From assembly GCA_003022435.1 (NCBI GenBank), contig PXUA01000008.1:124001-188000 (forward strand): 64,000 nucleotides of DNA. The letters are read 5' to 3'. Positions within the stretch are counted from its first letter, which is position 1. Each line of letters opens with the position of its first letter. Under the pieces are notes generated by a model that saw only the letters and a program-made list of their open reading frames with translations, did not search any database and was not told the DNA's origin. The translations under genes were made by a program, and so were the position numbers. Origin of the DNA: Bacteroidetes bacterium SW_9_63_38 (lineage in GTDB: Bacteria > Bacteroidota > Rhodothermia > Rhodothermales > Salinibacteraceae). Positions 1 through 64,000 of this stretch are shown in pieces.

Positions 1-2259
1 GGGATTGTTGCGGTCGCAGTTCTGTCCGCAGCGGTGTACACCTACACGATTCCCGCCACCTACCGGACGTCGAGCCTGTTGCTGGTGGATCGGGAGGGAC
101 AGACCTCGGTGCTCTCGGGGCTGGGGCGGGGGCGCAGGTCGCCGTTCGGGCAGCGGGACCAGACCCTTCAGAACGAACTGCTCATCCTCCGGCAGTCGCG
201 AACCATCGCCCGGCGGGTGGCGAAACGGCTTCAGGACCTGGGCACGCATCCGGAGACGGGAGAGCCGCTTCAGATCTTGCGGGGTCCCGAGGGGAAGCGA
301 CGCTCGACGGCGGAGGTGGCCAATCAGGTCAAGGGGATGATTAGCGCGCAGCCCAGCGGGGAGAAGACCGACGCGCTGTATATCTCGGCGAAGAGCCATC
401 ATCCCTACGAGGTGAGCCTGATCGTCAACCTCTACGCCGAGGAGTATATCCAGCGCACGAAAGAGAAAAGCCGCGAGGACCTGAAGGCGTCCCGTGAGTT
501 TCTGGAGGAGCAGGCCGACACGCTCCGGCAGGAGGTGCAGGCGGCCGAGCAGAAGATTGAGAATTACATGCAGGAGGAAAAGGCAATCTCGCTCGATCAA
601 GAGACTGGGCGGGTCGTACAGCAAATCTCGGAGTTGGAGTCCAAGCGTGCCCGGCTGCGCATCGAGCTCGACATGAAGCAGGCGACCTTGGAGACCCGGA
701 AGGAAGAGCTTCGACAGATTGAGCCGAAGCTGGCCGAGCGGCTGTCGTCGGACCTCGGCGAGAAGCTGTCAACCTTCCAGACTGAGAAGGCCGAGCTGGA
801 GGTCAAGATTGATCGGGTAGAGCGCCGGAATCCGGATCTTGACCCGACGAGTCGGCTGGGGCAGGAGCTTCAACGGATGAAGGCGCGGGCGGCAACGCTG
901 GACCGCAAGACGGACTCGCTGGCGAGCCGGTACGTGCGGGAGTCGCTGTCGGCCGGCGGCGTGGCGGCAGGCGGCGGGGGGGAAGGGGGCGGCAGCGGGG
1001 TGTCGTACGTGGCGCAGCAGCGGCGCGAGATTGCGCAGCAGCGCATCGAGGTCAACGGCCTGAAGGCGCGGATCGCCGCGATTACGAACCGGCTGGCGGA
1101 AACCCGGAAGAAGCTCCAGACGATTCCGCGTCGCTCCATGCAGCTGGCCCAGTTGCAGCGCGAGCGCCGCTCGGCCGAACAGATCTACAGCTTTGTGCAG
1201 GAGAAGCTTCAGGAGGCCCGCCTTTCGGAGCAGTCCGAGATGGGGTACGCAGAGGTCATCCGCCCGGCAGGACGCGGCTACCCGGTCGGGCCCGACACGC
1301 GCAAGAACCTTATGTTGGCCCTCATGTTGGGACTCGTGCTGGGTGGAGGGCTCGTCGTTCTGCGCGAGCAGCTCGATACGCGGGTGTGCCAGCCCGCCGA
1401 TCTTCGTGACCACGGGCATAGCGTGCTGGGCGTGGTGCCGTCGATGACACCGATGATTGAGGAGGAGTTGGACGGGCAGGACACGGTCACCGTCGACGGA
1501 CGGACGCTACAGACCACGCTTGCCATGATTGTGAGCCCGATGTCGGCCGCCGCCGAGGCCTACCGGCGGATTCGCACCAACCTGCAGTTTGCGCGGCCCG
1601 ATGACGAGATGCAGGTGCTCGTCGTAAGTAGTGCCGAAAAGGGCGCCGGTAAGACGACGACGTGTGCCAACCTGGGGCTTGCGCTGGCGAGCGCAGGGGA
1701 GCGTGCCGTCGTCGTTGACGCGGACCTGCGCCGGCCCTGGCTGCACCAGCAGTTTGGTTTGGAGCGCGAGCCGGGACTCTCGTCGGCGCTCTACAGTGAG
1801 GTTCCTGCGCTGGAGGCCTTCGAGACGGGAATCGATAATCTGTCGATCATTCCGGCAGGGACGGAGGTTCCGAATCCGGCCGAGACGCTGGGGTCGGGAC
1901 GTATGAAGAAGCTCATCGAGACGCTTGACGAGCAATTCGACTACGTGCTGGTCGATACACCACCGGCGCTCCTCTTCAGCGACATGCTGGGGTTGGCGCC
2001 GCACTGCGACGGCTCGATCCTCGTGGCCCGGGCGGGCGAGACCGACGGGCACGCCTTCGATCACACAGTGGATCGGCTGCACGACGTGGACGCCGACCTC
2101 CTCGGCTGTGTGCTCAACGAGTTCGACGCCGACTCCATTCTCTACAGCGACGGCTCCAACTACGGCTACGGCTACGCCTACCGGCAGCTGCAGGACTACT
2201 ACGAGGGGGAGGAGGTGAGGGTCGCGTCCCGGTCGGGATGGGCGTCCTGGTGGCGATGA
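1..2259 (+). CDS. Wzc-type polysaccharide tyrosine autokinase (5' truncated by window edge)
   Basis: The frame is already open at base 1, so the N-terminal leader and most of the first membrane helix lie upstream. Of the 752 visible residues, the first ~430 form a Wzz-like periplasmic domain with a heptad-rich coiled coil (about 155-310) and a Gly-rich stretch (about 318-335). A second membrane helix follows (about 436-455), then a cytoplasmic BY-kinase: Walker A GAGKTTT (Lys near 551), Walker A' VVVDADLRRP, Walker B YVLVDTPP, and a Tyr-rich tail (YGYGYAY and QDYY) of the kind that is autophosphorylated. In this family, tail phosphorylation cycles control oligomerisation, chain length and export through an outer-membrane OPX protein. 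It is followed by a NusG-like gene, a usual capsule-locus start. A second, complete paralogue lies at 48707-51136 on the other strand. Confidence 0.93.
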   Translation, partial: GIVAVAVLSAAVYTYTIPATYRTSSLLLVDREGQTSVLSGLGRGRRSPFGQRDQTLQNELLILRQSRTIARRVAKRLQDLGTHPETGEPLQILRGPEGKRRSTAEVANQVKGMISAQPSGEKTDALYISAKSHHPYEVSLIVNLYAEEYIQRTKEKSREDLKASREFLEEQADTLRQEVQAAEQKIENYMQEEKAISLDQETGRVVQQISELESKRARLRIELDMKQATLETRKEELRQIEPKLAERLSSDLGEKLSTFQTEKAELEVKIDRVERRNPDLDPTSRLGQELQRMKARAATLDRKTDSLASRYVRESLSAGGVAAGGGGEGGGSGVSYVAQQRREIAQQRIEVNGLKARIAAITNRLAETRKKLQTIPRRSMQLAQLQRERRSAEQIYSFVQEKLQEARLSEQSEMGYAEVIRPAGRGYPVGPDTRKNLMLALMLGLVLGGGLVVLREQLDTRVCQPADLRDHGHSVLGVVPSMTPMIEEELDGQDTVTVDGRTLQTTLAMIVSPMSAAAEAYRRIRTNLQFARPDDEMQVLVVSSAEKGAGKTTTCANLGLALASAGERAVVVDADLRRPWLHQQFGLEREPGLSSALYSEVPALEAFETGIDNLSIIPAGTEVPNPAETLGSGRMKKLIETLDEQFDYVLVDTPPALLFSDMLGLAPHCDGSILVARAGETDGHAFDHTVDRLHDVDADLLGCVLNEFDADSILYSDGSNYGYGYAYRQLQDYYEGEEVRVASRSGWASWWR

Positions 2260-2486
2260 GCGGCGGTGGGGACGGGTAGAGGGCGAATACGGGATCGAAA
2301 AGGGAGGCATTTCATTTGGGAACCGATACAGTCCTGATTTTTCCGCATGATGGGACTGACGTGGCGGAGCTGTATCTTCGCACGACGGCAGTCTGGGGCC
2401 GAGTAACACGAGGTTATACTTCACGTGCGGACGACGGACCGCGGTACCGGTGGGCAATATCTTCCAGAGGGCGCGTTCAAAATACA

Positions 2487-2760
2487 ATGGCGTACAAGTT
2501 TGAACAACTGGAGGCCTGGCAGCGGCAGGGTGATTGTATGTTGCGGGGCGTTTGAGGAGGCAGGCCAGATCCATGACAGTGCCAATCGGCGTCCGAAGCA
2601 TGAACACGATAACGTAGCGGACCGGATGACCCGAGCGGGGCATCGCATCGCCCTGCACATTGCAGCCCAAGGCTACTTCTTCGCTGGCCATCTGGGAGAG
2701 TCTCGCTCAGGGTGCATCCCAAGGCTACTGCAGTGTCAACACTCATTCCGTACCCTCGAA
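2487..2760 (+). pseudogene. decayed four-helix-bundle (23S rRNA IVP-like) gene
   Basis: A start at 2487 gives MAYKFEQLEAWQRQGD, the typical opening of the small four-helix-bundle family related to 23S intervening-sequence proteins, but this frame stops at 2555. Switching frame, 2560-2690 reads RPKHEHDNVADRMTRAGHRIALHIA, matching the family's middle segment (usual form LPKHE-NLADQMRRAA-SIALNIAEG). A faint match to the last helices (HLG-RS-CQH) continues to about 2760. At least one frameshift separates the halves, so the gene is dead. The rest of 2260-3065 shows only a 14-bp tandem repeat and a small hairpin (arms ACGTTGG/CCAACGT at 2886-2908). Confidence 0.7.
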
Positions 2761-2800
2761 GTCTTCAGTTCCGCTTCACAGCAGTGCCCGTTTTTAGGCG

Positions 2801-2828
2801 ACGTATTGCGTGATGCGTATTGCGTGAT
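2801..2828. repeat. 14-bp tandem duplication
   Basis: Two adjacent copies differing only at the first base (ACGTATTGCGTGAT then GCGTATTGCGTGAT), just downstream of the decayed four-helix-bundle gene. Probably a replication-slippage product; no function is evident. Confidence 0.8.
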
Positions 2829-3065
2829 CACGCGCGCAGTCCTTGTTCGGGCAGGAAGCTTCACGATGACGGTTGACGCCATACTACGTTGGAGCACGAT
2901 ACCAACGTGTAGGATCCTCCCGTCGAGCATGATGACGGAGTTCTGTTTTCGCCTTCATCTTCTGACGCTGCGACACGGTATCCGCCGTCTGCGGTCGGCC
3001 GGCGGCCGATATCATTCCCGTTTCCCCCCTACGGTCCTCCCCGAATAAACCGCTGCCTTCGATAG

Positions 3066-3686
3066 ATGAGCGATGCCCAAACCCGTCGAGTCTGGCGGGT
3101 CTTTTACACGCGGGCCCGGGCCGAGAAGACGTGCGAGGAGCGCCTGCGGGACCGTCGGATCGACGTGCTCGTGCCGAAGAAGCGGGAGACGCGGCAGTGG
3201 TCGGATCGCACAAAGGAGGTCGAGGAACCCCTTTTCCGCAACTACCTGTTTGCGCGGGTTGACGAAAAAGACCGCCTGCGCACGCTTAAGACCAACGGCA
3301 TCGTGCGCTGCGTGCATTTCCACGGGGAGCCGGCACGGCTGCGCCCGGAGACGGTCAAGCAGCTGAAAAAGACGCAGACAGCCCCGGACCGGCTGTCGGT
3401 CGTCGATTTGCGCCGTGAGCCCGGCAATCTAGATTGCCGGCGAGGACGTGGTCCTGGGCCGCGGCCCCAGGTGGGCGAGACAGTGACGATTACGGACGGC
3501 CCCGACAGCCTGCGCGGCCTCACCGGCGAGGTGCGGGAGCACCGGGGACAGACGGCCGTGCTGGTGCGGGTCGAGGCGATCCGGCAGGCCGTGAAGGTGG
3601 AGGTGTCGGGAGACTGGGTGAAAGCGGCGGACGACCGACCGCCGACCGCCGTCGGCCGCCAGTATGAAAATCAGGGCGTCAGTTAG
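3066..3686 (+). CDS. NusG-like (UpxY/RfaH family) transcription antiterminator
   Basis: 206 residues. The N-terminal NGN domain (about 8-110) has WRVFYTRARAEKTCEERL, then PLFRNYLFARV and GIVRCVHFHG, the pattern of capsule-locus NusG paralogues. A C-terminal KOW-like segment (about 138-185) reads VGETVTITDGP...GLTGEV...VLVRVEAIRQAVKVEV. Specialised NusG factors of this kind ride RNA polymerase through long polysaccharide operons, and its place just before the operon fits. Oddity: the interdomain linker (residues ~119-138) contains a 20-bp perfect DNA palindrome and reads as basic Arg/Gly/Pro sequence unlike the rest; see findings. Start ATG 3066 follows an 800-bp non-coding stretch, so the operon promoter is probably close upstream. 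Confidence 0.88.
   Translation: MSDAQTRRVWRVFYTRARAEKTCEERLRDRRIDVLVPKKRETRQWSDRTKEVEEPLFRNYLFARVDEKDRLRTLKTNGIVRCVHFHGEPARLRPETVKQLKKTQTAPDRLSVVDLRREPGNLDCRRGRGPGPRPQVGETVTITDGPDSLRGLTGEVREHRGQTAVLVRVEAIRQAVKVEVSGDWVKAADDRPPTAVGRQYENQGVS
3421..3440. repeat. 20-bp perfect palindrome inside the nusG-like gene
   Basis: The 20 bases are self-complementary; core arms GGCAATC/GATTGCC around a TA centre. The same arms around a CA centre occur in the intergenic repeat at 39051-39066, so this looks like a copy of a dispersed palindromic repeat that landed in coding DNA. Confidence 0.85.
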
Positions 3687-3719
3687 GAACAGCACTCGAC
3701 GCGAACCGCGGCTCCAACC

Positions 3720-4835
3720 GTGCGCATCCTCGCCCTCCATACGGATAGTTTCGGCGGGTATGGCGGGATCGCCGCGGCGAACCGGCATCTCCTGCGGGCC
3801 GTCTGCGCGATGGATGTGGTGGAGGAAGTCGTGGCGCTGCCCCGCCTTCAGGCCGAATCGGTCAGCAGTGCCCTGCCAAGTGGCCTGACGTTTCGGGCCG
3901 ACGCTGCTGAAGGAAAGGGCACATACCTGATGACCCTGTTGCGACACCTGGCAACGGGCCGTGCGTTCGACCTCGTCTGGTGTGGGCACCTTCACCTTGT
4001 GCCATTGGCCGTGATGGCCAAACGGCTAACCGGCGCGCCGGTGCTTCTGCACGTGCATGGTATTGAGGCGTGGAAGCCAACCGGGCGCTGGCTTACGGAT
4101 CGACTCGTCGCGCGGGTCGACGCCGTCGCCAGCGTGAGCGACACGACGAAGGAGCGGCTGGTTGAGTGGGGTGGGCTCGAGCCTGACCGCGTCACGGTGG
4201 TGCCCAATACGATCGACTTCGACGGCCTTACGCCGGGTCCCAAACCGCCATCTCTGCTGAACCGATACGACCTTCACGACCACCACGTGCTCATGACCCT
4301 GGGGCGCCTAGTCGGGAAGCAACGACGGAAGGGATTCGACCGCGTGTTGGAGGCATTGCCCGACGTGGTTGCCGAGCGGCCCAACGTGGCGTACCTGATC
4401 GTTGGGAAGGGCCCGGACCGCCCGCGGCTCGAAACGAAGGCGGAACGGCTCGACGTGCGCGACCGCGTCACGTTCACCGGGTACGTGCCTGACGACGAAA
4501 AAGCCGATCACTTTCGACTCGCGGATCGATTCGTGATGCCGAGTGAAGGCGAAGGGTTCGGCCTCGTGCTTCTGGAGGCGCTGGCCTGCGGGACGCCCGT
4601 CATTGCCAGCACACGCGACGGCGGAAAGGAGGCCGTAGCGGACGGAGAGTTTGGAACGCTTGTTGATCCCGCAGATCCCGACGAACTGATCGACGCGATT
4701 TTGGCGGAGCCAGTGCCCCCCAATCCCACGGCGGTCCGGGATCGGTTTGGATCCTCGGCGTATCGGGAACGGGTTGAGCAACTGATTCACGACGTCACTG
4801 CGGACCACGGACGGCAGTTGGCGGTTGGGGATTGA
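3720..4835 (+). CDS. GT4-family glycosyltransferase
   Basis: 371 residues with GTG start (GTG CGC ATC). The N-terminal half begins MRILALHTDSFGGYGGIAAANRHLL, with the Gly-rich loop typical of GT4 acceptor domains. The C-terminal donor domain has GRLVGKQRRKGFDRVLEAL and the EX7E signature in EGEGFGLVLLEALACGTPVIAS (about 276-300). It transfers a sugar from a nucleotide donor to the growing lipid-linked oligosaccharide at the inner face of the membrane. It overlaps a possible early TTG start of the next gene, but the better ABC exporter start is 112 bp further on. The sugar is not predictable. Confidence 0.88.
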   Translation: MRILALHTDSFGGYGGIAAANRHLLRAVCAMDVVEEVVALPRLQAESVSSALPSGLTFRADAAEGKGTYLMTLLRHLATGRAFDLVWCGHLHLVPLAVMAKRLTGAPVLLHVHGIEAWKPTGRWLTDRLVARVDAVASVSDTTKERLVEWGGLEPDRVTVVPNTIDFDGLTPGPKPPSLLNRYDLHDHHVLMTLGRLVGKQRRKGFDRVLEALPDVVAERPNVAYLIVGKGPDRPRLETKAERLDVRDRVTFTGYVPDDEKADHFRLADRFVMPSEGEGFGLVLLEALACGTPVIASTRDGGKEAVADGEFGTLVDPADPDELIDAILAEPVPPNPTAVRDRFGSSAYRERVEQLIHDVTADHGRQLAVGD

Positions 4836-4947
4836 GTTCGTATCATCGAAGATCCTCAAGCATACCAATGAATCCCAACTCACTGGTCTTGGGGAGTCAT
4901 TTAGGCATGCGGCATCTCTCACGGATTACGTTCCACGCCTCACGCAC

Positions 4948-6750
4948 ATGAGCACCTTTGGCGACCTCCTAAAATACCTTAAAATCTACCGCCGCTACCT
5001 CGGCCGGCGCATGTACTTGATCTTTGCCCTGTCGATCGGAACGGCGGCGGCCTCTGCGTTCGGCATCACGCTCCTGCTCCCATTGCTAAAAGCCTCACAG
5101 GTTGGGAGCGGATCCCCCGAGGACATGGGCACCGCCGAACAGTACCTCTACGACCTGCTGGCCTGGATGGGCATCGCCGATTCCATGGTGGGCATTCTGG
5201 CCTTTATTGCAATTGTCTTTGTCAGCAAAGGACTACTTCAGTTCGCCAAAGGGGGATACTCAGGGTATCTGCAGGCACAACTGCTCCGCGAACTGAAGAT
5301 CCAGTTGTTCGATGCCTACAGCGGGATGGATTATCGCTATTACATCCGGCAGAATGCAGGGCATTTTATCAACGTCATCAATCAGCAGGTCAATCGGTTC
5401 TTTTCATCGTTCTCGAGCTTCATCGGGTTCTTTACCCAGGTTATTACGACGACTGCCTATTTTGCGACTGCGTTCGCGATTACGTGGAAGTTTGCGAGTA
5501 TGGCCCTCGCCGTCGGGGCGGTGTTGCTCTTCCTCTTCAAGTATCTGAATGCGTACGTGCGGCGCCTCTCCCGACGCCGCTCGGAGGAGATGAGCCACCT
5601 CAATAAGTTTCTGGTGCAGTCGCTCCAGTCGTTCAAGTACATTACATCGACCAATCAGACGGCCCATCTGCGAAGTGGGGTTGTCGATAGCGTCAAGCGG
5701 CTGACGAGCTACATCTTTCGGCAACGGGCGGCGGGAGCCTTTACAAAATCCCTCAAGGAGCCAGCATCCGTGCTTCTTATTGTGGGGCTCATTGCACTCC
5801 AGGTGGCTGTCTTCAACGACCCGGTGGCGCCGATTTTCGTGGCGCTGCTGCTATTTCATCGGGGCATGCAGGCAGTGATTTCGATCCAGGGGGGATGGCA
5901 GAGCACCATGAACAAAATCGGCTCCGTCGAGATGGTGGATGGAGAGATGGAGACGGTCCTCGACCACCAAGAGAACCGGCAGGGACGGGCGCTCGGACCT
6001 CTATCGGAGGGAATGGAGTTTGACGGGGTGTACTTTGCCTATAACGAGGAAGACGGAAATGTCCTGCACGACGTAAACATCACAGTTCCGGCGACCGCGA
6101 CCGTGGCGCTCGTGGGGGAGTCCGGGGCCGGAAAGTCGACCCTGGTGGACATGATGTCCTTGTTACTGTCGCCGCGCCGGGGCGAAATTCGAATCGATGG
6201 CGTGCCGCACAACGACGTGGACCTCGCCTCTTGGCGAGACCAGATTGGATACGTGTCGCAGGAAACGGTCGTGTTCGACGACACGGTGGCCAACAACATC
6301 AGCCTCTGGCGGGGCGACATAGAAGACGACCCGGCGCTACGAGAGCGTGCGATCCGCGCCGCCGAGCGGGCACACGCCGACCACTTCATCCGCGGCCTGC
6401 CGAACGGATATCAAACCGTGGTGGGTGACCGCGGCGTGCGCCTATCCGGGGGACAGCGCCAGCGCCTCTTCGTGGCACGGGAGCTTTTCAAAGAGCCCAA
6501 TTTGCTGCTGCTGGACGAGGCGACGAGCGACCTCGACACCGCCTCCGAGCAGCATATTCAGGATAGCATAGACGCCTTAAAGGGGGAGACCACGGTTGTA
6601 ATTATCGCGCACCGACTCTCGACAGTGAAGAACGCCGACCGGGTATACGTGCTCGACGAGGGACGAGTGATCGAGTCCGGTTCCTATGAAGAGCTTCGGA
6701 TGCGCGAAAACGGGGAATTTCGAGAGATGGTGGACATGCAAAGCCTATAA
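4948..6750 (+). CDS. ABC exporter (MsbA/PglK-like, fused TM and ATPase domains)
   Basis: 600 residues from ATG 4948 (STFGDLLKYLKIYRRYLG). An in-frame TTG at 4825 would add 41 residues that overlap the previous gene and look unrelated to the family. About six membrane helices (residues ~25-310) precede a nucleotide-binding domain with Walker A GESGAGKST (~390), signature LSGGQRQR, Walker B LLLLDEATSDLD and switch His in IIAHRLST. The family exports lipids or lipid-linked oligosaccharides; PglK flips lipid-linked heptasaccharide in N-glycosylation loci. No Wzx flippase was seen in the window, so this is the best candidate for moving the repeat unit across the membrane (inference). Confidence 0.9.
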   Translation: MSTFGDLLKYLKIYRRYLGRRMYLIFALSIGTAAASAFGITLLLPLLKASQVGSGSPEDMGTAEQYLYDLLAWMGIADSMVGILAFIAIVFVSKGLLQFAKGGYSGYLQAQLLRELKIQLFDAYSGMDYRYYIRQNAGHFINVINQQVNRFFSSFSSFIGFFTQVITTTAYFATAFAITWKFASMALAVGAVLLFLFKYLNAYVRRLSRRRSEEMSHLNKFLVQSLQSFKYITSTNQTAHLRSGVVDSVKRLTSYIFRQRAAGAFTKSLKEPASVLLIVGLIALQVAVFNDPVAPIFVALLLFHRGMQAVISIQGGWQSTMNKIGSVEMVDGEMETVLDHQENRQGRALGPLSEGMEFDGVYFAYNEEDGNVLHDVNITVPATATVALVGESGAGKSTLVDMMSLLLSPRRGEIRIDGVPHNDVDLASWRDQIGYVSQETVVFDDTVANNISLWRGDIEDDPALRERAIRAAERAHADHFIRGLPNGYQTVVGDRGVRLSGGQRQRLFVARELFKEPNLLLLDEATSDLDTASEQHIQDSIDALKGETTVVIIAHRLSTVKNADRVYVLDEGRVIESGSYEELRMRENGEFREMVDMQSL

Positions 6751-6798
6751 GGAGATAAAAAATCTTAAGGTATAATAGTCCCTATAAACAAGTATTAG

Positions 6799-7509
6799 AT
6801 GAAAGACACATTCCTCGGGGCTGTAGCTGATGTTCTCCGTCAACTTCCCGATCCCTTTTGCCGGCTTCCCGATGAGTGGAGACAGGCTCGCCTACGCCAC
6901 GAAATTGAACAGCGTATCAGTGGTGCCGACTCCGGCTGGAAGCCCCAAACGAAAGTGTTCGGGATCGGCCTGAGTAAAACCGGTACGACGTCCCTGGCTC
7001 ATGCCCTCGATCATCTGGGCTATAATGCTCTGCATTGGAGAAGAGAGGGAAAGACCCTTGGATGGCCCGAATTCCTTTATGCTGATGCAGCGACGGATGC
7101 TCCGTGCTCCTCACAATTCGAGGCTCTGTACCACACGTTTGAGAAGTCGAAGTTTATCTACACGGTACGAGACATCGACGGCTGGGTGCAGTCTATTCGA
7201 AGGCATTATGGAGGGATGGAAAAGCCAGTTGAATTGCGGCGTCGAGCGAAACGGAAGGAATACGACGATCAATGGGAAATGTACAATCGCATCCGCAAGG
7301 TGCAGATCCGTGAATGCCTTTATGCCCAGCATGAGACCTGGGCAGCGGCCTACCGCGCGTTCGACAGTCGGGTTCGGTCGTTTTTCGAGGACAAGCCTGA
7401 AGAACGGTTTCTGGAGATGAACATCATAGATGGAGACAGGTGGGACACATTGTGTTCTTTTCTCGGACACGAGGTTCCCAGCCGGCCGTTTCCGCATCGC
7501 AACCGCTGA
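6799..7509 (+). CDS. sulfotransferase (Sulfotransfer_4-like)
   Basis: 236 residues. The PAPS 5'-phosphosulfate loop is KVFGIGLSKTGTTSL (residues 52-66), followed by AHALDHLGY. The 3'-phosphate-binding region is KFIYTVRDIDGWVQSIRRHY (about 115-135). These two motifs and the size fit the cytoplasmic sulfotransferase subfamily with a KTGTTS loop. It presumably moves sulfate from PAPS to a sugar hydroxyl of the polysaccharide. First of seven sulfotransferases here; the closest relative in the window is 27671-28279. Confidence 0.87.
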   Translation: MKDTFLGAVADVLRQLPDPFCRLPDEWRQARLRHEIEQRISGADSGWKPQTKVFGIGLSKTGTTSLAHALDHLGYNALHWRREGKTLGWPEFLYADAATDAPCSSQFEALYHTFEKSKFIYTVRDIDGWVQSIRRHYGGMEKPVELRRRAKRKEYDDQWEMYNRIRKVQIRECLYAQHETWAAAYRAFDSRVRSFFEDKPEERFLEMNIIDGDRWDTLCSFLGHEVPSRPFPHRNR

Positions 7510-8089
7510 AACAAAAAACCAGGAGAGGTAGAGGCGCACCGGGAATGAACCAAAATCTACGAGAAACAGATTTGACTGTGGCTCAGCGGTATGATGGCCT
7601 GTCGTTTCCCTGACGCGCATGGAGCCGTTTTTCTTTACCACGGAATCGGATGATGTGGCTGAAGCTGTCGCCCCATTTGAGACGGGTCTGAGACGGATCT
7701 CGGGATGGACATTCCATTTGGAACGGTCGAAGTACGAATTGACAACTCGATTGGAGCCAACTCGTCGGTTTCGTCCCATTTGCCACAGGGGCTAGGACGG
7801 TGTTCAAAAAGTGTTATTTGCGCCCGGAAATAGGAACCGAAATCGTCGTTTGTAGCGGCTCAAGCAGGGGTTAATAACAGCATACCCCCAAAATCACCCC
7901 CTTCTTGACCAGCCTCCTAGGGTCGTTTAAAGAAATCGCCTCGCCGGTGGCTTCTTTGAAGAGGAAGGATGGCGAGTCCGGTACTACGAGGAACTCGGAG
8001 TGGCGAAATGCAGGACTTATATCTCGGCAGACGATCAACAGCGGACTTTGCGTATAATTTGGATTTCTTTTCTTTAAAGCACGTAGCAC
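7510..8089. other. 580-bp stretch without a recognisable gene
   Basis: No reading frame with family resemblance on either strand. Composition is lower in GC than the flanks. It lies just before the truncated legB-like fragment and probably holds the promoter and debris of an older rearrangement. Confidence 0.5.
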
Positions 8090-8377
8090 ATGCCCAACGT
8101 CCTCGTCACCGGTGCCGGGGGATTTATCGGATCGCACCTCGCGGAAGCCCTCGTCGAGCGGGGGAACGACGTGCGGGCGTTTGTCCGCTACAACGCCTTC
8201 AACCGGTGGGGTTGGCTCGACACGATTGAGGATGACGTGCTAAACGAAATCGATACCTTTTCCGGGGACGTGCGGGACCCGAACGGTGTGCGGGAGGCGA
8301 TGCGGGGGGGCGACGTGGTGTATCACCTCGCGGCGCTGATCCCGATTCCGTACTCACTTCCACGGGCCTCGTGGTAG
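8090..8377 (+). pseudogene. 5' fragment of a LegB-like NAD-dependent sugar 4,6-dehydratase gene
   Basis: 95 residues. Starts MPNVLVTGAGGFIGSHLAEAL (Rossmann GxxGxxG) and continues with RYNAFNRWGWLDTI and GDVRDPNGVREAMRGGDVVYHLAALIPIPYS, closely following the N-terminal third of LegB-type SDR dehydratases, which are normally ~330 residues. The match ends at IPYS, just before the conserved loop preceding the catalytic YxxxK, and a stop follows at 8375. The catalytic core is missing, so it cannot be active. It forms the left scar of the nonulosonate module; the right scar is at 15187-15684. Confidence 0.82.
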
Positions 8378-8425
8378 GGTCAGAGAGGAAACCGTAGTAA
8401 TCCAACTCAACCATCTGTCTTTCTA

Positions 8426-9469
8426 ATGGTCGATCTAGATGGAAAGGACATTTTAATTACCGGTGGCACCGGGTCGTTCGGCAAGAAGTGCACGGAAATC
8501 GTCCTGGACAGGTATGAGCCCAACCGGCTCATCATCCTGAGTCGGGATGAGCTCAAGCAGGCGAAAATGAAGAGCCGCTTTTCGCCGCAGGAGCACCCAT
8601 GTATGCGCTACTTCATCGGCGATGTGCGGGAGAAAGACCGGCTTTGCCGAGCGTTCACGGACGTGGATATTGTGATTCACGCGGCGGCCTTGAAACGCGT
8701 GCCGGCGGCGGAGTATAATCCGATCGAGCCGATCAAGACGAACGTGATGGGGGGAAGCAACGTGATCGAGGCGGCGATTGACCGGGACGTAGACCGGGTG
8801 ATTGCGCTGAGCACGGACAAGGGGGCCAATCCGGTCAACCTCTATGGCGCGACGAAGCTCTGTGCGGATAAGCTCTTCGTGGCGGGCAACAACTACTCAG
8901 GACAGGGAGGTACCCGTTTCAGTGTCGTGCGGTACGGAAATGTCGTAGGGAGCCGGGGGAGCGTGATTCCGTTCTTCTTGGAGAAGCGGGAAACCGGAAC
9001 GCTCCCGATTACCGACCCGCGAATGACCCGCTTCTGGATTACGCTGGAGCAGGCCGTCGACTTTGTGCTGAACAATTTGGTCCGGATGGAGGGGGGCGAA
9101 GTCTTTGTGCCGAAGATTCCGAGTATGGAGATCACGGACCTGGCGGAGGCGATTGCACCGGACTGCGACCACGAGATTGTGGGCATCCGGCCCGGAGAGA
9201 AGCTCCATGAGGTCATGATTCCTCGGAACGTGTCGCGGCGCACGCTGGAGTTTGAGGACTATTACTCCGTTCTGCCTGCATTTCGGGACTGGGATCGTGA
9301 CGGGTATCAGAAGGAGAACGGGGGCACGTGGTGCGAGGACCAGTTTAGATATGGGAGCGACACGAATGAGCATTGGCTGACGGCCGAGGAAATCCGGGAC
9401 ATGATCGGTCTTGACGATGAAGAGTATTCCCGGCCCGACGGAGAGACAAGAGCGACGGCCGCCGAATAG
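8426..9469 (+). CDS. pseB: UDP-N-acetylglucosamine 4,6-dehydratase (inverting), PseB
   Basis: 347 residues. Rossmann motif ITGGTGSFGKKCTEIVL (about 10-26), active-site region ALSTDKGANPVNLYGATK (about 129-146), then RYGNVVGSRGSVIPFF and GIRPGEKLHEVMI. This matches PseB, which removes water and inverts C5 of UDP-GlcNAc to give the 4-keto-6-deoxy-L-sugar, the first step to pseudaminic acid. It is followed by pseC after 46 bp. The truncated LegB-like gene just upstream is an unrelated dehydratase subfamily, so this gene is the functional dehydratase of the module. Confidence 0.93.
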   Translation: MVDLDGKDILITGGTGSFGKKCTEIVLDRYEPNRLIILSRDELKQAKMKSRFSPQEHPCMRYFIGDVREKDRLCRAFTDVDIVIHAAALKRVPAAEYNPIEPIKTNVMGGSNVIEAAIDRDVDRVIALSTDKGANPVNLYGATKLCADKLFVAGNNYSGQGGTRFSVVRYGNVVGSRGSVIPFFLEKRETGTLPITDPRMTRFWITLEQAVDFVLNNLVRMEGGEVFVPKIPSMEITDLAEAIAPDCDHEIVGIRPGEKLHEVMIPRNVSRRTLEFEDYYSVLPAFRDWDRDGYQKENGGTWCEDQFRYGSDTNEHWLTAEEIRDMIGLDDEEYSRPDGETRATAAE

Positions 9470-9515
9470 GCCTGATAGGTACGCCTACTCATTGATTACA
9501 CTGGGGCAGCATACC

Positions 9516-10724
9516 ATGGAGCATGTAGTTGAAACCGAAGAACTTGCGATCGATGGGGGCACGCCGGTCCGCGATGAGACCCTTGCCTACGGAGGGCAAA
9601 CCATCGAGGAGGAGGATGTGGAGGCCGTCGCGGAGACGCTGCGTTCCGACTGGCTTACGACGGGTCCGACGGTCGAGGCCTTCGAAGAAGAATTTGCCGA
9701 CTTCGTGGGCACCGAGGAGGCGGTGGCTGTGAGCAACGGCACGGCGGCCCTGCACGCGGCGATGCACGCAATCGGCATTGGCCCCGGCGATGAGGTGATC
9801 GTGCCGACCCTTACCTTTGCGGCGACCGCCAACAGCGTCGTATTCGAGGGCGGGACGCCCGTGTTTGCCGACGTGGATCCGGAGACGCTCCTCCTCGATC
9901 CGCAGAGCGTAAAGGAGCGTATTACGGAGGACACGAAGGCCGTGGTCGGGGTCGACTACGTGGGGCAGCCGTGCCGGTACGATGCGCTTCGCGAAATTTC
10001 CGACGCCCACGATCTGGTGCTCCTCGACGACGCGTGTCACGCAACGGGGGGCACGTACAAAGGCAAACCGGTTGGCTCTCTGGCGGACCTGAATACATTT
10101 AGCTTCCATCCGGTTAAAAACATGACGACCGGAGAAGGAGGAATCGTGACGACAAACAACAGCGAGTGGGCCGATCAGATGCGGCGGTTTCGAAACCACG
10201 GCATCACCAGCACGCACCACGAGCGGGCCGAAAAAGGATCCTGGTACTACGAGGTGGCCAACCCCGGCCGGAACTACCGGCTGACAGACTTTCAGTGCGC
10301 CTTAGGAATCAGCCAGCTCCAGAAACTGCCGGGATGGGTGGAGCGTCGGCGAGAGACTGCCCACGCGTACGACGAGGCATTTGCGCCAATAGAGGCCGTT
10401 GAGCCGGTTACACAGCGCGATGATTCAATTTGTGCCTACCACCTCTACGTCATCCAGTTGGAGTTGAACCAGCTGCGGGGGGATCGCGAACAGATCTTCA
10501 ATGCGCTTCAGGCTGAGGGCATTGGGGTGAACGTTCATTACATCCCGGTCCACTACCATCCGTATTATCGGGATTATTTTGGGACGGAAGAGGGCCTCTG
10601 CCCAACGGCCGAGGCAGCATACGAACGGATTATAACACTTCCAGTTTTTCCCCGCATGACGGATGAGGACATTGAAGATGTATCTGAGGCTGTCCGAAAG
10701 GTTGTAAACGTGTATGAGCATTGA
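9516..10724 (+). CDS. pseC: UDP-4-amino-4,6-dideoxy-L-altrosamine transaminase, PseC
   Basis: 402 residues from ATG 9516. An in-frame start at 9411 would overlap pseB and lacks family resemblance. It is a DegT/DnrJ/EryC1 PLP aminotransferase: IDGGTPVRDETLAYGGQTIEEEDVEAV, SDWLTTGPTVEAFEEEFA, then SNGTAALHAAM, and the PLP lysine in NTFSFHPVKNMTTGEGG (about 189-205), the pattern of PseC. It adds the 4-amino group to the PseB product. An AT-rich 83-bp leader separates it from the next gene. Confidence 0.93.
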   Translation: MEHVVETEELAIDGGTPVRDETLAYGGQTIEEEDVEAVAETLRSDWLTTGPTVEAFEEEFADFVGTEEAVAVSNGTAALHAAMHAIGIGPGDEVIVPTLTFAATANSVVFEGGTPVFADVDPETLLLDPQSVKERITEDTKAVVGVDYVGQPCRYDALREISDAHDLVLLDDACHATGGTYKGKPVGSLADLNTFSFHPVKNMTTGEGGIVTTNNSEWADQMRRFRNHGITSTHHERAEKGSWYYEVANPGRNYRLTDFQCALGISQLQKLPGWVERRRETAHAYDEAFAPIEAVEPVTQRDDSICAYHLYVIQLELNQLRGDREQIFNALQAEGIGVNVHYIPVHYHPYYRDYFGTEEGLCPTAEAAYERIITLPVFPRMTDEDIEDVSEAVRKVVNVYEH

Positions 10725-10807
10725 GCGAATAGGGGCAAAAAAATATAAAAGAAATAAGGGTTTCCAAAAGGCATACCATTACTACTAGAAAATAAGCACT
10801 GGTAAAA

Positions 10808-12604
10808 ATGGACTTAAGAAATGTTGAAGTAATAGCTGAGTTGGCAAACGCTCACGGAGGTGACCGATCTCGGGCCATCGACATGGTCGAGAGCATATCA
10901 GATTCGGCTGACGTGGCAAAAGTACAAGTCTTTACGGCCTCCGACCTGGCAGTCGAGTCACACGAAAACTACGACCTGTATCAAGATCTTTCGCTTTCTG
11001 CGAGCGATATAGAAAAAATGGTTGAGTCGGCACATGAGGCTGGAATACAACTTTTTGCGGATATTCTAGGCCATGAGGGGCTTGAGCGTGCTATAGGAAT
11101 AGAAATCGACGGTTTCAAAATACACAGTTCTGACCTGTCAAATTATCGACTAATAAAGAAGATTGCCGAAGAAAATAAGCCTACACTGATCTCGGTGGGG
11201 GGGGCGACAAGTCTGGAAATAAAAGAGGCTGTATCTTCGTTCAAAAATGTCTCGACTGCAGATATTGCACTTGTATATGGATTTCAAAACTATCCTACGA
11301 AGTTGAAGAAATCTCATTTAAACAGACTAAGGCACCTCGTCGCCCAATTTGATGATATATGTATGGTTGGTTACGCAAGCCACGTCGAGGGGAGTATGGC
11401 TGAGGCCAAGCATCTTCCAGCATGGGCAGTTGCAGCGGGGGCTGACTTCGTAGAGGTACACACGACGTTGGATAGGTCGGCGGAAGGGCCCGACTACTAC
11501 TCCTCGCTGGAACCGGACGCGTTTGAAATGATGTCCGCGAACATCGAAAAAGTTCGGGAAGTGATGGGTGAAGATGCTCACGAAATGTCGAAGGGTGAAA
11601 TCGAGTATCGACACGCTCATAAAAAATGCGCGGTAGCTACTCGAGAGCTTTGCGTCGGAGATACTGTTACTAAAGATGATGTAGACCTCAAGCGGCCTGT
11701 AAGCTGGGACGAGTCGGTAGTAACTAATATCGATAAAATTGCAAAAAAAAGTGTTACTCGCAATGTGAAAGAAGATACTCCTGTACGGTTGAGTGACGTA
11801 CAGAATAAAGTTTCTGCGGTGCTTGCATGCCGAGCAGAATCAACACGTCTGTATGGAAAGCCACTGCAACTAGTCGGAAAAAAATCGATCCTTGCACACC
11901 AAATCTCACAGCTAAAAACTGTAACTGCACTTGACGAAATCGTACTTGCAATTAGTGATACTCCCGCGAAGCAAGCATTCGTAAGTTTTGCAGAAGACTA
12001 CGATCTAAAGTACTTCGTTGGTGGCAAAAAAGATGTACTCGGAAGAGTAGTAAAAGCAGCTCGTCAAGTAGAGTCCGAATTTGTTGTTAGAACAACGACT
12101 GAAAATCCTTTTATTTACCAAGAGTCAGTAGGAGAGCAGATAAGTATTGCGATCGAAAAGAATTCAGACCTTGTTGTGTCAAGAAAACTTCCACTCGGGT
12201 CGTTTACCGAAGTGGTATCAGTTAATGCACTACAGCGATCCCACGAAAATGGTGAAGATAGACATAGAAGTGAGCTCGTTACGTCTTTCATCACTGAGCA
12301 TCCTGAGTCTTTCGAAATTATTGGAGTCAACCCACCGAACTCGCTGAGGCGCCCGGACGTTCGTCTGACGGTGGACAACCCATGTGACTTAATATTGGTA
12401 AGAAAAATATGGAATAACCTGCCCAAAAAGAGAGACAAGTACGATCTGAAAAGCATAATAGATGTGTACGACAAAAAGGGGCTAAAAAGTATAAACATTA
12501 CTGAGCCTGATGGAAATAGCAAAAGTGTGATCAGTACTTCTTGGCACGTGTATGGGGAAATAGATAGAAATATGGAGGTCTTCGATACGGCTATAAATAA
12601 ATAA
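10808..12604 (+). CDS. nonulosonate synthase (NeuB/SpsE-like)-SAF-cytidylyltransferase (SpsF-like) fusion
   Basis: 598 residues, three parts. Residues ~1-270 resemble a NeuB-type TIM barrel: EVIAELANAHGGD, VAKVQVFTASDL, KIHSSDLSNYRL, GFQNYPT, VGYASHVEGS, and EVHTTLDR. A SAF-like segment (~275-335) starts KKCAVATRELCVGDTVTKDDV. Residues ~336-598 resemble SpsF-type cytidylyltransferases (ACRAESTRLYGKPL, then DEIVLAISD, RTTTENPF and RPDVRLTVDNP). It sits between pseC and pseG, where pseF normally lies, so it could supply CMP activation. Whether the synthase half condenses phosphoenolpyruvate with a sugar is unknown, since pseI is also present. Codon use is clearly more AT-rich than its neighbours, with an AT-rich leader, indicating transfer. 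Confidence 0.78.
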   Translation: MDLRNVEVIAELANAHGGDRSRAIDMVESISDSADVAKVQVFTASDLAVESHENYDLYQDLSLSASDIEKMVESAHEAGIQLFADILGHEGLERAIGIEIDGFKIHSSDLSNYRLIKKIAEENKPTLISVGGATSLEIKEAVSSFKNVSTADIALVYGFQNYPTKLKKSHLNRLRHLVAQFDDICMVGYASHVEGSMAEAKHLPAWAVAAGADFVEVHTTLDRSAEGPDYYSSLEPDAFEMMSANIEKVREVMGEDAHEMSKGEIEYRHAHKKCAVATRELCVGDTVTKDDVDLKRPVSWDESVVTNIDKIAKKSVTRNVKEDTPVRLSDVQNKVSAVLACRAESTRLYGKPLQLVGKKSILAHQISQLKTVTALDEIVLAISDTPAKQAFVSFAEDYDLKYFVGGKKDVLGRVVKAARQVESEFVVRTTTENPFIYQESVGEQISIAIEKNSDLVVSRKLPLGSFTEVVSVNALQRSHENGEDRHRSELVTSFITEHPESFEIIGVNPPNSLRRPDVRLTVDNPCDLILVRKIWNNLPKKRDKYDLKSIIDVYDKKGLKSINITEPDGNSKSVISTSWHVYGEIDRNMEVFDTAINK

Positions 12605-12613
12605 AAATTTGTT

Positions 12614-14122
12614 GTGCACAGTCCGCTTTTCATTCGAGCCGACGCGTCGCGGGAGATTGGCACCGGGCACGTCATGCGGTGCCTCGCGCTGGCCCAGGCC
12701 TGGCAGGAAAAGGGAGGGCAGGTGCATGTGCGGGGCCGCATGCCGGGCGAGCTGCGCGCGCGATTGGTCGGGGAGGGGGTTGAGTTCATCGAGGTGGAGG
12801 AAGAGGGTGGAACTTCGGCAGACGCACAGGCCACTGCTGCGTGTGCCCAGGAGATTGGGGCTTCTTGGATCGTCGTGGACGGGTACCACTTTGGAGCAGC
12901 CAACCAGCAAAATTTGCGGGAGGCGGGGCATCGGGTACTCTTCGTTGACGACTATGGTCACGCAGACCGCTACGAGGCGGACCTCGTGCTCAACCAGAAC
13001 ATCGACGCGGAGGACGGCCTCTACGCCGATCGGGCCGAGCATACGGATCTCCTGCTGAGACCAAAGTTTGCGCTTCTGCGGAAGGAGTTTTGGCCGTGGC
13101 GGGTGCCCCGCCGGGAGATCCGCGCGGAGGCCGAGCACATTCTGGTTACGCTCGGCGGAGCGGACCCCGACAATGTGACCACGGAGACGGTTAAGGCGCT
13201 CGGGACCGTGGAGGCCTCCGGAGTCCGGGCGACCGTGGTGATTGGCGGGAGCAATCCCCACGAGAATGCGATCCAAGTGGCGGCCGAGTCTGCCCATGTG
13301 CCGATTGACGTACGGCAGAATGTCGATGACATGGCCGAGCTGATGGCCGATTCTGACGTTGCCGTGTCGGCGGGGGGAAGCACATGCTGGGAGCTGGCGT
13401 TCATGGGCATTCCGAACGTGATCGTGGTGCTCGCGGAGAACCAGAAAGGCATCGCACGCGGGCTCGGTGATGCCGGAGCGGCTATCAATCTCGGCTGGCA
13501 CGAGGAAATTCGGGCGTCGGAAATCGAGTCTGCCGTCGGATCGCTGCTCCGAAATGAGCGAAAGCGGCGTCGGATGGCCGGCGAAGCTCAGGCGCTCGTC
13601 GACGGATGGGGCACTGAGCGCGCCGTGTCCGCAATGGCAGGCGAACTATTTCTTCGACCCGCTCAAGAGCAAGACTGTGAGCTCCTCTGGGAGTGGGCAA
13701 ACGACCCAGTGGTTCGAGAGCGATCGTATAATTCGGATCCTATCCCACTAAAGGAGCATGAGAACTGGTTCTCGGGGAAGCTCAAGGATCCGTCTTCGAA
13801 AATATATATTGCCGAAGAACGAGGAAAGCCAGTTGGGGAAGTTCGTTTCGATGTCAAGGAGGAGGCTGCAGTTGTAAGCGTTGTTGTAGATTCAGAGTAT
13901 CGTGGTAAAGGATACGGTACTGAGCTCATTCGACAAGGAACTAGGCACTTTCTCAGCGAGAATAGTGATGCTTATCGTGTAGATGCATTCATAAAGGAAA
14001 CCAATAAGCCCTCTGTGAGGGCTTTCGAGAAGGCTGGATACATGCATCAGGAAGACTTAGTCAGAAACGGTGATGCCTCCTACCGCTTTGCTTTTTCAAA
14101 GAGTGAACTGGATGAAACGTGA
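12614..14122 (+). CDS. PseG-PseH fusion (UDP-sugar hydrolase plus GNAT N-acetyltransferase)
   Basis: 502 residues, GTG start 10 bp after the previous stop. Residues 1-~335 are PseG-like: FIRADASREIGTGHVMRCLALAQAW, then VDGYHFG, VTLGGADPDN and VSAGGSTCWELAFMG, a GT-B-like hydrolase that removes UDP. Residues ~340-502 are a GNAT domain (LFLRPAQEQDCELLWEWANDP, SVVVDSEYRGKGYGTELI, NKPSVRAFEKAGY) matching PseH, which acetylates the C4 amine. Fusion of these two pathway enzymes is plausible since their reactions are consecutive. The GNAT half is visibly lower in GC than the PseG half, suggesting a mosaic join at the domain border. It ends in a 4-bp GTGA overlap with pseI. Confidence 0.9.
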   Translation: MHSPLFIRADASREIGTGHVMRCLALAQAWQEKGGQVHVRGRMPGELRARLVGEGVEFIEVEEEGGTSADAQATAACAQEIGASWIVVDGYHFGAANQQNLREAGHRVLFVDDYGHADRYEADLVLNQNIDAEDGLYADRAEHTDLLLRPKFALLRKEFWPWRVPRREIRAEAEHILVTLGGADPDNVTTETVKALGTVEASGVRATVVIGGSNPHENAIQVAAESAHVPIDVRQNVDDMAELMADSDVAVSAGGSTCWELAFMGIPNVIVVLAENQKGIARGLGDAGAAINLGWHEEIRASEIESAVGSLLRNERKRRRMAGEAQALVDGWGTERAVSAMAGELFLRPAQEQDCELLWEWANDPVVRERSYNSDPIPLKEHENWFSGKLKDPSSKIYIAEERGKPVGEVRFDVKEEAAVVSVVVDSEYRGKGYGTELIRQGTRHFLSENSDAYRVDAFIKETNKPSVRAFEKAGYMHQEDLVRNGDASYRFAFSKSELDET

Positions 14123-15165
14123 CAGATTTTTACGTCAACGGACGAAAGATTGGTGGAGAGGCCTCTGTCTACGTTGTTGCTGAAATGTCGGCCAACCACA
14201 ATCAAAACTTTGACCGAGCCGTCGAAATCGTCGGGGCTGCGGCGGAGGCAGGGGCAGATGCTGTAAAGCTTCAGACGTTCCGTCCCGATACAATCACGAT
14301 CGACAGCGAAAAAGAGCCCTTTCAAATCAGGGAGGGCCCGTGGAAGGGACGAACCCTGTACGACCTCTACGAAGAGGCCTACACGCCCTGGGACTGGCAG
14401 CCGAAACTTCAGGAGATTGCCCACGATCACGGGTTGGATCTGTTTTCCTCTCCATTCGATCCAACGGCCGTCGACTTCCTCGAAGAGATGGACGTGCCGG
14501 TCTACAAGATCGCCTCGTTCGAAAACGTCGACCTGCCACTGGTTCGGCGGGTAGCCGTGACCGGCAAGCCCACGATCATGTCGACGGGGATGGCTACGCT
14601 GGCCGAGATCGACGAAGCCGTGCGGGCATACCGGGAGGCGGGCGGAAAGAATTTATCCCTGCTCGCCTGCACGAGCTCCTACCCGGCCCCGCCGGAGGAG
14701 ATGCACCTGCGCCGCATTCCGCACCTCGCGGAGACCTTCGATGTGGTGCCGGGTCTCTCCGACCACACGCTCGGGACCGAGGTTCCTGTGGCCGCCGTAT
14801 CGTTGGGGGCTCGAATCGTCGAGAAGCACCTTACGCTCTCTCATGACGACGAAGGACCGGATAGCGACTTCTCGCTGGAGCCGGACGAGTTTGCCGAGAT
14901 GGTTCAGGCAGTGCGGAAGACGGAGAAGGCCCTCGGGGAGGTGCGCTACGAAACGACGGAGAAAGAGTCGGAGAGTAAGACATTCCGTCGATCGTTGTTT
15001 GCGGTGCAAGATATCGAGGAAGGAGAAGCTTTCACCAAGGAAAATGTGCGGAGCATTCGGCCCGGCGATGGACTCCATACGCGACATTACCACGAAGTGC
15101 TTGACGGTGAGGCAGCACAAGATATCGCTCGGGGCGTGCCACTCGACTGGTCGCTTGCCCGGTAG
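14119..15165 (+). CDS. pseI: pseudaminic acid synthase, PseI
   Basis: 348 residues. NeuB-type barrel: VVAEMSANHNQNFDRAVEIV, then DAVKLQTFRPDTITID, VPVYKIASFENVDLPLV, CTSSYPAPPEEMHLRRI, LSDHTLGTEVPVAAV and EKHLTLSHDDEGPDSDFSLEP. A C-terminal SAF domain (about 285-348) starts RRSLFAVQDIEEGEAFTKENV. The GPDSDFSLEP form and the ANH motif fit PseI, which condenses the 2,4-diacetamido sugar with phosphoenolpyruvate to give pseudaminic acid. Start GTG overlaps the pseG-pseH stop (GTGA), so translation is probably coupled. Confidence 0.93.
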   Translation: MTDFYVNGRKIGGEASVYVVAEMSANHNQNFDRAVEIVGAAAEAGADAVKLQTFRPDTITIDSEKEPFQIREGPWKGRTLYDLYEEAYTPWDWQPKLQEIAHDHGLDLFSSPFDPTAVDFLEEMDVPVYKIASFENVDLPLVRRVAVTGKPTIMSTGMATLAEIDEAVRAYREAGGKNLSLLACTSSYPAPPEEMHLRRIPHLAETFDVVPGLSDHTLGTEVPVAAVSLGARIVEKHLTLSHDDEGPDSDFSLEPDEFAEMVQAVRKTEKALGEVRYETTEKESESKTFRRSLFAVQDIEEGEAFTKENVRSIRPGDGLHTRHYHEVLDGEAAQDIARGVPLDWSLAR

Positions 15166-15186
15166 TGAACGACCAGCCTTGGGGAG

Positions 15187-15684
15187 ATGATTGCCTTGCA
15201 AAGACGCGAAGAACGGAGCCGCGAGGAGCAGCGACTCGGCACAGCGGGTCCCCTGTCGCTGCTTCCGGAGTGGCCTGGCGAACCCCTCATTGTGATGAAC
15301 GGCGATCTGCTCACGAAGCTCAACTTCGCCCACCTGCTCGACTACCACCGCAACCAGGAAGCCATTGCGACGACGTGCGTGCGCGAGCATAAGACACAGG
15401 TGCCCTACGGCGTCATCGAGACGGAGGAGCAGCAGATGACGGGGATCGAGGAAAAGCCCACGGAGCGGTACTTCGTGAACGCCGAGATCTACGTCCTGGA
15501 ACCCGAGACGCTCGGTCTCGTGCCCGGGAACGAGTTCTTCGACATGACCGAGCTGTTCGAGGCAATAATCGAGCGGGAGGCCGAGGCCAGCGTGTTTCCC
15601 GTTCGGGAGTACTGGCAGGACGTGGGGCAGAGGGAAGACTTTCGTCGCGCTAATGGAGAGTATGAGGAGGCTTTCGACGAATGA
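15187..15684 (+). pseudogene. 3' fragment of a PtmE-like sugar-phosphate nucleotidyltransferase gene
   Basis: From about 15222 the frame reads REEQRLGTAGPLSLLPEWPG, then PLIVMNGDLLTKLNF, YGVIETEEQQMTGIEEKP, VNAEIYVLEPE and YWQDVGQREDFRRANGEY. This is the second half of CBS-domain-linked nucleotidyltransferases of the PtmE type (about 350 residues), which make the GDP-sugar starting the legionaminic acid route. The CBS domains and the GGxGTRL-type nucleotide loop are absent, so the product should be inactive even though a 165-residue frame remains open. It overlaps the next gene by 4 bp (ATGA), the spacing expected in an intact leg operon. Confidence 0.78.
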
Positions 15685-16394
15685 TTAACGATCACAGTGT
15701 ACTCGGCGTTATTCTGGCGCGGCGCGGGTCGAAGGGGCTCCCTCGAAAAAATGTGCGCGACCTCGCCGGAAAACCGCTCATAGCGTGGACGATCGAGGCC
15801 GGGTACGAGTCGGAGTACCTGGATCGGCTCATCTTGTCCAGCGACGACGAGGAAATCATGGAGGTGGTTGAGGAATATGGCTGCGACGTGCCGTTTCGGC
15901 GTCCGGCAGAGCTCGCAGAGGACGACACGCCGAGCATGGACGCCCTCCTCCACGCCCTGGATCAGATGCCAGACCACGACTACGTCGTTCTTCTACAGCC
16001 CACCTCACCCCTACGCACGGCGGAGGACGTCGACGCTACCATCGAACGATGCCATCAAACGGAAGCCCCGGCCTGCGCCACCGTCACCGAAACCGACGAG
16101 CCGCCGCAATGGATGCACACGCTGAATGACGAGCATCGGCTGGAGCCCGTATTGGACTCTGACGAAGCCGTTACACGCCGGCAGGAAGCCCCGACGACCT
16201 ACGTGCTTAACGGAGCGGTGTATGTGGGGCGTACAGACTGGCTTAGAGAAACGAGGGATTTTGTGACAGACCCGACCCGTGCGCACGTCATGCCCAGGAA
16301 ACGGTCTGCAGACGTGGACACGGCGCTGGATTTGGCCTGGTGTGAGTGGTTAGTTAATCACAAACATATCCGGACTATTGGAGAGGATTCGTAG
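15681..16394 (+). CDS. CMP-nonulosonate cytidylyltransferase (LegF/NeuA-like)
   Basis: 237 residues. GVILARRGSKGLPRKNVRDLAGKPLIAWTIEA (residues ~8-40) is the CTP-binding start of CMP-sialate synthetases. YVVLLQPTSPLRTAEDVD, TYVLNGAVYVG and the late SADVDTALDLAWCEWL follow. The GSKGLPRKN form and GKPLIAWTI are closer to LegF/NeuA than to PseF, which usually has SKRIPRKN. It activates a nonulosonic acid with CTP. Coupled by overlap to the PtmE-like remnant, it may be a survivor of a legionaminate operon now serving, or trying to serve, pseudaminate. Confidence 0.88.
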   Translation: MINDHSVLGVILARRGSKGLPRKNVRDLAGKPLIAWTIEAGYESEYLDRLILSSDDEEIMEVVEEYGCDVPFRRPAELAEDDTPSMDALLHALDQMPDHDYVVLLQPTSPLRTAEDVDATIERCHQTEAPACATVTETDEPPQWMHTLNDEHRLEPVLDSDEAVTRRQEAPTTYVLNGAVYVGRTDWLRETRDFVTDPTRAHVMPRKRSADVDTALDLAWCEWLVNHKHIRTIGEDS

Positions 16395-16456
16395 GCCAGA
16401 ATAAAATCACTAGAAGTTACAAGTTCGGCCCTTATCCAACATCACTTCTTCTCTGA

Positions 16457-17302
16457 ATGTCCCCTGATTTTGTCATCGTTGGTGCAATGAAGTCAGGCAC
16501 CTCGACACTGGCACATCACCTCCGGCAGCACCCGGAGATATACATGCCGAGAGGAGAGCTCCACTTCTTCGACGCCCGAGGCAAGTATGCGGATCGATGG
16601 GAACGAGGCGTAGAATGGTACGAACAGCAGTTCGAAGACGCTTCGCCGACGGATCTATGCGGGGAGAAAACGCCGACCTATTCCTATCTCCCGTCTGTGC
16701 CAAAGAAAATGAGCCGGGTTGTGCCGGACGCCAAGCTCCTCTGGATTTTTCGGAATCCTGTAGATCGAGCGTACTCCAACTACTGGCACGCCGCCTGCGC
16801 AGGAAGCGAGTGGCTGAGTTTTGAAGAGGCCGTTCGGCGGGAAGAGGCGCGCATAGAGGAGAACATTTGGAAGGGATACGTCCGTCGCAGCCAGTACATC
16901 GAACAGGTTGACCGTTTTCTAGACTACTTTGACCGTGAGGTGATGCACTTCAGTCAACTAGAAGACTTCAAAGAAGCCCCAAGATCGGTTCTCCGAGAGA
17001 TTTGTCATTTTCTCGGGGTAGACGAACAGCTCGTTGACCTGGAGTCTAATTTGGATCGAAAAAATGTCACGGTAGCTCCTCGCTCTGTTTCCGCGCGTTA
17101 CCTTGCCCGAGGCATTTTGGGCAACGTGCCAGTTCTCGGTTCTCTGGCCAAGAAACTCGAGTACAAAATCAATCGTCGAGAGCACTCGGGATACCCGGAA
17201 CTTTCGTCGGCACTGCGGGCGCAACTCGAACGCCACTTCGCGCCATACAACCGACGGCTCGAAGAACGAGTCGGGATCGACGTGAGCGTGTGGACGACAT
17301 AA
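16457..17302 (+). CDS. sulfotransferase (Sulfotransfer_1-like)
   Basis: 281 residues. The 5'-phosphosulfate loop is at the very N-terminus (FVIVGAMKSGTSTLAHHL, residues 5-22), followed by HPEIYMPRGELHFFD. The 3'-phosphate motif LLWIFRNPVDRAYSNYWHA lies near 95-113. The layout matches the heparan-sulfate-type PAPS sulfotransferase family used on polysaccharides. It follows the CMP-nonulosonate gene after 62 bp. The acceptor is unknown. Confidence 0.88.
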   Translation: MSPDFVIVGAMKSGTSTLAHHLRQHPEIYMPRGELHFFDARGKYADRWERGVEWYEQQFEDASPTDLCGEKTPTYSYLPSVPKKMSRVVPDAKLLWIFRNPVDRAYSNYWHAACAGSEWLSFEEAVRREEARIEENIWKGYVRRSQYIEQVDRFLDYFDREVMHFSQLEDFKEAPRSVLREICHFLGVDEQLVDLESNLDRKNVTVAPRSVSARYLARGILGNVPVLGSLAKKLEYKINRREHSGYPELSSALRAQLERHFAPYNRRLEERVGIDVSVWTT

Positions 17303-17362
17303 CTGCCTCACAACCGGGAGCTCGCTGTCGTTCATACTGTAGGCGCATACGTTTCTTCTACT

Positions 17363-19402
17363 GTGAAAAAAGGGTCCCCTGAAGTACATGTTCTTGGCCC
17401 GGTAGACCAGCCGGAAGAGGTTGTCCAGGTCATTCTGGATCAGGTGCAAGAGGACGCGGTTCTCCTCGATCTGAGCGCCGGCCAGCTCATTACACCTCAC
17501 GACCTTAGGAAGCGGGTAGAAGCCAAGAGAGGATTGCCGGAACAGGTTGTATGGGAGAATGGACAGCAGTACGCGGACGCCTGCGCCGAGGCCTCGCGTC
17601 GGGCCTACGTCGAGTGGGTTGCCCAGCAGGGGGAGGCACCGCTCGCCGGCCAACAGACCGTTAAAGAGTTGTTCGTCTATAACGGTGAGATCTCCCTTTG
17701 GTGGTTTATCCCTTTGACCATCAAACATTCGGTAAATGCGCGGTATCGATGGTTGTTTTACATGGCCCAGGTCCTGGATCATATCCAGGAACATAGGTCC
17801 GACGTTCGGGACTGGCATTTATGGACTTCCACGGAAACGATGGGTCAGGCTCTTAAAACTTCGTGTCCTGAGGACGCGCAAGTTCACCTGCACGCTCTAC
17901 AGGATGGAAACGGATGGCGAGATCGTTTTGCCGTACTCGAAACGCTGCGTCGCGGGCTCGGGCTGGTCTATCTTTTCGTTCGTCGCAGTGCGAACCTTCT
18001 TCTCCAAATGGTCAGCAGGCCATCGGGGGAGGAGGGAGAGGAAGCAGGCATCATACAGAGGGAGGATTCCGACTCTCCGGTGATTTTGTTCGCGACGAGA
18101 TTTCCGCACTCGTGGGTATCGACAGACGCGGAGGAATACGACCGGGACGTTGACTATGTGGACCGATATTTCGAGACGGCGCCGTGGCGACTACGGGATC
18201 GAGGATGTGCCGTGGCCTGGATGCCATTGATGCCGGAGGAAGCGACCGAGCAGTGGGCGCACCGGGGATCACAGGCACTTCCCGACGTCTCCTCCACGAT
18301 GGAGCTTCGATGGTCGACCCTCGCCAGCATCACCGGAACGGTCTTTATGTGGGTTGCCGTCTATTTGTGGAATTTCGAAGTGCGGTCCATTGACGGAGTG
18401 TGGACGTACAGAGGGGTCGATTTTGGGGGGCACGTGCGAAGTGAAATCCGGAGAGCCGTAAGCGGGGGACTTGGGTTGCTCCAGAAAGTTGAGAAGATTC
18501 GGGCGGCCGGGCGGGCCGTACAGCCTGATGCAGTATTGTACCGGAACGAGTTTTATAAAAGCGGGCGCCGGATTTCCGCAGCCTTGCAGGGAGAGGCGAC
18601 TCTGATCGGGGTACAGCACGGCCTCATCGGACGGGAGCATACCGTCTATCACTTCCACAATTCCGAAATCAATTTATCGGACATGAACGCAGCCGATCAT
18701 ATTGCCCATTGCCCTTTGCCTGATTACTTTGCGAGCTTCGGAGACAGGTTCGTAGGACTATTTGAGGAATGGGAGGGGTTTCCTGCCGATCGGGTTTGGG
18801 CCGTGGGAGGGCTGCGCCATGATTCACTCATGGAAAAATATCGTGGTATGTCGGCTAAAGAAAAGACAGCGTTGCGAACGAGGTTTGGACTGCCGTTGGG
18901 GCAACCAATCGTGCTCTTGTGTACCGGAGTGCGGTCACACGTGGGGCCGTGGACGCGGATGGTCCTCGGAGCACTGCAGACAATAAAGACGGATTGTGTT
19001 CTGGCCGTAAAACCACACCAGTACCATGGGGGAGAAGAGGAAGCGCGCACCGCTGCCGAGGAGATGGGTGGCGCGAATCTCAAGCTGTACGAGGAGGGGA
19101 TTTATCCGCTCATAGCGGCGTCGGACGCAGTAGTTGCTGGGGGCTCGACGGTGCTTCTCGAAGCAGGGCTCTTAGATACGCCGCCGGTGGCATTACAGCC
19201 TCCGACTTCCTATCAGCATTACGATTTTGAGGGCGTCGCCCGGACGGCTACCACACGAGAGGAATTGATCAACGAGCTAAAAATCATTTTCGTGGAAGGA
19301 TGGATGCCCAAAGACGTATCCGGGCACCTTAGAAATGTGAAGCAAAGAGCGAGCGATCGTCTTCTGGATTATATTCGTAGTCATGAGTTCAGTACGTCCT
19401 GA
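17363..19402 (+). CDS. large GT-B-like surface-carbohydrate transferase
   Basis: 679 residues, GTG start. Residues 1-~350 have no feature I recognise. The C-terminal half resembles GT-B proteins of capsule and teichoic loci: RISAALQGEATLIGVQHGLIGRE (the QHG motif), VWAVGGLRHDSL, VLAVKPHQYHGGEEE and ASDAVVAGGSTVLLEAGLL. This arrangement occurs in surface-carbohydrate biosynthesis proteins of uncertain specificity. Its position directly after the nonulosonate module makes transfer of the CMP-activated acid a reasonable guess, but nothing in the sequence proves the donor. Confidence 0.62.
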   Translation: MKKGSPEVHVLGPVDQPEEVVQVILDQVQEDAVLLDLSAGQLITPHDLRKRVEAKRGLPEQVVWENGQQYADACAEASRRAYVEWVAQQGEAPLAGQQTVKELFVYNGEISLWWFIPLTIKHSVNARYRWLFYMAQVLDHIQEHRSDVRDWHLWTSTETMGQALKTSCPEDAQVHLHALQDGNGWRDRFAVLETLRRGLGLVYLFVRRSANLLLQMVSRPSGEEGEEAGIIQREDSDSPVILFATRFPHSWVSTDAEEYDRDVDYVDRYFETAPWRLRDRGCAVAWMPLMPEEATEQWAHRGSQALPDVSSTMELRWSTLASITGTVFMWVAVYLWNFEVRSIDGVWTYRGVDFGGHVRSEIRRAVSGGLGLLQKVEKIRAAGRAVQPDAVLYRNEFYKSGRRISAALQGEATLIGVQHGLIGREHTVYHFHNSEINLSDMNAADHIAHCPLPDYFASFGDRFVGLFEEWEGFPADRVWAVGGLRHDSLMEKYRGMSAKEKTALRTRFGLPLGQPIVLLCTGVRSHVGPWTRMVLGALQTIKTDCVLAVKPHQYHGGEEEARTAAEEMGGANLKLYEEGIYPLIAASDAVVAGGSTVLLEAGLLDTPPVALQPPTSYQHYDFEGVARTATTREELINELKIIFVEGWMPKDVSGHLRNVKQRASDRLLDYIRSHEFSTS

Positions 19403-19471
19403 ACGGACGCTTCCTTCTTACGAAACGGGTCCCCTACAAATCTGAGATAATTATCCTAAACCCCGTGAAAG

Positions 19472-20332
19472 ATGGAGAAAAGTGTTGCGAGGCTCCTCAC
19501 GACTGGAAATCCAAAGTGGCTGCTGGGATACAGTGTTGCGGTCGGTATGCTGGGGGTTGTCGTTTCTGCATGGGGAGCGGGTCGTGACATCGACATCTCG
19601 CTTTTTGTCGGGGCGCTGTTTTGTGGCCTGTCCTTTCTGGTGCTCATCAGTATTCGTATAGAGCGGATTGTAGGAAAGACGCGCACTGCGGCGTTGAAGT
19701 CTTCGGAGCGCGCAGCGGTCGCTCAAGCCATGCCGCTGGTCTACGATAGGTTTGACCTCTCTTTTCCGGTTCCCACACTGGACGAGTGGACCCTTGAACC
19801 GGGAGGGTTACTACTGCTACACCGACTCATTGAGGGGGAAGACCCATCCGTGATTGTAGAACTCGGAAGCGGGGCCTCTACGCCCGTGCTTGCCCACTTG
19901 GCTGAGAAACAGGACCGCCGTTTTACATCTATCGAGAATGATGATTCCTGGGTCGAAGTGACCCGCCAGAGACTATCCGGCTGGGATATAGAGCCCGATC
20001 ATATTCTACACCACGTTCCCCTGGCAGATAATCCATTTCAGCCGTCGGCACCGTGGTACGACACCGACGGGTTGGACGACATCTTCGGGGATGAGACGAT
20101 AGATCTTATCTTCGTGGATGGACCCGCTGCTCGTCACGGGACGCATCGACGACAACCGGCGTTCACTTATTTTGCTTCCAGAATGTCCCCTGGAGGAATC
20201 CTCGTATTGGATGATTATAATCGCGAAGACGAGCAGGAGGTCGTTGATTTTTGGAAACAGGAGATGCCAGAAATTGAGGTGAGCACGTTCTCCGGACGAA
20301 AATCACTGGCTGTTGTTAGGATGCCAGAGTAA
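19472..20332 (+). CDS. membrane-anchored class I SAM methyltransferase-like protein
   Basis: 286 residues. Two hydrophobic segments at the N-terminus (about 15-36 and 45-63) suggest a membrane anchor. The cytoplasmic part has motif I VIVELGSGASTPVLAHL (about 128-144), then FTSIENDDSWVEVTRQRL, IDLIFVDGPAARHGTHRR and GGILVLDDYNRED, a class I methyltransferase fold. It could O-methylate a sugar of the lipid-linked unit at the membrane. The substrate is not indicated. Confidence 0.72.
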   Translation: MEKSVARLLTTGNPKWLLGYSVAVGMLGVVVSAWGAGRDIDISLFVGALFCGLSFLVLISIRIERIVGKTRTAALKSSERAAVAQAMPLVYDRFDLSFPVPTLDEWTLEPGGLLLLHRLIEGEDPSVIVELGSGASTPVLAHLAEKQDRRFTSIENDDSWVEVTRQRLSGWDIEPDHILHHVPLADNPFQPSAPWYDTDGLDDIFGDETIDLIFVDGPAARHGTHRRQPAFTYFASRMSPGGILVLDDYNREDEQEVVDFWKQEMPEIEVSTFSGRKSLAVVRMPE

Positions 20333-20543
20333 ATTCCCCCGATCGATTCTGGAGGGGGACGTTTCTTCTGGGTTTTCGCAATGTCGCCAGAAGTCGACGA
20401 TTGCGTGACGGCGTTTTCCGCTGTATCCACTTCAAGGAATTGGGCCTCCTGTACACAGGAAGAACCGAAAGGTCGTCCCTTGCAATCTGCAAAGAGCCCC
20501 TTCGAATCTGACAGAGTAGCTGTGCTCATTAGGTCAAGCTCCA

Positions 20544-21494
20544 ATGGACGAAACGACGGTTTCGGTCATAATGCCGTGCTACAACAACGAAGAGGGGGTC
20601 TCAAGTGCGATTGAGAGCGCGCTCAACCAAACTCACGAGCCAATGGAGGTTATTGTCGTCGACGACGGATCGACTGATGCCAGTCTCGAACGAATCCAGA
20701 GCTACGAGGAACGGATTCGATGGAATACGGGCCCCAATCGAGGCGCCTGTCATGCCCGGAACAAGGGCCTGGACATGGCCTCGGGAGACTTCGTTAAGTT
20801 TCTAGACGCGGACGACTGGCTGTACCCAGGAGCCATCGAGCACCAGGTCGCCCAGACGGCCGCTCTGCAAGAGAGCCACCACGTCGTATTTGGGGATGCA
20901 GAGTACGTCACTCCGAAGGGAACGGTGGTGCGGGAAACCACTTTTGAAGCCGTTCCGGACGAGGACAACCGGATTCTACACATCCTCCAGCGGAATCTGC
21001 AGACTGCGCTCCCACTCCACCGCCGCGAGCTGCTCGAAGCGGTCGGCGGGTTCGACGAGTCGCTTCCCCGTGCCCAGGAATACGATTTGCATTTTCGTCT
21101 CACAGGGCACGGGGCGCGGTTTGTCTATCGGCCAGCGCTCATCGTCCGCGTCCTCGAACACGGAGACCCTGATCGGATTAGCAATCAGGATCATTTTTCG
21201 GGAAGTCCGCGTGGTCGGCTTGAGCGCATACAGCATCGGGCAACGGTTGCCGAGGAATGCGGATTGCTGGATGAACGCCTCCGGGCACATCTCGCCCGCG
21301 ACGCGTGGCACGGCGGTCGCAAAGCCCTGCGCGCCGGTTTTTCTCTTGTTGCAGACGAGTACTTTGAGACGGCGAAATCCCTGCACGAAAACGACTACAT
21401 CGCCAGTTCGTCCGAGATCTACCGATGGATGGTGAAACTGGCCGGTCCACAGTTGTCAGAACGATTGGTGACGTTCGCTCGTCGAGTCTTCTGA
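20544..21494 (+). CDS. GT2-family glycosyltransferase
   Basis: 316 residues. GT-A fold start VSVIMPCYNNEEGVSSAIESALNQ, VIVVDDGSTDASLERI, then the metal-binding DxD region VKFLDADDWLYPG (about 87-99). A histidine-rich part with the acceptor region follows. The 211 bp before it hold no gene; a weak hairpin (arms TCCCCC/GGGGGA at 20335-20359) might end the upstream transcript. A sister GT2 follows after 40 bp. Confidence 0.9.
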   Translation: MDETTVSVIMPCYNNEEGVSSAIESALNQTHEPMEVIVVDDGSTDASLERIQSYEERIRWNTGPNRGACHARNKGLDMASGDFVKFLDADDWLYPGAIEHQVAQTAALQESHHVVFGDAEYVTPKGTVVRETTFEAVPDEDNRILHILQRNLQTALPLHRRELLEAVGGFDESLPRAQEYDLHFRLTGHGARFVYRPALIVRVLEHGDPDRISNQDHFSGSPRGRLERIQHRATVAEECGLLDERLRAHLARDAWHGGRKALRAGFSLVADEYFETAKSLHENDYIASSSEIYRWMVKLAGPQLSERLVTFARRVF

Positions 21495-21534
21495 ACCAAG
21501 CGGTCGCTGCACTCAACCGTTAATTTGAATATGT

Positions 21535-22491
21535 ATGGAGACTGACGTTTCTGTCATTATTCCCACATACAACCGGGTCTCCTTCTTGAAGGAAGCCGTC
21601 GAGAGTTGCTTTGAGGAAAACGACGATCTTCAAGTCGAGGTTGTTGTCGTTGACGACGGAAGCACAGATGGAACTCGAGAATGGATCCAGGGGCTCAATG
21701 ACGATCGCATAACCTACCTGCGACAATCGGAAAACCAGGGGGCACAGGTAGCACGAAATACCGGATTACAGACTGCGTCCGGTGACACGATAAAGTTCTT
21801 AGACAGTGACGATTATTTATATCCCGGTGTATTGTTGGAGCAGTGGCGGATGCTTACAGAAACGGGAGCCGACGTGTGCTACGGACCAATTGACATTGTG
21901 GACGGGACTGGAAGGATACAGGGACGAAATTCGAATCCAGCGGTAGAGGACTTGCTTGCCGGCATCGCCACGGGGGCCGTGTCGACGTACCCGCACGTGT
22001 TTTTGTACCAGGCGGAGATGGCCCGACGAGGGATCTGGCAACCGGAGGTGCCCTATCATCAGGACACCGTATACGCCCTTACCATTGCGGCCCGGAACCC
22101 GCTATGCGTGCAGGTCGATACGTGCGTCGGGGCTCATCGCACCCACGAACGCCTCCGCATTACGACTCAGAAGAAACAGATTGCCACTTCGGAGAAAATT
22201 GAGAAGAAGTTCGAGTATCTCGTCGACGCTTTCCAACAGCGTAGACAACAGTCGACCGTCAGTGACGATGTGAGAAAGGAGGTTGCCCGGGGGCTCTGGC
22301 AAAACGCGCACAAGATGGCCCCGCACGACTTTGGACGCTTTGCGTCGATGTACCGACAGATTCGAAACATCTCCCCCAATTTTTCTCCCCCCCGCTCCCA
22401 GTTACTCCTCCGAATGCTTGACCGGATAATCGGGCCAGTACTCGCAGAGCGGATTGTAAACCCAGTCCGTACTGTGAAGCTCAACATATGA
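21535..22491 (+). CDS. GT2-family glycosyltransferase
   Basis: 318 residues. VSVIIPTYNRVSFLKEAVES, VEVVVVDDGSTDGTREWI and IKFLDSDDYLYPGVLLEQW give the GT-A nucleotide and metal sites. The overall layout is shared with the preceding GT2 (DxDD-YLYPG against DADDWLYPG), so the two may be old paralogues adding successive sugars. The C-terminal third is not conserved enough to predict the acceptor. Confidence 0.9.
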   Translation: METDVSVIIPTYNRVSFLKEAVESCFEENDDLQVEVVVVDDGSTDGTREWIQGLNDDRITYLRQSENQGAQVARNTGLQTASGDTIKFLDSDDYLYPGVLLEQWRMLTETGADVCYGPIDIVDGTGRIQGRNSNPAVEDLLAGIATGAVSTYPHVFLYQAEMARRGIWQPEVPYHQDTVYALTIAARNPLCVQVDTCVGAHRTHERLRITTQKKQIATSEKIEKKFEYLVDAFQQRRQQSTVSDDVRKEVARGLWQNAHKMAPHDFGRFASMYRQIRNISPNFSPPRSQLLLRMLDRIIGPVLAERIVNPVRTVKLNI

Positions 22492-22510
22492 CGGGCATTA
22501 GGCGGTCCCA

Positions 22511-23257
22511 ATGGACGAACTTCCCTTTTTTACACACATCCCGAAAACGGCAGGAACGGCCGTTCGAAAGAAACTGCTTTATCCCAATATCCCAGTGGAT
22601 AAACGAGGGGAAAGTCAGGGATTTCGGCACCTTCTCACCACAAACTGGTCGGGATGCGAATGGCTCGAGGGGCATTTTCCGTATGGAGTCCATCGATACA
22701 TGCGTGGCTTGGACGGGACGCCTGTGTACTTTACAATGCTGCGCGACCCAATCGAGCGGGCAATCTCCTACTACTATTTTATTCATACGTGCAGTACAAA
22801 GCCGGGGGACCCGTACGAGCATCCGCTTTACTCAGAGGTTCAGAAATACGATCTGTTGGCGTTTTACGCCCAGCCTCAGCACAAAAACATTCAGACCCGA
22901 TTTCTTGGCGGGTGCCTCTGGCATCGGCTCCGAAACTCTCGGCTCCTCGCTCCGCTTGACGGATGGCTGCTCGAGACGGCGAAAGATCACCTTCGCCGGC
23001 GATATGCCTGTTACGGACTCGTGGATCAGTTCAACCAGTCCCTGCAGATGTTCGCCGAACTATTTAACTGGTCGGTGGACCTTCCGGAGAAGCGCGTGAA
23101 ATCCAACCCGGAACGACCAACCAAATCGGAGTTATCGACATCGACCCTGGTGACATTACGTGAGCATATGCACCTGGACGTAGAACTCTACCGGTATGCG
23201 GTTGAGCATTTTGGGGAGCAGGATGTGTTTAACACTCTATTTGTTGAGAACAAGTAG
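22511..23257 (+). CDS. sulfotransferase (Sulfotransfer_2-like)
   Basis: 248 residues. LPFFTHIPKTAGTAVRKKLL (residues 4-23) is the IPKTAGT phosphosulfate loop of the Sulfotransfer_2 group (chondroitin/heparan 2-O type). PVYFTMLRDPIERAISYYYF (about 70-89) is the 3'-phosphate-binding strand and helix. NIQTRFLGG later also fits the family. It is a different subfamily from the other six in this locus, suggesting another position on the glycan. Only 2 bp separate it from the next gene. Confidence 0.88.
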   Translation: MDELPFFTHIPKTAGTAVRKKLLYPNIPVDKRGESQGFRHLLTTNWSGCEWLEGHFPYGVHRYMRGLDGTPVYFTMLRDPIERAISYYYFIHTCSTKPGDPYEHPLYSEVQKYDLLAFYAQPQHKNIQTRFLGGCLWHRLRNSRLLAPLDGWLLETAKDHLRRRYACYGLVDQFNQSLQMFAELFNWSVDLPEKRVKSNPERPTKSELSTSTLVTLREHMHLDVELYRYAVEHFGEQDVFNTLFVENK

Positions 23258-23259
23258 TC

Positions 23260-24381
23260 ATGCGTATCCTCTCTATCAGTAACACGCCGCATGATCCCGA
23301 CCAGGGAAGTGGCTACGTCATTACGGGCTACGTGGAGGGACTCCGCGAGCGGGGGCATCAGGTAGACGCATATGGACGGGAGGACTGGTGCTGGACGGAA
23401 CTGCGTCGCGGTCGGCGGTACGTTTACCCCCTCATGCTTGCGTACTTCGGGCTTCAACACTGGCAGCCACAAACGTACGATCTGATTGAGCTCTGGGGGG
23501 GAACGTCGTGGTTCCTCGCCGTGTATCTGCGTTGGCGAGATGTGGATGCTCCCATTGTTCACCACTCCAATGGGATCGAACAGCACCGGGAGCAGGTTCA
23601 GCGGGAGTCAGCGAGTAGGGCCATACAGAGCGCACGGTGGTTTCAGTGGAACCTGTCCCGACTCCACGACTGGGGGCTTCACGCCGTTTACGCCATCGTG
23701 ACGGTGGGTTCGTACGACGTGCCCTTTTTGACAGAGCGGCAGTACGTTGCGGAGGAGCGGCTATTTGCCATCGACAATCCCCTCCCCGACCTCTTCTTGG
23801 AGCGAGACGTGCAGTACGAACGTCCAAAGCGGATCGGCTTCTGTGGGGACTGGAGTCGTCGAAAAGCCCCGCCCGTTCTTGTTCTGGACGTTGCGGAGTT
23901 TCTGCGGGCCCATCCGGACTGGGTCTTCAGCATCGTCGGGGTGGGAGACATCGACGTGGCCCAGCAGTTCCCAGACGACGTGCGCGGGCAGGTGGAAGTC
24001 ATCCCGTTCCTCGACCGTCGCGAACTCGTGGACTGGTATCACCGTCTCGCCATATTTGTGCTTCCGTCTATCTACGAAAGCTTTGGGCTCGTCATGGCAG
24101 AGGCTATGGCCTGTGGGGCTGCGCTGGTGGCCACGGGTGTGGGGTTTGCGTACGAGCTGGAGCACGAGGAAGAGGCACTGATTCTGTCGGAACCACAGTC
24201 TCCTCGTTTGTGCGAGGCCCTCGATACCCTCGCCGAAGACGACGCGCTCCGTCGCCGAATTGCTCGAAATGGGTATGAGCGCGTTCAGGACCTGCGCTGG
24301 GATGACGCCGTTGACCAACTGGAACAGATTTACACGTCGCTTGCAGAAGACCATTCTGAGTCCACGGCCTCCACGATATAA
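23260..24381 (+). CDS. GT4-family glycosyltransferase
   Basis: 373 residues. Start MRILSISNTPHDPDQGSGYVITGYVEGL has the acceptor-side Gly loop. The donor side shows RIGFCGDWSRRKAPPVLVLDVA and the EX7E region YESFGLVMAEAMACGAALVATG (about 270-291). ATG lies 2 bp after the previous stop. Part of a tightly spaced run of genes 22511-28279, consistent with one transcript. Confidence 0.88.
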   Translation: MRILSISNTPHDPDQGSGYVITGYVEGLRERGHQVDAYGREDWCWTELRRGRRYVYPLMLAYFGLQHWQPQTYDLIELWGGTSWFLAVYLRWRDVDAPIVHHSNGIEQHREQVQRESASRAIQSARWFQWNLSRLHDWGLHAVYAIVTVGSYDVPFLTERQYVAEERLFAIDNPLPDLFLERDVQYERPKRIGFCGDWSRRKAPPVLVLDVAEFLRAHPDWVFSIVGVGDIDVAQQFPDDVRGQVEVIPFLDRRELVDWYHRLAIFVLPSIYESFGLVMAEAMACGAALVATGVGFAYELEHEEEALILSEPQSPRLCEALDTLAEDDALRRRIARNGYERVQDLRWDDAVDQLEQIYTSLAEDHSESTASTI

Positions 24382-24389
24382 TTCCACTG

Positions 24390-25508
24390 ATGGAGCCTAT
24401 TCGCCTCATTCACATCGCGCCGGAGCTTCCGCCCACCATCGGCGGGGTTGCGGACTACACTGCCATTCTTTCCCACAGACTGGTAGAGATATCCGACGGA
24501 GCAGTGGAGCCAGTGCTTGTGCGGGCCGGAGCACGGGAAGGACCGGAACCGGAGGTAGACTTTTCGGTGGTCAATCTCGGAGGTCAGTGTTCGGCTCAGG
24601 CTTTAGCTAACACGATTGTACACCCTTCCAAGGAGTCCGAAGATCCCGTGGCCGTGCTGTTGGAGTACTCCGCCTACGGCTATGGGACACGCGGCATGCC
24701 CTTCTGGCTTGCGTGTGGACTGGAAGAGGTCTGCGGGTTGGAGGGGATTCCCCTGCTCACGATGTTCCACGAATTACACGCTTCCGGCCCCCCGTGGTCG
24801 AAAAACTTTTGGCTCTCGTTCCCACAGGCGCACGTGATCCGGCGTATTGTCCGGATGAGTGGGACAGTCATAACCAATCGACCTGATTCGGCGAGCTGGC
24901 TCCGGCGGGTGTCGGATTCATCTGTCCGTCTTGCACCGGTATTCTCGAACGTTGGAGAACCAAATGAGACCACGCCGATGGAGGAGCGGGATTCGTATGC
25001 TGTGGTATTCGGGGGGGGCGGCAAAGACGCGCTCTATACTGCTCATTTAGATCGGCTCGTCCAATTTCTTCACGAGTCGAAAGTTCAACGTCTCGTAGAC
25101 ATAGGACCGTCGTCCGAACATGCCGATGACAAAATAGGCGGAATTCGGGTCGCGAAAATGGGAGTCGCGGAACCGGAGGTGGTGTCGCGGTGCCTTCGGA
25201 GGGCTGCCTTTGGATTTCTGTGTCGAAATCCGGTGGCCCTCACGAAGTCTGGAGGCCTTGCGGCCTATCTGTCCCATGGCGTCCCGTCCGTGATTGCTCT
25301 AAGGGACCGGTCTGCCCCCAATCCTACACTTTCAAACGGGACGCACTACGTATCCCTTGAACGAGCCATAGAGGTTGGTTCTGAGTGGGAGAGCTCAGAT
25401 TGGGCTGCGCTCGGCATCCAAGGACACGACTGGTACATGGAAAACGCTCATTCGCGGAAGGCCGCGTGGGGTGTTCTGAAAGCCATTCGGGGTGATGACG
25501 GTGTGTAA
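24390..25508 (+). CDS. probable GT-B glycosyltransferase, divergent
   Basis: 372 residues. The N-terminus RLIHIAPELPPTIGGVADYTAILSHRL is typical of GT4-like transferases (Gly-Gly loop, then a helix). The donor half is divergent: YAVVFGGGGKDALYTAHLDRLV and AFGFLCRNPVALTKSGGLAAYLSHGVPSVI stand where EX7E would normally be, without the second Glu. It may use an atypical donor or have lost full activity. It follows the previous GT4 after 8 bp. Confidence 0.7.
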   Translation: MEPIRLIHIAPELPPTIGGVADYTAILSHRLVEISDGAVEPVLVRAGAREGPEPEVDFSVVNLGGQCSAQALANTIVHPSKESEDPVAVLLEYSAYGYGTRGMPFWLACGLEEVCGLEGIPLLTMFHELHASGPPWSKNFWLSFPQAHVIRRIVRMSGTVITNRPDSASWLRRVSDSSVRLAPVFSNVGEPNETTPMEERDSYAVVFGGGGKDALYTAHLDRLVQFLHESKVQRLVDIGPSSEHADDKIGGIRVAKMGVAEPEVVSRCLRRAAFGFLCRNPVALTKSGGLAAYLSHGVPSVIALRDRSAPNPTLSNGTHYVSLERAIEVGSEWESSDWAALGIQGHDWYMENAHSRKAAWGVLKAIRGDDGV

Positions 25509-25704
25509 AGTGCTGATATCGAGGGAGAGGGTATCTGATCTAAAAGGCGCGAAACGCATCTTCTAGGGAGTCGCCGATATGAAGAAGGTAGACTTGTATT
25601 TCGTCTCCTTGGCTCAATACACCTTTCATGTCGGCGGTAAGGCAAACTGAATGGAGCTGCTCCGTCTTTAAGTGACAAACATTCCCAATGTAGAACATCG
25701 CAGC

Positions 25705-26610
25705 ATGAGCGGTAAAGATCGGAAGGGATTGGTCCTTCCAACATTTTTGGTTTGCGGAGCGCAAAAAGCAGGTACGACGGCGCTCTATCATGCGCTCCGT
25801 GCTCATCCGGATGTGTGCATGAGTATTCCGAAGGAAACGGAATTCTTTAACTGGCGATGTCGACGGGGGTGGAAGTGGTTTGCTTCTCATTTCGAGCACT
25901 GGAACGGTGAAACGGCGATTGGGGAGGCTTCTACACGTACGATGCCAACTCCCGAGGCGCCCGGACGGATTGCGGAGCGAATGCCAGACGTGAAGCTACT
26001 CTTCGTACTGCGCAACCCGGTCGAACGAGCTCACTCTGCGTTTTGGTATTACTACACGCAGGGAACACTATGTCCAGGAACAGACTTCAGCGAATTCATC
26101 CGAAACGAAGGACACCCACTTCGACAGGAAATTATTCATTACGGCTTCTATGATCGGCACCTGACCCGTTTTCTCGACGAGTTCGATCGAACGCAACTAT
26201 TGCTTCTCCGCTACAGGGACCTGAGAAACCATCCCGACGAAGAAATTAAACGGATTTGTGAGTTCATCGGGGTAACTGTGAATGACGCTGCGTCTCCCTC
26301 CGACTCAGAAAACGTAACTCGGTATCCGGCCTCTCGAGTTCTGTACACCCTGGCCTACAGGCTATGGAAGCCCGTTGACCGGTTTTTTTCGGGATGGGTA
26401 GAAGGCCGTATGGAAAAAATTCGGCGGTACGGTCGAAAACTATTTCTTCAAACGGAACGACTAACGTTGCGAGACGAAGATCGAGAATACCTCTCGAGAA
26501 TATACGAGCCGACGAAACAACGAATCCAAAATGATTTTGACCTCGATGTCTCACACTGGGCATCGGGACCGACCGAACAGGACGTTTCAGAAGCGGGGCT
26601 TGGACGATGA
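25705..26610 (+). CDS. sulfotransferase (Sulfotransfer_1-like)
   Basis: 301 residues from ATG 25705; a GTG at 25672 would add 11 residues without family resemblance. LPTFLVCGAQKAGTTALYHAL (residues 11-31) is the phosphosulfate loop, followed by HPDVCMSIPKETEFFNW. VKLLFVLRNPVERAHSAFWYYY (about 92-113) binds the 3'-phosphate. It overlaps the next gene by 4 bp (ATGA). Closest in layout to the sulfotransferases at 16457 and 29918. Confidence 0.88.
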   Translation: MSGKDRKGLVLPTFLVCGAQKAGTTALYHALRAHPDVCMSIPKETEFFNWRCRRGWKWFASHFEHWNGETAIGEASTRTMPTPEAPGRIAERMPDVKLLFVLRNPVERAHSAFWYYYTQGTLCPGTDFSEFIRNEGHPLRQEIIHYGFYDRHLTRFLDEFDRTQLLLLRYRDLRNHPDEEIKRICEFIGVTVNDAASPSDSENVTRYPASRVLYTLAYRLWKPVDRFFSGWVEGRMEKIRRYGRKLFLQTERLTLRDEDREYLSRIYEPTKQRIQNDFDLDVSHWASGPTEQDVSEAGLGR

Positions 26611-27674
26611 ACGTTGCCGTATACTCGAAGCCATTTTTTCCGAACATGGGGGGGCTTGAGAAAAATACCCTCACCCTGTGTCTTGCACTGGGAGATCTTG
26701 GCCACAGCGTGACGTTGATAACAGAAACAACAGCCGAGACGGGAGAAGACGATCGTTACCCTTTTCAGCTTGTTCGCAGCGAGTCCGCCAGACAGATTTT
26801 TCGGGGGATACGAGAGGCAGATCTTCTCATCACGAATGGGGGAAATATTCCGCTTCGGAGCACCTTGCTCGGGCGGTTGCGTGGCGTGTCCCACGGAGCA
26901 ATATATCATGGCTTTCGTGGATTCGAGACAAAAGGGGCGTCGGCGGTGCGCCGGGCAACAAATGCCCTTCGCCGAAGACTGGCTCAGCGCGCGTCGTTTA
27001 ACGTGTTTACGGGTACCCACTCGAAAACCGAAACCGACGTGCCGGAGGCAACGGCTCATGTATTGCTTAACCCGGTGGATAAGTGGACGCAAAAATTTTA
27101 CACGGAGACATCTGGACGGAACGAGGATGGGTCCCCCTTCCTCTTTGCTGGTCGTCTGATTGAAGGGAAGGGAATTTTCGTGCTCGCGGATGCCCTAAAA
27201 CGGCTGGACGGCTCGCTGTCTCTTCACTTAATCGTTGCTGGAGAGGGGCGACACGAGTCCGACTTTCGTGAGCAGGTTAACTCCCTCGACTCAATCAAAG
27301 TCACCTTCGCGGGGCGATTGACGGCTCGTGACCTTGTGCCGCTGTACGAGCGCGCCCGCGCCCTCATCGTTCCGTCGACGACCCACAAAGAAGGCAATCC
27401 ACTTGTGATCGCGGAGGCCCTTTTCGCAGGAACGCCTGTGATTGCCTCCGATCAGCCCCCAATGATCGAATCGGTTGGAGATGCCGGGATCATCGTAGAG
27501 CAGGGGGACGTAGCCGAACTCGCAGATGCGATTCGGCGACTCGGCACCGACGAAGCATGTTACCGAAGAGTCACCGGTCAGGCAGAAGAACGGGCGGAAC
27601 TTTTCAGCTACGAGCGCTACAGAGGCAAACTCGCCACCGTTCTCCATTCCTCTTTAAGCGTCAATGGTCCATGA
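26607..27674 (+). CDS. GT4-family glycosyltransferase
   Basis: 355 residues. NVAVYSKPFFPNMGGLEKNTLTLCLAL gives the acceptor-side Gly-Gly loop. FLFAGRLIEGKGIFVLADALKRL starts the donor domain, and HKEGNPLVIAEALFAGTPVIASD (about 257-279) holds EX7E. Translationally coupled to both neighbours: 4-bp overlaps with the sulfotransferases before and after. Confidence 0.9.
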   Translation: MNVAVYSKPFFPNMGGLEKNTLTLCLALGDLGHSVTLITETTAETGEDDRYPFQLVRSESARQIFRGIREADLLITNGGNIPLRSTLLGRLRGVSHGAIYHGFRGFETKGASAVRRATNALRRRLAQRASFNVFTGTHSKTETDVPEATAHVLLNPVDKWTQKFYTETSGRNEDGSPFLFAGRLIEGKGIFVLADALKRLDGSLSLHLIVAGEGRHESDFREQVNSLDSIKVTFAGRLTARDLVPLYERARALIVPSTTHKEGNPLVIAEALFAGTPVIASDQPPMIESVGDAGIIVEQGDVAELADAIRRLGTDEACYRRVTGQAEERAELFSYERYRGKLATVLHSSLSVNGP

Positions 27675-28279
27675 AGGTTTTTGGGATTGGCCTCAACAAG
27701 ACAGGGACGACAACCCTCGCCAGGTGTTTTCGGATTCTCGGATTCTGCCATACGAGTTGCGACCTCGAATTGACGCGTGCGTACCAGCGTGGGCACCTGA
27801 GGCCGCTCTTTGATCACGCAGGTCAATTTGACAGCTTTGAAGACTGGCCCTGGCCTCTCGTATACGAAGAAATGGACCGTCGCTATGAGAATACAAAGTT
27901 CATCCTTACTCAGCGATCCGACGCGGAGGCATGGTACGATAGCCTGAAGCGACACGCCCTTCGTACGGGACCCACGGAATACCGGGAGATTGTTTATGGG
28001 CATTCCATGCCCTTCGGCAAGAGAGAAGAACATCTCAGGATGTATCACCGGCACAATGAAGCCGTCCAGAACTATTTTTCAGATCGCCCGGAAGATCTGC
28101 TCGTCGCATGTTGGGAAAAGGACGGGTGGGAGAAGCTGTGTTCTTTTTTGTCGAAGGACGTGCCGACGAAAGCGTTTCCTCACGCAAACAAGGGACGCTC
28201 TCGATTCCTGTCTGCTCTGAGCTACGCAAAGGGATACCTTCAGTATCAGCTTCTGGGTGAGAGGTGGCCTTTAGGTTGA
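27671..28279 (+). CDS. sulfotransferase (Sulfotransfer_4-like)
   Basis: 202 residues from ATG 27671, which overlaps the GT4 stop (ATGA). MKVFGIGLNKTGTTTLARCFRILGF (residues 1-25) is the same loop type as 6799-7509. TKFILTQRSDAEAWYDSLKRH (about 76-97) follows. Shorter than its paralogue because it lacks the ~50-residue N-terminal extension. A 130-bp non-coding gap follows, the first clear break in this gene run. Confidence 0.86.
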   Translation: MKVFGIGLNKTGTTTLARCFRILGFCHTSCDLELTRAYQRGHLRPLFDHAGQFDSFEDWPWPLVYEEMDRRYENTKFILTQRSDAEAWYDSLKRHALRTGPTEYREIVYGHSMPFGKREEHLRMYHRHNEAVQNYFSDRPEDLLVACWEKDGWEKLCSFLSKDVPTKAFPHANKGRSRFLSALSYAKGYLQYQLLGERWPLG

Positions 28280-28409
28280 GATCATAACTCCTTTCAGAGT
28301 CCGTCCGGTCGCGCCCGTCGCACTTCTACTAGAGCTCCTTTCAGCCTCTATCGATTCTTAACAGTGAACCGCTCCGTACTCTTGCCTGAATTCAGACTTC
28401 AGTAGAATC

Positions 28410-29768
28410 GTGACTCGGAAGCATCCTTTGTGGGCTTGGCTGCTGGGGGCGTTTTTTGTGCTGGCAGTGTTTGATGGGGCACTTCGGAAATGGGTGCTCC
28501 CCAGTCAGCAACTGGTTCTTTACCTATTGAAGGATGCTGTTCTGCTCGTGTCACTCGGCCTTTACTGGCTGCACGGGAACCCGATACGGCTCCCGCGGCC
28601 GGCACAGCGCCATTTTCTCGCGCTCATTCTGGGGCTATTCGTCTACCTCGTTCTTCTTCAGGCTGTGAATCTCAGACAGCCCCACTGGGCCGTGAGTGTG
28701 CTCGGATTGAAGGCCCATCTGGCGTACGTTCCCCTTGTCGTTCTCCTTCCTGCGTTTCTTGCGGGTCTTCCTGCAAGAAAGGCGGAGCATTACATCGGGG
28801 GATACCTGGCATTCATCGCGCTGCCCGTGCTGTTGGTGGGCATCTATCAGTTTTTTCAGCCGCCCGGGAGTTGGGTGAACCAGTATGTGGTTGATGAGGC
28901 ACACGTGGCCGGTTTGTTTGGGCATCCACGAATTACGGGGACATTTTCCTACATTACCGGGATGGAGACTTTCTTACAGTTTAATGCTTTGATCAGCTTT
29001 GCGGTCTTGGCTGCCGGTGTTTTGTATGGTCGGCGATGGTTGCGATGGGGAGGGGCGGGGTTTTTAGGACTCTGCGTCACCGTTCTTCCTATGACCGGAT
29101 CCCGAAGTGCGGTCGTCTTTCCCGCACTTTTGATTGTGGGAATTAGTCTCCTACTTGCAGTTCAAAAGAGGGGGGGAGGGTATACACTCCTTCTCAGCTT
29201 TATGCTTGTATTCAGCATTGCCGCCATTCTGTTTACCCAAACAGATCTCGTTGAGGGATGGAAGACCTTTCAAGCTCGTCTGGAAAGAATCGGTAGCAGT
29301 GATGAAGCACGAATAATAGGCGTTTTTACAAGGCCGTTCCGGGTAATTGGTCGAGCCGGCTTGTTCGGTCACGGAGCGGGAACCCTCCACCAGGCAGCTA
29401 CCAAGCTGGTTCCGGGTCAGGGAGCACAGGTGTGGATTCCTGGATCGTTCGTGGAGCACGGGTTTTCGAGTTTGATGATGGAAGTGGGTCTTCTCGGAAT
29501 GATTGTCCTCCTGGCCCTGAAAGGCACGATACTCTGGATGGCCTACCGGGTTTTTTCACGGGCCTCGACGCCGTTTGAAACGATTATAGGGATTTTTGCC
29601 CTCGGAGTGACGGGATTGCACTTCTATTTTCCGGTGGCCTTCCGAGCGACCAGTGCCGTCTTCTACTGGACGGCGGCAGGACTGGTCGTGTATGCTTGGA
29701 GTATGCAGGAGCTCCGGGTCAGGCATCATGCTGTAGCGGCAGAGAGTGGAGTTGTAGGAAGTCCGTGA
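28410..29768 (+). CDS. O-antigen polymerase/ligase-like membrane protein (Wzy/WaaL type)
   Basis: 452 residues, GTG start. About 10-12 hydrophobic helices with a large periplasmic loop (about 305-350) that contains GRAGLFGHGAGTLHQAATK and ends EHGFSSLMMEVGLLGMIVLL, the pattern of O-antigen ligase/polymerase proteins. ITGTFSYITGMETFLQF and PMTGSRSAVVFPALL also fit. It would join repeat units at the periplasmic face. It is the only such protein in the window, so probably the Wzy of this locus. Confidence 0.85.
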   Translation: MTRKHPLWAWLLGAFFVLAVFDGALRKWVLPSQQLVLYLLKDAVLLVSLGLYWLHGNPIRLPRPAQRHFLALILGLFVYLVLLQAVNLRQPHWAVSVLGLKAHLAYVPLVVLLPAFLAGLPARKAEHYIGGYLAFIALPVLLVGIYQFFQPPGSWVNQYVVDEAHVAGLFGHPRITGTFSYITGMETFLQFNALISFAVLAAGVLYGRRWLRWGGAGFLGLCVTVLPMTGSRSAVVFPALLIVGISLLLAVQKRGGGYTLLLSFMLVFSIAAILFTQTDLVEGWKTFQARLERIGSSDEARIIGVFTRPFRVIGRAGLFGHGAGTLHQAATKLVPGQGAQVWIPGSFVEHGFSSLMMEVGLLGMIVLLALKGTILWMAYRVFSRASTPFETIIGIFALGVTGLHFYFPVAFRATSAVFYWTAAGLVVYAWSMQELRVRHHAVAAESGVVGSP

Positions 29769-29917
29769 GTCTTCGATCTTCCCGATTTGACGGTGAGACG
29801 GTTCGGACGAAGGACATTGTTATGTGCTCCCGTGGTGCCTCCTTCCTGACCTGTTTCGGGAGAGATATACTCCCCTCTGATGTTATCTCGAGTCGTGATC
29901 GTTTTCGGATAAAACGT

Positions 29918-30844
29918 ATGTTTCGTTACTTCCAAACCGGCAAAGCACGACGAGGTGTGAAGCGATGGATCAAAGAACACCGGGCACTGCGTTACGTGCG
30001 GCTTCTCCAGCCGGAGCCTCGTCTCTGGGGACGGGAGGCCGGGGATCTTCCCTCTTTCCTGATCATTGGGGCCCAGCGATCCGGATCGACGTTTCTGCAC
30101 GACCGTCTTCAACAAAAAACCAGTGCCTCGGGAAGCCCGCTCCAGAAGGAAATCCACTACTTTGATAGCAAGTACTACCGATCTCTCGCATGGTATGCCC
30201 GGTTTTTTGACCCGTTGGAGGAGCGCACCGGCGCGACCGCAACCTTTGAAGCAAGCCCCTATTACCTGTATCACCCGGCCGTCCCGAAGCGGATCCATGA
30301 ATCGCTTCCGGACGTGAAGGTCGTCGCCGCACTCCGGAATCCGGTAGACCGGACGGTTTCACAGTACCAGTGGATCCGAGATCGGAACCTCGAGGTCCGG
30401 GGTCCGGAGGAAGCGTTCCAGTACGACGCCGAGCGGCTTCACTGGGAACAGGAACCGTCGTACCTCAAGCGGTTCGAGAACCCGTTGTACTTCGATTTCG
30501 ACCACATCCACTATGGATACCTTCGGCGGTCCCTCTATCACATTCAGCTTCAGCGGTGGCAGGAGTGGTTTCCGCCGTCTCAGATTCGAGTCGTCGGGTC
30601 GCAGCGCCTATTTGAGCATCCCGACGACGTGATTGGGGAGCTGGTCGAGTTTTTGGGGCTCGAACGGAGCGAGAATGCAAAACATGAGAGGGTTAATCAG
30701 AATTCGCCGCGGGAAAAGGTTCCCGTCCCGGAAGAGGCCCGAGATATTGCTCGCCGGCATCTGGAGGACGTAATCGCAAGAACCGAGTCTGTGCTCACGG
30801 ACCAGATGATTCTAGGAAATCATTCCTCACTGCATTGGACGTGA
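29918..30844 (+). CDS. sulfotransferase (Sulfotransfer_1-like)
   Basis: 308 residues from ATG 29918; earlier in-frame starts would overlap the Wzy-like gene. A basic N-terminal arm (1-40) precedes PSFLIIGAQRSGSTFLHDRL (about 45-64). HYFDSKYY and VKVVAALRNPVDRTVSQYQWIRD (about 127-149) follow. The fold matches heparan-type sulfotransferases. The extra basic N-terminus could be a membrane-proximal arm. Confidence 0.88.
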   Translation: MFRYFQTGKARRGVKRWIKEHRALRYVRLLQPEPRLWGREAGDLPSFLIIGAQRSGSTFLHDRLQQKTSASGSPLQKEIHYFDSKYYRSLAWYARFFDPLEERTGATATFEASPYYLYHPAVPKRIHESLPDVKVVAALRNPVDRTVSQYQWIRDRNLEVRGPEEAFQYDAERLHWEQEPSYLKRFENPLYFDFDHIHYGYLRRSLYHIQLQRWQEWFPPSQIRVVGSQRLFEHPDDVIGELVEFLGLERSENAKHERVNQNSPREKVPVPEEARDIARRHLEDVIARTESVLTDQMILGNHSSLHWT

Positions 30845-30944
30845 CAATCGTGTTCGTCCGCACCGTCCAAAAATCAAAACACCAGGTTCTCCGATTTATC
30901 CATTGGCGTCTCCTTCCGTTGGCCGCTAACTTCACACACTGGTA

Positions 30945-32123
30945 GTGTCCCAAATCCTCGTTACTCATCCGGGTCGTCAGCACGCACACCAGCTGGCCCG
31001 CGCTCTCTACGATCTGGATGCACTTGCGGGATTCTGGACGGGGGTTCCATCCAGTGCGCAAGAAAGAAAGGGACCGTTGTATCGCCGATTGGTGAGCCTG
31101 AGCCCGCAGCCCACACTTGAGCTTCCCCCCAAGTTGACCCGGCACTTTTATGTCGTGCCGATCGTCCGGCGGCTCACGAACCTACTGTGTACGCCGGGGC
31201 GGGCGGTCACTTGGCAGCACCGAGCCATGGCGTGGTTTGACCGCTGGTGTGCCCGAAAAATTCCGACAGGCATCGATGCGGTTGTGTGCTACGAGAACGC
31301 GGCGCTTCGCACATTTCAGGAAGCAAAAGAGCACGGAACGACGACGATCCTCGACGCAGCGAGCGTGCACCATCAGCGGCAGGACGATGTCTATGACCCC
31401 GCCGAATCCGACGAGGCACATGCGCGCATCAACGACCGTAAAGATCGGGAAATCGAGCAGGCCGATCACATTCTCACGGTCTCCGAACTCGCCCGTGAGA
31501 GTTACATTGCGGCCGGCGTGTCTGAAAACAAAGTAACCGCCGTTCCCATGGGGGCCGATCTGTCTGACTTTGAGCCCCCGTCGCCGCTGCGGACGCCGTC
31601 TGAGGCCCCTCTCACCTTCCTTTTTGTAGGGCACGTCGGGCGCCGCAAGGGAGCAGACGTGCTTCTGGCTGCGTCGAGGCTCTTGCAGACGAACGGGGTG
31701 AGCCACTGCATTCGGTTTGCGGGGGAACGCGAGGAGCGCTTTCAGGACGTTCCGGATACGGTTGAATGGCTGGGATACTTGAGCCGGGACGAGCTCGTGG
31801 AGGCCTACCAGCACGCCGACGTGCTCGTACTTCCGTCCCGACACGACTCGTTTGGACGAGTTGTGGCCGAGGGAATGGCGACCGGCCTTCCGGCGCTCGT
31901 AAGCGAAGAGGTGGGGGCGAAGGAGGTCCTGACGAAAGAAGAGAGCGGATGGGTGGTCCCTCCGGGAAACCCGGACACGTTGGCCGCCCAGATGTGTTGG
32001 TGTGTCGAACATCCGAGCGTGGTCGCGAGCATGCAAGAATCGGCCCTCGAGGCTGCGCAAAACTATACTTGGCAAGCCTACCGTAGACGCGTCGGGACGG
32101 TGATACAGCGGATATTATCTTGA
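30945..32123 (+). CDS. GT4-family glycosyltransferase
   Basis: 392 residues, GTG start. ILVTHPGRQHAHQLARALYDLDALAGFWTG replaces the usual Gly loop with a His-rich start seen in some GT4 proteins. The donor side has FLFVGHVGRRKGADVLLAASRLL, and EX7E is in HDSFGRVVAEGMATGLPALVSE. The second Glu position fits (AEG). It transfers a hexose or deoxyhexose to the repeat unit; the exact sugar is unknown. Confidence 0.87.
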   Translation: MSQILVTHPGRQHAHQLARALYDLDALAGFWTGVPSSAQERKGPLYRRLVSLSPQPTLELPPKLTRHFYVVPIVRRLTNLLCTPGRAVTWQHRAMAWFDRWCARKIPTGIDAVVCYENAALRTFQEAKEHGTTTILDAASVHHQRQDDVYDPAESDEAHARINDRKDREIEQADHILTVSELARESYIAAGVSENKVTAVPMGADLSDFEPPSPLRTPSEAPLTFLFVGHVGRRKGADVLLAASRLLQTNGVSHCIRFAGEREERFQDVPDTVEWLGYLSRDELVEAYQHADVLVLPSRHDSFGRVVAEGMATGLPALVSEEVGAKEVLTKEESGWVVPPGNPDTLAAQMCWCVEHPSVVASMQESALEAAQNYTWQAYRRRVGTVIQRILS

Positions 32124-32135
32124 GTCGCTCTCCGG

Positions 32136-32948
32136 ATGATCTTGTGGATTCGCATGTCTATCTCCGCGATGCCTTCCCTTCCCCGGTGGAAAAAGCGGTG
32201 GGTTCGCACACTGCGTCATCGGGCCAAATGGTATGTAGGGGCGCGGCCCTGGCTGTTCTTTCCAATATTTCGGCGCCGTTCATCTTTTGAAGACCTCCTG
32301 GTCACGAAGACGACCGACATTTGTATCGAAGGATTTCCCCGATCGGCAAACAGCTTTGCGGTCGGAGCCTTCGAGCATGCGCAGAGTCAACCGATACAGG
32401 TCGCGCATCACACGCACGTTCCGGCCAACGTGATGCGTGCGTGCCAATGGGACATCCCCGCGCTGGTGTTGGTCCGTGCCCCGGATGATGCTATCATCTC
32501 GCAGGCGGCGCTGGCCAAAGAAGTGCAATTTGTGGAAGAGAATATTGACGAGCCGGTCCAACTCGTTGGATTCCATGACCTGCTTGACGCCTGGCTCACG
32601 TTCTACCGTTCTGTCGAGCCGTATCAGGACCGGGCGTACATCGCGCTATTCAGGACTACAATTCAGGACATGGGGCGTGTGATTGACGGCGTAAACACGT
32701 ATTTTGGAACCAATTTTGACCTGTTCGATCACACGGATGAAAATGAGGCGGCCGTGCACGCCCACCGAGGGTATCATGCAGGGCCTCAGGGACGGCGAGA
32801 CACGTTTAAGGAAGAGGTGCGTTCAAGGCTTGAGGAGCAGCTGCAAACAGACACGGCCCTCCAGCGAAAAATGGAGGAAGCAGAGTCACTTTTCGATCGC
32901 CTCGTACGAACGGCGGAGGGAAAGACAGATGGATCGGTCCAGCCGTAG
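32136..32948 (+). CDS. divergent sulfotransferase-like protein
   Basis: 270 residues. DICIEGFPRSANSFAVGAFEHAQ (about 61-83) resembles a phosphosulfate loop in which the usual KSGT is RSAN, and ALVLVRAPDDAIISQAAL (about 110-127) resembles the 3'-phosphate strand. These two anchors at family spacing support a PAPS sulfotransferase fold. Starts at 32136 or at ATG 32154 are both possible. It sits 12 bp after a GT4. Confidence 0.68.
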   Translation: MILWIRMSISAMPSLPRWKKRWVRTLRHRAKWYVGARPWLFFPIFRRRSSFEDLLVTKTTDICIEGFPRSANSFAVGAFEHAQSQPIQVAHHTHVPANVMRACQWDIPALVLVRAPDDAIISQAALAKEVQFVEENIDEPVQLVGFHDLLDAWLTFYRSVEPYQDRAYIALFRTTIQDMGRVIDGVNTYFGTNFDLFDHTDENEAAVHAHRGYHAGPQGRRDTFKEEVRSRLEEQLQTDTALQRKMEEAESLFDRLVRTAEGKTDGSVQP

Positions 32949-33012
32949 TTGCTGCCGAAGATGAGAGTCAGCGATGCGCCCTGGATTATTCCACGCCGGA
33001 TAGGTGTTTCTT

Positions 33013-34182
33013 ATGGACCTCACCGTTATCCATGTTTTGGCCAGCACCCGTGCCGACCACGGCGGCACCTCGCGTAGCGTACCGGCCCTCTGTGAGGCCT
33101 TGGACGAAGAAGGGGTCGACGTGCACCTCGTCACAGGCCGACCGGCGAACCCCTCGCCGGACCAGGAGCCCATTCTTCCGGAAGGAAATGTCCACGTGCA
33201 TTGCATCGAAGAACGAACGTGTCTGCAGCGGACGCTGCGAAGCCCCGTTGGCTTTTACCGCCGCCTGTGGTCTGTCGTCCGGGAGGTACAACCCGACATC
33301 ATTCACGACCATGGCGTGTGGTTGCCCAGTAATATTACGGCGGCCTGGGTGGCCCGGCGCGCCAGCATTCCGCTGGTTTCCACTCCGCGAGGGATGATCA
33401 CGAAATGGTCGCTCTCACACCAGTCTAAGAAAAAGAGGGTGGCGTGGCACCTGTATCAGAAGCACGTCTTCCGTCAGGCCGCCCTCTTTCACGCCACCGC
33501 CCCCGCGGAGGTCGACAACTTGCGGATGCTCGACCTGACACAGCCCGTTTCCGTGGTGCCGAACGGCGTCGAGATTCCGGGCCTGCTGCCCGATAGACCC
33601 TCCGTGAACGAGAAGCGTGCGCTTTTTCTCTCTCGTCTCCACCCGAAAAAGGGCCTGCCGATGCTGCTGGAGGCATGGGCTGATGTTCGTCCGGACGGGT
33701 GGACGCTGGAATTGGTGGGTCCCAGTGAGAAGGGCCATCGCTCTGAACTGGAGTCCCAGGCCACCGAGTTCGGTTTAGATGGTTCGGTTCTGTTTTCCGG
33801 ACCGGTCGATAATACAGACAAGTGGCAGAAGTATGCCTCTGCCGATCTGTTTATCCTGCCCAGTCACAGCGAGAACTTCGGGATTGTCGTGGCTGAGGCT
33901 CTGGCTGCAGGGGTGCCGGTCCTCACGACGACGGGGACGCCGTGGGAACCACTCGAAACCGAAGAGTGCGGATGGTGGGTCGCCCCTGAGTCAAATGCGA
34001 TTGCAAGTGCTCTGAGGAACGCACTGAGTCTAGATCGGGATACGCTTAGGGCGATAGGAAAGCGAGGTCGGAGACTCGTCGAGACCACCTATACATGGCG
34101 GGCCATGGGGAAGAGGATGAACGAGGCCTACCAGTGGCTGTTGGAGCGAGGATCAAAACCTGATCACATTGAGGTGACGTAA
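33013..34182 (+). CDS. GT4-family glycosyltransferase
   Basis: 389 residues from ATG 33013; an in-frame GTG at 33004 would add three residues. VIHVLASTRADHGGTSRSVPALCEAL is the acceptor Gly loop. ALFLSRLHPKKGLPMLLEAWADV opens the donor domain and SENFGIVVAEALAAGVPVLTTTG (about 295-317) has EX7E. Its TAA stop shares a base with the next ATG (TAATG), so the following methyltransferase is translationally coupled. Confidence 0.9.
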   Translation: MDLTVIHVLASTRADHGGTSRSVPALCEALDEEGVDVHLVTGRPANPSPDQEPILPEGNVHVHCIEERTCLQRTLRSPVGFYRRLWSVVREVQPDIIHDHGVWLPSNITAAWVARRASIPLVSTPRGMITKWSLSHQSKKKRVAWHLYQKHVFRQAALFHATAPAEVDNLRMLDLTQPVSVVPNGVEIPGLLPDRPSVNEKRALFLSRLHPKKGLPMLLEAWADVRPDGWTLELVGPSEKGHRSELESQATEFGLDGSVLFSGPVDNTDKWQKYASADLFILPSHSENFGIVVAEALAAGVPVLTTTGTPWEPLETEECGWWVAPESNAIASALRNALSLDRDTLRAIGKRGRRLVETTYTWRAMGKRMNEAYQWLLERGSKPDHIEVT

Positions 34183-34811
34183 TGGAAGAGTACGAATGTA
34201 CGTACGAGTATGGAAGTGCCGCCCCCTCGCATACGGCATCCTATCTGTGGCCGCCCATCTTTACGGTTCTGGATCGCGAAATTCCGGACAGGGCATCAGT
34301 GTTTGACCTCGGGTGCGGCAACGGGGCTTTTGCTTCCGAGGCAGAAACCCGAGGGTATGACGTGACTGGAGTGGATCCCTCGGAAGAAGGAATTCAGCAA
34401 GCCCGAAGTGCACACCCAGAACTGAACGTACACGTTGGCTCAGCTTACGACGACCTTCGAGTGAAATACGGCACCTTCGAGGCTGTCGTTAGTCTCGAGG
34501 TTATCGAGCACGTATATTCCCCCAGAAAATACGCGGCCTGTGTGTATAGCCTCCTTGAAGGAGGAGGGATAGCGTTAATTTCCACCCCCTACCACGGATA
34601 CTGGAAGAATCTGGCACTTGCAATCACGGGGAAAATGGATGAACACTTTACCGCACTTTCGACCCACGGCCACATCAAATTTTGGTCGCGGGATACCTTA
34701 GGACAGCTTCTTGACGAAACGGGCTTTGAGAACATCCGGTTTCGGCGTGTCGGTCGCATTCCGCCCCTTGCCAAATCGATGATTGCCATTGCCGAGAAGC
34801 CCGATTCGTAG
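34182..34811 (+). CDS. class I SAM-dependent methyltransferase
   Basis: 209 residues. Motif I SVFDLGCGNGAFASEAETRGYDVTGVDPSEEGIQQA (about 42-77), then FEAVVSLEVIEHVYSPRKYAA and GGGIALISTPYHGYWKN, the UbiG/UbiE-like pattern used for small molecules and sugars. Starts on the last base of the previous stop. In this setting an O-methylation of a sugar residue is likely. Confidence 0.86.
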   Translation: MEEYECTYEYGSAAPSHTASYLWPPIFTVLDREIPDRASVFDLGCGNGAFASEAETRGYDVTGVDPSEEGIQQARSAHPELNVHVGSAYDDLRVKYGTFEAVVSLEVIEHVYSPRKYAACVYSLLEGGGIALISTPYHGYWKNLALAITGKMDEHFTALSTHGHIKFWSRDTLGQLLDETGFENIRFRRVGRIPPLAKSMIAIAEKPDS

Positions 34812-34813
34812 TT

Positions 34814-35581
34814 ATGAAACTGTCTCTCATTACGCCCCTTCTCCTCACCTACAACGAGGAGGCCAACATCAATCGCACTCTCGATCGCCTCACGTGGGCC
34901 GACCGAATCGTAATTGTAGACAGCTACAGTGAGGACGCAACCGTCGAAATTGTACGATCGTACGAAAACGTTGATCTCCTCCAGCGGGAGTTTGACCACT
35001 TCGATGCGCAGTGCAACTACGGACTGGAGCAGATCGATACGGAATGGGTGCTCTCTCTGGATGCTGATTATCTATGCAGTGAGGAGCTGATCAGCGAGAT
35101 TCGCTCGCTTCCGGCCTCTCCTGCGTTCGACGGGTTCTCCGTAGAGTTCATCTACTGTGTCCACGGCCACCCTTTGCGTGGCTCTCTGTATCCGCCCCGG
35201 ACGGTTCTCTACCGACGGAAACAGGCAAAATATCACCGGGATGGACATAGCCATCGCGTTCGGATTGATGGGAACGCGGGAAAACTGGAAACGCCCATCT
35301 ACCACGACGACCGGAAGCCGTTGTCCGAGTGGCTCGATAATCAGCGCCGCTACTGTCGACTCGAGATCGACAAATTAGAGGAAACGAGTGAGGTAACCCT
35401 CGTCGATCGAGTTCGAAAAACCGGCGTTCTCGCCCCCATTCTCATTCCTTTTTACTGCTTGTTCGTACAAGGGCTCATTCTGGATGGCTGGCCGGGATGG
35501 TATTATGCGCTCCAGCGCACCTACACGGAACTGCTCCTTGCATTAAAACTCATCGACCGCAACATCCGGAGGCAGGAATAG
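34814..35581 (+). CDS. GT2-family glycosyltransferase (WaaE/KdtX-like)
   Basis: 255 residues. ITPLLLTYNEEANINRTLDRLTWADRIVIVDSYSEDATVEI, then VLSLDADYLCSEELISEI with DxD, match the WaaE-like GT2 subgroup. The C-terminus GWYYALQRTYTELLLALKLID is also seen, in a diverged form, as an orphan fragment at 38436-38558. Two bases separate it from the methyltransferase. Confidence 0.88.
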   Translation: MKLSLITPLLLTYNEEANINRTLDRLTWADRIVIVDSYSEDATVEIVRSYENVDLLQREFDHFDAQCNYGLEQIDTEWVLSLDADYLCSEELISEIRSLPASPAFDGFSVEFIYCVHGHPLRGSLYPPRTVLYRRKQAKYHRDGHSHRVRIDGNAGKLETPIYHDDRKPLSEWLDNQRRYCRLEIDKLEETSEVTLVDRVRKTGVLAPILIPFYCLFVQGLILDGWPGWYYALQRTYTELLLALKLIDRNIRRQE

Positions 35582-35910
35582 AAGAAATTGCCGTATCGGC
35601 GATCAGCTTACTTCGTGAACCGAAGGTCGGCAGGTCAACCGTTTCCGTACTGGCGTCTATGTCATTCTGTGTTCGATTCGGTCTCCCATTTCAATCTCGC
35701 CAGGAATCCCGCCGGCGGATCCCAAGTTTGCAGTCACGCACGTAGTGTCATTTTCAGTGCTCTGCGACCCCGATTGTCTTGAAAACGCGTTGTTTTTGAT
35801 GTGTATGGGGATCGGCATGGGCACTCACGGAAAACTTGGGATGTATCCTCCCAGTCCGTATAGAGGCACAGCCTGAAGAGCAATATCTTTTTCTTAACAG
35901 GTCAATTTGC
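35582..35910. other. 329-bp stretch without a recognisable gene
   Basis: No convincing frame on either strand. An AT-richer segment just before 35911 (TTTCTTAACAGG) may hold a promoter for the oxidoreductase gene. Confidence 0.5.
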
Positions 35911-36990
35911 ATGTCCGAACTGAACGTAGCCATTGTGGGAAGTGGCCTGATCGCCACCAAGAAGCACATTCCGGCGTTCCGGCGTCTCGGCTCCGAAGCG
36001 ACCCTTACCACAATCTGTGATGTAGACCCAGATAGCGCGCAGGGGGCAGCCAACCGCTTCGATATTTCCTCGGCATATACGGATCTAGGTGAACTGCTGA
36101 GTCAGGAGAAGCCGGATCTCGTTGACATATGTACTCCGCCGAAGACGCATTCGGATCTCGCGATCCAGGCCATCGAGGGGGGAGCACACGTTCTCATCGA
36201 AAAACCGATGGCCATGGATGTGGAGGAGTGCAACGAGATCGTGGAGGCCGCCGAACAGAACGGTCGAAAGGTCTGTGTTGCCCATAGCGACCTCTTTTAT
36301 CCCCCTTTTCTACAGGCACAGGAGCGCATCGAAAATGGAGACATCGGGGAATTCAAGGGGATGCGCATTTTTCTGTCCACCCCAACCGATTACATGACCT
36401 CTCAAGAAGATCATTGGGCCCACGAGCTGCCCGGTGGAGTTATTGGGGAGTCAGGACCACACGTCGTGTACCTTACTCTACCGTTCATTAATCCAGTTCA
36501 AGAGGTTCGCGCCTATGGACTGAAGAACATGTCTTATCCCTGGTCCAAGTACGAGGACTATCGGGTTGACTTGGTTGGGGAAGACACGGCCAGCACCATT
36601 ACGTGCATATATACCACCGATCAGTGGGACGCCCAAGTCGATATTTGGGGAACAGAGGGGATGCTAAAACTGGACCTGGAGCTTATGACCCTTACTGATC
36701 ATGGTCGTCCCAGCCTCGATTCTTGGCAACTCGCCGGATCTGGACTTTCCCAGTCCCTCCAAACCATTGGGGATACGATTCAGACGGGCGCTCAGGTCTT
36801 GCTCGGTCGCTACCAGAAGACGCACGACCTTCTCATCGAGCAATTTGTCGACAGCATTCATCGGGACACTGGATCTCCGGTGCCGGCCGAAGAAGGACGA
36901 GAGGCTGTGCGAGTGATGAACCTTATCGTAAAGAAGTTGGGGGAAGAGAATACGTCCGAAACAAAGAAAGAAAAGGTGGACAAAAAATAA
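35911..36990 (+). CDS. Gfo/Idh/MocA-family oxidoreductase
   Basis: 359 residues from ATG 35911. N-terminal Rossmann VAIVGSGLIATKKHIPAFRRL (about 6-26), TTICDVDPDSAQGAA, then VDICTPPKTHSDLAIQAIEGGAHVLIEKPMAM with the EKP motif (about 75-103). The C-terminal domain contains GVIGESGPHVVYLTL and DTASTITCIYTTDQWDAQVDI. Family members oxidise or reduce nucleotide sugars, for example in amino-sugar or keto-sugar formation. The precise substrate cannot be read. Confidence 0.87.
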   Translation: MSELNVAIVGSGLIATKKHIPAFRRLGSEATLTTICDVDPDSAQGAANRFDISSAYTDLGELLSQEKPDLVDICTPPKTHSDLAIQAIEGGAHVLIEKPMAMDVEECNEIVEAAEQNGRKVCVAHSDLFYPPFLQAQERIENGDIGEFKGMRIFLSTPTDYMTSQEDHWAHELPGGVIGESGPHVVYLTLPFINPVQEVRAYGLKNMSYPWSKYEDYRVDLVGEDTASTITCIYTTDQWDAQVDIWGTEGMLKLDLELMTLTDHGRPSLDSWQLAGSGLSQSLQTIGDTIQTGAQVLLGRYQKTHDLLIEQFVDSIHRDTGSPVPAEEGREAVRVMNLIVKKLGEENTSETKKEKVDKK

Positions 36991-37098
36991 CCTTCGAGTG
37001 TCTACGAACCAAATACGTGAAATTAGAACCTATTTTGTTTTGCTAAGATAAATACTTTGTACATCCAAATACTACACCAAAAGTCACAAAAAAATAAA

Positions 37099-37129
37099 CT
37101 AAAAAACTACACACACACTAAAAAACTAC
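37099..37129. repeat. 12-bp direct repeat in the leader of the AT-rich methyltransferase
   Basis: CTAAAAAACTAC occurs at 37099-37110 and again at 37118-37129, ending 2 bases before the ATG at 37132. The whole 36991-37131 leader is very AT-rich. It could be a translation-enhancing A-rich leader of the kind used in Bacteroidota. Confidence 0.6.
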
Positions 37130-37131
37130 TA

Positions 37132-37863
37132 ATGGAAAAAAACGAACGCGGAAACGAAGTGGAAGGGCTTTTCACTGAAAAGGCTAGCAACTGGAGAAAA
37201 AAGTACAAATCTGGTGGTGAATTACGTCCTCGACTTGAGAGGTTTTTATCAGGCGTACAGGAATTACTAGCCCCAGAGAAACGGATTCTCGACTTTGGAT
37301 GTGGTACGGGAGACCTTGCCGCTGAGTTGAGCAAATGCGGGTACGAGGTCTGCGCTTGCGATTTTTCTGAAGCGATGATCCGAAACGCTGCCGAAAGTGA
37401 GAGTCAGGCTAACGTAAAATGGAATATATTACCCCCAGATTGGGATACCCTTCCATATAAAGATTCAAGCTTCGACGCTATTGTGGCTTCTAGCGTATTC
37501 GAGTACCTAAAAGATTTGGAGGGAACAATGCGCGAGCTGTCAAGGGTGGTTTCACCTGGAGGTTTTATTATATTCACCGTACCAAATATATATAATCGAA
37601 CTCGAAAGATCGAATGGTACTTACGTAAAGTAATACAAGTACCCCTAATTTCATATCTTTCTTCAATACACGAAAAGACAAATAAGTTCATGAAGTATAT
37701 TAGATTATCAGTGAACCGTTTTTCTGCGGAGAAGTGGCACGAATATCTAAAGTGCTACGGTTTCGTGCCTCTTGATACAAGAGAAGCGTCGGATGAGTAC
37801 TGGCAGTCGAATAAAGAGAACGCCCTCATTCTTATGCGCTTCCAGAGAAACGATCCTTCTTAA
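37132..37863 (+). CDS. class I SAM-dependent methyltransferase, AT-rich
   Basis: 243 residues from ATG 37132. RILDFGCGTGDLAAELSKCGYEVCACDFSEAMIRNAAES is motif I and neighbour; FDAIVASSVFEYLKDLEGTMRELSRVVSPGGFIIFTVP follows. Lower GC than almost all neighbours, with many AAA, ATA and TAT codons, like 10808-12604, so probably acquired from a low-GC donor. Followed by a short hairpin. Likely a sugar O-methyltransferase. Confidence 0.84.
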   Translation: MEKNERGNEVEGLFTEKASNWRKKYKSGGELRPRLERFLSGVQELLAPEKRILDFGCGTGDLAAELSKCGYEVCACDFSEAMIRNAAESESQANVKWNILPPDWDTLPYKDSSFDAIVASSVFEYLKDLEGTMRELSRVVSPGGFIIFTVPNIYNRTRKIEWYLRKVIQVPLISYLSSIHEKTNKFMKYIRLSVNRFSAEKWHEYLKCYGFVPLDTREASDEYWQSNKENALILMRFQRNDPS

Positions 37864-37870
37864 GGATGCA

Positions 37871-37894
37871 CCAATAGTCTCCGTATACTATTGG
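37871..37894 (+). terminator. hairpin after the methyltransferase gene
   Basis: A perfect 8-bp stem (CCAATAGT/ACTATTGG) with an 8-base loop begins 7 bases after the stop codon. There is no long T tract, so this is only a candidate terminator or 3'-end stabiliser. Confidence 0.4.
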
Positions 37895-38101
37895 CGTTGT
37901 GCTTCAACCGTCTCGTCCTCCCGAGAGACCCCACAACCCTCTTTTAACCGGGTTTGATTCTTGAGTACGGAGCGAGAAAGGACCATTCACCTGAGCGTTC
38001 CGCCCTACGTCTATTCCAAACGTCAGTCCCTTAGCCCGGTGCACCAGGGGAATAGATGGAAACGAAATTGATTCAAAAGCTCATCGTAGGACTCAAAAGC
38101 G

Positions 38102-38436
38102 ATGTACATTCTCGGCATCAACGCCTATCACGGCGACGTCGCGGCGGTTCTTCTTTACGACGGGGATCTCGTGGCGGCCGTCGAAGAAGAGCGCTTTCGC
38201 CGCATCAAGCACGTGGCGGGCTTTCCGTCGAACGCCATTCAGTGTTGCCCGGAGATGGCCAGCATCGACGCCTCGAACCTCGATCGCGTCGCCATCAGCC
38301 GGGACCCCTCGGCGCACTTCGGCAAGAAGGTGCAGTTCGTCCTCACCGAGCGCCCGTCGCTGAAGCTGGTGTGGGAGCGGGCGATGAGCTCGCGCAAGGT
38401 AACGAACGGGGAGGACGACCTTGCCGACGCGCTGGA
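38102..38436 (+). pseudogene. 5' fragment of a NodU/CmcH-family carbamoyltransferase gene
   Basis: Starts [32 protein letters not shown] and follows the N-terminal ~110 residues of the intact gene at 40263, then breaks off. An 82-base block (38315-38396) is identical to 40476-40557, while the first ~200 bases are only roughly four-fifths identical, so the two copies have exchanged sequence locally. The fragment runs directly into a glycosyltransferase 3' end at about 38436. Confidence 0.85.
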
Positions 38437-38558
38437 TCGGGTGGCACTACACCCTCCAGCGCACCTACGCCGAAGTCCTCCTCGCTCTTTTGCGGGTGGA
38501 CAAGCAACTAGGCGAAGAGCCTCGTTCCGAAGGAGGGCATCCACCAGAGCGATCGTGA
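38436..38558 (+). pseudogene. 3' fragment of a WaaE-like GT2 gene
   Basis: In the frame starting 38436 the DNA reads IGWHYTLQRTYAEVLLALLRVDKQLGEE and then stops at 38556-38558. This is the C-terminus of a GT2 close to 34814-35581 (GWYYALQRTYTELLLALKLID). It is joined out of frame to the carbamoyltransferase fragment, so the two halves are debris of one deletion or recombination. Confidence 0.75.
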
Positions 38559-38627
38559 AATGAAACCATTTTGCATTCATGGCGGTGTTGCTCTGAACCC
38601 TGGCGTCCAATAGGGCCGACCGATCTC

Positions 38628-38888
38628 ATGCCGACGAAACCCGTTCGTGACGTGCCCGATCACGTGCACATGCACCTGAAGCGCCGAGCTGAAAAGAATC
38701 GTCGAAGCCTAAACCAGGAGCTCCTTCGTATTCTTGAAGAGTCGATCTCGCAACCGTCCGAGTCCAATCGACAGGTTGCGCGCGAGGCCCGCAAGGCGGA
38801 GCAAGACCGGACGCCATCGTGGGCCGTCGAGTCCCGAGAATTGAAGCGCACAATGCGGGAAGGCCGGCAGGTTTGCGCGATGCGGTGA
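38628..38888 (+). CDS. Arc/FitA-like ribbon-helix-helix protein (orphan antitoxin)
   Basis: 86 residues. KPVRDVPDHVHMHLKRRAEKNRRSLNQELLRILEESI (about 4-40) is the ribbon-helix-helix DNA-binding fold of FitA/Arc-type antitoxins. The C-terminal tail (SWAVESRELKRTMREG) would be the toxin-binding part. No PIN-domain toxin follows; the next 467 bp are repeats. It may be an orphan antitoxin or a solitary regulator. Confidence 0.72.
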   Translation: MPTKPVRDVPDHVHMHLKRRAEKNRRSLNQELLRILEESISQPSESNRQVAREARKAEQDRTPSWAVESRELKRTMREGRQVCAMR

Positions 38889-38906
38889 AGCTCCCTATGA
38901 GCATGA

Positions 38907-39084
38907 GTCATCCCGACGGCGGTCAGGAGCGAAGGAGGCAATCCCAGCTTGCCAAAGCTGAAGGATCCCCTTGAATTCAGCGGAAACAAGCTCGGAAAGC
39001 TGTGCTTTTTGGGTTGTTTCCGCCTCATCGGGAGAGATTCTTCGGGTCGTGGCAATCCAGATTGCCTGCCTCCCTCAGAATGAC
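38907..39084. repeat. dispersed palindromic repeat cluster
   Basis: Two related segments: 38907-38972 starting GTCATCCCGACG with a CAGCTT/AAGCTG hairpin, and 39026-39084 starting CATCGGGAGAGATTCTTCGG and ending TCAGAATGAC, with a GGCAATC/GATTGCC palindrome at 39051-39066. The end motifs resemble the widespread intergenic repeats with GTCAT...GAGCGAAG and GATTCTTCG...AGAATGAC ends. The region 38889-39355 otherwise has no gene. Confidence 0.7.
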
Positions 39085-39355
39085 GCAGTGATGCAAAAGG
39101 AGCGATCCGCGGAGCTTCACCGCTTTCTGCACACGTACCGGAAGGCCTGGTGTACAAACCAATCCGCGAGCATGCTGCTCCACTCCCATCCGTATCGGGT
39201 ACGGGGTTCGTACCGTCGTATTGCGGCTGTTGAGGTGCCTCGGGGATCATGATTGCCGGCAAGCAGCCGGGATGCGTTCAGGTTTCGGTATGGAACCCCG
39301 TTGTGAAGGCACGGCTTGAATGTAGGTGCGATCGTCCAGAAACGAGCCGGTTCCC

Positions 39356-39631
39356 ATGGATGCCACTGGCCTCAGCGACGAAGAATTTGCCCGACGGGGC
39401 AATGCCCTGTTTGAGGAGCATGTTCGCCCCAACGTCGACGTAGACGAAGAGTCGCACAAGTTCGTGGCGATTGACGTCGAGACTGGCAAGTATGAGGTCG
39501 ACGAAAGCGAGGTCGACGCGACCGACCGACTTATTGAACGATGTCCCGAGGCTGAGGGGCGGATTTGGCTTCGGCGCGTCGGGTACGAACATGCGCATCG
39601 TCTCGGGGCGTTCGACAGCACGCAGACGTGA
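39356..39631 (+). CDS. small acidic protein, partner of the aspartic protease-like gene
   Basis: 91 residues from ATG 39356. LSDEEFARRGNALFEEHVRPNVDVDEE, then KFVAIDVETGKYEVDE and LIERCPEAEGRIWLRRVGYEHAHRLG. I do not recognise a named family, but short genes of this type often precede small clan-AA protease genes. Ends 3 bp before the protease start, so the pair is likely co-translated; a toxin-antitoxin-like module is possible but unproven. Confidence 0.68.
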   Translation: MDATGLSDEEFARRGNALFEEHVRPNVDVDEESHKFVAIDVETGKYEVDESEVDATDRLIERCPEAEGRIWLRRVGYEHAHRLGAFDSTQT

Positions 39632-39634
39632 ATC

Positions 39635-39988
39635 ATGGGGTTGATCGGAAGGGTCACCGCTGACAGAGAAGCAAGGATTCCTCTCCTCGTACGTTCGGGG
39701 GAAGGCACAGAGCACGAAATTGACGCCGCGATCGATACAGGATTCAACGGTGTTCTGGGTCTGCCCGCTCATCTCATCGAAGAACTTGGCCTCTCGCTCG
39801 TAGGCCGCGAGCGAATGTTGCTCGCCAACGGGGAGCTGCACTTCGCGGAGACGCACCGAGCGTTCGTCAGTATGGAGGACCGAGTCTATTCTGTTCGTGT
39901 AGTTGAAGCTGGCGAGCCCCTTGCTGGCATGAGCCTGCTCTGGGAGTACGATATGGATGGTGGGCAGGTTGTTCTGGAACGTCTGTAA
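39635..39988 (+). CDS. clan AA (retropepsin-like) aspartic protease family protein
   Basis: 117 residues. EIDAAIDTGFNGVLGLPAHLIEELGL has the catalytic DTG (about 31-33), followed by VGRERMLLANGELHFAETHRAFV and a C-terminal LLWEYDMDGGQVVLERL. This is the short bacterial clan-AA group; one DTG per chain means it must dimerise. The substrate is unknown. It pairs with the preceding 91-residue gene. Confidence 0.8.
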   Translation: MGLIGRVTADREARIPLLVRSGEGTEHEIDAAIDTGFNGVLGLPAHLIEELGLSLVGRERMLLANGELHFAETHRAFVSMEDRVYSVRVVEAGEPLAGMSLLWEYDMDGGQVVLERL

Positions 39989-40018
39989 TACAGCCAACCG
40001 CCGACTGCCGTTCGCAGC

Positions 40019-40160
40019 GCTGGGAGCAAGACCATCTAGATGGCCACGACTGAGTAGTCTCCGGGCTGCGCTGGGAGCAAGGCCATTTAGATGGCCACGA
40101 CCGAGTAGTCTCCGGGCTGCGCTGGGAGCAAGGCCATTTAGATGGCCACGACCGAGTATC
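40019..40160. repeat. 51-bp tandem repeat, about 2.8 copies
   Basis: Units begin GCTGGGAGCAAG at 40019, 40070 and 40121 and each holds a palindrome GGCCATYTAGATGGCC. The first unit differs by a few bases, the second and third are nearly identical. The period is 17 codons, so spurious frames stay open through it. It lies between the protease gene and the carbamoyltransferase. Confidence 0.88.
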
Positions 40161-40176
40161 CCGAAAGCCTTCGGGA
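40159..40176. repeat. 18-bp palindromic element, copy 1
   Basis: TCCCGAA/TTCGGGA arms around a four-base centre (AGCC). The same 18 bases occur in reverse orientation inside miaB at 58518-58535. It adjoins the end of the 51-bp repeat array. Confidence 0.85.
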
Positions 40177-40262
40177 TGACCGCCGTCACTACCGGAGCAC
40201 CTCAGCTCTGGAGAATCCACCACTCTTTCTTTTCGACCTTCTTCTTCCCAAACCGAAAAGAG

Positions 40263-42071
40263 ATGTACATCCTCGGCATCAACGCCTACCACGGCGACGT
40301 CTCCGCCGTCCTTCTGGAGGACGGCGACCTCGTCGCGGCCCTCGAAGAAGAGCGCTTCCGCCGCATCAAGCACGTGGCGGGGTTCCCTACAAACGCCATC
40401 CGCCGCTGCCTCGACGTCGGCGGCATCGACGCGGCCGACCTCGACCACGTCGCCATCAGCCGCGACCCCTCGGCCCACTTCGGCAAGAAGGTGCAGTTCG
40501 TCCTCACCGAGCGCCCGTCGCTGAAGCTGGTGTGGGAGCGGGCGATGAGCTCGCGCAGGGTGACGAACGTGAAGGATGACCTCGCCGATGCTCTGGGCGT
40601 CACGAAGCGGGGGCTCCCGCCCCTGCACAACGTGGAGCACCACCCGGCGCACCTGGCGAGTGCGTTTTTCGTGTCGTCCTACGGGGAGGCGGCCGTCTGC
40701 GCCCTCGACGCGATGGGCGACTTCGTGAGCACCTCGTGGGCAATGGGGCAGGGCAACTCGATGGAGATGCTGGGCCGCGTCTACTACCCCCACTCGCTGG
40801 GCCTGCTCTACACGGCCATCACGCAGTTTCTCGGCTTTCCGTACTACGGGGACGAGTACAAGGTGATGGGCCTGGCCCCGTACGGCGACCCGACCTACAC
40901 CGACGAGATCCGCGAGCTCATCCCCCTCGGGAAGGACGGGCAGTTCGAGCTTGCGCTCGACTACTTCCGCCACTGGCAGGAGGACTACGACATGGACTGG
41001 GAGGAGGGCCGCCCGGACTTCGGCACGATCTACACGCCGGCGCTGGAGGAGCTGCTCGGCCCCGAGCGCGAGCCGGAGAGCACCCTCACCCAGCGCCACA
41101 AGGACATTGCTCACTCCCTCCAGGCCGTCCATGAGGAGAACGCCTTCCACGTCCTAAACGCCGTCCACGAGCAGACGGACGCCAACCGCCTCTGCCTGGC
41201 CGGAGGCGTGGCCATGAACAGCGTGGCCAACGGGAAGGTGCGCGCCAACACGCCGTTCGAGGAGCTTTACATCCAGCCGGCTGCTGGAGACAATGGCACG
41301 GCCCTCGGCGCCGCCTACCACGTGTGGCACGAGCACTTCGACGAGCCCCGCTCGTTTGTGATGAACCACACGCTCTGGGGCACCGAATACGACGACGACC
41401 GGGTGCCGGAGATCGTGGCGGGTCAGCCGGACGCGGCGTCGAAATACCAGTGGACCAAATACGACGACCTGGATCGCCTCTGTGAAAAAACGGCTCAGCT
41501 TCTCGCCGACGGGAAGGTGGTGGGATGGTTCCGGGGCCGGATGGAGTGGGGCGCCCGGGCCCTCGGTAACCGGAGCATCCTGGCGGATCCGGGCCGCGCC
41601 GACGCCCGCGACCGCATCAACAACCGGGTGAAGTACCGGGAGGAGTTTCGTCCCTTCGCGCCGTCGATCCTGAAGGAGGCCGTCGACGAGTACTTTATCG
41701 GACACGCCGGAACGCATTCGGAAGACCGAGAGGAATTCCGACCCTCCCCTGATCCGTTCATGCAGCAGGTGTACCCGGTCCGGGAGGAGAAGCGCGACGA
41801 GATTCCGGCCGTCACGCACGTGGACGGCACCGGCCGCCTCCAGGCGGTCGGCAAAGGTCGAAATCCGGCCTATCACACGCTCATTTCTGCGTTCGCTGAG
41901 AAGACCGGGACACCGGTTGTTCTCAACACGAGCTTCAACGAGAACGAGCCCATCGTCGAATCCCCGGAGCAGGCCCTCAACTGTTTTTTCCGCACGGCCA
42001 TGGACGCGGTGGTGGTCGAAAACACCTTGGTACAGCGCACTGAGCGGAGCGAGGAAGTGCTTTCAGAGTGA
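40263..42071 (+). CDS. NodU/CmcH-family O-carbamoyltransferase
   Basis: 602 residues from ATG 40263. The N-terminal Kae1-like domain starts [32 protein letters not shown]. Family motifs follow: [14 protein letters not shown] (metal-binding HxxxH region), [36 protein letters not shown] and [15 protein letters not shown]. The C-terminal YrdC-like part has [19 protein letters not shown] and [18 protein letters not shown]. These enzymes transfer carbamoyl from carbamoyl-phosphate to a sugar hydroxyl. Its 5' end exchanged sequence with the fragment at 38102. Confidence 0.92.
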
Positions 42072-42130
42072 GGCAGCCGGTGGAGGAAAGAACGTCGGAC
42101 GAGGCGACGGGCTGATCGTCAAAGACGGAT

Positions 42131-42155
42131 GGAGACTCCGTCCACTGGAGTCTCC
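42131..42155. repeat. 25-bp inverted repeat
   Basis: Perfect 9-bp arms GGAGACTCC and GGAGTCTCC around GTCCACT, 60 bases after the carbamoyltransferase stop. No T tract, so it is more likely another small palindromic repeat than a terminator. Confidence 0.6.
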
Positions 42156-42186
42156 AGGGGAGAAGCGAAGGTTGTGCCGGGGGGCG

Positions 42187-42381
42187 GAGGTCATCAACGC
42201 GGAGGCGGCTGCGCCCATCGTGATTGAGGACGATGTCTTCGTGGGGATGGAGGCGCTGGTTCTGAGGGGCGTGACCGTCGGCGAGGGCGCCGTCGTGGGG
42301 GCGGGCGCCGTCGTCACGCAGGACGTGCCGCCGCAGACGGTGGGGGCGGGCAATCCGGCGACCGTCGTGCGGGAGCTGTGA
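42187..42381 (+). pseudogene. 3' fragment of a hexapeptide-repeat (LbH) acetyltransferase gene
   Basis: Reads [58 protein letters not shown] in part, the last turns and exit loop of a left-handed beta-helix acetyltransferase (WbbJ/maltose O-acetyltransferase type). No N-terminus is present upstream. Ends in a 4-bp GTGA overlap with the next small gene. Confidence 0.8.
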
Positions 42382-42659
42382 GGCGCCGCCCGATTCTCCT
42401 GATACGTGCGTTCAGCGGGTTCGAGAGCGGGTTCAGCGAGGCGGGCACCACGTGCCATCCCGACATCATTCGGCGATTCCATCGGAGCATTGCCAACTTC
42501 TGGGAGACATATCGGTGTCTGTTGGACCAATGGTATCCTTTTTCCAACGCCGAAGACACGTTTCAGGAGGTTGCGTTTGGAAAAGAAGACCGCTACGTGG
42601 TAACTGACGATCACCACTTTGAGGTTTTTCGTTCCTTCCTCTCTGAGACCGATGGATGA
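42378..42659 (+). CDS. hypothetical protein, 93 aa
   Basis: GTG start overlaps the acetyltransferase fragment stop. [55 protein letters not shown] is rich in aromatic residues; no known family recognised. It overlaps the next gene by 8 bp, so the two are probably one functional pair, perhaps a small toxin-antitoxin-like module. Confidence 0.5.
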
Positions 42660-42915
42660 CCGATCCTTTCCACATTCAGAAATAGATGCAGATCTTGATC
42701 TGGGGACGTACCGTCGGATGGTTGAGCTGAAACGCATCGGCAACCGGGCCGTCCACCGCGCGCAGGAAGAGAACCGGCGGCTGGGCATTCCGAATGTCTA
42801 TTCCATCGGGGGACGCATTTACTACGAGCAGCCTGACGGCACCCTCACGCGGGAAGAGCCGCCGTTCGAGAGGAGCTCGTCCGGGACTAGCGAGGGCGGG
42901 CCGGAGCCGGAGTAG
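42652..42915 (+). CDS. hypothetical protein, 87 aa
   Basis: ATG 42652 lies inside the end of the previous gene. YRRMVELKRIGNRAVHRAQEENRRLGIPNVYSIGGRIYYEQPDGTLTREEPP resembles a common small bacterial protein of unknown role with the RLGxPNVYS...YELPDG pattern. The C-terminal tail is acidic and Ser/Gly-rich. Partner of the overlapping upstream gene. The 230 bp that follow show no gene. Confidence 0.6.
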   Translation: MDDRSFPHSEIDADLDLGTYRRMVELKRIGNRAVHRAQEENRRLGIPNVYSIGGRIYYEQPDGTLTREEPPFERSSSGTSEGGPEPE

Positions 42916-43145
42916 GGGACTGTGCGGAAGGAAGACGAAAGGCACTGGGGCCGTCGTACGAGACGGGCCCCCGCGGACGGTGGTGGTGGACAATCGGGCG
43001 ATGGTCCTCCGGGGCTCGAACGGAGTGAAAAAGGGTGAGGAATAGAGAAAGAAAAGGGAATGGGTGAGCACTTCTGGAGCAACATTTGCGGCGGACCGCA
43101 GGTAAGGTTTCCTGTTGATCAATTCGAAAACAAACACCCTTCATC

Positions 43146-44258
43146 ATGAGTCTTCCGACCAACGGCCATCCCGACCCCAGCCCGTATCTCTCGTCGGACG
43201 CTGGCGAGCGAATTGCGGCCGATCCCATTTTCGAGGGCGATGTCGACACGGGCAGAACCGTCGTCGTCTGTGGGGCCGGCGGATTTATCGGCGGGCACCT
43301 CGTGGCCGACCTCTTGCGCCAGGGCTACCCGGAGGTGCGCGCCGTCGACATCAAGCCGCCCAGCCACTGGTTTCAGAAGTTCGACGGGGCGGACAACCGG
43401 TCCCTCGACCTCCGGGAGAAGGAGAACTGCTACCGGGCCTTAGAGAACGCCGATCACGTCTACAACCTCGCGGCCGACATGGGCGGGATGGGCTTTATCG
43501 AAAACAACAAGGCCCTCTGCATGCTCAGCGTGACGATCAACACGCACCTGCTGATGGCCGCCCGCGACAATGACGTGGACCGGTATTTCTACTCCTCGAG
43601 CGCCTGCGTCTACAACCAGGAGCTTCAAAGCACCTCCGACGTCGAGCCGCTTTCAGAGGAGGACGCCTACCCGGCCCTCGCCGAGGACGGCTACGGGTGG
43701 GAGAAGCTCTTCAGCGAGCGGATGTGTCGCCACTTCCGGGAGGATTTCGATCTGACCACGCGGGTGGCGCGCTACCACAACGTGTACGGCCCGTTCGGGA
43801 CCTACGACGGCGGGCGGGAGAAGGCGCCGGCGGCGTTGACTAGGAAGGCGATTGCGGCGAAGCTGAGCGGGAGCGGAGACACTGTGATCTGGGGGGACGG
43901 GACCCAGACCCGCTCGTTCATGTACGTCGACGACTGCGTGAAGGGGACGCAGAAGATTATGCATTCCGACATCACCGATCCGATCAACCTCGGGAGCGAC
44001 GAGCTGGTGACGATCAACGAGCTGGTGGACGTGATTGAGGCGGCGGTGGGCGTGGACCTGGAGCGGGAGTACGATCTGACGAAGCCGCAGGGCGTCGATG
44101 GCCGCAACTCGGACAACACCAAAATCCAGCGGGAACTCGGGTGGGAGCCGCCGACGGCCCTCCGGGATGGGATGGAGGTCACCGCCGACTGGATCGAGCA
44201 GCAGATGCGGCGGCACGCCGAGCAGGAAACGACCAGCCGCTTCGCGCTGGCGCACTAG
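43146..44258 (+). CDS. GDP-mannose 3,5-epimerase-like SDR protein
   Basis: 370 residues. Rossmann VVVCGAGGFIGGHLVADLL (about 38-56), VYNLAADMGGMGFIENNKALCM (the AADMGGMGFI motif of GDP-mannose 3,5-epimerases), SSSACVYNQELQ, catalytic YGWEKLFSERM and RYHNVYGPFGTYDGGREKAPAAL. The enzyme converts GDP-D-mannose to GDP-L-galactose or GDP-L-gulose, a likely precursor for the polysaccharide. The stop codon TAG lies within the CTAG that begins the 128-bp element, so the native C-terminus may have been changed slightly. Confidence 0.85.
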   Translation: MSLPTNGHPDPSPYLSSDAGERIAADPIFEGDVDTGRTVVVCGAGGFIGGHLVADLLRQGYPEVRAVDIKPPSHWFQKFDGADNRSLDLREKENCYRALENADHVYNLAADMGGMGFIENNKALCMLSVTINTHLLMAARDNDVDRYFYSSSACVYNQELQSTSDVEPLSEEDAYPALAEDGYGWEKLFSERMCRHFREDFDLTTRVARYHNVYGPFGTYDGGREKAPAALTRKAIAAKLSGSGDTVIWGDGTQTRSFMYVDDCVKGTQKIMHSDITDPINLGSDELVTINELVDVIEAAVGVDLEREYDLTKPQGVDGRNSDNTKIQRELGWEPPTALRDGMEVTADWIEQQMRRHAEQETTSRFALAH

Positions 44259-44382
44259 TGCAGCTTCAAACGATCTTTTGGGGAGATCAGTTTGCTATTG
44301 TTCCAAGCTCCAGCTTGAGGTATGGACGGACGAGGTCCGTCCAAAGCTCGATTGCACAACAGACCAGTTGAAGCTGCACTAG
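44255..44382. mobile_element. 128-bp MITE-like element, copy 1
   Basis: Begins CTAGTGCAGCTTCAA and ends with its exact reverse complement. Outer CTAG can be read as a target duplication, leaving 11-bp inverted ends TGCAGCTTCAA. An inner hairpin GGACGGAC/GTCCGTCC lies near the centre. A second 128-bp copy with about nine differences is at 56604-56731. It encodes no transposase, so it must be moved in trans by an IS5-like enzyme. Confidence 0.9.
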
Positions 44383-44541
44383 CAACCTGTTGCGTGTTGG
44401 TGGTTGAGTATCGCTTCGTACGAGGTATTGGCTACAAACGTATTTTGCAGGCAAACTTTTTCTCCAAAGTGTGCGACAGGGGAAATCTATTTTTTCGGTT
44501 TTCGGAGAATATGTGAAGGTTGGTCTATGCGCAACAGCCTG

Positions 44542-45456
44542 CTAGGTCGTACTGACAAACGGAAGATTCAAAGAAGGAGCATCTTTGCTCGGAGGTCAGC
44601 GTCTATGTGGAACTTTGCCCCAATCGGCCCAAACTCCTTTTGATAATGAGGCGACGCCACGAAATTTCTGATGAGCAGTACAACCGAATCGAACCGCTGC
44701 TTTCTGGGAAGCCGGGCGATCCAGGCCGCAACGCCGAAAATAATCGCCGGTTCATCAATGCGGTGGTTTGGATTGCTCGAACCGATTCCCCTTGGGCCGA
44801 TCTTCCGGAGCGCTCTGGCAAACATGACACCGTTTACCACCGCTTCGATAACTGGGCGAAGAAGGGGCGCTGTAAGGCCATCTTCGAAAGCCTCCAAGAA
44901 CCGGATCTCGACTGGGTCATGATCGACTCATCGGCCGTGAGAGCCCATCAGCACGCCGCCGGTCAAAAAAAGCTCAGTCGAAGCCGAGGCCCTCGGGCGA
45001 AGTCGAGGCGGATACTCTACAAAGATCCACGTCCTCTGCGACGCGCTTGGCAATCCGCTAGAAATCGTGCTCACGCCCGGACAGGCCGGAGATTCTCCGC
45101 AGGCACAGCCTCTCCTGGAAGAATTTCTCTCGGCCCCGGGGGCGCTGCAGGTCGGAGCCGTTCTGGAAGATAAAGGCTACGACTCGAACGCTTTTCTGAA
45201 ATACATCGACTCCTTGGAAGCGGAGACCGTCATTCCGCCGAAGAAAAATCGACTGGACCAGCGCGAGTTTAGCCGTGAACTATACAAGGATCGAAATACG
45301 ATTGAGCGGTTCATTGGGCGGATCAAGCATTACCGGCGAGTCGCGACGCGCTATGAGAGAACCGCGCGGAACTACCTGGCGATGTTACATCTGGTCTCAT
45401 CATTAGTGTGGCTTCTATAGCGGTTCGTGAAATTACCATTCGTCAGTACGACCTAG
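44542..45456 (+). mobile_element. IS5-family insertion sequence with CTAG target duplications
   Basis: CTAG at 44542-44545 and at 45453-45456 flank a 907-bp element. Its ends are inverted repeats: left GGTCGTACTGACAAACGG, right (reverse complement) GGTCGTACTGACGAATGG. One transposase gene in two frames fills it. CTAG (YTAR) targets are typical of the IS5 family. Confidence 0.9.
44646..45420 (+). CDS. IS5-family transposase, split by an A7 frameshift
   Basis: The first frame starts at ATG 44646 (RRRHEISDEQYNRIEPLLSG), has the N-terminal helix and first DDE region VMIDSSAVRAHQHAAG, and loses homology at an A7 run near 44967-44974. In the +1 frame the match continues as SSVEAEALGRSRGGYSTKIHV, then VLTPGQAGDSPQAQPLL, VLEDKGYDSNAFL and RNTIERFIGRIKHYRR (DDE Glu region) to a stop at 45418-45420. 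Either a one-base insertion has killed it, or it relies on slippage at the A run, as some IS5 relatives do. Confidence 0.82.
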
Positions 45457-45647
45457 CGCCCTGATTGAAGCTCAGAGGCGGAGACCGGTGTGCCCGGATC
45501 TTGCTCCTCTCCGGTGAGCGATCATACTGGTACGTGAATGGGGTTCTGAAACCCGTTTTCGTTTACGGCTAAACACGGTCGCCTCCATGCGAGAGGAAAT
45601 TGTTTACGTACGTTCCCACGGATCGGTAGAGGCCAACCACTCCTGAA

Positions 45648-46034
45648 ATGAAGTCGGTGATCACCCCTTTGCTCCGACGCCGAGAAGGCCTTGAGGCCGC
45701 CTGGCTTTTTGGGTCTGTGGCGGAAGAAGAGGCGAAAGAGAGCAGTGACCTTGATGTGGCCGTGCTGGGAGCCGAGCCACTTACGGCGGCGGCGAAGATG
45801 GAGCTGATCGACGAACTGGCCCAGGCGACGGGACGTCCCGTCGATCTGATTGATTTGCAGACCACCCACGGGCCCATTGTCGGTCGGATTTTGGGCGATG
45901 GAACCCGGCTTTTCTGCGATGACACAACGCTATACGCGAAAGTCATGAAGCGGTGGTGGTTCGATCAGGCCGACTGGATGCCGTATCGCCGACGAATTCT
46001 TAAGACACGTCGAGAGCGATGGATCGAGAACTGA
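45648..46034 (+). CDS. mntA: MntA-type nucleotidyltransferase antitoxin
   Basis: 128 residues. WLFGSVAEEEAKESSDLDVAVLG (about 20-42) has the GSX10DXD motif of minimal nucleotidyltransferases. In MntA/HepT systems it transfers AMP to a Tyr of HepT, silencing it. It overlaps hepT by 16 bp, the usual order. The 191 bp between the IS and this gene show no other feature. Confidence 0.9.
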   Translation: MKSVITPLLRRREGLEAAWLFGSVAEEEAKESSDLDVAVLGAEPLTAAAKMELIDELAQATGRPVDLIDLQTTHGPIVGRILGDGTRLFCDDTTLYAKVMKRWWFDQADWMPYRRRILKTRRERWIEN

Positions 46035-46438
46035 TTGAGGAGAAGATTGAGTCCCTCCGACGGTGTGTGAGGCGAGTGAAGGATAAGCGTGTATCCACAG
46101 TGGACGAGTTGGAAGACGACTGGGATACGCAGGATATCCTGAGCGTGAACCTCACGCGGGCGATTCAGTTATGCGTTGATCTTGCGGCCCATCTTGTTGC
46201 CGAGACGGAGCGGTCGTCACCCGAAGCGATGGCCGAGGCGTTCGATCACCTTCGAGAGATGAACGTCATCGACGCATCGCTTGCAAACAGGCTAAAAGGG
46301 GCCGTTGGATTTCGCAATGTGGCCATTCACGCCTACCGCTCGATTGACTGGGCGATCGTCCACTCCATCACGCACGAGCGGTTAGACGACTTTCGACAGT
46401 TTGCACGCTCGGTCTTGATGGTTCTCGACAGTGAGTAA
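46019..46438 (+). CDS. hepT: HepT-type RNase toxin
   Basis: 139 residues. GFRNVAIHAYRSIDW (about 99-113) has the RX4HXY HEPN ribonuclease motif. The preceding helical region (TRAIQLCVDLAAHLVAE, MNVIDASLANRLKG) is typical of HepT. The toxin cuts RNA when MntA is lost. The intact motif and MntA partner suggest a working stabilisation or defence module inside the capsule locus. Confidence 0.9.
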   Translation: MDRELIEEKIESLRRCVRRVKDKRVSTVDELEDDWDTQDILSVNLTRAIQLCVDLAAHLVAETERSSPEAMAEAFDHLREMNVIDASLANRLKGAVGFRNVAIHAYRSIDWAIVHSITHERLDDFRQFARSVLMVLDSE

Positions 46439-46485
46439 AACAGTTTGCAGTTCCACTTCGGTTCGTTTCTTCAGGTCTCCCCCTA

Positions 46486-47751
46486 ATGGCCGACACGCCC
46501 TCCCTTCTCTTCATCAATCAGCACTACTACCCCGACTTTGCCTCTACGGCTCAGCACCTGACGGACCTGGCCGAGCATCTGTCCGACCAGGGGTTTGAGG
46601 TGCATGCAATGTGCAGCGCGGGGCACTACCTGTCCGGCTCGATGGACGTGCCGATGGAAGAGACGCACAACGGCGTCCACATTCACCGGGTGCGGGCTAC
46701 GGCCTTCGGGCGCGACACGCTTCTGGGACGCCTCACCGATTACGCCAGCTTCTTCCTACAGGTGCTCTGGCGCGTCCTTACGGGGCCGCGCTACGATTCC
46801 GTGGTGACTCTCACGACCCCCCCCCTGATCGCACTGGTCGCTACAGTGGCCCGGATGCTTCGGGGACAGTCATACGGCATCTGGTCGATGGACCTGCATC
46901 CGGACGCGGAGGTGGCGGTCGGGATGCTCGGATCCAGTCACCCTGTGACGCGCCTCCTCCATGCGCTTAACAACTGGGCGTACCGCCGGGCCGACTTCGT
47001 GGTGGACCTGGGTCCGTACATGAAGCGCCGGCTTCGCGAGAAAGGCGTTCCGGACGAACGGCTTCACACCATTCCGGTCTGGAACAAAAAGGAGGAGGTG
47101 TATCCGATTCCCGACGACGAGAATCCGTTGGTGGAGGAGGTCGGGCTGCAGGACAAGTTCGTGGTCATGTACTCCGGAAATGCGGGCCTCGGTCACCGCT
47201 TCGACGAGGTCCTGGCGGCCATGAAGCACTTCGACGGGCACCCAAACATTTCCTTTTTGTTTGTGGGGAGCGGGCCGCGGAAGGAGGAGATTACCGCGTT
47301 CGCGGAGGAGCATGCGCTCTCCAATTTCCAGTATCTTTCCTACTTTCCCCGCGAGCAGATCAGGTATTCGCTGTCGTTGGCGGATGTTCATCTGCTCACG
47401 CTCTACAATGACATGGCGGGGGTGGCCGTCCCGGGGAAACTCTACGGCATTCTCGCCACCGGAAAGCCGGTGCTCATGCTTGGGCCGGAGGCCTCCGACT
47501 CAGGGGGGACAATTCTAAAGCACGACGTGGGGATGGTGGTTGACCCCCGAGATGAGGCCGACGCGTCGACCCGGTTTATCGAGGCCGTCGAGACGCTCTA
47601 CGAGAACGAGAAGCGGCGACGGGCGATGGGCACGCGTGGACGAGAGGTCTTCCTCGACCACTTCGAGCAGAAGGTATGTTGCGCGCAATGGACGGACCTG
47701 CTCGCTGAGGAGGTGGGGCGGAATCGGGAAATTTTGGAGACAACGTCCTGA
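46486..47751 (+). CDS. GT4-family glycosyltransferase (WbuB-like)
   Basis: 421 residues. LLFINQHYYPDFASTAQHLTDLAEHLSDQGFEV is the WbuB-type start (QxYxPD..STAQ). YGIWSMDLHPDAEVAVGML follows, then MYSGNAGLGHRFDEVLAAM in the donor domain and DMAGVAVPGKLYGILATGKPVLML, the WbuB form of the donor site (P-KLYGILAAGKP). WbuB family members add N-acetylfucosamine or related sugars early in O-unit assembly. Ends 8 bp before the convergent Uma2-like gene. Confidence 0.9.
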   Translation: MADTPSLLFINQHYYPDFASTAQHLTDLAEHLSDQGFEVHAMCSAGHYLSGSMDVPMEETHNGVHIHRVRATAFGRDTLLGRLTDYASFFLQVLWRVLTGPRYDSVVTLTTPPLIALVATVARMLRGQSYGIWSMDLHPDAEVAVGMLGSSHPVTRLLHALNNWAYRRADFVVDLGPYMKRRLREKGVPDERLHTIPVWNKKEEVYPIPDDENPLVEEVGLQDKFVVMYSGNAGLGHRFDEVLAAMKHFDGHPNISFLFVGSGPRKEEITAFAEEHALSNFQYLSYFPREQIRYSLSLADVHLLTLYNDMAGVAVPGKLYGILATGKPVLMLGPEASDSGGTILKHDVGMVVDPRDEADASTRFIEAVETLYENEKRRRAMGTRGREVFLDHFEQKVCCAQWTDLLAEEVGRNREILETTS

Positions 47752-47759
47752 CGGACGGG

Positions 47760-48440
47760 CTACCGTTCGTTCAGTTGGTTGACAAACGCCTGATGCGCGT
47801 CGCCTCCCACTTGCTGCTGTACGAGAGACAGGACTGCGTCGAGTTCGTTGTGGAGAAGCGCGCCCACGTCCAGGACGAGTCCCGGAAACGTTCGGCCGGC
47901 GAGGTGCCCGTCTTCGTCGGGTGAGAGCGTCAAGTACGCCCCGTCCTCCAGCACGAACCAGTCGAGCCGCTCGTCCTCGATTTGCCAGACGACGTATTCC
48001 TGCACGCCGTTGCGCCGGTACACCTGTTTCTTGTCGTGCAGGTCGTAGGCCGCACTGCTATGGGCGATTTCCACAATCAGCTCTGGGGGGCCTTCAACGT
48101 AGTCGTCATCACTGATGTGGGACTGTCCCCCGCCGTCCGCCGAGATGCGGAGGAGGGCATCCGGCTGCGGTTCGTTGTCGAGGTCGAGGCGGACGGTTGT
48201 GTTGTCCCCGGCCGACACGTGGGGCGTAGCGGCGGCGTAGGCGAAGAGCCACCCGATAATCGCGCTGTGAGGTTCGCCGTGCGATTCGAACTGGACGGGA
48301 GAGGGCATGTAGACAGTGCCTTCGATGAGTTCGGCCTTCTTGACGTGCGGCATCGCCTCGTACCGGCGCTCAAACTCGCGCCGTGTGAGACGGTCGCCGT
48401 TTACGAGGGCCGGAGTTGTGGGAGACGGAGAGTCTGACAT
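47760..48440 (-). CDS. Uma2-family (DUF820) restriction-endonuclease-like protein
   Basis: 226 residues, start ATG 48440. LTRREFERRYEAMPHVKKAELIEGTVYMPSP, PHVSAGDNTTVRLDLDNEPQPDALLRI and the active-site-like GPPELIVEIAHSSAAYDLHDKKQVYRRNGVQEYVVW (D...ExK-like PD-(D/E)XK pattern) match the Uma2 family. Its members are widespread in cyanobacteria and Bacteroidota with no agreed function. Confidence 0.86.
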   Translation of the reverse strand: MSDSPSPTTPALVNGDRLTRREFERRYEAMPHVKKAELIEGTVYMPSPVQFESHGEPHSAIIGWLFAYAAATPHVSAGDNTTVRLDLDNEPQPDALLRISADGGGQSHISDDDYVEGPPELIVEIAHSSAAYDLHDKKQVYRRNGVQEYVVWQIEDERLDWFVLEDGAYLTLSPDEDGHLAGRTFPGLVLDVGALLHNELDAVLSLVQQQVGGDAHQAFVNQLNER

Positions 48441-48706
48441 GCGCTCCATCGAATTAGGATTGATGTCTTGCGAAGAAACAACGCTGAGGGGAGCATGATC
48501 CGCTCGACGAGTAGCAGTGGGGCCCGATACGAATCGCCGGAAGAATCTTTCGGGGGCGTCCCTACGACATAGACAACCCAGATTGCGAGGCGCAGACCGT
48601 GATGCCGAACGGACGGCCGACCGCTTCAAGCGCTGTATTCGGTGGTCTGCGGCCCACTGTCCGCCGTCGGCTCGAGGGGCGCATACAGGTCGCAACGTCG
48701 GTGATA

Positions 48707-51136
48707 CTACCCCTTCAGCACCCGCCGCACGCCGCGGGAGACGGTCTGGGCGAGCCGATCTGTCATCGGCACGTCGGAGCGCCGAGACGGGTAGTACGAC
48801 GACGTGTACCCGTACCTAGAGGGCGAAGCGGACGAATCGCGGTTGAGGACTTCGGCAATCGTATGGGAGCAGAGGTCGTCGAGACGGGTACGCACGTCCT
48901 GTACGGCTCGCCGGCGCGTCCGGTGGGCAGCCGCCAGGAGGAGCGTGAGTTCACTCAGTGAGGCGAGGCGGAACGCGTCGTCGTAGAGCAAAGCCGGAGG
49001 GGTGTCGATAAGCACGAGATCCCACGAGGCCTGCATGGGCTCCAGGAGCGGCCGCAGATGGCGTTCCTGGAGGAGAAGGGACGGCTGAGGCACGTCGTGC
49101 CCCGCTGCGAGGAGGCCGAGCTGTCCCATGTCCGGGGCCAGCGGGGAGGCGGCCTGGGACGAAGCAGCGTCCGCCGAGGCCCCGTTTCCGCCCGGACGTC
49201 GGGAGGTCGGCAGGGGAAGGGACTGGACCGCGTCGTGCTCGTCGGACAGTTGGTCCGGGAGGCCCGGGGTGCGGTCGGCGTTGAAGAGGCGGTGGAGCGC
49301 GGGACCTTGTAGGTCCGCATCGACGAGGAGCACGTCCTGGCCCGCTTCCGTGAACGCCACAGCGAGGTTGGCGGCGGTGGTGGTTTTGCCTTCCTTCGCT
49401 CCTGGGCTGATGACCACGATTGTCGACACGTTGCGTGGCAGGCCGAGACGAATGTTTGTCGCGAGGTGGCGGTACGCCTCGACGGCCGGGGCAAACGGGT
49501 CGGCAATGCCGGGCCAGGGCACAGCCGACTCGTCGAACGCGGGGTCCGTTGTGGCGCTCCATTCCGGAATGGTGCCGAAGGGGCCGCTGGATGAGTGGGG
49601 AAGGTCCTCCGGGGCTTCGATGACGTCGTCGAAGCGATTGTACAGCAGGGTCCCCCCGCCTGCCGCGACGCCGCCAAGGAGCGTTGCGAGGATCACGTTG
49701 CTCCAAACATCGGGAGCAATCGGGGTAGAGGGCGGTGCGGCCGGACGGAGAATCTCTACCTGTTCTGGAGAGGCGGTCGCCGAAACCCGCGTCCGCTGGA
49801 GGTTCTTGGAGAGGCTCACGAATAGCTCCTGCGTGGTGGCCTTGCGCCGCCGGAGTCGGCTGAGCATGTCGTTGGGCGAGTCGCGGAGGGCCGCCCGGTG
49901 CTGCTCCAGACGGTCGTCCAGCGCCTTCAGCTTCGCGGAGAGTCGTGTCACGGAGAGGCGGCGCTTCGTGATCTGTCGGCGGAGGTCCACGACGGATGCG
50001 AGTCCGCCGCCGCTTTCGCCGTCGAGGGGGCGGATAGCCCCTGTGGACAGAGACCGGTCGACGTATTCGGTCGCCAGCCGGTCGGCTCGGGTCTGCAACG
50101 TGTCGAGGCGCGCCTTCATGTCCGAAAGCTGGGCCTGAAGCTGAGGAGACAGGGTCCTGTTGCGGGCCTTGATGAGCCGGATCTCGGACTTCAGGGAGGC
50201 CATTTCCTCCTGCGTCTTCTGGAGGCGCGTCGAGGTTGTAGAAGAGGCACGATCGGCGAGGTTCGGGCGGATGCGCCGAAGGCGAGCCCGTGCGGAGTCG
50301 AGCAGGGCCTGCTCCATCTGGAGATCGAGCTGGACCTCTTCCTTCTTGTGCCGCAGCTCGGCAATCTTCCCGGCGAGCTGGTTGGCTTTGCCGACGAGCC
50401 CGCCGCCGCTGTCGGTCGGGGCGAGCAGGCCGCGCTGCCTGCTGGACCGAACGCGAGTGGAAATCGAGTCCTCGAGGGCTCGCAGCTGGGTGTGCAGCTT
50501 GCGCTTCTGCTCCTTGAGCAACTGCCGCGTTGCCCGCACCTGGGCATTGCTGGAGCGTTTGCGATGGACGCGGTACACGTCGGCGTAGGTGTTGGCCACG
50601 AGGGCCGCTTCGTCGGCGCGAGGACCGGTTGCCTGAATGCGAAGGGCCGGGAGGTCCTGGGCGTCGCGTCGGACGGACACCGCACCGGAGAGGCGGGCCG
50701 CCAGGGCCTCGGGCGACCGCAGGCGGCCGTCTTGCCGCCACAGCAGACTGGACTCTGCCGGGGCCGAGAGCGTATCGGCATGCGTGAGCAGCTCGCGCGC
50801 CACCTCCTCCGCAAAGACCTCGGAGTTCCGCAGGAAGTAGAGTTCACGGCCGATCCGATTCGGCGCCTGCACCGGCAAGAATTTCGTCATGCGGTCCGGC
50901 CGATCCGGCTCGTTCAGGAGCAGGGCGGTACTGGCGCGGTACTGGCGCGGCTGGTTTTGCTGATAGACGTACGCGGCTCCGCCCAGAAGGAGGGCCAAGC
51001 TCAGAATGAACCATTTCCCTTGCCACAGGGCCTGAATGTGATCCCAAGGCGTCGAGCGCGGCGTCCCGGAATCATCGTCCGGATACAGCGCAGCAGCGTC
51101 GGCGGGAGCGTCCGACGATCCATTGGTAGAAGACAT
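48707..51136 (-). CDS. Wzc-type polysaccharide tyrosine autokinase
   Basis: 809 residues, complete, start ATG 51136. N-terminal TM1 about 43-60 (WFILSLALLLGGAAYVY), a Wzz-like domain with long coiled coils (about 180-430), TM2 near 480-505, then a BY-kinase with SPGAKEGKTTTAANL (Walker A), VLLVDADLQGP (A') and LVLIDTPPALLY (B). The C-terminus has a Tyr cluster (YGYTSSYY). The same domain layout as the gene at 1-2259, but sequence similarity is only moderate. Transcribed away from the WecA-like gene. Confidence 0.93.
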   Translation of the reverse strand: MSSTNGSSDAPADAAALYPDDDSGTPRSTPWDHIQALWQGKWFILSLALLLGGAAYVYQQNQPRQYRASTALLLNEPDRPDRMTKFLPVQAPNRIGRELYFLRNSEVFAEEVARELLTHADTLSAPAESSLLWRQDGRLRSPEALAARLSGAVSVRRDAQDLPALRIQATGPRADEAALVANTYADVYRVHRKRSSNAQVRATRQLLKEQKRKLHTQLRALEDSISTRVRSSRQRGLLAPTDSGGGLVGKANQLAGKIAELRHKKEEVQLDLQMEQALLDSARARLRRIRPNLADRASSTTSTRLQKTQEEMASLKSEIRLIKARNRTLSPQLQAQLSDMKARLDTLQTRADRLATEYVDRSLSTGAIRPLDGESGGGLASVVDLRRQITKRRLSVTRLSAKLKALDDRLEQHRAALRDSPNDMLSRLRRRKATTQELFVSLSKNLQRTRVSATASPEQVEILRPAAPPSTPIAPDVWSNVILATLLGGVAAGGGTLLYNRFDDVIEAPEDLPHSSSGPFGTIPEWSATTDPAFDESAVPWPGIADPFAPAVEAYRHLATNIRLGLPRNVSTIVVISPGAKEGKTTTAANLAVAFTEAGQDVLLVDADLQGPALHRLFNADRTPGLPDQLSDEHDAVQSLPLPTSRRPGGNGASADAASSQAASPLAPDMGQLGLLAAGHDVPQPSLLLQERHLRPLLEPMQASWDLVLIDTPPALLYDDAFRLASLSELTLLLAAAHRTRRRAVQDVRTRLDDLCSHTIAEVLNRDSSASPSRYGYTSSYYPSRRSDVPMTDRLAQTVSRGVRRVLKG

Positions 51137-51924
51137 AGTGCGTCTGCGAAATGAACGCGCTTGAAGAGAAAAGACCGTGTCGACGAAAGCGTATGCAGGC
51201 GCGCGAAAATTCTCCCGACAGATAGGACAGATGCCTGCATCAAGGAAAGGCCGGGATACGAAAGACGTTTTGGACTTGCGATTGGAACTACTCCTTTCAT
51301 CTTTTAGGACAACCTCACCGACGTAACAAAGTCAAAAACGCGTGCTTTCATCCCGTTAGGGAATGGAGAAAGATCCCGGGAGCGGTGCGAGAAAAAAGCG
51401 GCCGTTGAAGGCAACTCGTATTATCTTTAACACTTTTGTAGGAACAGGAATGCTGAGAAAGTTCGGTATACGAACTTTGACGTAGAGGGGACGGGCTCAA
51501 CAAAAGGGGGCGACTTGAGCATCCGACTGTCTCAGCGGTCGCCGATCTGAACCATAGCGTGTTCAGAATGCGACGCAGATCGGAGAACAGAGCAGGGGAC
51601 CAGAACGAGGGTGAGGGGCAGCTGCGCGCACAGGGCGTGCGATGATGTAAAACAAGCTGTAACTTGATCAAGGCACGTTCGTCCTCCTCTGAGAAGACGG
51701 TATTCATCTTTTGGCCCAGCATCGTTTTTGATCTGCCAACGCTAACGCTGAGGGTATTCATTCGAAACAGTCAAAACATCGGAAATTCCGAGAGTTTAAC
51801 ATAGGCTCGGTCGTCTTTGTGCGTACACCTGCTAATTTCAGTTCTCCCTGATGTCGGGTGTAAGTTGTGAGGGATCAGGAGGCGACCACTTCCTTTGTCC
51901 TTCATTTCTCGATTCCGCGAGGAC
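51137..51924. other. 788-bp divergent intergenic region
   Basis: Separates the - strand autokinase from the + strand WecA-like gene. Holds a 21-bp palindrome at 51459-51479, an 8-bp inverted repeat (ATGCAGGC at 51193-51200, GCCTGCAT at 51233-51240) in the autokinase leader, and an AGGAGG-like motif at 51876-51882. No gene was recognised in either direction. Confidence 0.6.
51459..51479. promoter_or_regulatory. 21-bp operator-like palindrome
   Basis: Perfect 8-bp arms AAAGTTCG and CGAACTTT with a 5-bp spacer (GTATA), between divergent exopolysaccharide genes. Spacing and symmetry suit a dimeric repressor (TetR, MarR or LexA-like). The regulator is not identified. Confidence 0.55.
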
Positions 51925-53829
51925 ATGGCATCTGCGCTTTCACTACTTTCCACATTTTCCCCTGCCCAGAAGAGCGGGCTCGGGGAGGCTCTTCTTCCGG
52001 TGCTGGCCGGGGGCGGTGCCCTGCTGGTGGCCCTGCTCGCGACTCCGCTCGTGCGCGGATTGGCTCGTCGCAGGGGGTGGATTGCCCGTCCGAGCACGGA
52101 TCGCTGGCACGACGAACCGGTGGCGCTTCTCGGCGGCGTAGCGATGTTCGGGGCGGTGGTCGCGGGCGTCATCGGGAGCGGGATGTGGACGGCGTACACG
52201 TGGCCGGTGTGGCTCGGGGCGGGACTCATCTTTGCCGCCGGGCTGGCCGACGATTTGCTGGACATTCGGCCCGAGGCCAAGCTCGTCGTCCAGATTGTGG
52301 CCACGGCGCTCCTGCTATACGCCGGTCACGCCTTTTGGCGCGGGGGCCCGTTCTGGATCCCGATTCCCCTTACGTTCCTTTGGATGATCGGGGTCACGAA
52401 TGCCTTCAACCTTATTGATGGGCTGGACGGCCTCGCGTCGAGCGTGGCCGTTGTTGCAGGGACCGCGCTCGCCCTGATCGGCGGGGCCATTGGGCAGATC
52501 GATCTGGCGGTCGTCGCCGCTGCGGTGGCAGGGGCCAGCCTCGGATTTCTGGTCTTCAACGCCAAGCCGGCCCGGATTTTCATGGGCGACTGCGGGAGCC
52601 TCTTCCTCGGCTATATGCTGGCGGTCGTGGCGCTCGGGGTGCAGAGCACCGGAGAGCCGGTCGCAGGCACGCTCGTGCCCGTCGTGGTGTTGGCGGTGCC
52701 GATCTTCGACACGACGTTCGTGACCGTGACGCGCGTGCTCGGAGGCCGCCGGGTGACGAAGGGCGGCAACGATCACACGCATCATCGGCTCGTGCGGCTC
52801 GGGCTGTCGGAGCAGGGCGCCGTGCTGGCCCTCAGCGGCGTGAGTGCGGTGTTCGCCGCGGCCGCCCTCACGCTTCTCTGGACGACGGCGCAGCTATTCT
52901 TTGCCATTCTGCTTTTGGGCGTGGTGTCGAGTGTCGTGTTTGGGTTGTACCTGGTGCGGAGCCGGTCGTACACGCCGCCGAAAAGCGGCGCTCCGGGCCT
53001 GACCGAGCGGGTTGGGGCCGTCATGCGGGCCGTCGCCGGGGGCATCTACTGGAAGTCGGTCGGGGGCGTCGTGGCGGACCTGCTTGTAGTCGTGGCTGCC
53101 TTCATTGTGGCGATGCATCTTCGATTCGGGGGGGCGCCTCCGGCCTCCCAGGCGACCCTCGTCGTCAATGCTCTCCCGGGCATCGTGGTGCTCAAGATTG
53201 TCGTGTTTTACGGGTTTGGCCTGTACCACGGCGTCTGGCGGCACGCCGGCACGCCGGAGCTGGTGCGCCTTTTCAAGGCGTCGACGCTGGCGTCGCTCTT
53301 TGCCCTCGGGGGCCTGCTCGCGGTGTACGGGCCGGGCGAGGTGTCCCTCTCGGTTGTGATTCTCGACTGGATGATCGTGACGGGGGCCGTGGGGAGCACG
53401 CGGTTCGGGTTTCGGGCGCTCCGGCAGTATTTTGCCGCCCGGCGCGACGACGGGAAACGGGTGCTCGTTTATGGCAGCGGCGATCAGGGGCTGTTCGCCG
53501 TGCGCCATCTCCGCCAGCGCGTTGACCGCACGGTGGTGGGGCTGCTCGACGAAAACCCGAAGCGGCACGCCCTGCAGGTTCAGGGTGTGCAGGTGCTTGG
53601 GGAGCGGGAGGCGCTTCCCACCATTGCGGCCGAGCACGACATCGACGAGGTCATCGTGCCCCTCAAGGGGACCTCGGAGAAAGAGCGGCGGGCGCTTGCC
53701 CAGTCCTGTCAAGAAGTCGGTGTGGACTGTCGGCACTTTGCCTTTCGGCTGGAGCCGGTTGGGGAGGACGGCACGTCGCCGCCGGTGGCAGGGGATGGGG
53801 CCCGCATGGTATCGTCGTCCTCGTCCTGA
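51925..53829 (+). CDS. WecA-like undecaprenyl-P sugar-1-P transferase fused to a CapD-like N-terminal half
   Basis: 634 residues from ATG 51925. A TTG at 51895 sits behind an AGGAGG-like motif and is an alternative. Residues ~20-345 are a MraY/WecA-type transferase: about ten helices, DD pair in GLADDLLDIRPEAKL (~109), NAFNLIDGLDGLASS (~160-175), PARIFMGDCGSLFLGYML and GGNDHTHHRL. From ~375 there are further helices, then a Rossmann-like segment KRVLVYGSGDQGLFAVRHL (~512) through VVGLLDENPKRHALQVQGVQVLGE, the CoA-binding-like half of CapD/WbpM proteins. The catalytic SDR half is absent. It should start repeat-unit synthesis on the lipid carrier. Confidence 0.88.
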   Translation: MASALSLLSTFSPAQKSGLGEALLPVLAGGGALLVALLATPLVRGLARRRGWIARPSTDRWHDEPVALLGGVAMFGAVVAGVIGSGMWTAYTWPVWLGAGLIFAAGLADDLLDIRPEAKLVVQIVATALLLYAGHAFWRGGPFWIPIPLTFLWMIGVTNAFNLIDGLDGLASSVAVVAGTALALIGGAIGQIDLAVVAAAVAGASLGFLVFNAKPARIFMGDCGSLFLGYMLAVVALGVQSTGEPVAGTLVPVVVLAVPIFDTTFVTVTRVLGGRRVTKGGNDHTHHRLVRLGLSEQGAVLALSGVSAVFAAAALTLLWTTAQLFFAILLLGVVSSVVFGLYLVRSRSYTPPKSGAPGLTERVGAVMRAVAGGIYWKSVGGVVADLLVVVAAFIVAMHLRFGGAPPASQATLVVNALPGIVVLKIVVFYGFGLYHGVWRHAGTPELVRLFKASTLASLFALGGLLAVYGPGEVSLSVVILDWMIVTGAVGSTRFGFRALRQYFAARRDDGKRVLVYGSGDQGLFAVRHLRQRVDRTVVGLLDENPKRHALQVQGVQVLGEREALPTIAAEHDIDEVIVPLKGTSEKERRALAQSCQEVGVDCRHFAFRLEPVGEDGTSPPVAGDGARMVSSSSS

Positions 53830-53955
53830 CGCGGTTGGGGCTGTCGGCGTCCGGGCGGGCTTGAACGGACGGCGCCGTGCGTCGTAGACGAACGTGGTGG
53901 TTGTCTCCGCCCGCGTCCTTTCGCGTCCTTTTCTGATCTGCCGTTCGTTTGCTGT

Positions 53956-56304
53956 ATGCGCCGCATCCAACTCACCCGTGACGAGTCCACAACCGTCGAC
54001 CCCGATCCCGAGGCCGAACAGAGGATTCTCGACGGCCTCAACGAGAAGCAGCGCGAAGCGGTGACGACCACCGAGGGGCCGGTCATGATTATCGCCGGGC
54101 CCGGCTCCGGGAAAACGCGCGCGCTCACTCACCGCATCGCCTACCTGCTGGCGACCGGCCGGGCGCAGCCGCGCGACATCATCGCGCTGACCTTCACCAA
54201 CAAGGCGGCCGGGGAGATGAAGGAGCGCGTTATAGACCTCGTGGGCGACGACGTGCCCTCGATGTGGCTAGGAACGTTCCACTCTGCGTTTTCACGGATC
54301 CTGCGTCGGGACGGGGATAAGCTCGGCTACTCGAAGGATTTCTCGATCTACGACACCGCCGACTCGAAGCGGATCATTAAGCAGCAGATGCAGGGGCGGA
54401 ATCTGAGCACGGATGTCGTGAAACCCCGGGCGGCCCAGCGCATGATCTCGAGCGCCAAGAATCAGATGATCGGGCCGGAGGAGTACAAGAATCTGGCTCG
54501 CGGGGACCAGCAGGAGCTGGTGGCCAAGGTGTACCCGGCCTACGAGCGCGCGCTGCAGCAGGCCAATGCGCTCGACTTCGACGATCTGCTTCTCAAGCCG
54601 ATCGAGCTGTTCGACGAGCACGAGGACGTGCTGGAGAAATACCAGACCCGCTGGCAGTACGTTCATATCGACGAGTACCAGGACACGAACCGGGCGCAGT
54701 ACGTCCTGGCCCGCAAGCTGGCCGATCGTCACAAGAATCTCTGCGTCGTGGGCGACGACGCGCAGAGCATCTACGCCTTCCGCGGGGCGGACATCACCAA
54801 CATCCTCTCATTCGACCAGGACTACCCGGACGCCACCACGATCCGGCTGGAGCGCAACTACCGCTCGACGAAGAACATCCTGCGCCTGGCCGACTCCATT
54901 ATCGAGGAAAACGACGATCAACTGGAGAAAGACCTGTGGACGGAGAATGCGGAGGGCGAGTACGTGGGGCTGATGGAGGCGCTCAGTGAGAAGGACGAGG
55001 CCCAGAAGATCGAGCGCCGCATCCGCGACCTGCATGTGCGGGACGGGCTGGACCACGGCGACTTTGCGATTCTGTACCGCACCAACGCGCAGAGCCGCGC
55101 CATTGAAGAGGCGCTGCGGAAGGAAAACGTGCCCTACCGCGTGATCGGCGGTACCTCCTTCTACGAGCGGAAGGAGATCAAGGATGTGCTGGCCTACCTG
55201 AAGCTGCTGGTGAACCCGAACGACACGGCCAGCCTGCAGCGGGTGATCAACTATCCCACGCGCGGGATCGGCGACAAGACCCAGGAGCGCCTGCAGCGGT
55301 ACGCGCAGGAGCACACCCTTTCGCTCTGGCAGGCCATCGAGCGGGTTGAGAGCATCGAGACGCTGGGCACCCGCGCCGAGAACGCGGTCGACACGTTTCG
55401 GCACCTCATTGCCCGCTACGCCTCGAAGACGGAGAGCATGCCTGCCGATGAGCTGGCGCGGGATCTCATCCAGGACGCCGGGGTGCTCAGCGACCTTCGC
55501 AAAGAGCACACCCGCGAGAATCTGCAGCGCTGGGAGAACGTGCAGGAGCTGATCAGCGGCCTGGCCGAGTACGTGGCCAACACGGAGGACGCCTCCATCA
55601 GCACGTTCCTGCAGGAGGTGGCCCTGATGACCGATCAGGACGAGGCGGAAGAGGATGCCGATAAGGTGACCCTCATGACGCTCCATTCGTCGAAGGGGAT
55701 GGAGTATCCGGTCGTGTTCATTGCCGGGCTGGAGGAGGGGCTGTTTCCGATGGAGCAGGCAATCGATGAGAAGGCGGACCTAGAGGAGGAGCGACGTCTC
55801 TTCTACGTGGGCGTCACGCGGGCCGAGCAGCGCCTCTACCTCAGCTGGGCGCGCAGTCGGTACCGCTACGGCGAGCAGCAGTCCAACACGCGCAGTCGCT
55901 TCCTGGAGGAGGTGGATACCGACGTGGTGCGTACGGAGGCGGGGGGCGAACTGGAGCAGGACGCGGATCGGTTCTCGGCCGGGGGAGGCAGCACGGAGGA
56001 CTACGACGACATGGATCCGCACTACTACCGGCAGGACCTGAGCGGCAACGGAAAGAGCACTTCATCGGATGATCTCCATCGCATCGAGTCGACCGACGGG
56101 GGCAGTGGGCGGCGCGTGGTCTACGACGAAGGGCAGGGCGAGATCGTGCCGGGGGCGCGGGTGGAGCACTCGACGTTCGGCGAGGGGAAGGTGCAGTCCG
56201 TAGAGGGGGAGGGCGAAAAAGCCACGGCGGTCGTGTACTTCGGCTCGGACGTGGGCAACAAGAAGTTGAAGCTCAAATATGCGAAGCTGCGGGTGATCGG
56301 ATAA
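53956..56304 (+). CDS. pcrA: PcrA/UvrD-family ATP-dependent DNA helicase
   Basis: 782 residues. Q motif LNEKQREAV, Walker A IIAGPGSGKTRALTHR (Lys 53), motif II YVHIDEYQDTNRAQY, motif III VVGDDAQSIYAFRGAD, motif IV LERNYRSTKNIL, motif V VTLMTLHSSKGMEYPVVFIAG and motif VI LFYVGVTRAEQRLYLSWA. The C-terminal VEHSTFGEGKVQSV...KLKLKYAKLRVI is the PcrA-type Tudor-like tail that contacts RNA polymerase. 3'-5' helicase in repair and replication. First housekeeping gene after the surface locus. Confidence 0.95.
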   Translation: MRRIQLTRDESTTVDPDPEAEQRILDGLNEKQREAVTTTEGPVMIIAGPGSGKTRALTHRIAYLLATGRAQPRDIIALTFTNKAAGEMKERVIDLVGDDVPSMWLGTFHSAFSRILRRDGDKLGYSKDFSIYDTADSKRIIKQQMQGRNLSTDVVKPRAAQRMISSAKNQMIGPEEYKNLARGDQQELVAKVYPAYERALQQANALDFDDLLLKPIELFDEHEDVLEKYQTRWQYVHIDEYQDTNRAQYVLARKLADRHKNLCVVGDDAQSIYAFRGADITNILSFDQDYPDATTIRLERNYRSTKNILRLADSIIEENDDQLEKDLWTENAEGEYVGLMEALSEKDEAQKIERRIRDLHVRDGLDHGDFAILYRTNAQSRAIEEALRKENVPYRVIGGTSFYERKEIKDVLAYLKLLVNPNDTASLQRVINYPTRGIGDKTQERLQRYAQEHTLSLWQAIERVESIETLGTRAENAVDTFRHLIARYASKTESMPADELARDLIQDAGVLSDLRKEHTRENLQRWENVQELISGLAEYVANTEDASISTFLQEVALMTDQDEAEEDADKVTLMTLHSSKGMEYPVVFIAGLEEGLFPMEQAIDEKADLEEERRLFYVGVTRAEQRLYLSWARSRYRYGEQQSNTRSRFLEEVDTDVVRTEAGGELEQDADRFSAGGGSTEDYDDMDPHYYRQDLSGNGKSTSSDDLHRIESTDGGSGRRVVYDEGQGEIVPGARVEHSTFGEGKVQSVEGEGEKATAVVYFGSDVGNKKLKLKYAKLRVIG

Positions 56305-56363
56305 CCTGAGTGCCCAGTTTTCAAAAGACGGCATCCTACACCCACCGCCTTCGCCTGATTCTG

Positions 56364-56379
56364 CGTTTAACGTTAAACG
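56364..56379. promoter_or_regulatory. 16-bp perfect palindrome upstream of the dsrE remnant
   Basis: CGTTTAACGTTAAACG is fully self-complementary and lies 89 bases before the dsrE start codon and 60 bases after pcrA. This symmetry suggests a binding site for a dimeric regulator. It has no T tract for a terminator. Confidence 0.45.
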
Positions 56380-56467
56380 AAAAGTGGATTCGGGCAGGCA
56401 GGGTTGTTGGACCTTACTGAGTACCGAAGATCTGAGCAACACTCTTTTCCAATCAGAGAACGATCCC

Positions 56468-56629
56468 ATGCATGTTCTCACGACGATCGGGCCCGACAAC
56501 AGTACGAAGGCGGTGCTCCCGTTCATTGCCGGAAAAGGGGCGATGAGCCGGGGGGAGAGTGTGGCGATGTTCGCGATGCAAGAAGCAACCTACCTCGGGG
56601 CGCCTAGTGCAGCTTCAAACGATCTTTAG
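56468..56629 (+). pseudogene. DsrE-family gene cut by the 128-bp element
   Basis: From ATG 56468: MHVLTTIGPDNSTKAVLPFIA, then SRGESVAMFAMQEATYLGAP, the first ~45 residues of small DsrE/DsrF-like sulfur-relay proteins (normally ~110 residues). The sequence then enters the 128-bp element and stops at 56627. Cys and C-terminal parts are missing, so it is presumably inactive. Confidence 0.8.
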
Positions 56630-56731
56630 GGGAAAGCAGTTTGCTATTGCCCCAAGCTCCAGCTTGAGGTATGGACGGACGAGGTCCGTCCAAAGCTCGA
56701 TTGCACAACGGACCAGTTGAAGCTGCACTAG
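56604..56731. mobile_element. 128-bp MITE-like element, copy 2
   Basis: Same length, ends and internal hairpin as the copy at 44255-44382, in the same orientation. It interrupts the dsrE gene and supplies the C-terminal ~38 residues of the convergent DUF2283 gene. Its hairpin could act as a two-way terminator between these genes. Confidence 0.9.
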
Positions 56732-57103
56732 ATCCCCGGTTTGAAATGACGTACGATTCCGACCGAGGTCATACGTGACCGATTCTACGATGCGTCCGGT
56801 CGTGACTGCCACCCGAGCGGCTTCTTTCCGCAACGAAGAAATATCCCACGATTCGGGCGCTCGACGACTTGCGTGCTCAATCGTGAGGTCCTCAAGGCGA
56901 TCATTGCGATAGTGAGCACGCGTTTGGCCCGCCGGGTCAGCATCGTAGGTTTCCGTCTCCCCATTTTCCGACGCCGGTTGTGTTATCTGCCGAGCTGCCT
57001 CTCGTGCGTCTTGCAGTGTATCGTACGTGGGTGTGTCGTCCTCGGGGACTTCACGAAAGTCCACGTCGAGCGTATCTGTATCGGGGTAATAGGTCAGAAT
57101 CAT
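56615..57103 (-). CDS. DUF2283-like protein with a C-terminus read from the 128-bp element
   Basis: 162 residues, start ATG 57103. MILTYYPDTDTLDVDFREVPEDDTP is a DUF2283 start; the second half RLEDLTIEHASRRAP matches the later strand of the family, with an unusual insert between. From about residue 124 (QLQLVRCAIELWTDLVRPYL) the frame runs through the MITE-like element, so the original end is lost. Start overlaps the stop of the broken partner (ATGA). DUF2283 genes commonly pair with a small upstream gene as a toxin-antitoxin-like unit. Confidence 0.68.
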   Translation of the reverse strand: MILTYYPDTDTLDVDFREVPEDDTPTYDTLQDAREAARQITQPASENGETETYDADPAGQTRAHYRNDRLEDLTIEHASRRAPESWDISSLRKEAARVAVTTGRIVESVTYDLGRNRTSFQTGDLVQLQLVRCAIELWTDLVRPYLKLELGAIANCFPLKIV

Positions 57104-57480
57104 GGCTTGTATTTCCGCTCGTAGTCCCGGTCCGGGAAGGCATTGAAAATTGTTTTGCCGTCGGGAAGCAGAATAACCCGAACGTACTTCTCAAGGTCCT
57201 CGCTGTAGCCTTGGTGGTGCGTCAAGTTTTCCGTGTCGAGTAGAGCGCTGACTGAGGAATCGCCCTCAAGGTAGAGACAACACTCAAGGCATCGTTCTCA
57301 ATTCGACACTCGCCATCTTCGGCTTGACTGACCACTAGCGGCGAATTCGACCGTCGCCCTGCATTTCTTCGTGCTCGTACGAAGTGACAATCTTTTTCGC
57401 AGTCGTTCGCGTCACGTGTGGATGCCGGTCCCGACTGCGGTTGAAGTACGGATGGAAGTCCACGAGGTCCTGCAGGCGAT
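57100..57480 (-). pseudogene. frameshifted upstream partner of the DUF2283 gene
   Basis: One frame reads LQDLVDFHPYFNRSRDRHPHVTRTTAKKIVTSYEHEEMQGDGRI and stops at 57335. Another, from about 57292 down to 57100, reads LEKYVRVILLPDGKTIFNAFPDRDYERKYKP and stops overlapping the DUF2283 start. Together they look like one small toxin-like protein (DUF4258-like fold is a guess) broken by at least one frameshift. Confidence 0.6.
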
Positions 57481-57491
57481 TACGGGCAGAT

Positions 57492-59012
57492 CTACGCTGC
57501 GGCGGGCGCTGCCGTGATCGAATCCGTTCGGGCCGCCTCTTCGAGCGTCGTTTTTTCGAGGGCGGTGCCCAGGAGCGTGCTGGAGGTGCAGTCCTCGATC
57601 CGGACCTTCACGTAGTCGCCCTGCTCGTAGTCCTCACGGTCGAAGACAACCCCCTTGTTCGTGTCCGTGCGCCCGAAGAGCTGTTCGTCGCTTTTCTTGC
57701 TCGCGCCCTCCACGAGCACGGTGTGGATGCGTCCGATTTCCTCTTCGTTGCTCTCTTTCGAGTGCCGGTTCTGGAGCCCGATGATTTCTTCAAGGCGACG
57801 CTGCTTTACGTCGTCGGGCACGTCGTCCTCCAGCTTGCGCGCGGCGTAGGTCTGGGGCCGCTCACTGTACTTGAACATGTAGGCGTGGTCGTACCGCACC
57901 TCGCGCATCAGGGAGAGGGTGTCCTGGTGTTGTTCTTCGGCCTCGCCGCAGAAGCCGGCGATAATGTCGGTCGAGAAGGAGACGCCGGGGCACAGCTCGC
58001 GCCCGCGCTCGATGAGCGCCAGGTACTCCTCGCGGGTATAGGTGCGGCGCATGCGGTCGAGCACCTCGGTGTTGCCGTGCTGCACCGGCAGGTGGATGTA
58101 GTTGCAGACGTTGGGCCGGTCGCGGTGCACCTTGAGGAGGGCGTCGGTACAGTCTTTGGGATGGCTCGTGGAGTAGCGGACGCGCATCTCCGGGGAGACG
58201 CGGCTCACGCGGTCCACGAGCTCGGCAAAGGTGACCGACGTGTCGTCGTCGGTGTAGTGATAGGAGTTGACGTTCTGGCCGAGGAGCGTGACCTCCTTGT
58301 ACCCTTCCTCCGCCAGCTGGGCCACCTCCGAAAGGATCGTCGTGACCGGGCGGCTGCTTTCCCGACCTCTCGTGAACGGCACCACGCAGAAGGTGCACAT
58401 GTTGTCGCAGCCGCGCATGATGGAGACGTAGGCACTGACGCCGTTGGAGTCGTAGCGCACCGGCTGGATGTCTTCGTACGTCTCCTGCTTGGACAATTCC
58501 ACGTTGACGGCAGCCTGTCCCGAAGGCTTTCGGGAGTCGGCCTCGTAAAGCAGGCGCGGCAGGTCGCGGTAGGCATCGGGGCCGACGACCACGTCCACCA
58601 GGTCCTCCTGCTCCAGCAGCTTCTCGCGCAGGCGCTCGGCCATGCAGCCGAGGACGCCCATCATGAGCTCACCGTCGCGCTTCTCCTTCTCGGCCCGCAG
58701 CATGCCGAGGCGCGTCCGGATCTTCTGCTCGGCGTTCTCGCGGATGGCACACGTATTAAGGAGCACCACGTCGGCTTCGTCCTGGTCCTGCGTAAGGCCG
58801 TAGCCGCTGTCCTCCAGCACCGACGCCACGACGCCGGAGTCCGCCACGTTCATCTGGCAGCCGTAGGTTTCAATGTAGACCTGCTTGGCGCCGGCTGCCT
58901 CCTCGTAGCCGTGCTCTACGCGATCCAGGTCCTCGTCGTCGGATCCGGCTCCAGCCTCGCGCTGGCGCACCTCGTCTTCAGAAAGAACGTCGAGGTCTTC
59001 AATCGGCTCCAT
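57492..59012 (-). CDS. miaB: tRNA-2-methylthio-N6-dimethylallyladenosine synthase, MiaB
   Basis: 506 residues. The N-terminal MTTase domain has Cys 52 ([10 protein letters not shown]), Cys 88 and Cys 123 for one [4Fe-4S] cluster; the radical SAM triad is CDNMCTFC (Cys 202, 206, 209). A TRAM domain (about 440-500) ends the protein. It methylthiolates i6A37 of tRNAs. An acidic N-terminal extension of ~40 residues is typical of halophile homologues. A copy of an 18-bp palindromic repeat lies within codons ~160-165 in a non-conserved loop. Confidence 0.95.
58518..58535. repeat. 18-bp palindromic element, copy 2, inside miaB
   Basis: Reverse-orientation copy of the 18 bases at 40159-40176; arms TCCCGAA/TTCGGGA. 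It encodes SRKPSG in a loop of MiaB between the MTTase and radical SAM domains. Confidence 0.8.
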
Positions 59013-59248
59013 GGCAACAGGGGGCTTTAATCAGCAGGGACGTGCGTCCGCGACGGGACAGTGACGTTGCATTCGGGGACGAGGTGAACGTTCCCGGCGC
59101 GACTGTAGGGGCAGGGGGGGAATGGAAAGTCGGGGGGAGGCTCAAGGGCTTTTATAAGACCGTTCTGCCCCGTAGCTGCGGAGGCATGCGTGGAGGCGCC
59201 TGCTTCTCGAAATCGCTTAGAGACCGAGAGATTTCCTCGTCGGCGTGT

Positions 59249-59896
59249 TCAGGCCGTTTTGCGGGCTCCCAGGGGCATGGTGGCGTCGGCGAGGGCGTCG
59301 AGGGCATCGGTGAGGTGGCTGGCGATGACGGCGAGGCCCCCCTCGTCCACAAAGCGCTCTAGAAGGGCAATCGTCGCGTCGGTCGTCTCGGTGTCGAGGC
59401 TGCGAAGAGGCTCGTCCATCAGGAGCACATCGGGCTCGGCCACGAGGGCGGCGGCGATCTGCGTTTTTTGAGTCATCCCGCTCGAATAGGTGCCGATGAG
59501 GTTGTGGCGGCGCTCATCGAGCTGGAGGCGGTGGAGGAGCGTATCGATGTGGTTGGGCGAGTCTTCACTCCAGTGGTCGCGGCTGCGCAGAATCCACTCC
59601 AGCAGCTCCACGGCCGACAGGTGCTCGGGCAGGTGCGCGTCGGCGTGCACGATGCCGGTGTGAGCGAGGTACTGGTAGGGATGGGCGTGCACGTCGAGGT
59701 CGCCGTACCGCACAGTGCCGGTGGTGGGGTAGGAGAGCACCGACAGTAGGCGCAGCAGCGTCGATTTCCCGGCACCGTTGGGGCCGATGAGCATCGTGAG
59801 CGTGCCGGGCGCGAACATGCGGGACCGGCCGTCGAGGACGGCGGGGCCGTCGCCGTAGCGCTTGGTGATGTTGTCGAGGGTGAGGGAGGAGGCCAT
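59249..59896 (-). CDS. ABC transporter ATP-binding protein (CcmA-like)
   Basis: 215 residues, start ATG 59896. LDNITKRYGDGPAVLDG, Walker A LIGPNGAGKSTLLRLL (about 36-51), signature YSSGMTQKTQIAAAL (about 138-152), Walker B VLLMDEPLRSLD and switch His in IASHL. Short, like CcmA-type ATPases. It lies 105 bp downstream of the membrane protein gene at 60002-61267, its probable partner. Confidence 0.88.
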   Translation of the reverse strand: MASSLTLDNITKRYGDGPAVLDGRSRMFAPGTLTMLIGPNGAGKSTLLRLLSVLSYPTTGTVRYGDLDVHAHPYQYLAHTGIVHADAHLPEHLSAVELLEWILRSRDHWSEDSPNHIDTLLHRLQLDERRHNLIGTYSSGMTQKTQIAAALVAEPDVLLMDEPLRSLDTETTDATIALLERFVDEGGLAVIASHLTDALDALADATMPLGARKTA

Positions 59897-60001
59897 AACG
59901 GGCGCGGATCAATCCAATTCCGTGGTTGGCGCAGACCGGCGGTCTGCGCGTACTTGTGATTCGGGCGGCCTGCATCGATTCCAGGCGGCCGGTGCGAAGG
60001 G

Positions 60002-61267
60002 CTAGGCGGTCCACCGACGGGGCCCGCCTTCGTGGGCGAGCGTGGCGATGGTGGCGGCGGCAAGTGAGAGGCCGATGTGCACGGCGGCCCAGCCGAGCAG
60101 CCAGGACCCGCCGTAGTCGGCGTCGAAGAACGCGACGACGGCGAGGCTGCCGATGTGAGCGGCGAGCCAGCGCAGGTTGATGAACGTGCGAGTGCCGATC
60201 CAGTCGGTTGGGGACTGGAGCGTGCGCTGGAAGGCGATCGGGGCGGCGGGGTGGGTCGTGAGAAGGCCGCAGGTGGCCGTCTGGGCTGCGAGGAGGAGGC
60301 CGAGGTAGCTCGTGACGACGAGTGCAGGAGCGTCCTGCAGACACAGCAGCCAGAGAGCAGCGTGGCCGAGGGCGACGAGGCGGCCCAGCGGCAGGCGGCG
60401 ATCGAGCTGGCGGAGCCCCGCCCAGACGGCCGGACGCCAGCGGGGCGGCACCCAGTACAGGGCGTTGTACGGCAGCGGATCGCGGCCGTCGGCCCGCAGC
60501 GTACCGCCCCCCATCACCTCGTCGTAGAAAGCCGTGGTGTGGTAAAAGTGGCGGTCGAACGCCGATCGTTCGTTCCAGAGCCGGAGCCCCGCCCAGCCGA
60601 GGAGTACGAGGCCCGGTCCCCACGCCGCCGCCGGGACCCCGGCTTGGGCTCCGGCTGCGCTCGCGATAATCGCGGCAAGCGCCACGACGAAGCAGCGCGT
60701 GGTCGCAAACAGGGCGGGCACGAGGCCGCGCGGCAGGCTCACCCCCTGCCCCTGCTCCTCAACGGCCTGTGCATACCACTCGCCCCCGGTGCCCTCCTGC
60801 CACGCCTGCGAGCGCGGCCCGAGCGTCGCGAAGTGGACGAAGCTGTCCCCCGCCGTGCCGAGAAGCAGGAGCAGGGCGTGTCCGAGGGCCGCTCCCTTTC
60901 GGGGCAGGTGCCGAAGCGGCGCCGCGGGGTCGGCAAACGCAAGCAGGACGGCGGGGAGACCGACCAGGAGGAGGAGCGGACCCAGCCGCCCCAGTTGATA
61001 GCGCAAGAGTTGAGCTGGACGTCGGTTCAGCAACTGGAGGGTCGGCGCGTTCGGGTCCGGCAGCAGCAGGTTAGGCGGCGCCATTGCAAAACATCCGGCC
61101 CCGGCCACCGTCCACAGTCGGAGGCCGGACGCACGAGCGGCCGCGTCGGCCCCGGCCCCGAGCATCGCGGCGGCCCCGCAGAGCACCGACAGTAGAAGGC
61201 CGTACGCCAGTCGCTGCGGGACGGAAGGTGCAGGGAGGGGGGAGGAGCGGGGAGGAGCGCTCGGCAC
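60002..61267 (-). CDS. polytopic membrane protein, probable permease of the ABC pair
   Basis: 421 residues, GTG start (61267) uncertain. About 9-10 hydrophobic segments (for example YGLLLSVLCGAAAMLGAG, LGPLLLLVGLPAVLLAF, LLVLGWAGLRLW-like and ALVVTSYLGLLLAA). It has no clear family motif that I recognise. Order and spacing with the ATPase gene suggest a two-component exporter. High GC gives many spurious frames on the other strand. Confidence 0.65.
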   Translation of the reverse strand: MPSAPPRSSPLPAPSVPQRLAYGLLLSVLCGAAAMLGAGADAAARASGLRLWTVAGAGCFAMAPPNLLLPDPNAPTLQLLNRRPAQLLRYQLGRLGPLLLLVGLPAVLLAFADPAAPLRHLPRKGAALGHALLLLLGTAGDSFVHFATLGPRSQAWQEGTGGEWYAQAVEEQGQGVSLPRGLVPALFATTRCFVVALAAIIASAAGAQAGVPAAAWGPGLVLLGWAGLRLWNERSAFDRHFYHTTAFYDEVMGGGTLRADGRDPLPYNALYWVPPRWRPAVWAGLRQLDRRLPLGRLVALGHAALWLLCLQDAPALVVTSYLGLLLAAQTATCGLLTTHPAAPIAFQRTLQSPTDWIGTRTFINLRWLAAHIGSLAVVAFFDADYGGSWLLGWAAVHIGLSLAAATIATLAHEGGPRRWTA

Positions 61268-61471
61268 GAGAGGGGAGTCGTCCGTTCACAAAAATCATCC
61301 GCCGAAATTCACGGTCAGGCTGGTCCCCCGTTCCCCGGATTTGTGCTCGGCGTCGGGAAGATCGAGCCAATCTGTAAGCAGGCTGAACGGGGCGAAGAGG
61401 GCAAACCCTCTCCGTCGACGTGCGTGTACACTGTGAGTCAGTGCAATTTTCGAACGCGGCACACGCATTCT

Positions 61472-63079
61472 ATGGGTCACTCGCTCGCCGATGCGCTTTA
61501 TGAGCGCCTGCTGAGTTCATTTCCGGCCACGCAGGCCTATACCCGAGCGGACTGGAACGACGACATGCCGGGACCGGTGGCCCACTTTCTCGATCAGTTG
61601 CTCCGGTACCACAGCCGGCGGGAGGCGCGTCGCCTGCGCCGGGCCCGTACCAACTGGGTGGATTACGACGCCCCCGAGATGGAGACGGCCGTCCGCACCT
61701 TCTTCGACGCCATGGAAGCACACACGCGCGTGCCGGCCGACGCGTGGGAGGACACCCTGTGGCAGGCGACGCACCACAGCACGGCGCATCTGGTGCGGCC
61801 GGTGCACGTGCTTACCGACTTCGTGTACGCCGAGCGCCAGAAGCAGCTCGGCCTCCCGAAGATCCTGTCGCGCATGAAGTTCTTCGAGCCGTACTCGTAT
61901 CTTCGGGATGCCGTTCAGGCCTTCGCCAAGAAGCACGACCTCGACGTGCTCGGCCCTGATCGGTTCGAGCGGTTCCTGCACCGCATCGACGAGCGGTTTA
62001 CCGACACCTACGACGCCGATCAATGGCTACAACTCCTGGCCCCACTGTTCGAAGTGGCGCAGACGGCCACAGGACACGATCGGGTGCCGACGGCGCTTCT
62101 CCGAGCGTTCTTTGCGGAAAAAGGGCGGAAGGCCCTCGAATGGGAGCTGGAAGCCGCCGCCGAAGAGGGCTGGGATCAGGTCCCCCCGAAGAGGTTGCAT
62201 CGACTTATTGCCGAGGCGGATGGCGAGGCCTCAACGGAGACATCGTCCCCTCAGGACAGACCGGACGACCGGGCGCCGTCGCGCCCCGAAACGCCCTCCA
62301 CGGATTCGTCCGCGCCGACGGACGACTCGTTCACGGCGGATCCCTTTTCGGACGAGTCGATGACGGAGGAGCCGTCGCGAGAGACGGCCTCTCCGGCCGA
62401 CGACACGTGGGGAGTGTCGGGGACTGCGCAGCCGGAAGGCACGGCTGCACAGGAGGCAGAGGAGGGTCGGCGAAACCATCAGGCCCGAGGCGGGGACGAC
62501 GAGTCTGTGCCCCTCTGGAAACGATTTCAGGGGGGGCATGCCGGGACGGTTTGGCAGCAGGGGCAGGCGAAAAATGCAGAAAACGAGAATGCAGAGAATC
62601 GCAGCAACTCGCAGGAGCCCCTCTGGGCTCGGTTCCGGCATGAGCGTGACGAGCGGCTGTCCGACGCGGTAACTGACGAGCCCTCGGCGTCGGACGAAAC
62701 GGCATCGAGTACGTCGGCGTCGAACGGGTCCGACTCCGATTCGTCGCCCCCCGGTGCGGTCCTACACGAGCCCTCCCAACAGGCCGCTTCGGGCGGGTCG
62801 GCCGCATCGGCCTCCGGCGGCACCGATCTGGAGGATCTCGAACAAACGGTTCTTGGGGTTCGCAATCCGCCGCACCGGGCCGTGTACGTCCAGCAACTGT
62901 TTGGGGGCGACCAGGTGGCCTACAAGCGCGTTCTCCAGCGTCTTTCCGGGGTCGACAGCTGGGGGGAGGCCTCGCAGATCATTGCGGGCGACATCTTCCG
63001 GAAGCACAAAGTCAACATCTACAGCGATGCCGCCGTCCACTTCACCAACGCCGTTGAGTCGAAGTATCGAGACGAATAG
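61472..63079 (+). CDS. hypothetical protein with acidic linker, 535 aa
   Basis: Start ATG 61472. Residues 1-~245 form a helical, charged domain (SLADALYERLLSSFPATQ; WEDTLWQATHHSTAHLV; YSYLRDAVQAFAKKHDLD). A long Ser/Asp/Glu/Pro-rich linker (about 250-455) follows, with two short repeats PLWKRFQ and PLWARFR. The C-terminal ~85 residues (LEDLEQTVLGVRNPPHRAVYVQQLFGGDQVAYKRVLQRL, then DIFRKHKVNIYSDAAVHFTNAVESKY) look conserved. I do not recognise the family; it may be a structural or motility-related protein. Confidence 0.75.
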   Translation: MGHSLADALYERLLSSFPATQAYTRADWNDDMPGPVAHFLDQLLRYHSRREARRLRRARTNWVDYDAPEMETAVRTFFDAMEAHTRVPADAWEDTLWQATHHSTAHLVRPVHVLTDFVYAERQKQLGLPKILSRMKFFEPYSYLRDAVQAFAKKHDLDVLGPDRFERFLHRIDERFTDTYDADQWLQLLAPLFEVAQTATGHDRVPTALLRAFFAEKGRKALEWELEAAAEEGWDQVPPKRLHRLIAEADGEASTETSSPQDRPDDRAPSRPETPSTDSSAPTDDSFTADPFSDESMTEEPSRETASPADDTWGVSGTAQPEGTAAQEAEEGRRNHQARGGDDESVPLWKRFQGGHAGTVWQQGQAKNAENENAENRSNSQEPLWARFRHERDERLSDAVTDEPSASDETASSTSASNGSDSDSSPPGAVLHEPSQQAASGGSAASASGGTDLEDLEQTVLGVRNPPHRAVYVQQLFGGDQVAYKRVLQRLSGVDSWGEASQIIAGDIFRKHKVNIYSDAAVHFTNAVESKYRDE

Positions 63080-63222
63080 TGACGCACACCCACGTGGTCG
63101 CTCGGGGAGTTCTCGGGTGAGCAAAGAGCAAACCCCTGCGGCATAACCCCTGAGCACCAAAGCTCTACGGTGCAAAGAATCTATTCTGCGGAGGTGCACT
63201 CTCGGGCGTAAGGTGATATCCT

Positions 63223-63258
63223 ATGCTGAAAGCTAAAGTGATGCTGAAAGCTAGAGTG
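63223..63258. repeat. 18-bp tandem duplication
   Basis: ATGCTGAAAGCTAAAGTG is followed directly by the same sequence with one change (A to G). The second copy covers the stop codon region of the - strand gene that ends at 63251. Confidence 0.8.
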
Positions 63259-64000
63259 AGGCGGCGTCTTCGGCTCGCTCGACAACCGTCTCCCGATAGA
63301 GGGCCAGCGGCCGGAGTACCACCTCCGCGACGCTCTCGCTCTCGTAGACCGAATCGTAGATTTCCTGGACCGGTCCGATCATGCCGCGAAAATTATCGCG
63401 CATGTGCTCGCTGCCACCGCCCGCTTCAACTTCCTCTATGCCCGGGTCCTCATACCGGTCGGGGAGGGCGGTCACCTGTCCCACGAGTGTCCACGCCCCG
63501 AGCCACGAGCCATTGTAGAGCAGTCGGAGGCGTCCCTTTTCGGTGCGAAGATGGGCGTCGTCGAGCGGGGCATTGAAGGCGACGCCCTCGTCGTCCTCCC
63601 GCGTCAAGGAGACCGACGACGAGTCTCCGTGAAACAAGTCGTTGAAGAGCCCGAGGTGCTGCTCGATCCACTCCTTCTGCTCGTGCATCCCCATATTTTT
63701 GGCGGCCTGATTGAATATGTCGTCGAAGTCGGACGGCAGGGAATGGAGTTGCGATTTCAACGTCTTCGCGCGCGACTCGTCGTCGGTCTTCGACAAGAGT
63801 TTCTTGATCTCCTGTCGCAGGCGCTGGAGTTCTCGCTCTCCTGAGAACCCGTACTCCTGAAAGACGTGGGCCGCCACCAGGGCGTCGGCAATCTCAAGCC
63901 ACCGCTCGCAGATCGCACCCAGCATGTCGTAGTCCTCCAGGAGCGCGGTCCCGGACACGCGGAGGAAGTGCCCCGGCTCCAGCCGGTTGCGGACCGTGTC
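63251..64000 (-). CDS. hypothetical protein, 5' truncated by window edge
   Basis: The frame is open through base 64000 (DTVRNRLEPGHFLRVSGTALLEDYDML), so the start lies beyond the edge; a GTG at 63958 gives only an internal start. Visible 249 residues are mostly helical, with WLEIADALVAAHVFQEYGFSG and a coiled segment ELQRLRQEIKKLLSK. The second half (WLGAWTLVGQVTALPDRYEDPGIEEVEAGGGSEHMRDNFRGM) may be a small beta domain. The opening resembles DUF6414-type proteins, at low confidence. Confidence 0.7.
   Translation of the reverse strand, partial: DTVRNRLEPGHFLRVSGTALLEDYDMLGAICERWLEIADALVAAHVFQEYGFSGERELQRLRQEIKKLLSKTDDESRAKTLKSQLHSLPSDFDDIFNQAAKNMGMHEQKEWIEQHLGLFNDLFHGDSSSVSLTREDDEGVAFNAPLDDAHLRTEKGRLRLLYNGSWLGAWTLVGQVTALPDRYEDPGIEEVEAGGGSEHMRDNFRGMIGPVQEIYDSVYESESVAEVVLRPLALYRETVVERAEDAASL

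Follow-up and report, generated by a model that had tools for sequence, protein, structure and literature searches.

Pseudaminic and legionaminic acid are sialic-acid-like surface sugars. Switches from legionaminate (leg) to pseudaminate (pse) genes change the acidic sugar of the cell surface; the usual evidence for them is that whole modules differ. According to excerpts of a study of Acinetobacter baumannii, the central segment of the capsule loci KL5 and KL46 carries either leg genes (lgaABCDEFG) or pse genes (psaABCDEF) (PMC6586298). Excerpts on the replacement flexible genomic islands of Salinibacter ruber describe O-antigen clusters that are rich in sulfotransferases and glycosyltransferases, differ between strains at one place and are tied to recombination and gene transfer; there the islands are treated whole, with no mention in these excerpts of leg or pse genes or of gene-internal joints (PMC6060240). 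Mosaic nonulosonate clusters in Vibrionaceae and Moritella, as excerpts of a third article present them, include a leg cluster whose first part resembles one source and whose PtmE-NeuA part resembles another, as well as a cluster in which a two-domain enzyme may substitute for NeuA through its SpsF-like domain; these excerpts describe no scarred switch from leg to pse (PMC7371886).

In the stretch of 64,000 nucleotides analyzed here (the window), from Bacteroidetes bacterium SW_9_63_38, we confirmed that a pse cassette lies between remnants of legB and ptmE (Table 1). The likeness to KL5 and KL46 is that leg and pse genes are exchanged in related surface-polysaccharide loci; the difference is that those capsule loci, as far as the excerpts describe them, exchange module for module, whereas here the joins lie inside legB and ptmE, leaving the cut ends and an intact legF (PMC6586298). 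Leg/pse exchange is therefore already known from Acinetobacter, and this locus shows a known process in a well-preserved state. With both breakpoints inside named genes, it offers a mappable example in a free-living lineage. Among the matches listed from openly licensed papers, by their titles and the starts of their abstracts, none is a published description of this locus.

Table 1. Features of the locus, in window coordinates
Feature	Coordinates	Strand	Evidence or remarks
ABC exporter, resident upstream border of variable glycan locus	4825..6750	+	69-81% in 9/26 other family genomes (E<=1e-100)
Sulfotransferase (Sulfotransfer_4)	6799..7509	+	PF17784 2.1e-33
580 bp without recognizable gene	7510..8089	+	
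legB 5' remnant	8090..8377	+	homology 8090-8356 (codons 1-89), then non-homologous codons and stop
Left junction zone, legB remnant/pseB	8357..8425	+	LegB homology ends at ~8356
pseB	8426..9469	+	TIGR03589 515 bits; 81% to G074
pseC (listed ORF)	9411..10724	+	TIGR03588 451 bits; 70% to G074
NeuB-like synthase/SpsF-like CMP-transferase fusion	10808..12604	+	PF03102, PF08666, PF02348; pseF position
pseG-pseH fusion	12614..14122	+	TIGR03590 220 bits, TIGR03585 39 bits
pseI	14119..15165	+	TIGR03586 489 bits; 73% to G074
Right junction zone, pseI/PtmE homology	15166..15219	+	
ptmE 3' remnant	15187..15684	+	PF00483 positions 80-243 of 245 only; homology from ~15220
legF (PtmB-like CMP-transferase of leg operons), intact	15681..16394	+	4-bp overlap with ptmE remnant
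Sulfotransferase	16457..17302	+	56% to L028:15565-16392; also downstream of legF in G005

The legB and ptmE remnants and the retained legF

All open reading frames of the original prediction were recovered at the same positions. The first, proposed to be the 5' piece of a LegB gene, proved to be one: it matches the LegB model TIGR04180 (6.6e-39) over profile positions 1-87 of 297, and its codons 3-89 match full-length LegB of four genomes (G040, G058, G063 and G107) at 60-72%. This remnant holds residues 1-89 of about 333, its homology ending inside 'IPYS' at codon 89 (8356). The frame on the other side is likewise a 3' piece of a PtmE gene, but not the '3' half' it had been called, the last 154 of about 350 codons being kept (15220-15684). 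It matches the intact PtmE of three genomes of the same genus (G001, G005 and G006) at 76-82%, lacks the CBS part and the GGLGTRL stretch, and has about 11 initial codons whose homology to PtmE is not clear. These codons begin with MIALQR, and ptmE of one relative, G063, starts with MIAWQQ; six residues are too few to decide whether MIALQR is the true ptmE start followed by an internal deletion. The alignment with full LegB and PtmE that had been suggested thus places the cuts at legB codon 89 and at ~15220 in ptmE, each on the side of the fragment that faces the pse genes.

The intact legF, by which the final CMP-transferase is kept as predicted, overlaps the ptmE remnant by the same 4 bp as in the intact operons of G063, G001, G005 and G006. 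It is 67-73% to the leg-operon LegF of the three congeneric genomes and 60% to that of G063; against TIGR03584 it scores 155 bits, under the cut-off of 206, as does the LegF of G063 with 146 bits. No curated model matching PtmE or LegF turned up, and the two names rest on matches to CBS-nucleotidyltransferase and CMP-transferase genes in the leg operons of relatives; otherwise they are the names we presume these genes to bear. We considered whether this LegF belongs to the pse operon and rejected it, given that the closest LegF-like gene in 80 named pse loci reaches 43% (L098) and the leg operons of the genus and of G063 have a nearer LegF (58-73%). Six of the 80 loci (L079, L083, L086, L098, L103 and L120) do have a LegF-like gene (30-43%) behind pseI, so a CMP-transferase in that place is not in itself a leg remnant.

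No leg gene occurs among the reading frames between 8377 and 15187, from which LegC, LegG and LegH are absent. The genome, at 84% completeness, has no second copy of LegB, PtmE, LegF or LegI, and its GDP-linked legionaminate pathway lacks complete LegB and PtmE as well as LegI. Both remnants still resemble coding DNA, with dN/dS well below 1 and a PtmE branch like those of intact orthologues. The branches of LegB (0.23 versus 0.10-0.22) and legF (0.33 versus 0.16-0.29 in the genus) rank first or near first in length among the near relatives in their trees. GC3 is 0.81 in both remnants, higher than in the pse genes (0.65-0.75), which lends weak support to a replacement; legF at 0.70 falls in the range of the pse genes, and base composition thus gives no clean separation of the leg parts. 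No direct repeat joins the two junction zones, whose longest shared match is 5 bp against a random-pair mean of 6.7. An inverted 9-bp match links 8327-8335 to the right junction zone, a length reached by 4% of 150 random pairs, this null being built from direct and not inverted pairs.

The pse cassette and its fusion gene

Profile matches bear out the predicted content between the fragments: pseB, pseC, a synthase-CMP transferase fusion, pseG-pseH and pseI. PseB, PseC, PseG and PseI exceed their curated cut-offs (408, 424, 154 and 340 bits, respectively). The PseH part is weak, at 39 bits for a cut-off of 93, and is in the right place as the C-terminal domain of PseG; PseG-PseH fusions are also found in other pse loci. 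The pseC frame is drawn from a TTG at 9411 and its profile match starts at codon 58, which would put the true start near 9516. PseI at pse-level similarity was found in none of the 12 other genomes of the genus; in a sample of 395 from the phylum it is matched best by that of G074, which belongs to another genus of the same family.

Ordinary PseF is absent at the locus, and its slot is occupied by the SpsF-like domain of a 598-aa protein that combines NeuB, SAF and CTP_transf_3 in a single reading frame. By our own criteria, PseC and PseI are both present in 49 of 80 named loci, with a CMP-transferase between them in 41 of the 49. The fusion gene is low in GC, with GC3 of 0.45/0.37 against 0.65-0.75 in the surrounding pse genes, and a scan of its protein against the named genomes gave no relative. 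Together with pseI it makes up the NeuB-family genes of the genome, and its NeuB-like half retains the Glu, Lys and His that PseI and LegI have at conserved positions. In the Vibrionaceae and Moritella enzyme, the SpsF-like domain is joined to an aldo-keto reductase, as the excerpts describe it, in contrast to the NeuB-like synthase here (PMC7371886). The low-GC fusion in the pseF slot is probably a nested replacement within the pse cassette, suggesting that CMP activation forms a separate module in such exchanges. The fusion protein is predicted to perform the CMP step. In five other loci no CMP-transferase was found apart from such a synthase-transferase pair; LegF is hence probably a leftover of the leg operon.

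Leg operons and a pse operon in relatives

The comparison with related genomes that had been suggested turned up an intact leg operon bounded by the same genes in G063; none was found within the genus. Its order is legB-legC-legG-legI-legH-ptmE-legF, with the LegB, LegC, NeuC-, NeuB- and NeuD-type genes exceeding their cut-offs. LegB comes first and PtmE near the operon end in all three order-level loci with enough contig (G058, G063 and G107); LegB was also found in the G319 locus, and G263 has another SDR. The three congeneric genomes carry an intact ptmE-legF, in leg-type operons that start with a nucleotide-sugar dehydrogenase and a different SDR, not LegB. Because of these other first enzymes, the exact ancestral operon, with a LegB start and a genus-type ptmE-legF, was not found in the genomes searched, a sample of one genome per species. 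Short forms of LegB or PtmE occur in no other genome among the 114 searched at order level; all four other close LegB matches are long (open frames of 334-393 aa), as are all 12 other PtmE matches at E<=1e-20 (290-450 aa). Neither of the outcomes that would speak against the prediction was therefore seen: conserved short frames in relatives, or closest full-length relatives other than LegB and PtmE.

The pse operon of G074 resembles the cassette in the order of the shared genes, in pseB, pseC and pseI (81, 70 and 73%) and in a LegF remnant directly behind pseI; it differs in having an ordinary pseF and extra formyltransferase-like and PIG-L genes. The resemblance to LegF there covers its C-terminal half and starts at the pseI stop codon. 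The best matches of this remnant are leg-operon LegF (G001 46%, G063 53%), and none to PseF reaches 1e-3. No legB or ptmE remnant was found in the G074 pse operon. The LegF remnant abutting its pseI implies that the replacement recurred or is old.

Probable replacement of the leg interior and other explanations

We consider it very likely that the 6.9-kb pse segment took the place of the interior of a leg operon, which measures 5.4 kb in G063. The ancestor would have had legB ... ptmE-legF and a sulfotransferase gene in the variable glycan locus that follows the resident ABC exporter. The part lost would run from codon 89 of legB to roughly midway through ptmE, and a pseudaminate cassette would have taken its place; the closest relative of this cassette in the genomes searched is the G074 pse operon. 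As no direct repeat is common to the two junction zones, we infer that the incoming DNA was attached without homology, whether in a single step or in several. CMP-pseudaminate is predicted to be made now instead of CMP-legionaminate; legF would be a redundant survivor that may still be expressed. The locus suggests that ptmE-legF, as the end of a leg operon, can persist after its pathway is lost. The swap of the middle of a leg operon for a pse operon thus stands as originally proposed, but it need not have been a single recombination: an insertion and a subsequent deletion would leave the same arrangement, and the fusion gene hints at another replacement within the cassette.

Such a course in two or more steps, with the pse cassette inserted in or beside the leg operon and the leg interior later deleted, is a tentative possibility of some weight. 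The G074 breakpoint differs on the same side, lying inside legF and not ptmE, as progressive erosion would give, and the two junctions are without a shared direct repeat; against this, both cut ends face the pse genes and the intervening frames include no leg gene. It is unlikely that the remnants derive from separate events, in which a genus-type operon (dehydrogenase, other SDR, legC ...) was replaced and an unrelated legB piece came with the pse DNA or earlier. This would fit the absence of LegB from the genus leg-type operons and the fact that the best relatives of its fragment are in other families of the order, but LegB opens and PtmE nearly closes one operon in G058, G063 and G107, the cut ends face one another, and the two remnants have equal GC3, from which legF deviates. 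The locus encodes two synthases that condense PEP (PseI and the NeuB-like half of the fusion) and two CMP-transferases (the fusion and LegF). It could make a second or mixed nonulosonate, with LegF recruited to activate something else than legionaminate, in a family that repeatedly converts leg to pse at the leg 3' end; we regard this as rather improbable.

That the short frames are functional in a stable arrangement, for example as a leader coupling legF translation, is very unlikely: their open frames, low dN/dS and the 4-bp legF overlap would fit, but the LegB piece stops after the N-terminal quarter, the PtmE piece has neither the CBS part nor GGLGTRL, the short forms are kept in no genome searched, and recent truncation also gives low dN/dS. 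An assembly chimera of leg-carrying and pse-carrying strains is hardly credible even for a 19-contig, 84% complete assembly in which genes after the border exporter vary between genomes, as it needs two joins lacking a shared direct repeat, both at pse-operon borders, and a similar pse/legF join is present in the 3-contig genome G074.

The exporter directly precedes pseB in G074, and we considered whether it was imported here with the pse DNA. This was rejected: copies occur in 9 of the 26 other genomes of the family, including five from this genus, and the genes that follow differ in the eight loci read, so the exporter is a resident border gene. The 580 bp before legB gave no match in the 12 other genomes of the genus and only weak ones in the fetched loci (best translated E 0.03, best DNA E 0.06). 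Further downstream, a 679-aa protein (17363-19402) matches no Pfam family, and the sulfotransferase behind legF is common to this locus and G005.

Leg remnants and intact leg operons in relatives

In the 2.84-Mb assembly (19 contigs, 83.8% complete), all reading frames of the original prediction are present as described, and its assignment of the outer fragments to LegB and PtmE was borne out. The 5' piece (8090-8377) matches TIGR04180 at 6.6e-39, aligning with positions 1-87 of the 297 in the profile. Its codons 3-89 share 60-72% identity with the full-length LegB of four other genomes, protein and DNA similarity alike stopping at about 8356. The 3' piece (15187-15684), in which PtmE homology starts at about 15220, covers PF00483 positions 80-243 and shares 76-82% identity with the intact PtmE of three genus members. 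Only the N-terminal quarter of LegB is left, and PtmE is without its CBS part and GGLGTRL stretch; judging from these missing parts and what is known of the enzymes, neither remnant can still work as the enzyme it derives from.

Across 114 order-level genomes (E<=1e-20), we found PtmE in 13 and LegB in five, with open frames of 290-450 aa in the other 12 (171 aa in the window) and 334-393 aa in the other four (96 aa in the window). The short forms, for which conservation in related strains had been named as the competing explanation, recur in no other matching genome (0/4 for LegB, 0/12 for PtmE), and the remnants are neither chance similarities nor a conserved short form. Close LegB is absent from all 12 other genus genomes (best match 47%), three of which have PtmE together with LegF.

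The intact leg operon with the same outer genes that was expected in relatives exists in the order-level genome G063 (legB-legC-legG-legI-legH-ptmE-legF, with ptmE and legF overlapping by 4 bp), where LegB (522 bits), LegC (543), NeuC-type legG (474), NeuB-type legI (480) and NeuD-type legH (224) all score over cut-off; the genus operons (G001, G005 and G006) are no perfect match, opening with a dehydrogenase and an SDR that in G006 reaches only 120 bits with the LegB profile (cut-off 475). All three retain intact ptmE-legF with the 4-bp overlap, and in G005 these are followed by a sulfotransferase gene 56% identical to window 16457-17302. Between LegB codon 89 and the point where the retained part of PtmE begins lie 5,377 bp in G063 and 6,863 bp in the window. 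The LegB loci of G058 and G107 carry PtmE and a LegF-like gene near their end (with one gene between the two in G058), and in G040 the contig stops before this region could be read.

After the nucleotide-sugar dehydrogenase and SDR in place of LegB, the genus operons continue with LegC, a NeuC-type gene, LegI, PtmE and LegF. The G006 SDR weakly resembles UDP-4-keto-pentose synthase (88 bits, cut-off 294); if it acts as a decarboxylase, the operon could yield a legionaminate analogue with eight carbons. The G006 operon lies at about 789-799 kb, which would put it inside hypervariable island fGI2 of Salinibacter ruber M31, an island that a table in the accessible part of PMC6060240 appears to place at 774,703-862,838. 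Two order-level genomes may contain both pathways, since PseI and a long PtmE-like gene lie at separate places in each (G091, C5:205091 and 240700; G106, C32:72147 and 98660).

The pse cassette and its relative in another genus

PseI at pse-level similarity is missing from all 12 other genus genomes, three of which have LegI-type genes (34-44%). In the 395-genome phylum sample, 55 genomes (the window's own counted) have PseI at 1e-90, the best match after the window being G074, of the same family (73%); named matches, among the best 80 of 169, reach 69% at most and come from scattered phyla. Compared with the window, G074 has pseB at 81%, pseC at 70%, pseGH at 51% and pseI at 73%, and its operon adds an ordinary pseF, a formyltransferase-like gene and a PIG-L gene. 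Similarity to LegF residues 153-226 starts at its pseI stop codon; the top matches of this remnant are leg-operon LegF proteins (46% in G001, 53% in G063), with CMP-transferases of other loci lower and no match to PseF at 1e-3. Because pseI of G074 abuts this LegF remnant, the family, as read from these alignments, has two cases of a pse cassette joined to a broken leg 3' end, G074 and the window, with unlike breakpoints and cassette content; they may go back to one old event or to two separate ones.

The additional G074 formyltransferase-like and PIG-L deacetylase genes lie between pseGH and pseI (L142, reverse complement, 11387-12782), and have kin in the genus leg-type operons (PIG-L 35-36%, formyltransferase 23%).

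The fusion gene in the pseF slot

The fusion gene (10808-12604), which occupies the pseF position, has a GC3 of 0.45 in its NeuB-like part and 0.37 in its transferase part, against 0.65-0.75 in the surrounding pse genes, 0.70 in legF and 0.81 in both leg remnants. Among 80 named pse loci (the best 80 of 169 PseI matches), 49 have PseC and PseI by our own criteria, with a CMP-transferase between them in 41, elsewhere in three and not found in five; a NeuB-CMP-transferase fusion occurs in none of the 80. The gene is thus probably a replacement nested inside the pse replacement.

The fusion was matched at 1e-25 in 28 of the 395 phylum-sample genomes, many by the NeuB part alone. Five genomes examined match both parts at identities of 23-37%; the two parts are fused in G176 and G435 and encoded by adjacent genes in G263, G268 and G319. 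The pairs of G176, G435 and G268 belong to pse loci (PseB and PseI score over cut-off in the first two and were identified by BLAST in G268). Those of G263 and G319 belong to leg-type loci that also contain LegC and a PtmE-like gene, plus LegB in G319, and sit behind ptmE in legF's usual place. Two purpose-built profiles, one per CMP-transferase type (26 and 47 sequences), together found no CMP-transferase other than the pair's own in any of these five stretches of 18-19 kb, so the CMP step of pse and leg pathways alike is most likely carried out by the pair, apparently an exchangeable CMP-activation module.

Positions of the NeuB-like + SpsF-like pairs and genus leg-type operons in the fetched stretches
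Feature	Stretch	Positions	Strand
NeuB-like + SpsF-like pair	L168	8265-10073	
NeuB-like + SpsF-like pair	L169	9872-11725	reverse complement
NeuB-like + SpsF-like pair	L170	6229-8004	
NeuB-like + SpsF-like pair	L171	9114-10985	
NeuB-like + SpsF-like pair	L172	4805-6576	reverse complement
Genus leg-type operon	L027	2879-11635	reverse complement
Genus leg-type operon	L028	1786-14544	
Genus leg-type operon	L029	3820-13907	

The NeuB-like half in the window retains Glu, Lys and His at the positions where PseI and LegI conserve them (alignment judged by eye), one Lys being lost in G263 and G319; this half may be a second synthase or serve as an accessory domain. PMC7371886, in its accessible part, describes an SpsF-like domain that is linked to an aldo-keto reductase and may stand in for NeuA, whereas here such a domain is joined to a NeuB-like synthase; we found no NeuB-SpsF fusion described in the parts available of the literature on pseudaminate with SpsF or NeuB/cytidylyltransferase fusions.

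Junctions, age and known parallels

Direct matches between the two junction zones do not exceed 5 bp, and a single inverted match reaches 9 bp. Both pseB and pseI are complete, and the upstream ABC exporter is a resident border gene. Imported DNA may have integrated non-homologously at this variable glycan locus, or insertion may have been followed by deletion; the data fit either path. Both remnants are free of internal stops and visible decay, and the dN of the window PtmE is 0.11-0.15 to three genus members (0.13-0.15 among those three). Because synonymous sites are near saturation (dS 1.0-1.6), this is only a rough sign of a young cut. The window LegB branch is slightly longer (0.23 vs 0.10-0.22), and that of LegF measures 0.33 vs 0.16-0.29 (dN 0.22-0.27 vs 0.14-0.19 among the others); weaker constraint, a new role or simple divergence may explain this.

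The case is genuine and documented, and G074 offers a useful parallel to it, but it belongs to a kind of system already known. As far as the accessible parts of the two reports go, leg genes are exchanged for pse genes in the otherwise related A. baumannii capsule loci KL5 and KL46 (PMC6586298), and the leg cluster described for Aliivibrio is a mosaic whose PtmE-NeuA part has a different affinity (PMC7371886); the window locus resembles these but has gene-internal scars.

Beside the legB remnant, the 580 bp that follow a sulfotransferase gene (7510-8089), with no gene and no genus match, are probably decayed DNA. Behind the downstream sulfotransferase, a 679-aa protein (17363-19402), with no Pfam match, weakly resembles leg/pse-locus proteins of G176 and G001 (20-28% over 93-238 aa) and is a possible nonulosonate transferase.
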